A stretch of DNA of 35,095 nucleotides, taken from assembly GCA_903910705.1 (NCBI GenBank), contig CAIWAN010000002.1:1-35095 (forward strand), written 5' to 3'. The notes under the pieces were generated by a model that saw nothing but the letters and a program-made list of their open reading frames with translations, was not told where the DNA came from and searched no databases. Position numbers and translations under genes: made by a program. Positions within the stretch are counted from its first letter, which is position 1. Every line of letters begins with the position of its first letter. This DNA comes from an uncultured Candidatus Marinamargulisbacteria bacterium (GTDB taxonomy: Bacteria; Margulisbacteria; Riflemargulisbacteria; GWF2-35-9). Shown piece by piece: positions 1 to 35,095 of this stretch.

Positions 1-14
1 CCGTATTGTTAGGG

Positions 15-53
15 GGTGCTTGAGAGATTTCGTTAGATCTCGGACATAGCACC
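15..53. other. Two-tier hairpin upstream of aspS
   Basis: Complementary arms GGTGCT (15-20) and AGCACC (48-53) enclose a second pair GAGAT (24-28) and ATCTC (37-41). No run of T follows on either strand, so it is not a clear intrinsic terminator. It could be the 3' end structure of a gene left of the window or a leader structure. Confidence 0.35.
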
Positions 54-127
54 AATTCCTGTCAATATGTTGCACACGATGTGGGTATATCCGCCAATTT
101 TTACTTTTCTTTTTTTGCCCCTGCCGA

Positions 128-133
128 TATACT
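128..133 (+). promoter_or_regulatory. Possible -10 box of aspS, giving a leaderless mRNA
   Basis: TATACT lies 13 to 8 bases before the chosen aspS ATG at 141. There is no Shine-Dalgarno sequence in between and no convincing -35 box (a T-rich tract occupies that place). If it is used, transcription would begin at or very near the start codon. Confidence 0.3.
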
Positions 134-140
134 ACGTTCC

Positions 141-1934
141 ATGATCAAACGTTCAATTCCTTGCGGTCAAATCCGCGCTGCTCATATCGGTCAGACGGTT
201 TCTTTAAATGGATGGGTGCATCGTCGCCGCGACCATGGGGCGGTTATTTTTATTGATCTTCGTGATCGTTCAGGTATCGTTCAGGTGACCATCGATGCGT
301 CAAGATCAAGTGAAGCCGTTCACAATTTGGGCGAAACCGTACGAAGCGAGTTTGTTCTAGGGCTTAGGGGGACAGTCATCGCCCGTTCGTCCGATACGGT
401 TAATCCCAAGATGGATACCGGCGAGATCGAGATCGAATGCCATGAACTTGAGATCCTCAATACCTCCAAAACCCCCGTGTTCAGTGTGGCTGACGATGAA
501 GAAGTCGACGAATCCCTTAAATTAAAATATCGATACCTTGATCTTCGCAAAAAGAGTCATCTCGATAAGTTCATTCTTCGTCATAAGATCGTTCAGGCTG
601 CCCGTAATTATCTCGACAAAGAAGAGTTCCTTGATGTCGAGACCCCTATCCTTAATAAAAGTACGCCAGAGGGCGCCCGCGACTACCTTGTGCCAAGTCG
701 GGTCAACCCAGGGCATTTCTTTGCGCTGCCTCAGTCCCCTCAGCTGTTTAAGCAGATATTGATGTCGGCTGGGTTCGAGCGTTATTACCAGATCGCCAAG
801 TGTTTTAGGGACGAAGACCTTCGTGCCGATCGTCAACCAGAGTTTACCCAGATCGATATTGAAATGTCGTTTGTGGATGAAGACGATGTCATGGCGATTA
901 CCGAGGGCGTCCTACGCGAATCGTTCTCGACCATTGGTGTTGAGTTGCCTAAGCCTATCCCGCGTATGACGTGGGCCGAGGCTATGTCTCGATTTGGCTC
1001 AGATAAACCCGATCTGCGTTTTGACCTCGAATTAGTCGATATAACCGATCTTTGTAAAAATATTGAGTTTAAGGTTTTTAATGACGTGGCTAACTCTGGT
1101 GGCATGATTAAAGGACTTAATATTAAAAACGGCTTTACCCTTAGCCGCAAGAATCTCGATGATCTGGTCGAGTTCTCTCGTAAGCACGGGGCAAAGGGCA
1201 TGGCGTGGATCACCATTAAAGAAGATTCGCCCGCCAACATTGATCAATACGAGTATTCGTCCCCCATCGTCAAGTTTTTCAAGCCTGCGGAGCTTCGTAC
1301 CCTCATGGAACGCTTTAACGCGGTTCCTGGCGATGTCTTGGTGTTTATCGCGGATAAGCCGGCCGTAGCCTATGATGTGACGGGGCGATTGCGTCTCGAG
1401 ATCGCGAAAGTGTTAGCTCTAAAGCCAAAAGCCCCCTATATGTTTACATGGGTGACCGATTTTCCGATGTTCGAAAAAGGCCAAGAGGGGATCACCGCTC
1501 TGCATCATCCGTTTACGATGCCGCATATCAACAATATCGACGATTTGGATAATGATCCCTTGGCGATCAATTCTCGGGCCTATGACATTATTTTAAATGG
1601 CGTAGAACTTGGCGGTGGCAGCATCCGCATCCATCGCTCTGACCTGCAAATGAAAATATTGAATCTGCTCAATATCGATGCCGAATCGGCAAACGAAAAG
1701 TTTGGCTTCCTTTTACAGGCCCTCGAATTCGGAACCCCGCCGCATGGCGGCTTAGCCTTGGGGCTCGATCGCTTGGTGATGATGATGACAGGGTCTGATT
1801 CTATCCGGGATGTGATCGCTTTCCCCAAAACGCAGAGTGCCACTTGCCCCTTAACCAACGCCCCTGGTGCGGTTTCCTTGGCTCAACTCAAAGAGCTTGG
1901 TCTTCGGATCAAAACAGCCGTCGCCGAAGACTAG
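141..1934 (+). CDS. aspS: Aspartyl-tRNA synthetase, probably non-discriminating
   Basis: Class II aminoacyl-tRNA synthetase charging tRNA-Asp with aspartate (cytoplasm). The 597 residues match the usual bacterial length of about 590. Seen: an N-terminal OB-fold anticodon-binding domain with [10 protein letters not shown] (about 24-33), the class II catalytic core with [18 protein letters not shown] (motif 2) and [11 protein letters not shown] (motif 3), and between them the bacterial GAD insertion. The ORF is open from a GTG at 81, but ATG 141 gives the canonical MIKRS...GQIR start, and the extra 20 residues have no counterpart in the family. Residue 32 is His in the RRRDHG motif, where discriminating enzymes such as that of E. 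coli have Leu (RRRDLG). His here is the signature of non-discriminating AspRS, which also make Asp-tRNA-Asn for the GatCAB amidotransferase. No GatCAB or AsnRS gene is in the window, so that inference is untested. Confidence 0.96.
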
Positions 1935-1954
1935 CTTAGCCTTCCGCGAGGGGG

Positions 1955-2085
1955 CACTGAGCGTCGTGTGGTCACTGAGCGTTGTGTGGTCACTGAGCGT
2001 TGTGTGGTCACTGAGCGTTGTGTGGTCACTGAGCGTTGTGTGGTCACTGAGCGTTGTGTGGTCACTGAGCGAAGTCGAAGTGACC
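1955..2085. repeat. 18-bp tandem repeat (six units) ending in a palindrome
   Basis: Six head-to-tail copies of CACTGAGCGTTGTGTGGT run from 1955 to 2062. The first copy has C for T at one place and the other five are identical. The array then changes into CACTGAGCGAAGTCGAAGTG, so that GGTCACT (2060-2066) and AGTGACC (2079-2085) form a hairpin. The 11 bases shared by unit and palindrome suggest the array grew from one half of the palindrome. The 18-base period keeps reading frames open on both strands (Ser/Val/Trp-rich or Thr/Asp/His-rich repeats), but these are not convincing proteins. The array occupies part of the 383-base gap between aspS and the glycogen operon. The rest of the gap (2086-2317) has only a promoter-like -10 box and the ribosome-binding site of the next gene. 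Confidence 0.93.
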
Positions 2086-2189
2086 CGCTTGAGGCAGAAT
2101 TTCCCCAACCTTATGTCCGCGGAATATTTTATAAAACCCTTATGTTGGCTGCCTTGCGTATACCTTCGATTAATGAATATCGATAAAGT

Positions 2190-2231
2190 GGACACAACTC
2201 GGACACATATTCTAAAAAATAATTGTATAAT
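2190..2231 (+). promoter_or_regulatory. Putative promoter of the glycogen operon with a repeated heptamer
   Basis: A perfect TATAAT lies at 2226-2231. The -35 region has no good TTGACA, but the heptamer GGACACA occurs twice (2190-2196 and 2201-2207), 11 bases apart, about one helical turn. This spacing just upstream of a -10 box with a weak -35 is what an activator site would look like. The activator idea is inference. Confidence 0.45.
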
Positions 2232-2317
2232 GGACTAAATAAAGACATTTTAGCTTGTGCGCGGCCACAAAGAGGACTTATAATGCAAAGACATGTGAAT
2301 GAGAGGAGACATAAACG

Positions 2318-2608
2318 ATGCCAAAAGTAGCAAGCAAGAAAAAAGTAGTCCTAAAACACAAGGTTCAATTTAAGTTTTTTTCACCCGAGTCGAGCTCGGT
2401 TATTTTAACCGGCGCTTTCAATAAGTGGAACCCTGTTAAAAGGGTCATGAAGCAAAACGAAAAGGGTGAGTTCACCACGCGGGTTATTCTGCCAGAAGGC
2501 GAGCATCCTTATAAGTATATTGTTGACGGAACGTGGATCAATGATCCGGGGGCCAAAAAATTTGCCGACAACGGCATGGGTGGCACGAACAGCGTTCGAG
2601 TCGTCTAA
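2318..2608 (+). CDS. Stand-alone glycogen-binding (CBM48/AMPK-beta-like) protein
   Basis: A 96-residue protein that is almost entirely one carbohydrate-binding fold of the CBM48/isoamylase N-terminal/AMPK beta type. Seen: a basic N-terminus (MPKVASKKK), then VILTGAFNKWNPVKRVM and GEHPYKYIVDGTWINDPGA, the typical GxFNxW and YKYxVDG signatures whose aromatic residues contact alpha-glucan. There is no catalytic domain, signal peptide or membrane segment. A good ribosome-binding site (GAGAGGAGA) precedes ATG 2318. It is the first gene of the operon with the DUF4912 protein, GH57 branching enzyme and glycogen synthase, so it probably targets or regulates enzymes at the glycogen surface. The domain is clear; the role is inferred from its neighbours. 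Confidence 0.88.
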   Translation: MPKVASKKKVVLKHKVQFKFFSPESSSVILTGAFNKWNPVKRVMKQNEKGEFTTRVILPEGEHPYKYIVDGTWINDPGAKKFADNGMGGTNSVRVV

Positions 2609-2623
2609 GAAAGGGATATTACC

Positions 2624-3769
2624 ATGATCGACCAACAGCAAGATTTAGTGAAGTTAACGAAGCATGAACTTCTTCAGATCGCTACGGATTTGGATGTCAA
2701 GTATCGCACTCGTATGGGTAAGCCCGAACTGGTGGGGTCTATCCTTGAAGTGATCGCCGAGAAACGTTGCGAGATCTGCCCTGATTCAGAAAGCATCCTC
2801 AGTGCTCAACTTGATCAAGACAAAACCGAAACCGAATTGATGGCGGCTGCAAAAGAAGCCATGGAAGCCAGTAAGTTCTCGCCGATTGAGCCGCCGGTTG
2901 TTGCTTATCGCGAGCCTTCTCCTGTGCCTTTGGGTGCGAAAGTCCTTGAGGATCATCATTATTTGCCCGAGGGATATGGCGACAACCTTATCGTCATGAT
3001 GGTTATTGATCCTGTGAGCACTTATGCCTACTGGGAAGTAACCGATTGGAAGCGCGATGAGGTGCTTCGTCAAGCAGGCGCAGAAGGTCAGACCTATGAT
3101 GTGGTTGTCCGTCTTTATGATGTGACGGATGTCAAGTTTAATGGCAGTAATGCGTGGTCTACCAAAGAGTTCGTTGTCAATTTCGCGATGAATTGGTATT
3201 TCCCCGTTGCGGCGAATCGCAGTTATTGTATGGACGTGGGGCTTCGTCTGGGTGACAAGCGATTTCTTTTTATCGCCCGCTCGAATGTGGTCAGTACGCC
3301 CCGTGAGAGTGTCAGCGATTTCTATGATGAAGAATGGATGATGATCGATTTCAATAAAAACCGTGATCTTTACAATGAACTTTATCGTTTATCGGGCGGT
3401 CATGTTATTCGACAGTACCAACTTAATTCGTCTTTTGTGACCGAAAGAGGGCGTGAAGAGATCAATCTTCAGATCCCGATCCAGTCCTTAAGCTCAGAAA
3501 CCCTTTCAAGCAATATGGGCCAAAAAGTTGAGTCCAAGAAAGATTTTTGGTTGTGGGTGGATACCGAATTGATCGTTTATGGTCAAACCAAGGCGGATGC
3601 CAAAGCGTTAACCATTAATGGTGAGAAGGTTCAGTTAGACAAAGAAGGTCGATTCCGTTTGCATATGGCATTACCAAATGGGCGTTTCCCCTTCCATGTG
3701 AAGGCTGTTTCGTCGGATAGTTCGATGAGCGAAGAGATCACACCGGTGGTCAATCGCTGGATCGAATAG
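2624..3769 (+). CDS. DUF4912 protein of the glycogen operon
   Basis: A 381-residue soluble protein. Residues about 7-50 (LTKHELLQIATDLDVKY...) resemble a SAP/Rho-N-like helical domain. The stretch from about 110 to 250 (LPEGYGDNLIVMMVIDP, TYAYWEVT, VRLYDVTD, RFLFIARSN) is the DUF4912 domain. The C-terminal 90 residues (KKDFWLWVDTELIVYG...) look like a further beta-sandwich ending in MSEEITPVVNRWIE. Family members are known mainly as neighbours of GH57 branching enzymes and glycogen synthases, as here; their biochemical function is not established. An AGAAAGGG ribosome-binding site precedes ATG 2624, 15 bases after the CBM48 stop, and GH57 follows 20 bases downstream, so all four genes are probably one transcript. 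An accessory role in alpha-glucan binding is plausible but unproven. Confidence 0.85.
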   Translation: MIDQQQDLVKLTKHELLQIATDLDVKYRTRMGKPELVGSILEVIAEKRCEICPDSESILSAQLDQDKTETELMAAAKEAMEASKFSPIEPPVVAYREPSPVPLGAKVLEDHHYLPEGYGDNLIVMMVIDPVSTYAYWEVTDWKRDEVLRQAGAEGQTYDVVVRLYDVTDVKFNGSNAWSTKEFVVNFAMNWYFPVAANRSYCMDVGLRLGDKRFLFIARSNVVSTPRESVSDFYDEEWMMIDFNKNRDLYNELYRLSGGHVIRQYQLNSSFVTERGREEINLQIPIQSLSSETLSSNMGQKVESKKDFWLWVDTELIVYGQTKADAKALTINGEKVQLDKEGRFRLHMALPNGRFPFHVKAVSSDSSMSEEITPVVNRWIE

Positions 3770-3789
3770 TCCACTAGAAAGGAATAATC

Positions 3790-5400
3790 ATGGAAAAAGG
3801 CTATTTATCAATGGTATTGCATGCCCATTTGCCGTTTGTTCGACATCCGGAATATGAGCATTTTCTCGAAGAAGATTGGTTTTATGAAGCGATCACTGAG
3901 ACCTATATTCCGCTTCTCAATGTATTCGAAGGGCTCGTGAACGATGGGGTCGATTTCAGGATCACCATGTCGATCACTCCACCCTTGGCTGCGATGTTTT
4001 CTGACGAATTGCTTCAAAATCGCTATGTTCGGCATATCGAGCAGCTCATTGAGTTGAGCGCAAAGGAGATCGATCGTACCCGATACCTCCCCGAATTTCA
4101 TGAAACCGCGAAGATGTATCATCAACGCTTTATGCAATGCCGATATGCGTTCGTGGATCGTTATCACAAGAATCTCATCAATGGATTCAAAAAGTTCCAA
4201 GATATGGGCAAACTTGAAGTGATCACCTGTACCGCAACCCACGGCTTTTTGCCGTTGATGGAAAACCGTCGTGAAGCGGTTCATGCCCAAGTTCAGATGG
4301 CTGCCCGTGATTACGAGCGTCACTTCGGGCGTGGCCCCCGTGGGATTTGGTTAGCCGAGTGTGGCTTTAACCCTGGCGACGATGCCGAGCTGAAGAAGGC
4401 AGGGATTAAGTTTTTCTTCGTCGATTCTCATGGCGTGTTGCATGGTCATCCTCGTCCAAAATATGGCGTATTTGCACCGGTTTATACCAAGAGTGGTGTT
4501 GCCGCCTTCGGTCGAGACATCGAGTCGTCTAAATCGGTTTGGAGTTCTGAAGAAGGCTATCCCGGTGACTACCGATACCGTGATTTTTATCGTGATATTG
4601 GGTTTGATCTTGATATGGACTATATCAAAGACTACATTCACCCCGATGGCATTCGTAAGCATACAGGGATTAAGTATTTTCGCATCACCGGTAAAGGCAC
4701 CGATAGTAAGGTTCCCTACAATCATCATGAAGCAGCGGAAGTAGCGGCCTCTCATGCAGGGAACTTTTTGTTCAATCGCGTCAAGCAAGTCGAATATCTA
4801 GCCGAGGTGATGGGGGGTAAGAAACCCATTATTGTGTCGCCTTATGATGCAGAGCTTTATGGTCACTGGTGGTTTGAAGGCCCGATCTTTATTGATTTTC
4901 TGCTTCGAAAAATGTTCTACGATCAGGATGTGGTTCGCACGATCACGCCGTATGAGTATCTCTTAGAGAATCCGACCAATCAAGTGGTCACCCCCTCGAT
5001 GTCGAGTTGGGGGAACAAAGGCTATAACGAGGTTTGGCTTGAGGGGAGCAATGATTGGATCTACCGTCATCTTCACAAAATGTCCGAACGAATGACCGAA
5101 TTAGCCAATCAATTTCCCGCTTCGGATGGGGTACTAAGTAGAGCCTTGAACCAAGCCGCCCGGGAGTTGTTGCTGGCCCAGAGTTCAGATTGGGCGTTCA
5201 TTATGAAAACGGGCACGATGGTCGAGTATGCGGTTCGTCGCACAAAGAGTCATGTCAACCGGTTTAATCAGCTTTACGATATGATAAAATCCGCAACCAT
5301 TGATGAAGCCGTTGTCAGAGAGCTAGAGTCAAAAGATAATATCTTCCCTGGGGTCGATTATACTTTGTATAAAACCTCCAATTTGACGGGAACGCATTAA
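3790..5400 (+). CDS. GH57 1,4-alpha-glucan branching enzyme
   Basis: Glycoside hydrolase family 57 enzyme that should cut alpha-1,4 glucan and re-attach the piece as an alpha-1,6 branch (EC 2.4.1.18). The 536 residues match GH57 branching enzymes. Seen: N-terminal VLHAHLPFVRHPEYE (family motif 1), WLAECGFNPGD with the nucleophile Glu190, and SPYDAELYGHWWFEGP with the acid/base Asp353. These positions agree closely with the characterised archaeal GH57 branching enzyme TK1436 (Glu183, Asp354, from memory). The C-terminal SSWGNKGYNEVWLEGSNDW and the helical bundle with AQSSDWAFIMKTGTM are typical of branching enzymes rather than amylopullulanases. GlgA begins 18 bases downstream. With DUF4912 and CBM48 upstream, this operon covers synthesis and branching of glycogen; no GlgC or GlgP is in the window. 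Confidence 0.94.
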   Translation: MEKGYLSMVLHAHLPFVRHPEYEHFLEEDWFYEAITETYIPLLNVFEGLVNDGVDFRITMSITPPLAAMFSDELLQNRYVRHIEQLIELSAKEIDRTRYLPEFHETAKMYHQRFMQCRYAFVDRYHKNLINGFKKFQDMGKLEVITCTATHGFLPLMENRREAVHAQVQMAARDYERHFGRGPRGIWLAECGFNPGDDAELKKAGIKFFFVDSHGVLHGHPRPKYGVFAPVYTKSGVAAFGRDIESSKSVWSSEEGYPGDYRYRDFYRDIGFDLDMDYIKDYIHPDGIRKHTGIKYFRITGKGTDSKVPYNHHEAAEVAASHAGNFLFNRVKQVEYLAEVMGGKKPIIVSPYDAELYGHWWFEGPIFIDFLLRKMFYDQDVVRTITPYEYLLENPTNQVVTPSMSSWGNKGYNEVWLEGSNDWIYRHLHKMSERMTELANQFPASDGVLSRALNQAARELLLAQSSDWAFIMKTGTMVEYAVRRTKSHVNRFNQLYDMIKSATIDEAVVRELESKDNIFPGVDYTLYKTSNLTGTH

Positions 5401-5418
5401 GCGGAAAGGGCCAACAGC

Positions 5419-6792
5419 ATGAAAATCTTATTCGTTTCATCAGAAGTTTTCCCATTTTCAAAAACCGGAGGACTGGCCGATGTGGCGGGTGCGCTCCCTG
5501 CTGAGCTGACTAAGTTGGGTCACGAGGTCAAGGTGGTGACGCCGCGATATAAAGGTTTGCCGAGCGAAGCGACGCTGCCAAACTCTAAAACCAAGGTTTA
5601 TTTCATTGAAAATGATGACCTTTATGCTCGTGACGGGCTGTATCAACAGGCGGGTGTGGACTATGAGGATAATGCGCAACGCTTTATTTATTTTAGTCGT
5701 GCAACGCTTGAGTTATGTAAGCGGCTTGACTGGAAACCGGATGTTATTCATTGCAATGACTGGCAAACCGGACTCATTCCTGTCTACCTGAAGAGTATTT
5801 ATGCGACTGATCCTTTTTTCCATGGTATCCGTTCGATCTATACGATCCATAATCTCGCCTATCAAGGGGTGTTTCCCAAAGAAACGCTCGAATTGACGGG
5901 GCTTTCTTGGGATTATTTCACCATGGATAGGGTGGAGTTTTGGGGAAAATTAAACTTTATGAAAAGCGGGCTCGTCTTTGCCGATATGATCACGACGGTT
6001 TCAGAGCAATATAGTCGCGAGATCCAGACCGAAGAATATGGATGTGGCCTAGAAGGTGTGCTTCAAGGGCGTCATCATGATCTCTTTGGTATCATCAACG
6101 GTGTTGATTATAAAGTGTTCAGCCCCGATAAAGATCCGATGATCGCGAAGCCCTACACCCTTAAAACGCTTGAAAAGAAAAATGATAATAAAAAGGCGTT
6201 GCTGAAGCAAGTCGGCTTGCCCACCAAGCGGGGGGCTGCCTTGATCGGGATGATATCTCGATTAGCCGATCAAAAAGGGTTTGATCTCGTTGCCGAAATG
6301 ATCGAGGCGCTGATGGTTCAAAATGTTCAATTGGTGATCTTGGGAACCGGTGATCCGAAATATCATACGCTTCTCCAAGCGTTGGAAGTCAAATATCCCA
6401 AACAGTTGAAGGCCGTTTTAGCCTTTGATGCCAAGCTCGCGCAACAGATCTATGCCGGGTCAGACTTTTTCTTAATGCCCAGCCAGTATGAGCCGTGTGG
6501 GTTGGGGCAATTGATCAGCTTGAAGTACGGGACGATCCCTATCGTTCGTGAAACGGGTGGATTAGCCGATACGATCACCGATTTTGATCTGGCCAAAGAT
6601 TTTGAACACGAGTTGGGCAATGGGTTTGTCTTCCTCGACTACTCGGCTCAAGAGCTGCTAAGAACGATCCTTCGCGCGTTGGTTGTCTACAAAGACGAAA
6701 AGGCGTGGAGCAAGATCCGTCATAACGCCATGCGCTGTGATTTCTCATGGAAAGCCTCTGCCAAAAAATACGAGGCACTGTATAGAAAATAA
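5419..6792 (+). CDS. glgA: Glycogen synthase (GT5, ADP-glucose type)
   Basis: Retaining GT-B glycosyltransferase of family GT5 that elongates alpha-1,4 glucan from ADP-glucose (EC 2.4.1.21). The 457 residues are slightly shorter than E. coli GlgA. Seen: KTGGLADVAGALP at about 15-27 (the ADP-glucose-binding KxGGL motif), HCNDWQTGLIP, IYTIHNLAYQGVF and NGVDYKVFSPD in the N-domain; in the C-domain MISRLADQKGFDL and PSQYEPCGLGQL followed by RETGGLADT, the acceptor/donor loop with its conserved Glu. It is the last gene of the CBM48-DUF4912-GH57-glgA operon, with a strong hairpin-U terminator directly after the stop. Confidence 0.96.
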   Translation: MKILFVSSEVFPFSKTGGLADVAGALPAELTKLGHEVKVVTPRYKGLPSEATLPNSKTKVYFIENDDLYARDGLYQQAGVDYEDNAQRFIYFSRATLELCKRLDWKPDVIHCNDWQTGLIPVYLKSIYATDPFFHGIRSIYTIHNLAYQGVFPKETLELTGLSWDYFTMDRVEFWGKLNFMKSGLVFADMITTVSEQYSREIQTEEYGCGLEGVLQGRHHDLFGIINGVDYKVFSPDKDPMIAKPYTLKTLEKKNDNKKALLKQVGLPTKRGAALIGMISRLADQKGFDLVAEMIEALMVQNVQLVILGTGDPKYHTLLQALEVKYPKQLKAVLAFDAKLAQQIYAGSDFFLMPSQYEPCGLGQLISLKYGTIPIVRETGGLADTITDFDLAKDFEHELGNGFVFLDYSAQELLRTILRALVVYKDEKAWSKIRHNAMRCDFSWKASAKKYEALYRK

Positions 6793-6795
6793 TAT

Positions 6796-6826
6796 AAAAG
6801 CCCCCTGGGGAAGGGGGCTTTTTTGT
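6796..6826 (+). terminator. Intrinsic terminator of the glycogen operon
   Basis: An AAAAGCCCCC arm and an AGGGGGCTTTT arm enclose a short loop and are followed by a T-rich tract (TTTTGTTTTTT) on the + strand. It begins three bases after the glgA stop. The A-rich 5' side means it could also end minus-strand transcripts arriving from 6899. Confidence 0.93.
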
Positions 6827-6833
6827 TTTTTAT

Positions 6834-6865
6834 GAAGGACGGTTTTGGGGGGAAAACCGTCCTTC
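6834..6865. other. Perfect 13-bp stem hairpin between terminator and small gene
   Basis: GAAGGACGGTTTT and its exact complement AAAACCGTCCTTC flank a loop of six G on the + strand. No T-run follows on the + strand; on the minus strand it is followed closely by the T-rich complement of the glgA terminator region. It may be part of a back-to-back terminator for convergent transcription. A second small inverted pair (CGTGATCT 6876-6883, AGATCACG 6901-6908) overlaps the end of the small gene. Confidence 0.7.
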
Positions 6866-6898
6866 GGATCAACTACGTGATCTGGGGGGGAAGAGGGG

Positions 6899-7114
6899 TT
6901 AGATCACGCAATTTCTAATGAGTGCACGGTTTTTCACGGGGATTACATCTTTATTATGGACATAATTCACATTGAAAAACTTCTTAGCAGGAAGGCCCTT
7001 TCTATCATTGACTGTGAAGTTGATCGCGTAGATCGTTTTTTGTGGCTTGCGCTTCTTTAATATAAGAATCGCTACGACGATCACAGTCACTGATATGGTT
7101 ACAAGAGCTAACAT
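6899..7114 (-). CDS. Small single-pass membrane protein, unknown
   Basis: A 71-residue protein I do not recognise. Seen: one hydrophobic segment at about residues 2-18 (MLALVTISVTVIVVAILIL), followed by a basic stretch KKRKPQK and a polar 45-residue tail containing AINFTVNDRKGLPAKKFF. The basic residues after the helix predict the tail in the cytoplasm. A very good ribosome-binding site (GGAGG, seven bases before ATG 7114) is the best evidence that it is real. It stands alone on the minus strand between the terminator of the glycogen operon and yebC, divergent from yebC. Two inverted repeats lie at and after its stop. No function can be given. Confidence 0.7.
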   Translation of the reverse strand: MLALVTISVTVIVVAILILKKRKPQKTIYAINFTVNDRKGLPAKKFFNVNYVHNKDVIPVKNRALIRNCVI

Positions 7115-7187
7115 GGTGTTCCACCTCCGCCTGCCTTATGTTAATCTATCGTACAGATTTTCGGATAATTACAGCGATATTTTGTGG

Positions 7188-7215
7188 TTTATATTTTTGC
7201 ATTCAATGTTAGAAT
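7188..7215 (+). promoter_or_regulatory. Candidate promoter of yebC operon
   Basis: TTTATA (7188-7193) and TAGAAT (7210-7215) are separated by 16 bases and lie 32 bases before the yebC ATG. The -35 is weak. It sits in the divergent gap shared with the small membrane gene. Confidence 0.35.
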
Positions 7216-7246
7216 AGAGACCATCATCCATAGGGAGGCGCATGGC

Positions 7247-7996
7247 ATGTCAGGACATAGTAAATGGAGTACGATCAAACGTAAAAAAGGTGCGGCAGAT
7301 TCAGCGAGGGGAAAAGTTTTCACCAAGGTAGCGCGAGAGATCATCATCGCGGCTCGACAAGGGGGAGGCGATCCCGCCGCAAATAGCCGACTTCGACTAG
7401 CCATCATTAAGGCTAAAGAAGTGAATATGCCGAATGATAATATCAAACGGGCCATCGAAAAAGCCGTTGGTGGCGGCGAGGGCAGTAATCTCGAAGAGGT
7501 TATGTATGAAGCCTATGCCCAAGCGGGTGTCGCGGTCATTATAGAGTGTATGACCGACAATAAAAATCGAACCCTTCCCGAAGTGCGAAATGTGGTCTCA
7601 AAACGAGGCGGGAACATGGCCGAAAAGGGCGCCGTGTCCTACTTATTCAATTCTCGGGGCCTCATTGTTTTCAACGGGCCAACGGAAGATCAGGTGATGG
7701 AAGTCGCGCTAGAGCATGATGTCGAGGATATCTGCGCCTCCGATGATGGCACCGTAGATGTGACGGTGGCGGTTGAGGGGTTTGAAACGCTAAAAGAAGC
7801 CTTTGATAAAGCAGGACTAAAGTATGATTCAGCCGAAGTGACCATGATCCCCTCCATGCAAATTCCCATCGAAGATAAAGAGGTTGCCGAGAAGATCCTT
7901 GCTATCACGGATGCCCTTGATGAATTGGATGATGTTCAGAACGTTTATCATAATGCCCAGTTCTCTGATGCTTTGTTGGATCAACTGAACGAATAA
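7247..7996 (+). CDS. yebC: YebC/PmpR/TACO1 family protein
   Basis: A 249-residue member of the YebC/TACO1 family. These were long annotated as transcriptional regulators (PmpR), and more recent work links the family to relief of ribosome stalling at polyproline. Seen: the family start SGHSKWSTIKRKKGAAD, then GKVFTKVAREIIIAARQGG, MPNDNIKRAIEKA, YEAYAQAGVAVIIE and the acidic C-terminal domain (LDELDDVQNVYHNA). The open frame continues upstream to 7184, but ATG 7247 has an AGGGAGG ribosome-binding site and gives the canonical MSGHSKW start. It is the first gene of a run of six genes joined by short gaps or overlaps. It lies two bases from the DUF1844 gene and just upstream of holA. Confidence 0.95.
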   Translation: MSGHSKWSTIKRKKGAADSARGKVFTKVAREIIIAARQGGGDPAANSRLRLAIIKAKEVNMPNDNIKRAIEKAVGGGEGSNLEEVMYEAYAQAGVAVIIECMTDNKNRTLPEVRNVVSKRGGNMAEKGAVSYLFNSRGLIVFNGPTEDQVMEVALEHDVEDICASDDGTVDVTVAVEGFETLKEAFDKAGLKYDSAEVTMIPSMQIPIEDKEVAEKILAITDALDELDDVQNVYHNAQFSDALLDQLNE

Positions 7997-7997
7997 A

Positions 7998-8249
7998 ATG
8001 GAAAATAGCGAAAACCTCTTTGCAGCGTTGGTGTATTCCTTACATATGACGGCTTTGCAACAGTTAGGTGCTGTCGCGAATCCGATGTCGGGACACAAAG
8101 AACGTGATCTGCCGCAAGCAATGATCTCGATAGAGATGATCGATATGTTGGCTGATAAAACAATCGGCCATTTGAGTGAATTTGAGGCCACGTTTTTGCG
8201 ACAAAGTGTTGATCAGCTCCATCAGCTTTTTGATCAGGCGACTCAATGA
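7998..8249 (+). CDS. DUF1844 protein
   Basis: An 83-residue all-helical protein matching the DUF1844 pattern: FAALVYSLHMTALQQLGAV, then NPMSGHKERDLPQAMISIEMIDMLADKT and HLSEFEATFLRQSVDQL. In this family the middle section is a conserved 'a glycine/proline turn, then leucine-proline, then a helix with MLxxKT'. The function is unknown. It starts two bases after the yebC stop and its last four bases overlap the holA start (ATGA), so its translation is probably coupled to both neighbours. Confidence 0.85.
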   Translation: MENSENLFAALVYSLHMTALQQLGAVANPMSGHKERDLPQAMISIEMIDMLADKTIGHLSEFEATFLRQSVDQLHQLFDQATQ

Positions 8250-9187
8250 TCCGTCGCTTTTGGTATGGGGATGAAGCCTATTTGATTCATGCGCGTCTTG
8301 CGCAGCGTCGAGAGCATTTTTTGAAGACCTTCGGAGATCTCTCGATTCTGACTATTCAAGACACGGATCCCATTGAAAAACTCATTCAAGCTCTAACAAC
8401 GACTGATTTTTTCTCGCCTCAGAAACTTATCGTGGTTCAGGGAATGCCAACGATCCGAGAGGATTATCAGTCTCATGTTGAAAAGATCCTGCTTGATGCC
8501 AGCATCGATCATGAGTTGATCTTAATCCATCGGGGATCGCCGGATAAACGTCGTAAGTTTACAAAATTTCTTCTTGAACACTTTGAATCCGAAGAATACA
8601 AGAGTTTTGCTCCGTGGGATATGCAAAAAGTGAAACCCATTGTGCAAGAGATGGCTCAAAAGGATGGGTTTTCGTGGGGAACAGGGGCGGTTGACCATTT
8701 AATGGATATCGTGGGGCTTGATCTCTGGGCACTCCATCAAAATGTTGAGAAGCTTGAAACCGCTATCTTGCCAGAAAAGGTGATCACTCGGTCGTGGGTT
8801 GAGAAGATCGCGAGTGCGGGCGACCCCAATTGGTTCGAGGCCGCGGATGCGCTGCGGAAACGAAATCGTGCCTCATGGCTAATGTTTTGTCGAGAAAGTC
8901 AAAAATCGGATGATGCCTATATGATCTTAGCGATGGTGGCGAATCAGGTTCGCCTTTGGATCATTTTAAAGAGTTTAGAGGGGAAGTCGGTGGATCAAGT
9001 CGCGAGGCAGTTAGGAAAGTCTCCCTATTATCTAAATAAAATGGTGCCGGATTTGCGGTCTTGGACGTTGAAGCAGTTGCGACGCGTCCTGTCCTTTCTC
9101 TTCCAACTTGAATTTGACGCAAAGTCAGGAAAAATATTGCCCGCAACGGGACTAGAATTACTGCTGGGAGAACCCATATGGGCGTAG
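8246..9187 (+). CDS. holA: DNA polymerase III delta subunit
   Basis: Clamp-loader delta subunit, which opens the beta sliding clamp as part of the DnaX complex. The 313 residues fit the family (about 330-345), slightly short at the N-terminus. Seen: an N-terminal AAA+-like domain without a P-loop (WYGDEAYLIHARL; TDFFSPQKLIVVQGMP; LILIHRGSPDKRRKFTKFL), a lid region (GLDLWALHQNVEKLETAI), and the C-terminal collar domain (MILAMVANQVRLWIILKSLEGKS; LGKSPYYLNKMV; LFQLEFDAKSGK). The substituted or absent Walker A is normal for delta. ATG 8246 overlaps the DUF1844 stop, and the smr gene starts ten bases before the holA stop. Confidence 0.9.
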   Translation: MIRRFWYGDEAYLIHARLAQRREHFLKTFGDLSILTIQDTDPIEKLIQALTTTDFFSPQKLIVVQGMPTIREDYQSHVEKILLDASIDHELILIHRGSPDKRRKFTKFLLEHFESEEYKSFAPWDMQKVKPIVQEMAQKDGFSWGTGAVDHLMDIVGLDLWALHQNVEKLETAILPEKVITRSWVEKIASAGDPNWFEAADALRKRNRASWLMFCRESQKSDDAYMILAMVANQVRLWIILKSLEGKSVDQVARQLGKSPYYLNKMVPDLRSWTLKQLRRVLSFLFQLEFDAKSGKILPATGLELLLGEPIWA

Positions 9188-9597
9188 CGGGACGGAAAGT
9201 GGATTTGCATGGACTTTATCCCGACGAAGTGGATTTTGTCCTTTCACCGATCATTGAGGAGGCCTATCGCCTTGGTCAAACCGAGATCACCGTTATTCAT
9301 GGGAAAGGTGAAGGCGTGCTTCGACAAGCCGTTCAGAAAGTGATCAGTCGTTTGCGCCACTTGATCCTTTCCGTTCAACGAGGCGAAGAAGTCATAGCCG
9401 GTGGAGAGGGATGGCTTCGAATTAGTTTAAAATATAAAGAGATCAAACGCCACGCATCCATGGTGAAACCCGCTAAACCGTCTATCCCTAAATTGTCTAA
9501 AAACCTGCCACTGGATCTATCAAAAGTGATTGAGAAGCGTGAGCTCGGACGTGAAAAATATCGTCGTCGGATGCAGCGTCAAAAGGGCCAATCGTGA
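9178..9597 (+). CDS. Small MutS-related (Smr) domain protein
   Basis: A 139-residue protein. Residues about 5-85 form an Smr domain: VDLHGLYPDEVDFVL and ITVIHGKGEGVLRQAVQKVI contain the conserved DLHG and HGKG motifs. Stand-alone Smr proteins are nucleic-acid nickases or nucleases in several bacteria, and some act on collided ribosomes or mRNA. The last 50 residues are basic and probably bind nucleic acid (KRELGREKYRRRMQRQKG). The usual MutS2 ATPase part is absent. It overlaps holA at its start and rfbD at its end (GTGA), which suggests coupled translation. The substrate cannot be told from the sequence. Confidence 0.87.
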   Translation: MGVAGRKVDLHGLYPDEVDFVLSPIIEEAYRLGQTEITVIHGKGEGVLRQAVQKVISRLRHLILSVQRGEEVIAGGEGWLRISLKYKEIKRHASMVKPAKPSIPKLSKNLPLDLSKVIEKRELGREKYRRRMQRQKGQS

Positions 9598-10445
9598 TCA
9601 TCCTGATGGGCGCAGATGGAATGCTCGGCTCGATGCTGGCAACTCAGCTGACCGCACGGTCGATGGCGTTTACGCCTTGCACATATCCTGAGTTTGATCT
9701 TACCCGACCTGAATCATTGCGTCCCTTGGTCTCGCTTCATCCTACGGTGATCATTAATGCTTCGGCATATACTGCCGTTGATCTGGCCGAAACCGAGTCA
9801 GAAAAGGCGTATAGCGTCAACGCGGACGGGGTTAAGGCACTCGCCTTGTTTGCCAAAGAGGTAGGGGCTCGCTTGATCCATTTTTCGACTGATTATGTTT
9901 TTTCGGGGCAGTCATCACAAGGATATGTGGAGTCTGATGTCACCGAGCCTGCGTCTGTTTATGGCCAAAGCAAGTTGGCTGGTGAGCAGGCCATCCGTGA
10001 AACCCTGCCTCCTTTACAATGGATCATCCTTCGAACCGCTTGGCTTTATGGACCCAACGGGAAGAATTTTGTTCAAACCATGCTCACGATGGCTGGGCAA
10101 GGAAAGCCCCTTCGGGTGGTCAACGATCAGATCGGTTGCCCAACTTATACGGGAGACTTGTCCACTTGGACACTCGATCTGCTCTCGACCCCTGCATCGG
10201 GTATCTATCATGCTGTCAATGCGGGAACATGCAGTTGGTATGCGTTCGCCATCACGATCTTTGAGCAGCAGCAGGTTGATGTCAAGGTTACCCCTGTGAC
10301 AAGTGATGCCTTTCCCTCAGTGGCTAAACGACCGGCCTATAGCATCCTAAAAACACAGCGTTTAAGCCAAGCATTAAATTATAAGATCCGAAAATGGCCA
10401 GAAGCCTTGTCAGAGTATCTGTCATCTTTTACACTGAGGACATGA
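9594..10445 (+). CDS. rfbD: dTDP-4-dehydrorhamnose reductase
   Basis: Short-chain dehydrogenase/reductase that makes dTDP-L-rhamnose from dTDP-4-keto-L-rhamnose (EC 1.1.1.133), for cell-surface polysaccharide. 283 residues, normal for RmlD. Seen: an N-terminal nucleotide-binding glycine-rich loop ([11 protein letters not shown]), the [14 protein letters not shown] motif typical of Rml[11 protein letters not shown] with the catalytic Thr, and [10 protein letters not shown] with the YxxxK pair. The start is GTG 9594 overlapping the smr stop. The other dTDP-rhamnose genes (rmlA, B, C) are not in the window, so it is separated from its pathway partners here. The next gene begins inside its stop codon. 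Confidence 0.93.
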
Positions 10446-12487
10446 CACAAAAGGGACTCAGTAAAGACGTTAAATTAGCGCTTTTTGTATCGCTTATCAT
10501 AATCGGGATCGTGGTGATGACGGGGATCCTTTATAAGACGGTTTCGGTCACACTAAAGCAGCCGATCTATAGCATTATCAAAGACCAATCGGAATATTTT
10601 CTTAAACAGAAGATCCATATCCTTCAAGACGAAGTGCTGAGCGAGTCGACGACCTCCGAAGCATTTATCCGGACACTCGATCGTTTTCGGGTGGGAGAGA
10701 ATTTTATTTGGGCGACGAATGAAGAGGGGGTTATTCTCTATCATCCCTTGAAGAGTTATATCGTAAGTATGGGGTTAAAGAATTTTAAAGACTCAAAGGG
10801 GCAGCCGTTCTTTGATCAGCTGATCAAGCAGGCCGTGGAAAAGGGGGAGGCCTCCCTTGTTTATTACTCTCAGAATGATCAAAAAAAGATCGAGCCCAAG
10901 CTTGGCTATGCTAAATATATCGCGGCTCAACATTTGGTCATCGGAACCAGCGAGCCCCTCCATTTTTATAATAGTGCGACGGCGATCGGCTACATTCGCC
11001 AGTCATTAATTGTTTTGTTCTTTATCACCCTTGCCATTGTGGTGATGCCCATCGGTTTCTTTGCTTGGTGGATATCTCGTCGCGAGAAACGGAATTTGGC
11101 TAATATTACCGAAGGCCTGTCAAAAATTGGTCTTCAAGAATTCTCGTATCGTATAAACGGTGAGGTTGATGCTAATTTTATTCCAGTTCGAGATATGTTC
11201 AACGCTCAGATCGAAATACTCCAACATTATTTGCAAAGCAATGCGGCTATTGCCAATCAACTTATCGGACATATTAACCAGCTCGATTACAACGTAAAGG
11301 ATACCGCGGAGAATTTTCAGGATCTATCGAAGATCACGACAGATGTGGCCAATGGTGCGACGGTACAAACGGAAAAAATAAATAATATTACCGAAGCAGT
11401 CGATCTGATCAATACGTCGCTTAAAACCATTAGTGAAGGGATCCGTGTTCAAAGCGGGCAAATGAATAACAACAGCAGCATGCTTCGAAGTGATAATAGT
11501 ACGATCCAATTACTTAATCAAAAAACGCAAGAACAAATGAAGAAGATTGAGTGGACATCAGAAAACACGCAAGGTACGCTTTCGGCAGTTCAAGTGATAA
11601 AAGAGAAAGCTCGAAGTGTTTACACCAATTCAAAGGCGTCTGCTCAGGTTGCCGAGCGGGGTAAAAAAAGTGTAGAAGATATCGTGGTTGAAATGACGAA
11701 TCTTAAAGATATTGTCCTAGATGCCGCCACGAAAATAACGGATCTGGGGGACTATTCTAAGCGGATCGAAGACATTATTGAAATTATCGATGATATCGCG
11801 GAGCAAACCAATTTATTAGCGCTGAATGCGGCCATTGAGGCCGCTCGAGCCGGTGATGCGGGAAAAGGGTTTGTCGTGGTCGCTGATGAGGTCCGAAAGT
11901 TGGCCGAAAAGTCGAGTAAAGCGACCAAAGAGATCGCTAATTTGATTTACACGATCCAAAACATTACCCAGTCAGCCGTTAGAACGATGGAAACCAGCCG
12001 ACACCAAGTCGAGCAGGGTGTGGGGCTCTCTATGACCGCGAAGACGTCGTTGTCAGATATTATCGAAGCGGTTGATATGACGGTTAAGCAAATGGAAGAC
12101 ATTTCTAAATCGACGGAGTATATGGCTGAAAAATTTGACCATGCGGTGACGGTGATGGAAGAACTGTTCTCCTCGGTCAGTGTGAGTTCAGAGTCGATCG
12201 AGACGTTGGCGGCTTCATCAAATGAACTATTAGATGCAACCGAGAAAGTCGCGGCCATTTCCTCTGAGAACGCGATCGAGATCGCTCAGATCGAACGAAA
12301 TGCAGAGAATATCCTTCGTGAAACAAAAGAGGTGTTCACGGTTGCTGCGGATAATAACGCGATCGCTGAAGAAGTATCTGCCTCAACGATCGGTATCACG
12401 GTCACAACCGAGATCAATAAGTCGCTTACCGACGATTTGCGTAATCAGATCATCAGCCTACGAGATAGTCTGGGTGGGGCCGAGTAG
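10442..12487 (+). CDS. Methyl-accepting chemotaxis protein with Cache sensor
   Basis: An inner-membrane chemoreceptor of 681 residues. Seen: TM1 at about residues 11-34 ([20 protein letters not shown]), a periplasmic single-Cache (sCache_2-like) domain with [31 protein letters not shown] and [21 protein letters not shown]2 near 190-215 ([20 protein letters not shown]), a HAMP-like linker, and a long cytoplasmic coiled coil. The tip of the coiled coil is [20 protein letters not shown], with [14 protein letters not shown] following; this is the CheA/CheW-binding hairpin. No CheR/CheB tethering pentapeptide is seen at the C-terminus. ATG 10442 follows a GAGG ribosome-binding site and overlaps the rfbD stop by four bases; an upstream in-frame start at 10394 would add a stretch inside rfbD. 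The ligand is unknown; sCache_2 domains often bind small organic acids. Confidence 0.94.
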
Positions 12488-12507
12488 TCTAAGGTCTCAG
12501 ATGCGCC

Positions 12508-12537
12508 TTGCCAATTGAGGCCGCTATTCGATATACT
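12508..12537 (+). promoter_or_regulatory. Sigma-70-type promoter of tRNA-Cys
   Basis: TTGCCA (12508-12513) and TATACT (12532-12537) are 18 bases apart and end 20 bases before the mature tRNA-Cys. No other promoter is evident before the sigma-factor gene downstream. Confidence 0.7.
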
Positions 12538-12557
12538 AACCAAGGTTTTATAAATGA

Positions 12558-12632
12558 GGAGACGTAGCCAAGTGGTAAGGCCGCGGTCTGCAAAACCGCT
12601 ATTCGGCAGTTCAAATCTGCCCGTCTCCTCCA
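12558..12632 (+). tRNA. tRNA-Cys (anticodon GCA)
   Basis: A complete cloverleaf: acceptor GGAGACG pairs with CGTCTCC; the anticodon stem GCGGT/ACCGC encloses loop CTGCAAA (GCA, Cys); the T-arm is GGCAG-TTCAAAT-CTGCC. U73 is present and CCA is encoded. A sigma-factor gene begins 43 bases downstream with no terminator between, so the two may share a transcript. Confidence 0.97.
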
Positions 12633-12675
12633 ACTATTCCCCGCGTATCCTTTGCATCACTGAAGGCATCTAAAT

Positions 12676-13212
12676 ATGAAAAGCGACGAAAAACAGTTAA
12701 TTGAATCTTCGAAGAACGGCAGTTTGTCCGCTTTCGAAGAACTCATGAAGCCGTTTCAAGGGCGCATCTATAATTTTCTAAAGAAAATGTGCAACCAAGG
12801 TGAAACGGCGGAGGATATGATGCAGGAGACCTTTGTCAGTGTTTGGAAAAGTATCGGTACCTATCGAGAGGAAGCCAAGTTCTCAACGTGGCTGTTCCAA
12901 ATCGCCTCGAATCATTGTCTAATGCAAAAAAGAAAAGATTCTCGTCGCCCCCAAGTGAGCTTAGATGCGACCATTCACCCCGACTTTTCAGCAGACCCCA
13001 GTGTTGTATATGATAAGAATGACTTGAAGCAGAAACTCGATGCGGCACTCGCCAAAATGCCAGAGAGCTATCGGGTTGTCTACGTCCTCAAAGATATTGA
13101 AGGCTTTCGCTCTCAAGAGATTGCGGACATGTTGGGACTCAGTTTACCCAATGTTAAGGCCCGAGTGCTCCGTGCTCGCCAAAAACTTCAGGCTATTTTA
13201 CAAGGAGCATAA
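12676..13212 (+). CDS. RNA polymerase sigma factor, ECF type
   Basis: A 178-residue sigma-70-family factor of extracytoplasmic-function size. Seen: region 2 (FEELMKPFQGRIYNFLKKM through AEDMMQETFVSVWKSIGTYR and FSTWLFQIASNHC, with the -10 recognition helix) and region 4 (LAKMPESYRVVYVLKDIEG, then SQEIADMLGLSLPNVKARVL, the helix-turn-helix that reads the -35). Domain 3 is absent. ECF factors usually sit beside an anti-sigma factor gene; none is seen here. Instead the next gene starts one base after its stop and encodes a thioredoxin-reductase-like flavoprotein, so the factor may be controlled otherwise (for instance by redox state). The only possible upstream promoter seen is that of tRNA-Cys. 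Confidence 0.93.
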   Translation: MKSDEKQLIESSKNGSLSAFEELMKPFQGRIYNFLKKMCNQGETAEDMMQETFVSVWKSIGTYREEAKFSTWLFQIASNHCLMQKRKDSRRPQVSLDATIHPDFSADPSVVYDKNDLKQKLDAALAKMPESYRVVYVLKDIEGFRSQEIADMLGLSLPNVKARVLRARQKLQAILQGA

Positions 13213-13213
13213 T

Positions 13214-14110
13214 ATGAAAGATATCATAACGGATGTGCTTATTTTGGGTGCGGGCCCTGCGGGGCTATCAGCGGCGATCTATGCGGCAAGGGCGGGCAAG
13301 AAGACCGTCGTGCTAAAGGGCAAGGCTCCTTCTCGACTTGAATGGGCCCATAAAGTGGAAAATTATCCGGGACTGGATGGCATGACGGGAAAAGACATGC
13401 TCGCGACCTTTGAAGCGCAGGCGGTTAAATTCGGCGCCCAGATCGAGGAGTCGGATGCGTTGGAATTGGCGCTTGATATGAACCCTAAAATGGTAACGAC
13501 ACGTCATTCATTTATTGTGGCTTCGACCATCATTTTGGCGATGGGACGGGGCGAACATAAGAAGGCCGTTGCCAATGAGGATGAATACGTGGGGCTGGGT
13601 GTCAGCTATTGTGCAACATGTGATGGTACTTTCTTTAAAGGCAAACCGGTTGTTGTATATGGAAGCGACCATGAAGCGTTAGATGATTCCATCATGTTAA
13701 GAGATTTGGGTTGTGACGTGACGTTGATCTCTTCGGCTATGTCCGAAATGAGTCCGATTCCTGACGGAATAAAGTATCTACCGAAGACGCACGTGTTATC
13801 GGTTGAAGGGGCGGGGATGGTCTCGGCCATCAAGATCAAGAATGCTGACGGTGAGACGATACTCGAAACGCGAGCCTTGTTTATTATTCAGGCGATGCCT
13901 TCGGGTGCCTTGCTTCGAAAAACCACCTTAGATATATCAGATAAAGATTGCATTCAGGTTGATCGCAAGATGCACACCAGCATTGCAGGCGTCTTTGCCG
14001 CAGGAGATATGACCTGTGGTGGCTTGCAGGTGTCTGTCGCCGTGGGCGAAGGTGCAACCGCAGCCCTTGAGGCGCTTAAATATCTGCGAGAACAAGCTTC
14101 GCCCCTGTGA
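13214..14110 (+). CDS. Thioredoxin-reductase-like flavoprotein with altered NADPH site
   Basis: A 298-residue member of the low-molecular-weight thioredoxin reductase family. Seen: FAD-binding LILGAGPAGLSAAIYAARAG (about 9-28), the redox-active CATC at 133-136 followed by DGTFFKG, and the C-terminal FAD motif GVFAAGDMTCGGLQVSVAVGEG. The second nucleotide-binding site is unusual: the expected GGGxSA is GSDHEA (150-155), and the HRRxxxR motif that grips the NADPH phosphate is replaced by ISSAMSE. Loss of these two motifs is known from ferredoxin-dependent flavin thioredoxin reductases (FFTR) and related enzymes, so NADPH is probably not the donor. The ORF extends upstream to 13040, but ATG 13214, with GGAGC before it, is the family start. 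It is translationally linked to the sigma factor (one-base gap) and the methyltransferase (4-base overlap). Confidence 0.88.
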   Translation: MKDIITDVLILGAGPAGLSAAIYAARAGKKTVVLKGKAPSRLEWAHKVENYPGLDGMTGKDMLATFEAQAVKFGAQIEESDALELALDMNPKMVTTRHSFIVASTIILAMGRGEHKKAVANEDEYVGLGVSYCATCDGTFFKGKPVVVYGSDHEALDDSIMLRDLGCDVTLISSAMSEMSPIPDGIKYLPKTHVLSVEGAGMVSAIKIKNADGETILETRALFIIQAMPSGALLRKTTLDISDKDCIQVDRKMHTSIAGVFAAGDMTCGGLQVSVAVGEGATAALEALKYLREQASPL

Positions 14111-14721
14111 ACGATATAGAATTATCGATAAAGACCCGCTATGAAGCCGAAGCCGGCGAATCCATGGGGTGTGCCAATTTATGGCCATGGTTAAACGTTG
14201 AGGTCGGTTCACATTGGTGTGATCTGGGTTGTGGTAAAGGCGCGTTTACCGCCCAAATGGCTAAGAAAATCGGATCAAGGGGGCGCGTCACCGGCGTGGA
14301 CATGACGTCCGCTCTGATCGACATCGCGAAAACCCGATATCCTGAGCCCTATCTGACATGGGTTGTATCGGACATCACGTCATTGCCTTTAGAAAGCGTA
14401 TCGCAGGATGGGGTGACCAGCAATTGCGTCATTAATCATATTATTGATAAGCGGGCGGTTTTCTGCGAGATTGCTCGTGTATTAAAGGCGGGGGGAGTCT
14501 TTGTTGTGGCAGACGTCATGTCCGTGCAGCCATTACCAGATAGTGTCCGCAACGATCCGGTGGCTATCGCGGCGTGTTGGGGTGGGGCTATTCCGAGGTC
14601 AGATTATTTGGCCATCGTTGAATCGGTCGGATTTAAAGATATTTGTATCGTTTCGAGTCGCCGATATATCAAAGAAGGGTATGAGCTCGAAAGTATAATT
14701 TTGAAGGGTGTGCGTCGATGA
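14107..14721 (+). CDS. SAM-dependent methyltransferase, ArsM-like
   Basis: A 204-residue class I methyltransferase. Seen: motif I WCDLGCGKGAFTAQ (about 37-50), GVDMTSALIDIAK, and VVSDITSLPLESVSQDGVTSNCVIN. The strand-4 motif contains Cys107 in NCVINH...DKRAVFCEIARVLKAGG, and Cys157 lies in IAACWGGAIPRSDYLAI. Both cysteines fall where arsenite methyltransferases (ArsM) have two of their As-binding cysteines, and C22, C38 and C42 offer further thiols near the N-terminus. This supports a soft-element substrate such as As(III) or a thiol/selenol, but I saw no ars operon genes here. GTG 14107 overlaps the flavoprotein stop; its own stop overlaps the radical SAM start. It could equally modify the radical SAM product. 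Confidence 0.8.
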   Translation: MNDIELSIKTRYEAEAGESMGCANLWPWLNVEVGSHWCDLGCGKGAFTAQMAKKIGSRGRVTGVDMTSALIDIAKTRYPEPYLTWVVSDITSLPLESVSQDGVTSNCVINHIIDKRAVFCEIARVLKAGGVFVVADVMSVQPLPDSVRNDPVAIAACWGGAIPRSDYLAIVESVGFKDICIVSSRRYIKEGYELESIILKGVRR

Positions 14722-16049
14722 TCGCTTCTAAATATAATCAAATCACTCGTCTGGGTGATGGACGGGTTGTTTTCTATAACTTATTATCCGGTGCTGTCGA
14801 TTTGGGAGACGAACAAGATGTTGCTGCGTTTATGTCCGGTATTTCTCGGACCGATGAGGAGCGAACAGACTGGCTAGAGCGAGGCTATTTCTTCGAGACG
14901 CCTTTAGCTGAACAAGCTTATATTGCCGAGCGGTATGCCTCTTTTTCGGCGGATATGGCGACTCAAGAGGTTCAGTTTATGTTGGTTCCCACCTACGCTT
15001 GCCACTTTAATTGTGAGTATTGCTATCAAAAAGGAATCGATTCGGCACATTCTCTGCTTGATGAAGAGCGACTCATAGCCTTTATGTCCTATATTAAGCA
15101 GTTCAAACTTGATACGGGACGATCTGTTACAGTGACAATCTTTGGCGGAGAACCATTATGGCCCGGCGACAAACATACAAAGCTATTCGAGCGAATTATT
15201 GAAGAATTGAATGCTGAAAATATACCGATGGCGGTTGTGACGAATGGGTTTTACTTGAAAGAATATGTCTCTTTGCTTGCAACAGGGGACCTTCGGGAAG
15301 TCCATGTTTCCATCGATGGGGATAAATGTGAACACGATAAGCGTCGGCGGACAAAAGACGATCGACCGACCTTTGACACAATCGTTGAGGGACTTGTTGC
15401 TGCGAAAGAGGCTAAGTTGCCGATACAAATCCGATTGATCATTGACCGAAAAACCCTGAAAACCTTGCCTGACCTCGCTCGACGACTTGAAGCGATGGGG
15501 TTCCTTGATCTCCCGAAGGAGCTTTTTAAGACCTCGTTGGGGCGTAACTATGAACTGATCAACGACTACAGCCTTCCCAGCGATTTATTTGAGTTGGATG
15601 AGATGATATCGGAGTATGTGGCGTTGCTTAAAGCGGAGCCGATATTGGCGCGTTTACACATGCCCAGTTTTTTTGGGATCACACAGCTCATCAATAAAGG
15701 GGAAATGTACCAACCCAGCTTTGATACCTGCCCCGCCGCCAAGTCGGAATGGGTCTTTGACGCCGCAGGAAATGTGTATGGATGTACGGCGAGCTGTGGG
15801 CGTGATGATTATCGGCTAGGGCAGTATTATCCTGCATTGGTGATGAATGAGGTGGCGATTAAGCCGTGGGTAGATCGCACTATCTTTACGATCCCTGAGT
15901 GTCAAAGTTGCAGTGTCGCTGTTGTCTGTGGCGGGGGGTGCGGCGTGATCGCCAAAGATCGTGAAGGCAATGTTCAAGCCCCAAACTGCAAACCCATCAA
16001 GGCCATTATGGACGAGGGTTTGAGGTATTATCAGGACGTTCTGAAATAA
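14718..16049 (+). CDS. Radical SAM/SPASM maturase-type enzyme
   Basis: A 443-residue radical SAM protein with a SPASM-type C-terminus. Seen: an N-terminal domain of about 80 residues like those seen in peptide maturases (RLGDGRVVFYNLLSGAVDLG, a possible RRE-like or PqqD-like region), the cluster motif CHFNCEYC with Cys95, 99 and 102, TIFGGEPLW (the GGE SAM-binding motif), VVTNGFYL and VHVSIDGDKCEHDKRR. The C-terminus has cysteines for auxiliary [4Fe-4S] clusters: C in FDTCPAA, NVYGCTASCG, then C395, 398, 404, 408 and 424 (CQSCSVAVVCGGGC...NC). SPASM enzymes act on peptides (sactipeptides, anSME, thioether/ranthipeptides) or small molecules. No precursor peptide gene is visible within the operon. 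It overlaps the methyltransferase (ATGA). Confidence 0.9.
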   Translation: MIASKYNQITRLGDGRVVFYNLLSGAVDLGDEQDVAAFMSGISRTDEERTDWLERGYFFETPLAEQAYIAERYASFSADMATQEVQFMLVPTYACHFNCEYCYQKGIDSAHSLLDEERLIAFMSYIKQFKLDTGRSVTVTIFGGEPLWPGDKHTKLFERIIEELNAENIPMAVVTNGFYLKEYVSLLATGDLREVHVSIDGDKCEHDKRRRTKDDRPTFDTIVEGLVAAKEAKLPIQIRLIIDRKTLKTLPDLARRLEAMGFLDLPKELFKTSLGRNYELINDYSLPSDLFELDEMISEYVALLKAEPILARLHMPSFFGITQLINKGEMYQPSFDTCPAAKSEWVFDAAGNVYGCTASCGRDDYRLGQYYPALVMNEVAIKPWVDRTIFTIPECQSCSVAVVCGGGCGVIAKDREGNVQAPNCKPIKAIMDEGLRYYQDVLK

Positions 16050-16088
16050 CCTTGTATCTTTTAGTCTGAAGGGTGCATCATAGAGGGT

Positions 16089-17369
16089 ATGGTTAAAGAA
16101 ATATCATCACCAGCGTTTGAAGCTGAGGTGCTCCATCAAGAGGGCGCTGTTATTGTCGACTTCTTTTCAACGGAGTGCCCTCCTTGTGAGGCACTTTTTC
16201 CTAAACTTGAGGATGTTCAAGCCCGATATGGAGATGCTGTCAAAATCGTAAAAATATTTCGACAAGATAATAAAGAGTTAGCCCTTTCTTTGAATGTCCG
16301 ATCGTCTCCGACGCTTCTTTTTTATAGGAACGGTAAAGAAGTCGCTCCCAAAATGAGCGGCGCGATCCTGAAGAGTCAACTCATGGCTCAGATCGAAGCA
16401 ACCTATGGGGTCAAACCTCAAGGTTCGGCGATCGTTCCCCGACGAGAAGTCGTCGACGTGCTGATCATCGGTGCTGGACCCGCGGGGTTATCGGCCGCTA
16501 TTTATACGAGTCGTGCCAAACTGAAGACGATCGTTATCGATAAAGGCACTCCCGGAGGTCAAGTGAATCTAACTCACTTAGTCGCTAATTATCCCGGAAC
16601 CGAGCATCCGATTAACGGATATTTGCTGATGCACAAAATGAATGAGCAAGCCAAAGCGTCAGGGACTCAGGTCATCATGGCGGCAGAGATCGATCAATTG
16701 GATATGGCTAAACGATATGTGGTTGTAGACGAAACGCTCACCATCGAGTATAAGGCGTTGATCATTGCGACAGGGTCAAAGCCTCGTTCACTGGGTCTTG
16801 AGGGTGAAGATAGACTGTTTGGTAAAGGGATCTCTTACTGTGCGACCTGTGATGGCGCTTTTTACGAAGGCAAGAAAGTGCTGGTTATCGGAGGGGGGAA
16901 CTCCGCCGTTGAGGAATCACTATTCTTAACAAAATTCGTCAGTGAGTTGACGATCATTCACCAATTCGAAACGTTCCAAGCCAATGCAACGGCTGTCGAG
17001 GAGGCCAGCAATAACCCGAAGATCAAGGTGTTGTTTCATCATGAGCCTCGTCAATTTATGGGGACGGATCATTTTGAGGCCCTAGAGATTGAAGATCTGG
17101 TCACCCATGAACGCAAGATCATAACTGACGCCGACGGGATATTTGTCTTTATTGGCTATCAGGCTCAAAATGAAGTCGTTTCAGACCAGCTTGTTTTGGA
17201 CCAAGGCGGCTATATCGTTGCGGATGAAGACATGAAAACCAGTCGAGAGGGTGTCTTTGTCGCGGGGGATATTCGAAGTAAAAAATATCGCCAGATCACG
17301 ACTGCGGTAAGTGACGGAACCATCGCCGCCCTTTCTGCCGAAAAGTTTATTTCTCAAAAAAGCTTCTAA
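16089..17369 (+). CDS. Thioredoxin-thioredoxin reductase fusion
   Basis: A 426-residue fusion in the order thioredoxin then reductase. Residues 1-110: a thioredoxin fold with VIVDFFSTECPPCEALFPKL (active Cys30 and Cys33, CPPC instead of the usual CGPC) and the cis-Pro loop SSPTLLFYRNG. Residues about 120-426: a thioredoxin reductase with FAD motif IGAGPAGLSAAIY, CATC at 251-254, a proper nucleotide-binding GGGNSAVEE (268-276) and a C-terminal GVFVAGDIRSKKYRQ. The NADPH-phosphate motif HRRxxxR is HQFETFQ, so NADH may be preferred. The known fusion in Mycobacterium leprae has the opposite order. It lies 39 bases after the radical SAM gene, probably in the same transcript, and could keep the methyltransferase and radical SAM enzyme reduced. 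The GAGGG near the ATG is only one base away, so initiation may be weak or use an upstream GAAGGG. Confidence 0.92.
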   Translation: MVKEISSPAFEAEVLHQEGAVIVDFFSTECPPCEALFPKLEDVQARYGDAVKIVKIFRQDNKELALSLNVRSSPTLLFYRNGKEVAPKMSGAILKSQLMAQIEATYGVKPQGSAIVPRREVVDVLIIGAGPAGLSAAIYTSRAKLKTIVIDKGTPGGQVNLTHLVANYPGTEHPINGYLLMHKMNEQAKASGTQVIMAAEIDQLDMAKRYVVVDETLTIEYKALIIATGSKPRSLGLEGEDRLFGKGISYCATCDGAFYEGKKVLVIGGGNSAVEESLFLTKFVSELTIIHQFETFQANATAVEEASNNPKIKVLFHHEPRQFMGTDHFEALEIEDLVTHERKIITDADGIFVFIGYQAQNEVVSDQLVLDQGGYIVADEDMKTSREGVFVAGDIRSKKYRQITTAVSDGTIAALSAEKFISQKSF

Positions 17370-17436
17370 TATCAACCCTTTTAACGATAAAATAGAACTT
17401 AACAAAAGTTAATTCTTAAATCTACAGGGGGTTATT

Positions 17437-18780
17437 ATGGATCTATTAAATCGCGTCTCTATCAAGGCTAAACTTTATACGGGATGGGGGCTACTGTTGG
17501 CCTCTATTCTATTGGTGCTGATCTCGATGATATCCTTGCCGTCTCCGCATGATCAATTAATTGGGGTGATGGTGATCTTATTGTTGTTTGGTAGTTTGAT
17601 CTCGATTATCCTTTTTTCGCTGATCAGTCAGCAGTCTAAGGTGCAAGCGCAGTTGGCGAGTTTGAACGGGCAAGCCTCTGCAAGAGTTGACCACGTTAGA
17701 CAGTTCCAAGGGTTGTCAAATCAGATCCTTTCAGCGTCTGCCGATCTTAAGCAAAGTGTTGAGACTAATTCGAAGACACTCGAAACGGTTAATGATGCCT
17801 CCCAAAATATGTTCAAGAATTCCATCAAGCAAAATGGGGATATCGACGAGATCAGTTCTGAAATGTCTCAGGTTATGAATATCGTGGGTAAAACCAAACG
17901 CAGTTTTAATGTTCAACTTGAGACAAGTGAGAAATCGTCCGATCTTATCCGAGAGATCAGTCGAGCGATCAACAGTATCAGCAATGACGTCAATCAGATC
18001 GCCAAGTTTTCAGTTGAGACAAGTGATATTGCCAAAACAGGTAAACAGCGCGTCGTTGAGTCCGTCAATTCCATGAACTCAATTCAAACGAAGGTGTCCG
18101 GTATTTCGGCTCAAATTGAGAAATTAGGGACAAGTTCGGTTCAGATCGGAAAGATCATTGGCGTTATCCAAGATATTGCGACTCAAACCAATTTATTGGC
18201 CTTAAATGCAGCGATCGAAGCGGCGCGGGCAGGGGAGTCTGGGCGAGGGTTTGCCGTTGTGTCGGATGAGGTCCGAAAACTGGCTGAACGATCAGCCGAG
18301 GCTGCCAATGAGATCACGACGTTGATCCAAGACATTCAAAATGTAACGTCTGTATCCATTGCCTCGATGAGTGAGGGGATCAAAGAGGTTAATGTCGGCG
18401 TGGAAACTGCATCCAAGGCGAAATTAGCCCTTGAGGATATCTTGGTTGCCGTTGAAAAGAACACCGATCAGATCCAGAACATCTCCGCTGTAGCTGAAGA
18501 GATCAGCGCGAGTTCGTCTGAGGTTGTGAGTACGATCGACCACCTTCAAACAGAGATCAAATCCACGAGTGAGAACATGGATGAAGTCGATTCTGCGGTC
18601 CATGAGTCGGTTAAGCGCATTGAGAATGTCCTCGATATGGCCACTGGAAATACAAATGCCTCTAAAGAGAACAGTTCCTCTATTAGCGATCTTTCACGAC
18701 GGACCGTTGTAGATAAGTTATCCATTTCCGATATAAATAGTAAACTTCATGACTTAGGGCTACTGATCCAGAAGCTATAA
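17437..18780 (+). CDS. Methyl-accepting chemotaxis protein without a periplasmic sensor
   Basis: A 447-residue chemoreceptor-type protein. Seen: two TM segments close together (about 14-31 and 41-62: [19 protein letters not shown] and [19 protein letters not shown]) with only about ten residues between, so there is no extracytoplasmic sensor domain. The rest is a coiled coil with the signalling tip [20 protein letters not shown] and [16 protein letters not shown]. Signals must come from the cytoplasm or membrane, or from partner receptors. The ribosome-binding site is AGGGGG before ATG 17437. An inverted repeat TTAAC-AAAA-GTTAA (17399-17412) lies in the 67-base gap before it and may be an operator. 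A terminator follows the stop. It may be the last gene of the sigma/radical SAM cluster or a separate unit. Confidence 0.9.
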
Positions 18781-18785
18781 AGTTC

Positions 18786-18832
18786 TGCCAAGACCCTTCT
18801 TTATAGAAGAGGGGTCTTGGCAATAATCTCAA
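18786..18832. terminator. Hairpin between converging mcp and pfp genes
   Basis: TGCCAAGACCC and GGGTCTTGGCA (11-bp stem) flank a region with a further TTCT/AGAA pair. It sits between the + strand chemoreceptor and the minus strand phosphofructokinase, which end 65 bases apart. The T-rich tail is weak on both sides, so it may be a bidirectional or RNA-stabilising structure. Confidence 0.7.
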
Positions 18833-18845
18833 TATTTATCTGTGA

Positions 18846-20549
18846 TTAGAAGTCGAACAGTAGGCCATCGTAGCTTTGGTTTAAGGCAACTGTGATGGGG
18901 AGCTGTTTGGCGGCGGGGCCCCACAATTGACGAGGCCCTGGTGAAGCAAAGTGGTCACTCTCGGCCCAATCTTTACGCCGTGAATTGAAATATTGAAAAG
19001 CGGGCGAGTCGGTTTTGACCAACGCTTTCTCGATGACCATCTCGTCTTGTCCATGTCGACGTTCTACATTAAGGAGTCCGGTCAACGGAAGGGCGAGTGG
19101 TGTTCCCCCATTGTCTAAATGGGCGATACTTGCGATATAGCCGGTTCGACCGGTCAGAATTAAGGAGCCTGCTGTTAGGCCAAGATTGTAGGTATACGCG
19201 GCATCAAAGAGCGTTGGCGCCCCACAGCGGCCTTCATAGCCAAAGAAGTGGTTTTGGGTGTTGAATTTTACGGAACGATCTTTTTCTTTGATCCGACGAG
19301 CGACCATATCAATCAATAACCGCTCAGTAGGAATGAGGGACACTTGAAGGTTGCCATGAGAATCACGATCGGCTAAAAGCATTTCTTCCATATAGTCAGG
19401 AAGTGAGGCCATCAGCTGCGCGTGTTGCGCTTTTAGCTTGGTGACAATGAAGTCACGTTTTTCACTGATGGACTTGCCCTCGATTTCGGTCGCAAAATGG
19501 GCCAATTTATCGTTAAGATCCTCGATCATTGTGGTCATTTCGGGAATGAATTCGATCACACCTTCAGGGATAAGGACGGCCCCATGATTAATGCCTTTCT
19601 TGGCTCTTGCGATAATGACAGATGAAATTTGCTCGACGATCTCACCAAGTGAAAGACGCTGCTCGGCGATCTCTTCAGAGATGAGCGTAATGGCGGGTTT
19701 GGTTTGAAGCCCGACTTCGAGCGCGACATGGGATGCTGACCGGCCCATCAACTTGATGAAGTGCCAGTATTTTCGACTGGAGGGGGTGTCTTGTAAGATA
19801 TTGCCAACCAGCTCGGCGTAGATCTTTGTCGCCGTATCAAATCCAAACGAAATGGGCAGAAGGCTTCCGATTTGAAGGTCGCCATCGATCGTTTTGGGAA
19901 CGCCGATCACCGCAACCCCCGACCCATCGGGTTTGACGCCGGTGTAGAGCATTTCGGCTAAGATCGCTGCGTTGGTATTCGAGTCATCGCCACCGATAAC
20001 CACAATGGCGTCGAGGTTGTGCCGGACACACGTTTCTTTTACCTTGGCAAACTGTTCGTCGGTTTTGATCTTGGTGCGATCGGAGCCGAGGAAGTCGAAC
20101 CCCCCAGTATTGGTGATCTTGGCAATGTCCGCACGGGTGATCTCAAAGAGGTCCCCCTCTAATAGACCTTTCGGTCCTGCTTTTACACCGAGCAAAGTGT
20201 TGTCGTCCCCAAGGATATTTTTAATGCCAACGACGACATTATGTCCGCCTGCTGCGGGCCCCCCTGAGAAAAGAACAGCGACTCGCTTTCCATTTTGGGG
20301 AGCGGTGTTGACGCTATCTGCTTTAAGGACATGGTTCATGGAACCCTTGACCGATCGACTAAACGCCTTATTGACTATGTCCGAGTCTTTGGTGGAAAGG
20401 GTCTCGCCTGTTTCCGTAAAGGTAACGGGGGCGAGGGGGCCACTTTGCAGAAACACTCCACAGGTTGGAATGTCCAATGTGCGGATCGCATTCTCAAAGA
20501 CGGAACAATTTCTTTCGCAAGCGTTTAGTGAATCAGTCAATGTGCTCAT
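18846..20549 (-). CDS. pfp: PPi-dependent 6-phosphofructokinase (PFP), long type
   Basis: Catalyses fructose 6-phosphate + PPi to and from fructose 1,6-bisphosphate + Pi (EC 2.7.1.90). The 567 residues match the long, plant-beta-like PFP class rather than the short 320-residue ATP enzyme. Seen: AVLFSGGPAAGGHNVVVG (phosphate-binding loop), VVIGGDDSNTNAAILAE with GGDD where ATP enzymes have GGDG, GVPKTIDGDLQ (PPi-type PKTIDGD rather than PGTIDND), and MGRSASHVALEVGLQ. Asp in GGDD and Lys in PKT are the residues that exclude ATP and select PPi. It has a strong AAGGAGA ribosome-binding site and follows fba by nine bases. It is the last gene of the tRNA-Lys/hppA-like/tpiA/fba/pfp group. The reaction is reversible, so this operon serves both glycolysis and gluconeogenesis, fitting the glycogen operon nearby. 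Confidence 0.95.
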   Translation of the reverse strand: MSTLTDSLNACERNCSVFENAIRTLDIPTCGVFLQSGPLAPVTFTETGETLSTKDSDIVNKAFSRSVKGSMNHVLKADSVNTAPQNGKRVAVLFSGGPAAGGHNVVVGIKNILGDDNTLLGVKAGPKGLLEGDLFEITRADIAKITNTGGFDFLGSDRTKIKTDEQFAKVKETCVRHNLDAIVVIGGDDSNTNAAILAEMLYTGVKPDGSGVAVIGVPKTIDGDLQIGSLLPISFGFDTATKIYAELVGNILQDTPSSRKYWHFIKLMGRSASHVALEVGLQTKPAITLISEEIAEQRLSLGEIVEQISSVIIARAKKGINHGAVLIPEGVIEFIPEMTTMIEDLNDKLAHFATEIEGKSISEKRDFIVTKLKAQHAQLMASLPDYMEEMLLADRDSHGNLQVSLIPTERLLIDMVARRIKEKDRSVKFNTQNHFFGYEGRCGAPTLFDAAYTYNLGLTAGSLILTGRTGYIASIAHLDNGGTPLALPLTGLLNVERRHGQDEMVIEKALVKTDSPAFQYFNSRRKDWAESDHFASPGPRQLWGPAAKQLPITVALNQSYDGLLFDF

Positions 20550-20558
20550 AATGTCTCC

Positions 20559-21551
20559 TTAGTATCTTCCGGCGCTGCCTAAGACTTTTTCATTTTTATG
20601 CTTGATGAGTTCGATCAACTCTTCACGAGCAGGGCCAAGGTATTTGCGGGGATCAAATTCGCTGGGGCTCTCGGCGAATACTTTACGGATGGCGGCTGTC
20701 ATCGCTAAACGACCGTCGCTATCGATATTGATCTTACAAACCGCACTGCTGGCAGCACGACGGAGTTGATCCTCTGGGATGCCAACGGCTGCATCAAGTT
20801 TGCCACCGTATTGGTTGATCATGTCCACATATTTTGGAACAACGGACGACGCCCCATGAAGAACGATCGCAAACCCCGGTAAACGTTTTTCGATCTCTTC
20901 GAGGATATCGAAACGAAGGGGTGGGGGAACGAGGACACCTTCAGCGGTGAGGGTGCAATCTTTGGGTTTAAACTTGAAGGCACCATGACTGGTTCCGATG
21001 GAGATCGCCAAACTGTCGACGCCGGTCTTGCTAACGAATTCTTGGACTTCGTTGGGGTCGGTGTAGTTTGAGTGCTCGTGAGAGACTTCATCTTCGATGC
21101 CAGCCAAGACGCCGAGCTCGGCTTCGACCGATACATCGCGGTCGTGGGCGTATTCGACGACTTTCTTGGTGAGGGCAATGTTCTCTTCGAATGGAAAGTG
21201 GGAGGCGTCGATCATGACGGACGAGAACCCACTATCGATACAGGACTTGGCTAATTCAAAACTATCGCCATGGTCGAGGTGAAGACAGATCGGGATATTG
21301 CTGCCCATCGAACGAGCGATCTCGACGGCGCCTTGAGCCATATACTGTAAGAGGATTTGATTGGCATACTTTCGAGCACCACTCGATACTTGCATAATGA
21401 CAGGAGAGCCGGTTTGCGCGCAACCCGTGACTATCGCTTGTAACTGCTCCATATTGTTGAAGTTGTAGGCTGGTATGGCATACTTTCCGTCGAACGCTTT
21501 TTGAAACATCTCTTTTGTGTTGGATAAACCTAATTCTTTATAACTAACCAT
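20559..21551 (-). CDS. fba: Class II fructose-bisphosphate aldolase
   Basis: Zinc-dependent aldolase splitting fructose 1,6-bisphosphate into DHAP and glyceraldehyde 3-phosphate (EC 4.1.2.13). 330 residues. Seen: NNMEQLQAIV near the N-terminus, LHLDHGDSFELAK with the Zn/catalytic residues, SVMIDASHFPFEEN, VEAELGVLAG, SLAISIGTSHGAFKF (a further Zn ligand in the TSHG motif) and LHGASSVVP (phosphate binding). A strong AAAGGAG ribosome-binding site precedes ATG 21551, 17 bases from the tpiA stop. It makes the substrate of tpiA and uses the product of pfp, so the three neighbouring genes are consecutive glycolytic steps. Confidence 0.96.
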   Translation of the reverse strand: MVSYKELGLSNTKEMFQKAFDGKYAIPAYNFNNMEQLQAIVTGCAQTGSPVIMQVSSGARKYANQILLQYMAQGAVEIARSMGSNIPICLHLDHGDSFELAKSCIDSGFSSVMIDASHFPFEENIALTKKVVEYAHDRDVSVEAELGVLAGIEDEVSHEHSNYTDPNEVQEFVSKTGVDSLAISIGTSHGAFKFKPKDCTLTAEGVLVPPPLRFDILEEIEKRLPGFAIVLHGASSVVPKYVDMINQYGGKLDAAVGIPEDQLRRAASSAVCKINIDSDGRLAMTAAIRKVFAESPSEFDPRKYLGPAREELIELIKHKNEKVLGSAGRY

Positions 21552-21568
21552 GATTGAACTCCTTTATA

Positions 21569-22324
21569 TTAATAATTGATGATGCCTAAGAAACTATCGG
21601 CTTTCAGACTCGCTCCACCGACCAACGCCCCGTCAATGTTCTCCTTGCCCATGAGCTCGGTTACATTCTCTGGTTTGACGCTGCCTCCGTAAAGGATAGA
21701 CAGACTATCCGCAGTTTTGGCATCCGATAAGTCTGATAGCTCTTTACGGATAAAGGCATGAACCGCTTCGGCTTGTTCGGGGCTTGCTGTTTTACCGGTA
21801 CCAATGGCCCAAACGGGCTCATAAGCAATGACGATCTTTTTGAGCTGTTCGGCAGAAAAGCCAGCAAGACCTTCGACAAGTTGGGTCTTGATAACGGCAA
21901 AGGTTTTGTCCGATTCACGCTCGGTCAACGTCTCACCGACACAGTAGATTGGGATGAGTTGGTAGTCGAGGGCGACTTTGACTTTTTTGTTGAGGAACGC
22001 GTTGCTTTCTTTGAAATATTCGCGACGCTCGGAGTGGCCCACGATCACGTATCGACATCCAACCGATTTAAGCATCATGGGTGATGTTTCGCCGGTAAAC
22101 GCACCCTTTTCTTCGGGGTACATGTTCTGTGCGCCCAGAAGAAGGTTGCTTGATGTTTTGATGAGCTCGCGAACGGTGGCTAAACTGATAAACGGCGGGC
22201 AAATGACCACTTCAACATCGTTCTTGTTGGCATAACTAGCCTTTAACCCTTTAACGAGCTGGGTTGCCTCGTCCAAATCGGTGAACATCTTCCAATTTCC
22301 TGCTATGATGACTTTCCTTACCAT
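21569..22324 (-). CDS. tpiA: Triosephosphate isomerase
   Basis: Interconverts DHAP and glyceraldehyde 3-phosphate (EC 5.3.1.1). 251 residues, the normal TIM-barrel length. Seen: AGNWKMF with substrate-binding Asn/Lys, VIVGHSERREYF with the catalytic His, AYEPVWAIGTGKTASPEQA with catalytic Glu and the flexible loop, and ILYGGSVKPEN. An excellent AAGGAGGGG ribosome-binding site precedes ATG 22324. It follows the membrane pyrophosphatase homologue by 25 bases and precedes fba by 17, so the genes are almost certainly cotranscribed. Confidence 0.97.
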   Translation of the reverse strand: MVRKVIIAGNWKMFTDLDEATQLVKGLKASYANKNDVEVVICPPFISLATVRELIKTSSNLLLGAQNMYPEEKGAFTGETSPMMLKSVGCRYVIVGHSERREYFKESNAFLNKKVKVALDYQLIPIYCVGETLTERESDKTFAVIKTQLVEGLAGFSAEQLKKIVIAYEPVWAIGTGKTASPEQAEAVHAFIRKELSDLSDAKTADSLSILYGGSVKPENVTELMGKENIDGALVGGASLKADSFLGIINY

Positions 22325-22349
22325 AAAACCCCTCCTTGTATTTAGAACC

Positions 22350-24296
22350 CTATATTATCAGTGGCAAAACAATGATGGCCACTGTGATCATGACTTTAAC
22401 GAAATTGTTCAGCGATGGGCCGGCCAGATCTTTTAACGCATCGCCAAAGAGGTCGCCCATCATGGCATTCTCATAGGTCTTTGTCCCCATTCCACCAAAA
22501 TGTCCCTTTTCCATCATCTTTTTGCTGTTATCTAATACCGCTCCTGCATTTGTGAAGCTCATGGACAGAAATATGCCGCTGATCATAATGCCCATAAAGA
22601 TCGTGGCGAGCATGTCCGCACCGAAGAGCTTTCCGATCAGGATGGGGATGAACAAAACAAAGAGGGTCGGGATGAACAAGTCTCGGATGATCTTGACCCC
22701 GCTATCGAGAATAAACACGCGCATATCGGGGAAGGCTTTTTGCTCGAATAAATAGGGAATGGTTTTGATCTGTTCGATCGAAGCATCGGCCATTTGTATC
22801 GCCGTATAGGACACCGCTCGAATCAGCGTCGAGGATAAAACATAGGGGAGTAGGCCACCAAAGAACAAGGCTGAGACGATGAGCGGGTGAAAAATTGACA
22901 CGGACTCATAGTGGACGCCTGATACTTTTATATAGGCGAGGAACAAAGAAAAGACGACGATAAGCGTAGCATTCGAGGCATAATTTTTGGCGAGCGCAGA
23001 AAGGGTGTTGCCCATGATGTCTAATTGTTGAACCCCTTTGATAATGTCGGGGTCGTTGGATTCCATTTTGGCTAGTCCCGTAATGTTATCGGCAAACGGG
23101 GCATAAAGGGAGGCGGCAAGGATGGTCGGCGCCATGGCCATAAAACCGGTAGCCATCATCATGATCCCGTAGAACCCAGAGAGTCGATAGGCGATCAAAA
23201 AGAAAACCCCCTCAAAAAAGAGAGGCCAATAGAGGCTTTTCATGCCAACGGCGAGACCGTTTAACATAGCAAGAGGCGCAGAGTGCTCGGCGAAACTGGC
23301 TAGTTCTCGAACGGGTTGATGGGCATCGGACGTATAGTAGTCGGTGGCGATGCCAATGAATACCGCCAGAATTAAGCCGAGGACGATGCAAATATAGGGA
23401 GCCATGCCTGTCGAGAAACCCAAGGATGATAAAAAGGAAAAGGACGGAAGAATGTAGTAGACAGAGAAGATAAACGAGAAAAGGCCGATCATAAAAAGAC
23501 TGACATAGATACTATGGATCGGCTTGAGGGCGTTGCCTAAAAGGGTTTTTCGTTTAAGGCCTAATAATAAAAATCCTGAAATAAAACTAATCACGATGCT
23601 CCCCAATATAATAAAGAAGGGGTACGACAATACGGCGTAGTAAAGGGTGTCGCGGAGGGATTTGTCGACCAGATGGCCTTGAATAAAAAGGATCATCGCG
23701 ACGAGAATACCGATCAGCGATTCGATAAGGTCGAAAGAAAGTGCGAGGCCATTATTGAGATAGTCCCCGATCTTGTCGGCGATGGCGGCAGGACTGCGAG
23801 AGTCGTTCTCTTTGACCATCGAGCTGGCAAGGTCGGCCCCTTTGGCGAAGATCCCCCCACCGAGTCGCGTAATAAACGAGACGATCCCGATACCTAATAA
23901 ATAGTAGATGGCACTGGAGCCGCCAAAAACGGCTAGGGTAAAGATCAGTCCACCCATGGGGAGTACGATCATAATGAGCGCCATAATGAGGCTTGCGGCA
24001 TAGTATTTATCGAACAAGCGTTCAGGTTGATGAATATAGTCGATCTCTTTGTTGCCTAGGAAACGAAAAATGATCGGGTAGGCGACGTTAAGGTTAAGTA
24101 GCGACAGCGTTGTGCCAAGCCAAAGGGCAAGGAATCCGTCAAGCCCAAGATGGGTGCCTTTGAGGAGGAATAAGCCTTCAAGGAGGACGCTGAAAATCGC
24201 CATTAAGGCCATGATGGACCACGTGGTGCGCCGAAGTAAAAAGAAGAGGTTCTCATGAATAAGCAGGATGACATTTTTGAGGCGATCGATGTTCAT
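22350..24296 (-). CDS. Divergent membrane pyrophosphatase (HppA-like)
   Basis: A 648-residue, about 16-helix membrane protein of the ion-pumping pyrophosphatase family, which couple PPi hydrolysis to H+ or Na+ transport. The C-terminal half is well conserved: ATDYYTSDAHQPVREL, LDIMGNTLSALAK, VLDNSKKMME and MGDLFGDALKDLAGPSLN. The N-terminal PPi site is altered. RLGGGIFAKGADLASSM keeps Arg144, Lys152 and Asp155, but Ser159 replaces Asp257 (mung bean numbering), the loop to IADKIGDYLNN is seven residues short and lacks the acidic segment with Glu268, and Asn182 replaces Asp287. The GNT motif continues with LS rather than the TA or TK that tell K+-dependent from K+-independent pumps. ATG 24296 with GAGGA upstream is preferred to an upstream GTG at 24326. 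It may be a pump with changed chemistry, or a non-hydrolytic relative. It heads the tpiA-fba-pfp operon. Confidence 0.88.
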   Translation of the reverse strand: MNIDRLKNVILLIHENLFFLLRRTTWSIMALMAIFSVLLEGLFLLKGTHLGLDGFLALWLGTTLSLLNLNVAYPIIFRFLGNKEIDYIHQPERLFDKYYAASLIMALIMIVLPMGGLIFTLAVFGGSSAIYYLLGIGIVSFITRLGGGIFAKGADLASSMVKENDSRSPAAIADKIGDYLNNGLALSFDLIESLIGILVAMILFIQGHLVDKSLRDTLYYAVLSYPFFIILGSIVISFISGFLLLGLKRKTLLGNALKPIHSIYVSLFMIGLFSFIFSVYYILPSFSFLSSLGFSTGMAPYICIVLGLILAVFIGIATDYYTSDAHQPVRELASFAEHSAPLAMLNGLAVGMKSLYWPLFFEGVFFLIAYRLSGFYGIMMMATGFMAMAPTILAASLYAPFADNITGLAKMESNDPDIIKGVQQLDIMGNTLSALAKNYASNATLIVVFSLFLAYIKVSGVHYESVSIFHPLIVSALFFGGLLPYVLSSTLIRAVSYTAIQMADASIEQIKTIPYLFEQKAFPDMRVFILDSGVKIIRDLFIPTLFVLFIPILIGKLFGADMLATIFMGIMISGIFLSMSFTNAGAVLDNSKKMMEKGHFGGMGTKTYENAMMGDLFGDALKDLAGPSLNNFVKVMITVAIIVLPLII

Positions 24297-24322
24297 TAAG
24301 AGTCCTCGCAGGGCGGTGGTTC

Positions 24323-24332
24323 TCACCGGTGA
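24323..24332. promoter_or_regulatory. Palindrome before the hppA-like gene
   Basis: TCACCGGTGA, a perfect 10-base palindrome, lies between tRNA-Lys and the pyrophosphatase homologue. It may be a regulator site or chance. Confidence 0.25.
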
Positions 24333-24342
24333 CTATTTTGAT

Positions 24343-24418
24343 TGGTGCGCTGTGAAGGATTCGAACCTTCGACCCATTGATTAAGAGTCAATTGCTCTAC
24401 CAACTGAGCTAACAGCGC
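24343..24418 (-). tRNA. tRNA-Lys (anticodon CTT)
   Basis: A complete cloverleaf on the minus strand: acceptor GCGCTGT with ACAGCGC, anticodon stem ATTGA/TCAAT around loop CTCTTAA (CTT, Lys), T-arm GAAGG-TTCGAAT-CCTTC, A73 and encoded CCA. The hppA-like gene starts 46 bases after its 3' end with no terminator or obvious promoter between. Confidence 0.97.
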
Positions 24419-24432
24419 ACACGTCGGGCGAT

Positions 24433-24461
24433 ATTATACCGTGAAATGGGGAGGGTGTTAA
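24433..24461 (-). promoter_or_regulatory. Sigma-70-type promoter of tRNA-Lys and perhaps the PPi-glycolysis operon
   Basis: On the minus strand TTAACA (24461-24456) and a perfect TATAAT (24438-24433) are separated by 17 bases. The start site would be about eight bases before the mature tRNA-Lys end. Confidence 0.82.
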
Positions 24462-24512
24462 GGCGTGAATCTAGATTTTCCTGTATCAAGACAAAGTAAA
24501 GATAATTTGTGG

Positions 24513-24582
24513 GCCTGAAGGGATAGTCCTCGGCTTCGACTTCGCTCAGCCTGCGGTACGGTTGCTGATCTCGCCTTTGGCG
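24513..24582. repeat. Structured repeat, copy A
   Basis: Copy A of a diverged repeat whose other copy is 24986-25049. The first 23 bases (24513-24535) are identical in both copies. It contains a 16-base match to the reverse complement of 2065-2080 (at 24534-24549), and ends in a small hairpin CGCC-TTT-GGCG (24572-24582). It lies just downstream of the orphan nucleotidyltransferase gene. Confidence 0.75.
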
Positions 24583-24603
24583 AATTTTATCCATTCTGAT
24601 ACA

Positions 24604-24915
24604 TCAAGCTTGTTCATAGAGTACCTTACATTGTCCCTCGATGGCCATTGAGTAAAAAGAAGCCTTATTTTTTTTATTCTTCTCGACAAGAGATGAGTTC
24701 TCAACGATAAGATCAAGAGAAAATATTCTATCAATTAGTGCTCGATTTATCTCGCGTTTTACTTGAAATAGATCTTGATTGTCAGCAATTTCAACAAAAA
24801 TATCAACATCACTATCAGGTGTTTGAGCGCCTCTGGCGTATGAGCCAAAAACGGAGACCTTTATTGGGGAAACCCGTTTAACAATTTGATCGGTAATGTA
24901 TTCTAGTGACGGCAT
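24604..24915 (-). CDS. Orphan MNT-type nucleotidyltransferase
   Basis: A 103-residue minimal nucleotidyltransferase. Seen: VSVFGSYARGAQTPDSDVDIFVEI, that is GSYARG followed by the DxD metal-binding pair, the catalytic core of the MNT (MntA) family. MntA proteins are antitoxins that adenylylate and silence a HEPN toxin (HepT), normally encoded next door. No HEPN gene is present on either side: downstream is repeat copy A, upstream is repeat copy B. ATG 24915 is chosen over a TTG at 24939; a perfect TATAAT (24930-24925) lies nine bases before it, so the message would be almost leaderless. The gene is visibly more A+T-rich than its neighbours. It is probably an acquired cassette whose partner is lost or elsewhere. 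Confidence 0.82.
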   Translation of the reverse strand: MPSLEYITDQIVKRVSPIKVSVFGSYARGAQTPDSDVDIFVEIADNQDLFQVKREINRALIDRIFSLDLIVENSSLVEKNKKNKASFYSMAIEGQCKVLYEQA

Positions 24916-24924
24916 ATCACACTC

Positions 24925-24930
24925 ATTATA
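24925..24930 (-). promoter_or_regulatory. -10 box of the nucleotidyltransferase gene
   Basis: A perfect TATAAT on the minus strand nine bases before the ATG; no clear -35 box and no Shine-Dalgarno. Confidence 0.5.
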
Positions 24931-24966
24931 TTCACACAATACTAAATTTGGAAGGCGCAGTCGTGG

Positions 24967-24997
24967 TGGTGAAATTTACTGGCGCGCCTGAAGGGAT
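24967..24997. repeat. Displaced copy of the tRNA-Arg 3' end (att-like direct repeat, copy 1)
   Basis: A 31-base exact copy of 25143-25173, which covers the last 18 bases of tRNA-Arg with its CCA and 13 bases beyond. The copies are 176 bases apart. Duplication of a tRNA 3' end is what site-specific integration at a tRNA gene leaves behind. The 145 bases between have no integrase, so this is at most a remnant. Confidence 0.9.
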
Positions 24998-25049
24998 AGT
25001 CCTCGGCTACGCCTTGCGGTGCACCTGCTAATCTCACCCCCATTAGGTG
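24986..25049. repeat. Structured repeat, copy B
   Basis: Diverged partner of copy A (24513-24582). It overlaps the displaced tRNA 3' end. Its terminal hairpin is CACC-CCCATTA-GGTG (25035-25049), where copy A has CGCC-TTT-GGCG, so both stems keep pairing despite sequence change. Confidence 0.7.
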
Positions 25050-25125
25050 GTTCGATAAGCAGCTAGCTGAACCATGTATTTTCTGATTTGCCAGAATTTA
25101 AAATATCGATCGGGACAATGATTTT

Positions 25126-25181
25126 GGGTTCGAATCCCGTATTGGTGAAATTTACTGGCGCGCCTGAAGGGATTCGAACCC
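25126..25181. repeat. Inverted copy of the tRNA T-arm
   Basis: GGGTTCGAATCCC (25126-25138) and GGGATTCGAACCC (25169-25181) form a perfect 13-base inverted repeat with a 30-base spacer. The second arm is the T-arm of tRNA-Arg; the first looks like a T-arm in the opposite orientation. No complete tRNA can be folded around the first arm. Confidence 0.75.
25143..25173. repeat. tRNA-Arg 3' end direct repeat, copy 2
   Basis: The copy inside the functional tRNA-Arg; identical over 31 bases to 24967-24997. Confidence 0.9.
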
Positions 25182-25231
25182 CCGGCCCCTGGCTCCGGAG
25201 GCCAGTGCTCTATCCACTGAGCTACAAGCGC
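25156..25231 (-). tRNA. tRNA-Arg (anticodon CCG)
   Basis: A complete cloverleaf on the minus strand: acceptor GCGCTTG pairs with CAGGCGC, the anticodon stem CTGGC/GCCAG encloses loop CTCCGGA (CCG, reads CGG), the T-arm is GGGGG-TTCGAAT-CCCTT (one mismatch-tolerant pair), G73 and encoded CCA. A possible -10 CATAAT lies just upstream (25248-25243), within 20 bases of the end of the barrel gene. Confidence 0.96.
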
Positions 25232-25265
25232 GTAGCAGGGTGATTATGACACGAAGTCGCCGAAA

Positions 25266-26597
25266 TTAGTAATAGAAAGTATGGCTGAGATAAAAGGAGC
25301 TTGGTGGAGCATCGGCGCCAAAATATTGCTCGGCACTTATGGAGAGATCCCAATTCTCGAGAAGGGCGATCTCGTCATTGATCTGGAGTGAGGGGTAGAA
25401 CACTGCCGTTTCGCTTAGGGTGTGCTTATAGACGTACACCAAGACTCGAACCGTCAGATCATGATTCGTGAAGCAGTTTTGTTGGATGGCTGCCGACCCA
25501 GAAAGCGAATAGTAATCATCCGACCATGACCAATCACCCCGAGCGTTGAACATTGAGTTCGCGATAAATATAGTCTTGCCTTGATAGGTAGTGGCTACCG
25601 AATAGGACTGTTGCCAATCGTTTCGGCGGCTCTGCACTGAGAGACCGAGTTGGGTTTGATCCTCTTTGATCTGTCCAAAGAGCCGCAGCCCATAATAGGC
25701 CACGTCGGTATTTTCGTACCATGCACTAAATCCGGTTTGCAAGGTTTTCGAGAGCTTGAGCGTTCCTTCTGCACTGATTTGCTTGATCGTTGGGGCTTGG
25801 TTATCGCTTATGTTCCCATATAACGCACGGCTATTGATCGTCCAGTTCATGAGAGGCGGAAGTGTGGCGGTATAGAAAAGATTGTTAATATTATTTTGAG
25901 ACGGGCTGCTCTCGTGGATCACCCCCACCATGAGGTTGTCCCATTTGGAGTAGATACCTTGTTTGTTTGTGTCCGTTTCGCGTCCGATGATCCCTCCCAC
26001 CGTCCAACCCGCTGTTGGGCTATAACTCGCTTGGCCCCCATCAAGGGTTCCGACATAGACGATATCACGGGGGACGAAACGGCCCACCCATAGTGTTTGT
26101 CCTGCTGTCGGCGAATAGTAGAGCTGCGCAACTTGACAGGATCGATCTGTCCCTCGAAAAGCAAGATCAAGGTCCCGAAGGTTGGCAATGGAGCGGATGC
26201 CGAGTTTTAGCCCTTGTCCGATCGTCGACCCATTGGTGAAGGTATTGTAATAGCCACTTATTTTCATGTTGGATCTCTTGATGACGGGAGGAGGGGGCGG
26301 TTCTTCAATCAGAGGGGTTTCGACAAGGCCTCGCTTTATCTTGATAAAGACAAGGTCGCCTGTTTTGAGGGTTTGACCTTCCGTAAGAAATTTGCAGGCA
26401 CTGGAATACTTCGAGGTATAGAGAACCTCTAACTCGATGGATGGATTGGCTACAGCGGCTACGATATCCCCTTCGGATAGCCCCGCAAGACTACCGGCAT
26501 TCAGATAGACATTCTCTTGGGAAAGATAGCTGACCTGAATATCAACAGATAAGGCGATGCTCAACAGTATCAACCCCATCATGAGATGTTTAATCAT
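25266..26597 (-). CDS. Outer-membrane beta-barrel protein of the cytochrome cluster
   Basis: A 443-residue secreted protein of no family I can name. Seen: a signal peptide (MIKHLMMGLILLSIALSVDI), a small beta domain (about 20-100, NVYLNAGSLAGLSEGDIVAAV... resembling a flagellar/OmpA-associated SH3-like fold), a proline-rich linker (EEPPPPPVIKR), then about 320 residues of alternating amphipathic strands (MKISGYYNTFTNGST, LWVGRFVPRDIVYVG, LQTGFSAWYENTDV), ending FYLSHTFYY. A final aromatic residue is the signal read by the BAM machinery. ATG 26597 has a GGAAGA site; further ATGs upstream lie inside the cytochrome gene. It is the last gene of the multiheme cytochrome operon, overlapping it, and is the obvious candidate for the porin of a porin-cytochrome conduit. 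It is smaller than MtrB/PioB barrels (about 650 residues), so a direct homology claim is not made. Confidence 0.75.
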   Translation of the reverse strand: MIKHLMMGLILLSIALSVDIQVSYLSQENVYLNAGSLAGLSEGDIVAAVANPSIELEVLYTSKYSSACKFLTEGQTLKTGDLVFIKIKRGLVETPLIEEPPPPPVIKRSNMKISGYYNTFTNGSTIGQGLKLGIRSIANLRDLDLAFRGTDRSCQVAQLYYSPTAGQTLWVGRFVPRDIVYVGTLDGGQASYSPTAGWTVGGIIGRETDTNKQGIYSKWDNLMVGVIHESSPSQNNINNLFYTATLPPLMNWTINSRALYGNISDNQAPTIKQISAEGTLKLSKTLQTGFSAWYENTDVAYYGLRLFGQIKEDQTQLGLSVQSRRNDWQQSYSVATTYQGKTIFIANSMFNARGDWSWSDDYYSLSGSAAIQQNCFTNHDLTVRVLVYVYKHTLSETAVFYPSLQINDEIALLENWDLSISAEQYFGADAPPSSFYLSHTFYY

Positions 26598-27543
26598 GTT
26601 TTCTTCCATCGGGATGACAGCGCATGCAATCGGCATTACTTGGTGATCGGGTATGACTGGAATTATGACAGCTCAGACAAGAATAGGTCGTGTAGTTAGA
26701 GGGATGACAGTCGTTACAACTGCTTCTTTTATGGTTTATCGGAAAAGTATGGTTAACTGACCATCCTGTTGTGCTATGACAGGACTCACAACTTGTATTT
26801 ATTCCTGAACTGGCATGCTTGGGGTTGGTCGTGTTGTTATAGTCAGCGCTATGACAGCCGTAACAGGTGTTCGGCGTTCCCGAATATCCACTGATATGAC
26901 AGGCAGAACAGGGTGTTGACTTGTGAGTGCCGGTCAAAGGAAAACTATTGTGAGAAAAGAAGGCCTTTAGCCAAGAGAGTGCCGTATGGCATTTATTGCA
27001 GTTCTTTTCGATGTTCAGCGAGCCATGATTGGGGGCAGACGTCGCCAAATAGTCTTTGGCGTGACAATCGTAACAGGTTGAACGAGTGCCCCGATATTGA
27101 TTGTTTGCGTGGCACTGTGAACATTCAATGCGAGCGTGAACCCCGACGAGCGGGAAGCCGGCTTCTTGATGCGATTGGATCATATTCCGTTGGATCTTTT
27201 GACTGGCCCATCGATCGTTGTCATGACAGGTTTCACACGCGACCCCCATTTTCCCTTTATGAACATCCTGATGGCAATCGGCACAACGTGTCCCCACTTT
27301 ATAAAAGCTGCTCGACCGATGACACGCCGCACAGGGGGCTTTTTTGTGCGCATGGGTCAGTCGAAAGCCCGTTTCATCATGCTTGAAAGGGGACTTCTGC
27401 GTATCGATCTGCCACGAATCTGAGGTATGGCAGACGGCACAAGGGGTTTTGATATTTCCATGAGGGTTTTGGGTCTTGGTTTGAAGACTAAAACTTATCC
27501 CACAAAGCAAAAGGAATAATGAAAGCCGTAATTTATTTCCCAT
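26590..27543 (-). CDS. Thirteen-heme c-type cytochrome
   Basis: A 317-residue exported multiheme cytochrome. Seen: a signal peptide (MGNKLRLSLFLLLCGISFSL) and 13 CxxCH heme-attachment motifs from CAVCH to CMRCH, about one per 23 residues. Extra His residues in patterns such as FKHDETGFRLTHAHKK, HQEAGFPLVGVH and FSHNSFPLTGTH are candidate distal ligands, suggesting bis-His, low-potential hemes. The repeated FxH..T.F.L.G.H...C..CH pattern is shared with the larger cytochrome upstream. It is likely periplasmic; LLLC in the signal is a poor lipobox. Its start overlaps the end of the 17-heme gene, and its end overlaps the barrel gene. Role: electron carrier of the conduit (inferred). Confidence 0.93.
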   Translation of the reverse strand: MGNKLRLSLFLLLCGISFSLQTKTQNPHGNIKTPCAVCHTSDSWQIDTQKSPFKHDETGFRLTHAHKKAPCAACHRSSSFYKVGTRCADCHQDVHKGKMGVACETCHDNDRWASQKIQRNMIQSHQEAGFPLVGVHARIECSQCHANNQYRGTRSTCYDCHAKDYLATSAPNHGSLNIEKNCNKCHTALSWLKAFFSHNSFPLTGTHKSTPCSACHISGYSGTPNTCYGCHSADYNNTTNPKHASSGINTSCESCHSTTGWSVNHTFPINHKRSSCNDCHPSNYTTYSCLSCHNSSHTRSPSNADCMRCHPDGRKHD

Positions 27544-28852
27544 TGATATGACACCCCTGACAGGTTAAGGGGAGTGGCTGATAGATGCCCCCTTGATGAC
27601 AAACCCGACAAGCCAGTTTTCGGTGGGCCCCGTCCAATATGTATCGGCTGTCCTGATTATGATTAAATTTGGACGCAACCCAGTTGCGGTCATCGTGACA
27701 CGCGTCGCAGGCCTTCGCCTCATTGATCGCTCTGAAGGCGCCTTTGTGTTTGTTCGGGTGGCAGTTTGCACAGCCGGTCTCATGAGAACGAAAGTCCCAC
27801 TGTTTGGACAAAGGACGGACATGGCAGGCTTTGCAGGAAACCGCCAAATGAGCGCCACTGATCTTGAAATGGGTTTGAGCATTATGGCGAGCCATCGAAT
27901 ACGTGGCGGGTGAAAACTGGGCAACGGTATGGCACGATTCGCAAGGGGATTGCGTAACCTCGTTTACGTGAGTGTTCTTGTGACACCCCTCACATTTATT
28001 GTAGACGAGGGGACGGTCGTTTTTCTTGTCTTTTGGGTGACACTGTTGGCACTTGACAGAGGTATGTTTGCCTTTGAGGGGGTATCGGGTCAAGTCATGG
28101 TTGAAGGGGACGCCCTTTGCCAGTGTTTTCCATGATTCGGTGGAATGGCATTTCTCGCAAGTCGTTCCAAGGAGACCTTTGTGTTTGTCTTCGTGGCAGG
28201 CCGAGCACGTGGAGTAGTTCGAAATGTTAAACAACATCGAGCCGTTGCTGGTGGAGCGTTTATGACATTGGGCACATTTCAGGCTGGCATGTCTTCCGGT
28301 TAGCTTGTAGCGTGTTTTGTTATGATTGAAGTGGGGGGAGGGCTTCCAACTGTCTTGATTGTGGCAGTTTGTGCAGGTTGAAGACAGTTGATTTTGGTGC
28401 GGGTCTTTATGGCAAGCAAAACAGTCTTTTGATAAACCGAGATAGCTCGTCTTTTGATTGGCGATCTGTTTGGCGGTATGGCATTTATCACAGGCCAATT
28501 GGCGGTGTTTTCCTTCTAATCGAAAGCCGGTGATGTTGTGGTTAAAGGAGTCCGGTTTTCCGCCTGACCAACGGATCAGGCTGGACTCTTTCCCCAGATG
28601 ATCTTTATGACACGTTAAACAGTTTTGATAGTCAGCGCGGGAATGGAGCCCCTTGTTTTTCGCAACGGCAGAATGACAATTTAGACATTTCTGATGGGAT
28701 ACTTTTTTAGCGGCCTCATGGCATTTTAGACAATTCCCCAACCCCTCTAAATGAGCATGGGATGCGTTGAGGTCACCCGGAGAAAACTGACTTGAAAAAG
28801 CCGGTGCCAGCAGGAATAGAAGCAGCAGAAGGGCTTTAGAAAATCCAGACAT
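27533..28852 (-). CDS. Seventeen-heme c-type cytochrome
   Basis: A 439-residue exported multiheme cytochrome with 17 CxxCH motifs (CLKCH to CQGCH). Seen: signal peptide MSGFSKALLLLLFLLAPAFS; then repeating modules of the form FNHNxTxFxLxGKHxxLxCxxCH (about residues 105, 180, 260, 320, 400), in which the two conserved His should be the sixth ligands of nearby hemes. An in-frame ATG at 28879 would extend the N-terminus by nine residues into the upstream gene; I chose 28852 because the signal peptide is then standard, but neither has a clear ribosome-binding site. Together with the 13-heme protein it offers about 30 hemes for a periplasm-crossing wire. Its gene is sandwiched between the membrane b-type protein and the 13-heme cytochrome with overlaps on both sides, so expression is coupled. 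Confidence 0.92.
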   Translation of the reverse strand: MSGFSKALLLLLFLLAPAFSSQFSPGDLNASHAHLEGLGNCLKCHEAAKKVSHQKCLNCHSAVAKNKGLHSRADYQNCLTCHKDHLGKESSLIRWSGGKPDSFNHNITGFRLEGKHRQLACDKCHTAKQIANQKTSYLGLSKDCFACHKDPHQNQLSSTCTNCHNQDSWKPSPHFNHNKTRYKLTGRHASLKCAQCHKRSTSNGSMLFNISNYSTCSACHEDKHKGLLGTTCEKCHSTESWKTLAKGVPFNHDLTRYPLKGKHTSVKCQQCHPKDKKNDRPLVYNKCEGCHKNTHVNEVTQSPCESCHTVAQFSPATYSMARHNAQTHFKISGAHLAVSCKACHVRPLSKQWDFRSHETGCANCHPNKHKGAFRAINEAKACDACHDDRNWVASKFNHNQDSRYILDGAHRKLACRVCHQGGIYQPLPLTCQGCHINGK

Positions 28853-29729
28853 AACCAAGGAAAAGGGCGATAGAAACATGGATAAAGAGAATGGTTAGCA
28901 TAATATACGCAAACGGGCGATGAATAACATGCCAGTAGTGAAATAGATGCTCAAGTTGTTTGAGGAATTTGATCTGATCGGCAAGTTGGGTTCGTTTGAT
29001 AAGCGCTTTGCGGATTTGTTTGAATTCTTTTCGAGCCAGATGGTGTTTGGTCGAATAGTTTTGACTAAGCCGTCGAAGGTAAAAAAAGTTGGCGATGTCT
29101 TTTTGGATGATCTGAAGAAAGAAGAGCCCCATATTATTGGAGGCGTTCATTTTCTCGGATCGAGGGTCGGGTTCGATCTGGCCGTATTTGGCCTCGACAT
29201 CGTCCAGATCATGCTGCCATTTCAGGTTCTGGTTTTCGATAAAATCGCTGTGGGCTGATACTTTTTCTTTTCGGTCTTTGATCTCTTGGGGGATCTTGAT
29301 ATATAAATATCGGCCGACGAATCCGCTAAGGGCAACCGCCGCCATCGACCAAAAGCTTACGGCTACGACCCCTCCGAACTTAAAGGAGGTATGAAGTAGA
29401 ATAAACAAAGGTCCCATGATGCCGAGATAAATATGGACATTCAACCAATCTTTGATGTTTCCCCAATTCGAGAAGAAGGCGATCCGTTTTCGAATGGAAT
29501 AGATCAGCATCAGCAACATCATGCCGGTTCCAAGGATGCCCAGTCCATGGCCAATAAGGCCCCCTGGTTTGTACAGTTCATGCAAGGGAGAAAACGGGCG
29601 CTCGGTCATCGGTAGGCCGTAATAGGGGAGTCCTTTGACCAAGAAAAAAACAAAGGCCGTAAAGGTGAAAATATACAATATCCCTAATAGGAGGTGAAAC
29701 GGTCGTGTTCCGTTTTGTTTATTTGTCAT
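28836..29729 (-). CDS. Membrane b-type cytochrome-like protein
   Basis: A 297-residue integral membrane protein I cannot assign to a named family. Five predicted TM segments: about 11-31, 56-78, 97-115, 121-143 and 270-294, with a cytoplasmic, charged, coiled-coil-like loop at 145-265. His61, His99, His113, His270 and His284 lie in or at the ends of these helices (GGLIGHGLG, LNVHIYLG, LLHTSFKFGG, HVIHRPF, FIHVSIAL) in spacing that could bind one or two b hemes, as in cytochrome b561/ferric-reductase-like proteins. It sits between the Fe-S/FAD protein and the multiheme cytochromes, the position expected for a quinol or flavin to cytochrome c link. ATG 29729 overlaps the preceding stop by 11 bases; a TTG start at 29747 is less likely. 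Confidence 0.7.
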   Translation of the reverse strand: MTNKQNGTRPFHLLLGILYIFTFTAFVFFLVKGLPYYGLPMTERPFSPLHELYKPGGLIGHGLGILGTGMMLLMLIYSIRKRIAFFSNWGNIKDWLNVHIYLGIMGPLFILLHTSFKFGGVVAVSFWSMAAVALSGFVGRYLYIKIPQEIKDRKEKVSAHSDFIENQNLKWQHDLDDVEAKYGQIEPDPRSEKMNASNNMGLFFLQIIQKDIANFFYLRRLSQNYSTKHHLARKEFKQIRKALIKRTQLADQIKFLKQLEHLFHYWHVIHRPFAYIMLTILFIHVSIALFLGYVWIF

Positions 29730-30681
29730 GATCGTTTTCTGCTCCAAACCGGATACCGATCTTTTTCAGTAAGGCGATTTCATTGCCCCGTCGCCCCAGA
29801 GCTAAGATGATGTTTTGGGCTTTGTAACGGCTGATCATTTTGGGGTCGTTGATATCCGTGACCCTGACATCAAAGACCCCATCGTCTTGCCGGACAACAT
29901 TAAATAGCTTTTTTGATAAGACTGAATGGAGCTTGTATTGATCGTGTATCGTTTCCCATAGTTGGATCAGTTCCTCTTTCGCATATTCGGATCGGGTGAG
30001 TTTGCCATAGAGTGGCAGTTCGACGAGGTCGGTCAAGACAAGTTTCTCGCGAGGATATTGACGAACGGTTCCCCCGATCCCTTGTTGGTCGATGAGTAAG
30101 TAGGATAACTGGTTTTCGATGGCGCCCAAGGCCGCCGCAATACCTGCGGGCCCTCCGCCGATGATAATGACATCGAAGAGGTCGGGGGTTTTGGGAAGAG
30201 GGGGCTTAAGTTGTTTAATGATCGCTTTGCCTTGATTGACGGCATTTCTTATCAACGCAAAGCCACCCAGCTCGCCAGCGATATAGATGCCTGCAATGGA
30301 GGTTTGCTGATTGGCGTCAACGAAGGGGATATCGGTGCGCTTCGAGGTGTCTCCAAGTCCGATCGTGATCGCCCCAACCGGACAGCTTGCCTCGCATCGG
30401 CCATGCCCTTTGCAGTTCGCGCCATTAATGATCGTCGACTTGCCCCCGACGAGCCCTAGAACTGTTCCCTCTGGACATTTTCGGACACAGGTTCCGCAGC
30501 CGATACAGAGTGAGAGGTTGATCTGAGGGTGTTGGACGGTGGGTTTGTCGGCTCCAAGTTGCTTCGATCGTTCCTTGGTCTGCAAGGATAACTGGGCATT
30601 TTGTTTCGTCTTTCGAATATAGGGCAGGACAAAAAATAATATGATCCCCACGACAACTAACCATGTCACAATCGTTTCCAT
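29719..30681 (-). CDS. Membrane-anchored 2[4Fe-4S]/FAD protein lacking its NADPH domain
   Basis: A 320-residue protein. Seen: TM at about 5-23 (TWLVVVGIILFFVLPYI), a ferredoxin domain with CIGCGTCVRKCPEG (about 59-72) and a second site CKGHGRCEASCPVG, in which His stands for the second Cys, a conserved joining segment IAGIYIAGELGGFALIRNAV, and an FAD domain DVIIIGGGPAGIAAALGAI...GGTVRQYPREKLV. It then reads NIILALGRRGNEIALLKKIGIRFG to the end. Relatives usually have, between GRRG and the terminal LLKKIGI, a Rossmann NAD(P)H domain of about 110 residues; here it is missing with the frame kept. So the FAD probably exchanges electrons with Fe-S clusters and not with NAD(P)H. It starts three bases after the ccsA stop (a GTG at 30684 is possible) and overlaps the b-type gene. 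Confidence 0.85.
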   Translation of the reverse strand: METIVTWLVVVGIILFFVLPYIRKTKQNAQLSLQTKERSKQLGADKPTVQHPQINLSLCIGCGTCVRKCPEGTVLGLVGGKSTIINGANCKGHGRCEASCPVGAITIGLGDTSKRTDIPFVDANQQTSIAGIYIAGELGGFALIRNAVNQGKAIIKQLKPPLPKTPDLFDVIIIGGGPAGIAAALGAIENQLSYLLIDQQGIGGTVRQYPREKLVLTDLVELPLYGKLTRSEYAKEELIQLWETIHDQYKLHSVLSKKLFNVVRQDDGVFDVRVTDINDPKMISRYKAQNIILALGRRGNEIALLKKIGIRFGAENDHDK

Positions 30682-30684
30682 CAC

Positions 30685-31497
30685 TTACGCGTACGAATGC
30701 AACCCCGTGAGCAAAAAATTGACACCGAAGTAGGTGAAAATGACCATGATGAAGCCCAGAACGGCAAACCAAGCTGAGACCGTTCCCTTCATTCCCTTTT
30801 TTAAGCGTAAATGAAGATACAACGCATAGATCAAAAAGGTAATGAGTGCCCATGTTTCTTTGGGGTCCCAGCTCCAATAGCTGCCCCACGCATAATAGGC
30901 CCATATCGCACCGAAAATGAGCGCACCAATGGTGTAGATCGGTAGCCCAAGGCAAATATATCGGTAGCCTAACTTGTCGAGGGACTCGAGTTCGGGTAAA
31001 CGTTTTGCCCAAGCAAAGGGCAGGTATCGTTTCATTAAGTAGAGGAGTCCTGCGACAAAGGCGATCGCAAAGGCCGCATCACCCAGAAACGCAAAGGTCA
31101 CATGGAGCTTGAGCCAGACCGACTGCAAGGCAGGTGCGAGGGGTTTGATCGTTGAGGGCATCAGTGAGGCGAGACCGATCATGACGACACCGGTGATCAT
31201 GGTCAGCCAAGCGACCGCGGAATGCTTCTTTTTCCAGTCTAGCCAAAGCGCCCCTGCCACAATGGCCCACGCGAAAAAGGACAACGATTCATACATATTA
31301 GAGACAGGGATAAACCCTGAGTCGACCCATCGAAGCAAAATGGCCGCAGTATGCGCGACCCAACCGATCAACCCCAGTCGGAAAGCCCATTTTGACGTGC
31401 CCTGAGCCCCCATTAAGGTTGTGATCGAATAGAACAGACTTGAGAGTAAGTATCCAGCAAAAGCGAGTAAGAATAGTTGCGAATGAAGTGCGGTCAT
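30685..31497 (-). CDS. ccsA: System II cytochrome c maturation protein CcsA
   Basis: A 270-residue membrane protein of the CcsA/CcmF heme-handling family. Together with ResB/CcsB it exports heme and attaches it to CxxCH. Seen: about eight TM segments, VAHTAAILLRW and LHVTFAFLGDAAF with the P-His/TM-His ligands, and the WWD-type heme-binding motif AWGSYWSWDPKETWALITF. Its partner resB (33786-34760) lies upstream in the same orientation but is separated by a calpain-type gene on the other strand. It leads the operon with the Fe-S/FAD, b-type, multiheme and barrel genes; 30 c-type hemes make a dedicated maturase useful. It has no good ribosome-binding site; a promoter lies close before it. Confidence 0.94.
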   Translation of the reverse strand: MTALHSQLFLLAFAGYLLSSLFYSITTLMGAQGTSKWAFRLGLIGWVAHTAAILLRWVDSGFIPVSNMYESLSFFAWAIVAGALWLDWKKKHSAVAWLTMITGVVMIGLASLMPSTIKPLAPALQSVWLKLHVTFAFLGDAAFAIAFVAGLLYLMKRYLPFAWAKRLPELESLDKLGYRYICLGLPIYTIGALIFGAIWAYYAWGSYWSWDPKETWALITFLIYALYLHLRLKKGMKGTVSAWFAVLGFIMVIFTYFGVNFLLTGLHSYA

Positions 31498-31513
31498 GTC
31501 GACAATAATACCA

Positions 31514-31541
31514 CTTATATAACAGGGAATTGAAGAACCAA
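31514..31541 (-). promoter_or_regulatory. Promoter of the ccsA-cytochrome operon
   Basis: On the minus strand TTGGTT (31541-31536) and TATAAG (31519-31514) are 16 bases apart, giving a start about ten bases before the ccsA ATG: a very short leader without Shine-Dalgarno. Confidence 0.5.
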
Positions 31542-31578
31542 TTTATTTTAATGCAATAAAGGCAGCGTAATTTACGAT

Positions 31579-31606
31579 TTGCTTATTGTCGGACTAATAA
31601 AAATAT
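31579..31606 (+). promoter_or_regulatory. Candidate promoter of the DUF4214-calpain gene
   Basis: TTGCTT followed 17-19 bases later by AT-rich AATATATA, about 20 bases before the gene, on the + strand of the divergent gap. Confidence 0.35.
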
Positions 31607-31625
31607 ATAAAGGGGTGGATTCTTT

Positions 31626-33773
31626 ATGTCAACAATACAGCAAGGCTATGGTTCATATAGTTCAACAACGGGTGTGAATACCATTGAAGGTAATTTCGGT
31701 GACTTAATGATGATTGGCTTGGATAATTCCAACGCCGATACGGGGCAGTATGTTGGTGCATCCTATCTTTCTATTACTCAAGACATTTCGGATATTAGCA
31801 TTATTCAAAATACCCCTGTTCGCACGGTTTCAGACCAACAGATCACTGGACTATATACCACTCTACTCAATCGAGCACCCGATGTGGGTGGGTTTCAATA
31901 CTGGCAAGAGCAGGCAAGTAGTGGCATGAGTCTTAGTGAAATGAAACAAGCCTTCGTAGCTTCTTCTGAATATGCTCAAATTCAAGCTGGAGCCAACACG
32001 ACCACAACACCAACGGGGACAATGGCTTCAACAACGCTATCTTCTGCTGTTCGCACGGTTTCGGACGAACAGATCACTGGACTCTTTACCACTCTACTCA
32101 ATCGAGCACCCGATGCTTCGGGGCTTCAATACTGGCAAGAACAGGCAAATAATGGCATGAGTCTTAGCGAAATGAGACAAGCCTTCGTAGCTTCTTCTGA
32201 ATATGCTCAAATTCAAGGAGCCGCTGGTGGAACCGTTTCAAGCGATCAAATTAAATCGCTATATACCAATCTCCTTAATCGATCACCTAATGCTAATGAA
32301 GTTCAATACTGGCAAGAACAGGCAAATAATGGCTTGAGTCTTAGCGAGATGAGAAAAGCCTTCGTTGCTTCACCCGAATATTCTCAGATTCAAGCTGCCG
32401 CTGAGAAACTATGTCCTGGATTCGATGCTTTAGCCTATGTCAATGCTAATCCTGACCTTTGTGCAGCGGCAGACGCAGCAGGGGCAACCCTATCCAACCC
32501 TGACGCGCGACGAACCTGGGGGGCTAATCACTTTGTACATTATGGGATTAACGAAGGACGCCCCCTTAAGCCCAGTAAACCTGCCGATTGGGATGCTACC
32601 TCCTATATTTACTCAAACCTGGATCTACAGAACTACTGCCGAAATACTCTTCACATCACAGATTTCAGTAGTTCAGCCGCCCGTGATTGGGCTGAGCAAC
32701 ATTATAACGATTATGGATGTCTTGAAAATCGACAGTATGCCAATCGTCAATTCCAGACGGCACCACCACTGCCTGAAAACTGGAATTGGTATAATTATTA
32801 CAATGATAACGCATCCTCTATAACGGCTGCAACACAGCTGTACTATAAAACCTATAATCAAGCTATCTCATTTCAAGAACTTGCAAACTTTTGTAAGAGC
32901 CTGTATATAAATCGAGGGTATGATTGTAGTATAAATCATGTTGATCTTGATCGAATAACGGTTTCAAATTATGCTTATGACTATTTCAAAATTGATAGAA
33001 GTCAAGATCTTGCGAACCCATCTAATATTTCCCCTTCCCATTTAGAAAACGTCAAGGAGCCACTATTTGTAAATGACGTTAGCCCCCTTGATGTCCAACA
33101 AGGTCAAGCTGGGGATTGCTATTTTCTGGCTGCCCTTGCTAGCCTTGCTGCTTCTGATCCCCAAATGATCAAGGACATGATCCACCCTAATCTTGACGGT
33201 AGCTATACGGTTGATTTCCATGATGGGGCCGGCGCGCTTGTTTCAACCATCGTAAAACCTGATCTGATGGTTCGTGATGATACGGGCCACCCGACCTTTG
33301 CGAGTTTTAATGTAGATGACCAACACGAGTCATGGGTAGCTATTATTGAAAAAGGATATGCCCAAGTCATGGGCGGCTATGCAATAATTGGATCGGGTGG
33401 AGATGCCATTATTGGATTGCAGGCACTTACAGGGCACAGATATACCGAGTACGCTTTTACAGTGAGACAGGGAGTAGACAGTAATTATTTGCTAGACCGT
33501 ATTAAACAATCACTTGATAACAATCTTCCTATGATTGCAGCTACATCGGGGTTAACTCCTGATTTAAATATTGTCCAGAATCATGCCTATGCAATTGTTG
33601 GGTATGATCCAACAACCCAAAAAATTCGACTCCAAAACCCGTGGAGATTTTACGAACCTGGTAGTGATGGAAAAGACGACGGGCAATTTAACCTATCCCT
33701 TGAAGACTTTACTCGAAATTTCATGTGCGTCTCCATCGATCAAACACTTCCGCCGTATATTGCGAGTGCATAG
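31626..33773 (+). CDS. DUF4214-repeat calpain-like cysteine protease
   Basis: A 715-residue protein. Residues about 65-256 carry three DUF4214 modules (ITGLYTTLLNRAPD...FQYWQEQ...MSLSEMKQAFVASSEYAQIQ); the first two are nearly identical also in DNA. Two further 50-residue modules follow (FDALAYVNANPDLCAA...HYGINEGRPL and WDATSYIYSNLDLQ), seen in many secreted proteins. The C-terminal 230 residues are a calpain (peptidase C2) domain: QGQAGDCYFLAALASLA with Cys498, NHAYAIVGYD with His653, and LQNPW with Asn671, a complete catalytic triad. No N-terminal signal is seen, so type I or other secretion is possible; DUF4214 proteins are often surface-bound. AAGGGG precedes the ATG. It lies between resB and ccsA on the opposite strand, is more A+T-rich than they are, and looks acquired. 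Confidence 0.9.
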   Translation: MSTIQQGYGSYSSTTGVNTIEGNFGDLMMIGLDNSNADTGQYVGASYLSITQDISDISIIQNTPVRTVSDQQITGLYTTLLNRAPDVGGFQYWQEQASSGMSLSEMKQAFVASSEYAQIQAGANTTTTPTGTMASTTLSSAVRTVSDEQITGLFTTLLNRAPDASGLQYWQEQANNGMSLSEMRQAFVASSEYAQIQGAAGGTVSSDQIKSLYTNLLNRSPNANEVQYWQEQANNGLSLSEMRKAFVASPEYSQIQAAAEKLCPGFDALAYVNANPDLCAAADAAGATLSNPDARRTWGANHFVHYGINEGRPLKPSKPADWDATSYIYSNLDLQNYCRNTLHITDFSSSAARDWAEQHYNDYGCLENRQYANRQFQTAPPLPENWNWYNYYNDNASSITAATQLYYKTYNQAISFQELANFCKSLYINRGYDCSINHVDLDRITVSNYAYDYFKIDRSQDLANPSNISPSHLENVKEPLFVNDVSPLDVQQGQAGDCYFLAALASLAASDPQMIKDMIHPNLDGSYTVDFHDGAGALVSTIVKPDLMVRDDTGHPTFASFNVDDQHESWVAIIEKGYAQVMGGYAIIGSGGDAIIGLQALTGHRYTEYAFTVRQGVDSNYLLDRIKQSLDNNLPMIAATSGLTPDLNIVQNHAYAIVGYDPTTQKIRLQNPWRFYEPGSDGKDDGQFNLSLEDFTRNFMCVSIDQTLPPYIASA

Positions 33774-33785
33774 ATATCGTTTGAC

Positions 33786-34760
33786 TCATGATGCTTCCTT
33801 GGAAAGATAAAGAATAGACAGGAACCCAACAGATAATAATACCACAGCGGCCCACATCCATATAAGGGAGGGGTCTTTGACAACCTTTATGCCCGAATAG
33901 TTTTGTGAGCGGCTAAATTGAAGCGTCATGTTCTCGATGACGACGGTCTTTCCGAGGGGCAGCATAATTGACTGAGGCTGTTCGCCTTTGAGGATCAGCC
34001 ACAAGACCGGATTGTTGTCTTCGGACGACAGGGAGGTCGAATCAAACCCCGTTCCGCCGGAGAAATCGGGAAAATATTGATAGACAAGCAGTTGGGCCGT
34101 GGCACTGAGTGAGATCGTTTGCGATTCTTGCGCGATTAACTCTCGACGGGTATTTTGTGGGGTGGTGAGGGTCAGGGTAAACGACTTGCCGTAGAATGAT
34201 TGGTAGAGTAAGTAGTCGCCTGCTTTGACGAGGTGATTCACGCTTAGTTTCTTGCGGGATTCCTCTCGGCCTTGCACATTAAAAATCGACAGATCGCTCT
34301 CGTAGTTCTTTAAATCCTTATTCTTGTCGAGCACGATGCGAAATCGATTGAGTTTGATGTGATGTTGATGGTCGGGCAGGGTGTAGGTCGAGCCTTCAGG
34401 TAGCGTGATGTCGATGTTTTGGGCAAAAAAGAGTTTGGTCAACGCGGCGATAAAAACTAGAATGATACCGAGGTGGATCAATTGGATAGCGACCGAGCGG
34501 ATAAAAGACTTGTTAATTGCGGCCTTCCCCTTATGCACCAATCGCTTGATCAATAGGAGGCTATGTCGACTGCAGCAGAGGGTCAGATTGATGAAGAGAA
34601 GTGACGACAAACCATAAAAGAGCGGGGAGGCGGTGAACGTGTTATTTGGAATAAGGGTGCTAATAATGAATAAGAGGGTCATGGCCCCAAGGATATAGAG
34701 TGACAGGGTCATCGAGGTGAAGAAATTGAGGAGGGAGGCAAGGGGAGGGCTTGGTTTCAT
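33786..34760 (-). CDS. resB: ResB/CcsB cytochrome c maturation protein
   Basis: A 324-residue membrane protein of the ResB (CcsB) family, partner of CcsA in system II cytochrome c assembly. Seen: TM helices at about 16-37 (MTLSLYILGAMTLLFIIST), 45-63 (LFYGLSSLLFINLTLCCSR), 90-110 (VAIQLIHLGIILVFIAALTK) and near the C-terminus (SLIWMWAAVVLLSVGFLSIL), and a large periplasmic domain of about 170 residues between TM3 and TM4 (DITLPEGSTYTLPDHQHH...). IQLIHLGIILVF has the TM3 His typical of ResB, which with the last helix helps pass heme. In most genomes resB and ccsA are adjacent; here the calpain gene separates them. ATG 34760 has no obvious ribosome-binding site. It is shorter than large ResB proteins but complete. 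Confidence 0.88.
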   Translation of the reverse strand: MKPSPPLASLLNFFTSMTLSLYILGAMTLLFIISTLIPNNTFTASPLFYGLSSLLFINLTLCCSRHSLLLIKRLVHKGKAAINKSFIRSVAIQLIHLGIILVFIAALTKLFFAQNIDITLPEGSTYTLPDHQHHIKLNRFRIVLDKNKDLKNYESDLSIFNVQGREESRKKLSVNHLVKAGDYLLYQSFYGKSFTLTLTTPQNTRRELIAQESQTISLSATAQLLVYQYFPDFSGGTGFDSTSLSSEDNNPVLWLILKGEQPQSIMLPLGKTVVIENMTLQFSRSQNYSGIKVVKDPSLIWMWAAVVLLSVGFLSILYLSKEAS

Positions 34761-35095
34761 ATTGTTGGAGCTTAATTTATACGTTACAAGGATGTCAGAT
34801 CAGAAATGGTCTCGTTAGACATGGATCAGTTCACTTTCAATGTGCTTGATAACTGGTCAGTTGTCATTCCTTCATTTTAGAAGAAGCCTGCCCAAAACTC
34901 AATGACATCATTTATCCATGGTTCTTGACTTCTTCGAGATTTACGATTGCATTATTTTATAACACTTACCAGAAAACCCCAGTCTTTTAAGACTGGGGAT
35001 GAATGGTAGCCATTAAAGGTTTGCTTGCAAACCGTTGTATTGAGGGGGGATAATCCGGTGGATGAGCAAAGAATACTGGAGCGGAGCGCACACAA
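34761..35095. other. Non-coding end of window
   Basis: A stretch of 335 bases with no gene. It holds the upstream region of resB (a TATAAA about 15 bases before the ATG on the minus strand, -35 poor) and, from 34967, two hairpins described separately. A 19-codon frame from ATG at 34820 has no support. Confidence 0.6.
34967..35033. other. Two adjacent hairpins, IS200/IS605-like end or small RNA
   Basis: The first stem pairs CCCCAGTCTT with AAGACTGGGG (34977-34998), extended outside by TACCA (34967-34971) with TGGTA (35004-35008). The second is GGTTTGC-TT-GCAAACC (35018-35033). A G/C-rich stem with a CTTTTAAG-like loop followed by GATGAATG resembles what I recall from the ends of IS200/IS605 tnpB elements, where it belongs to the element end and the guide RNA scaffold. 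The hairpins are certain; the identity is not. A transposase would have to lie right of 35095, as none is in the window. Confidence 0.55.

Follow-up and report, generated by a model that had tools for sequence, protein, structure and literature searches.

A PCC3-type gene cluster with an Fe-S/flavin companion encodes a candidate extracellular electron conduit in a Marinamargulisbacterium

Introduction

The closest described relatives of the locus reported here are the PCC3 porin–cytochrome clusters, which are known from the genomes of Fe(II) oxidizers (PMC5566968, PMC10734462) and have been published from Proteobacteria as four genes encoding an outer-membrane barrel, a large periplasmic multiheme cytochrome (MHC), a variable second MHC and an inner-membrane protein. 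The periplasmic MHC has a median of 21 hemes, and the second, extracellular MHC has 10–35 hemes in Gallionellaceae (PMC10734462). The inner-membrane protein, of about 300 aa and with five predicted helices, bears a signature of SGxxG and two WX3HX13H motifs and has been proposed to take electrons from menaquinol (He et al. 2017, PMC5566968). Electron transfer by PCC3 is predicted (PMC12442390). Sideroxydans lithotrophicus ES-1 has two PCC3 clusters (Slit_0867-0870, Slit_1446-1449), whose expression was lower under Fe(II) and whose proteins were sparse (PMC8788666, PMC12016527), so that even the role of the PCC3 family is putative. The pairing of a barrel with a multiheme cytochrome is also the logic of MtrCAB, MtoAB and PioAB, while the Geobacter ExtHIJKLMNOPQS clusters hold a porin-like protein together with multiheme and b-type or Fe-S components. 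The name OmbB-like has been given to Ignavibacteria clusters that hold 33- and 40-heme MHCs (PMC7399161).

Results

The window analysed here is a 35,095-nucleotide stretch (contig CAIWAN010000002.1, assembly GCA_903910705.1) from a Candidatus Marinamargulisbacterium, of the Margulisbacteria, a sibling lineage of Cyanobacteria. All genes that a sequence-only reading had named are present in the order it gave (Table 1), and its counts of 17 and 13 CxxCH motifs, 30 in total, are right. That reading described six overlapping genes; the open reading frames do overlap one another from the Fe-S/FAD gene through the barrel gene, but CcsA only abuts the Fe-S/FAD gene. Its end at 34760 takes in the functionally related ResB, although a plus-strand gene intervenes. 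In a relative, G002, which keeps the full gene set and order, ResB adjoins CcsA and the DUF4214/calpain-like gene is not at that position. Both CcsA and ResB exceed the curated cut-offs for System II cytochrome c maturation, and conserved starts in relatives point to probable internal starts for three of the genes. Promoter-like sites occur at chance level and terminator-like sites slightly above it.

Table 1 Features of the cluster in the window.
Feature	Position	Strand	Evidence
ResB (CcsB/Ccs1-like), System II cytochrome c maturation	33786..34760	-	PF05140 58.3 bits, cut-off 24.6
DUF4214/calpain-like gene between CcsA and ResB	31626-33773	+	
CcsA-type heme-attachment protein, System II cytochrome c maturation	30685..31497	-	TIGR03144 248.1 bits, cut-off 187.6; PF01578 160.5 bits
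Membrane-anchored Fe-S/FAD protein, 321 aa	29719..30684	-	Pfam Fer4 and Pyr_redox; motifs; model pLDDT 87.8
Deletion junction GRRG-NEIALLKK in the Fe-S/FAD gene	29770..29790	-	Same junction in G000 and G001
Inner-membrane protein, two predicted b hemes, His-rich	28836..29747; likely start 29729	-	Alignments; signature counts across 82 homologs; published signature
17-heme cytochrome, predicted periplasmic wire of triheme modules	27533..28879; likely start 28852	-	17 CxxCH, 26 aa per heme
13-heme cytochrome, predicted outer/extracellular partner	26590..27543	-	13 CxxCH, 24 aa per heme
Outer-membrane beta-barrel, ~20 strands, small N-terminal beta domain	25266..26636; likely start 26597	-	AlphaFold2 pLDDT 80.3, pTM 0.59

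A cross-genome synteny search found the set conserved in G002 and across phyla: the neighbourhood, minus the maturation genes, is kept in Acidobacteriota, Zixibacteria, Ignavibacteria and Gammaproteobacteria, and its order and content are conserved far beyond chance. Together with the anatomy of the locus, this whole-set conservation gives good support to the proposal of a porin–cytochrome-type conduit with b-type and Fe-S/flavin input. The accompanying claims, that none of the proteins matches a known set and that the conduit is of an unreported kind, did not survive: literature on large-heme porin clusters pointed to PCC3, which fits by b-protein signature, gene content and heme numbers. The b protein carries the complete signature of the PCC3 inner-membrane protein (~300 aa; W101-x3-H105-x13-H119, S141G142xxG145 and W272-x3-H276-x13-H290, numbered from 29747). 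A profile of this protein built without proteobacterial members retrieved gammaproteobacterial matches with E-values down to 1.4e-38, and these adjoin 21- to 24-heme MHCs; a search of solved structures with the b protein gave no match. The barrel, a large MHC predicted to be periplasmic, a variable second MHC, the low number of residues per heme and the repeated modules are further likenesses to PCC3 (PMC5566968; PMC10734462). Unlike the published four-gene clusters of Proteobacteria, as the main texts of those papers describe them, this margulisbacterial locus also includes an Fe-S/FAD gene and CcsA/ResB; its barrel is smaller, as had been noted, with ~20 strands versus up to 42, and its cytochromes have fewer hemes (17 and 13). 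In place of the CymA input of the Mtr-type systems it has Fe-S/flavin and b-type components. Membership of Mtr was rejected because the DmsE-family decaheme (MtrA) model scored the 17-heme protein at only 20.9 bits against a cut-off of 192.2, and membership of Ext because the curated ExtN and ExtO models scored 24.2 and 23.4 bits, far below cut-offs of 200.

The two cytochromes differ in how constant they are among relatives. The predicted periplasmic protein of 17 hemes has a 20-heme counterpart in G002, one triheme module apart, and counterparts of mostly 20–24 hemes in Zixibacteria, Ignavibacteria and Gammaproteobacteria. The first cytochrome thus keeps to about 20 hemes, but counterparts of the second have anything between 10 and 73; the 13 hemes found here fall within the Gallionellaceae range, and the protein is predicted to be extracellular. 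An FxHxxTxFxLxGxH...CxxCH module had been described as shared by both proteins; the 17-heme protein has three exact and five relaxed copies, but the 13-heme protein has one relaxed copy only. A search of the genome for other multiheme relatives of the 17-heme protein found none, and a search of solved structures gave no match to it.

AlphaFold2 predicts the outer-membrane barrel suggested earlier. Foldseek matched the model to generic substrate porins, with TM-scores up to about 0.5, and MtrB is absent among the best of these matches. A 20-strand barrel is narrow for holding a cytochrome when compared with MtrB. Homologs of the barrel adjoin the cytochromes at the same position in other phyla, and the HMM similarity to gammaproteobacterial barrels is weak (19–40 bits). 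These features bear on the idea that the cytochromes stay in the periplasm as a respiratory or detoxifying system with no surface wire, the barrel serving to take up or release a soluble substrate. Such a system would agree with the substrate porins that are the barrel's best structural matches, with a cytochrome localisation that is predicted, and with the sequence of the 13-heme protein, which has no conserved lipobox. However, the barrel is present in most neighbourhoods not cut by a contig end, the second cytochrome ranges over 10–73 hemes as would be expected of a surface wire, and no reductase gene recurs in the conserved set among the gene families scored. We consider a purely periplasmic system quite improbable.

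The Fe-S/FAD protein combines an N-terminal helix, CxxCxxCxxxCP and CxxHxxCxxxCP motifs, the latter conserved among its relatives, and an FAD domain in which both the GxGPxG and the C-terminal FAD segment are present in permuted order. The gene product is a circularly permuted thioredoxin-reductase-like flavoprotein. The FAD and NAD(P)H domains of its relatives are homologous to those of Bdr/YpdA, thioredoxin reductase and ferredoxin-NADP reductase (7a76, 7a7b); it differs from these enzymes in placing the C-terminal FAD segment before the GxGPxG segment, in adding two Fe-S motifs and a membrane anchor, and, in the genus of the window, in having lost the NAD(P)H domain. At the junction ~120 residues, which make up the complete NAD(P)H-binding domain and include its GGGDxxxE motif, are missing from the window's genome (G000) and from a relative (G001), whereas the domain is present in G002 and the other full-length relatives examined. 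An assembly error was ruled out, since the junction is identical in two separate genomes whose Fe-S/FAD proteins are ~84% identical. Decay was likewise ruled out by dN/dS values of 0.057 for the FAD part and 0.057–0.071 over both halves, which are rough because dS > 1, and an intact copy hidden elsewhere by the finding of no second copy in G000 at E up to 1e-30. The shortened protein is modelled with a confident fold, and its FAD part is under purifying selection after the loss of the NAD(P)H domain, as far as these rough ratios show. The proposed flavin entry calls for caution: with the NAD(P)H-binding domain missing, NAD(P)H would not reduce the flavin from its customary binding site. This clean deletion, with the FAD part still constrained, looks new.

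The same gene accompanies the b protein almost one to one. Both occur in 46 of the 47 Ignavibacteria genomes that have the b protein (two have Fe-S/FAD alone and 148 neither), in 40 of 42 in Gammaproteobacteria (two Fe-S/FAD alone, 325 neither) and in 3 of 3 in Margulisbacteria (52 neither); Fisher tests on these counts ignore the relatedness of the genomes, and co-occurrence does not prove a physical partnership. A few complete loci (L197, L200) have the b protein without a nearby Fe-S/FAD gene. This constant companion looks new as well, in that the four-gene definition in the main texts of the PCC3 papers does not contain it.

The co-occurrence bears on whether the conduit is instead fed by menaquinol through the b protein, with the Fe-S/FAD protein as a regulator, maturation aid or side branch and the quinol route sufficient in the genus, hence an NAD(P)H site that could be lost. 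The two bis-His b-heme sites resemble those of quinone-active cytochromes b (PMC5566968), the NAD(P)H domain is dispensable in the genus, L197 and L200 have no Fe-S/FAD gene nearby, and a UbiA-family prenyltransferase is encoded in all three cluster-bearing Margulisbacterial genomes. Yet menaquinone is not the only product whose pathway uses UbiA proteins, genomes of several phyla hardly ever have the b protein without the Fe-S/FAD gene, and both the Fe-S and the FAD part of the encoded protein remain constrained after the loss. We hold feeding by quinol to be rather unlikely.

Only 3 of 55 Margulisbacteria genomes carry the cluster, which rules out a trait inherited phylum-wide. In trees, the Margulisbacterial sequences lie beside Zixibacteria with a support of 0.996 in one, where the group includes one acidobacterial sequence, and 0.83 in the other; this placement, of variable support, suggests lateral transfer.

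Discussion

The reading that we favour, to which we give a probability of about two in three, is that this operon specifies an extracellular electron conduit of the PCC3 type together with the heme-attachment factors for it, and that electrons enter through the Fe-S/flavin subunit from a donor other than NAD(P)H. It builds on computed gene content, motifs, synteny, co-occurrence, the deletion and purifying selection. For wire topology, pore function, direction (outward is favoured) and the identities of donor and acceptor, we infer the following route. An Fe-S/flavin subunit that faces the cytoplasm from its inner-membrane anchor would receive the electrons. The di-heme b protein would take them across the inner membrane, the 17-heme wire along the periplasm, and the 13-heme cytochrome with the 20-strand barrel past the outer membrane to an acceptor outside. 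The usual partner of the flavin subunit is probably NAD(P)H in most relatives, as their NAD(P)H-binding domain indicates; with that domain gone in the genus of the window, reduced ferredoxin is a probable donor there, or else some other protein with access to the flavin or the Fe-S clusters.

Electrons could also run inward. Their source would then be a partner cell, minerals or Fe(II) outside the cell, and the flavoprotein would hand them to NAD(P)+ in the majority of relatives but to ferredoxin or a different carrier in the genus. Conduits of this kind can be reversible, and PCC3 is found in genomes of Fe(II) oxidizers (PMC5566968, PMC10734462). However, NAD(P)+ reduction from Fe(II) is uphill, PCC3 expression in ES-1 fell with Fe(II) (PMC8788666, PMC12016527), and those Marinamargulisbacteria that have been described are without CO2 fixation and predicted to be heterotrophic (PMC6349859). 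We regard inward flow as unlikely.

We tentatively entertain, at somewhat less than even odds, a broader proposal: that PCC3 systems in many phyla, rather than being fed by quinol, directly connect the cell surface with an Fe-S flavoenzyme of the cytoplasm that is as a rule linked to NAD(P)H, bypassing the quinone pool, and that this genus switched donor by a domain deletion eased by circular permutation.

These findings carry the range of PCC3-type clusters beyond Proteobacteria, into Acidobacteriota, Zixibacteria, Ignavibacteria and Margulisbacteria. By losing the NAD(P)H domain, one genus has provided a natural experiment on which donor such a system needs. For a widespread family whose role has so far been predicted, the constant Fe-S/flavin partner offers a specific point of electron entry or exit that can be put to the test, and it suggests that cytoplasm and exterior may be linked by a route independent of quinones.

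Gene organization and identity of the cluster

The window makes up contig 2 of a draft genome of 2.2 Mb and 119 contigs, and the gene set and order claimed for it in the sequence-only reading are borne out on its minus strand (see table). In G002, a genome of the same family, the order is uninterrupted: ResB, CcsA, Fe-S/FAD protein, b protein (the His-rich membrane protein with two predicted b hemes), 20-heme cytochrome, 19-heme cytochrome and barrel. The DUF4214/calpain-like gene is absent from the corresponding place in G002 and looks like a recent insertion. Elsewhere in the window, the row of genes that includes a PFK-type kinase suggests pyrophosphate-linked glycolysis.

Coordinates of the features discussed, in the window unless a locus is named
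Feature	Position	Strand	Content
Conduit cluster	34760-25266	-	ResB, CcsA, Fe-S/FAD protein, His-rich membrane protein, 17-heme cytochrome, 13-heme cytochrome, barrel
DUF4214/calpain-like gene	31626-33773	+	715 aa, between ResB and CcsA; three DUF4214 domains and a calpain-like (Peptidase_C2) domain
Fe-S/FAD gene	29719-30684	-	
b protein	28836-29747	-	
Glycolytic row	18846-24326	-	PFK-type kinase (567 aa), class II aldolase, triosephosphate isomerase, membrane H+-pyrophosphatase
Thioredoxin fusion	16089-17369	+	N-terminal thioredoxin domain fused to thioredoxin-reductase-like flavoprotein
Upstream of the fusion	12676-16049		ECF sigma factor, another flavoprotein, methyltransferase, radical SAM gene
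G002 Fe-S/FAD gene start	L007:7437-7623		No ATG, GTG or TTG ahead of the membrane anchor; frame open, ribosome-binding-like AAGGAG

The b protein carries W-x3-H-x13-H twice, together with SGxxG. The main text that described PCC3 in 2017 (He et al., PMC5566968) lists a W-x3-H-x13-H/SGxxG membrane protein beside a barrel and two cytochromes, of which the extracellular one has a median of 34 hemes and the periplasmic one a median of 21. A b-protein profile built from five sequences of Margulisbacteria and Acidobacteria finds homologs that are strong in Acidobacteriota, Zixibacteria and Ignavibacteria and clear in Gammaproteobacteria. The comparison took in 60 neighbourhoods of these first three groups plus another 20, of which 19 are gammaproteobacterial and one comes from a Bacteroidota genome; some neighbourhoods are truncated at contig ends. 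The recurring set is the b protein, two cytochromes, a barrel and the Fe-S/FAD gene, with deviating gene order in some Acidobacteriota. The first cytochrome mostly has 20, 21 or 23 hemes and the second about 10 to 73. In the window the first has 17 hemes versus 20 in G002, a gap of one triheme module. Given these motifs and the recurring gene set, the window cluster is a PCC3-type system; the kind of conduit had been recognized correctly, and the view that it matches no known set was wrong. The parts of the PCC3 literature examined hold no earlier report of PCC3 in Margulisbacteria.

The second cytochrome reaches 67-73 CxxCH motifs within a single reading frame at L206 and L207 (Zixibacteria) and at L271 and L273 (Gammaproteobacteria; 69 in L273). 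At L234, in the complete Ignavibacteria genome G629, no cytochrome lies within 9 kb of the b protein, and the Fe-S/FAD gene is about 15 kb away from it.

The AlphaFold2 model of the barrel (pLDDT 80.3, pTM 0.59) has about 20 long strands and a small N-terminal beta domain. Among solved folds it comes closest to general porins, at TM-scores of no more than about 0.5, and MtrB is not among the nearest. The model supports an outer-membrane barrel but no particular mechanism.

An Fe-S/flavin partner of PCC3

PCC3 is described with four components (He et al., PMC5566968, and the later PCC3 papers, as far as covered), and no flavoprotein or pyridine-nucleotide gene is assigned to it in the main text by He et al. 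Among genomes that carry the Fe-S/FAD gene, the b protein or both, the two coincide in 46 of 49 Ignavibacteria and 40 of 44 Gammaproteobacteria (b-protein matches with E of about 1e-21 or better), at median same-contig gaps of 635 and 478 bases, respectively. In Margulisbacteria both are found in the identical three of 55 genomes. The Fe-S/flavin protein is a near-constant PCC3 partner, unlisted in main-text descriptions of the family. In Gammaproteobacteria it is found mostly beside the b protein in divergent orientation, an arrangement that may explain why it was left out of the set. Six Ignavibacteria genomes (G563, G468, G515, G610, G522 and G574) encode larger proteins (ORFs of 765-839 aa) of a related family; these match the profile at 1e-82 to 1e-97 over its FAD/NAD part alone (positions 118-432) and lack the Fe-S part.

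The Fe-S/FAD protein begins with an N-terminal helix and a CxxCxxCxxxCP motif, whose second Cys is missing in a subset, and CxxHxxCxxxCP is present in 65 of 68 sequences. Next comes a stretch (TSIPGIYIAGE) homologous to the FAD segment at the C-terminus of thioredoxin reductases, and then GGGPAG, the N-terminal FAD motif, and the NAD(P)H domain. Because the C-terminal FAD segment precedes GGGPAG, the flavoprotein is circularly permuted, and its NAD(P)H domain comes to lie C-terminally. In the window's genome and in G001, of the same genus, the entire NAD(P)H domain of about 120 residues has been lost in frame at a common junction, GRRG-NEIALLKKIGI; other full-length relatives keep the domain. 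A confident model of the shortened protein (pLDDT 87.8, pTM 0.80) resembles the FAD domains found in Bdr, ferredoxin-NADP reductases and lipoamide dehydrogenases. Between the two genomes, dN/dS (rough, since dS exceeds 1) comes to 0.057 in the FAD part and 0.071 in the Fe-S part, comparable to the b protein (0.066), so the flavoprotein is being kept even though its NAD(P)H site is gone. The G002 gene may start at ATT.

Proposed electron flow and origin

Electrons would pass from a donor to the Fe-S/FAD protein, the two b hemes, the 17-heme wire, the 13-heme cytochrome at the barrel and the outside. The positive-inside rule, read from basic residues after the helix, would place the Fe-S/FAD protein on the cytoplasmic side. 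It is possible that quinol feeds the b protein instead, and a UbiA-family enzyme is present. Two points favour an outward direction: the Marinamargulisbacteria described to date are predicted to be heterotrophic and to lack CO2 fixation (PMC6349859), and Fe(II) does not induce PCC3 in Sideroxydans ES-1 (PMC8788666).

Phylogenies of the Fe-S/FAD protein and the b protein put Margulisbacteria next to Zixibacteria sequences, on long branches and with uneven support. This position, together with the absence of the gene set from most of the phylum, fits lateral acquisition. More broadly, the analysis adds to PCC3 an unlisted, near-constant Fe-S/flavin partner, together with a natural variant in which NAD(P)H binding has been lost.
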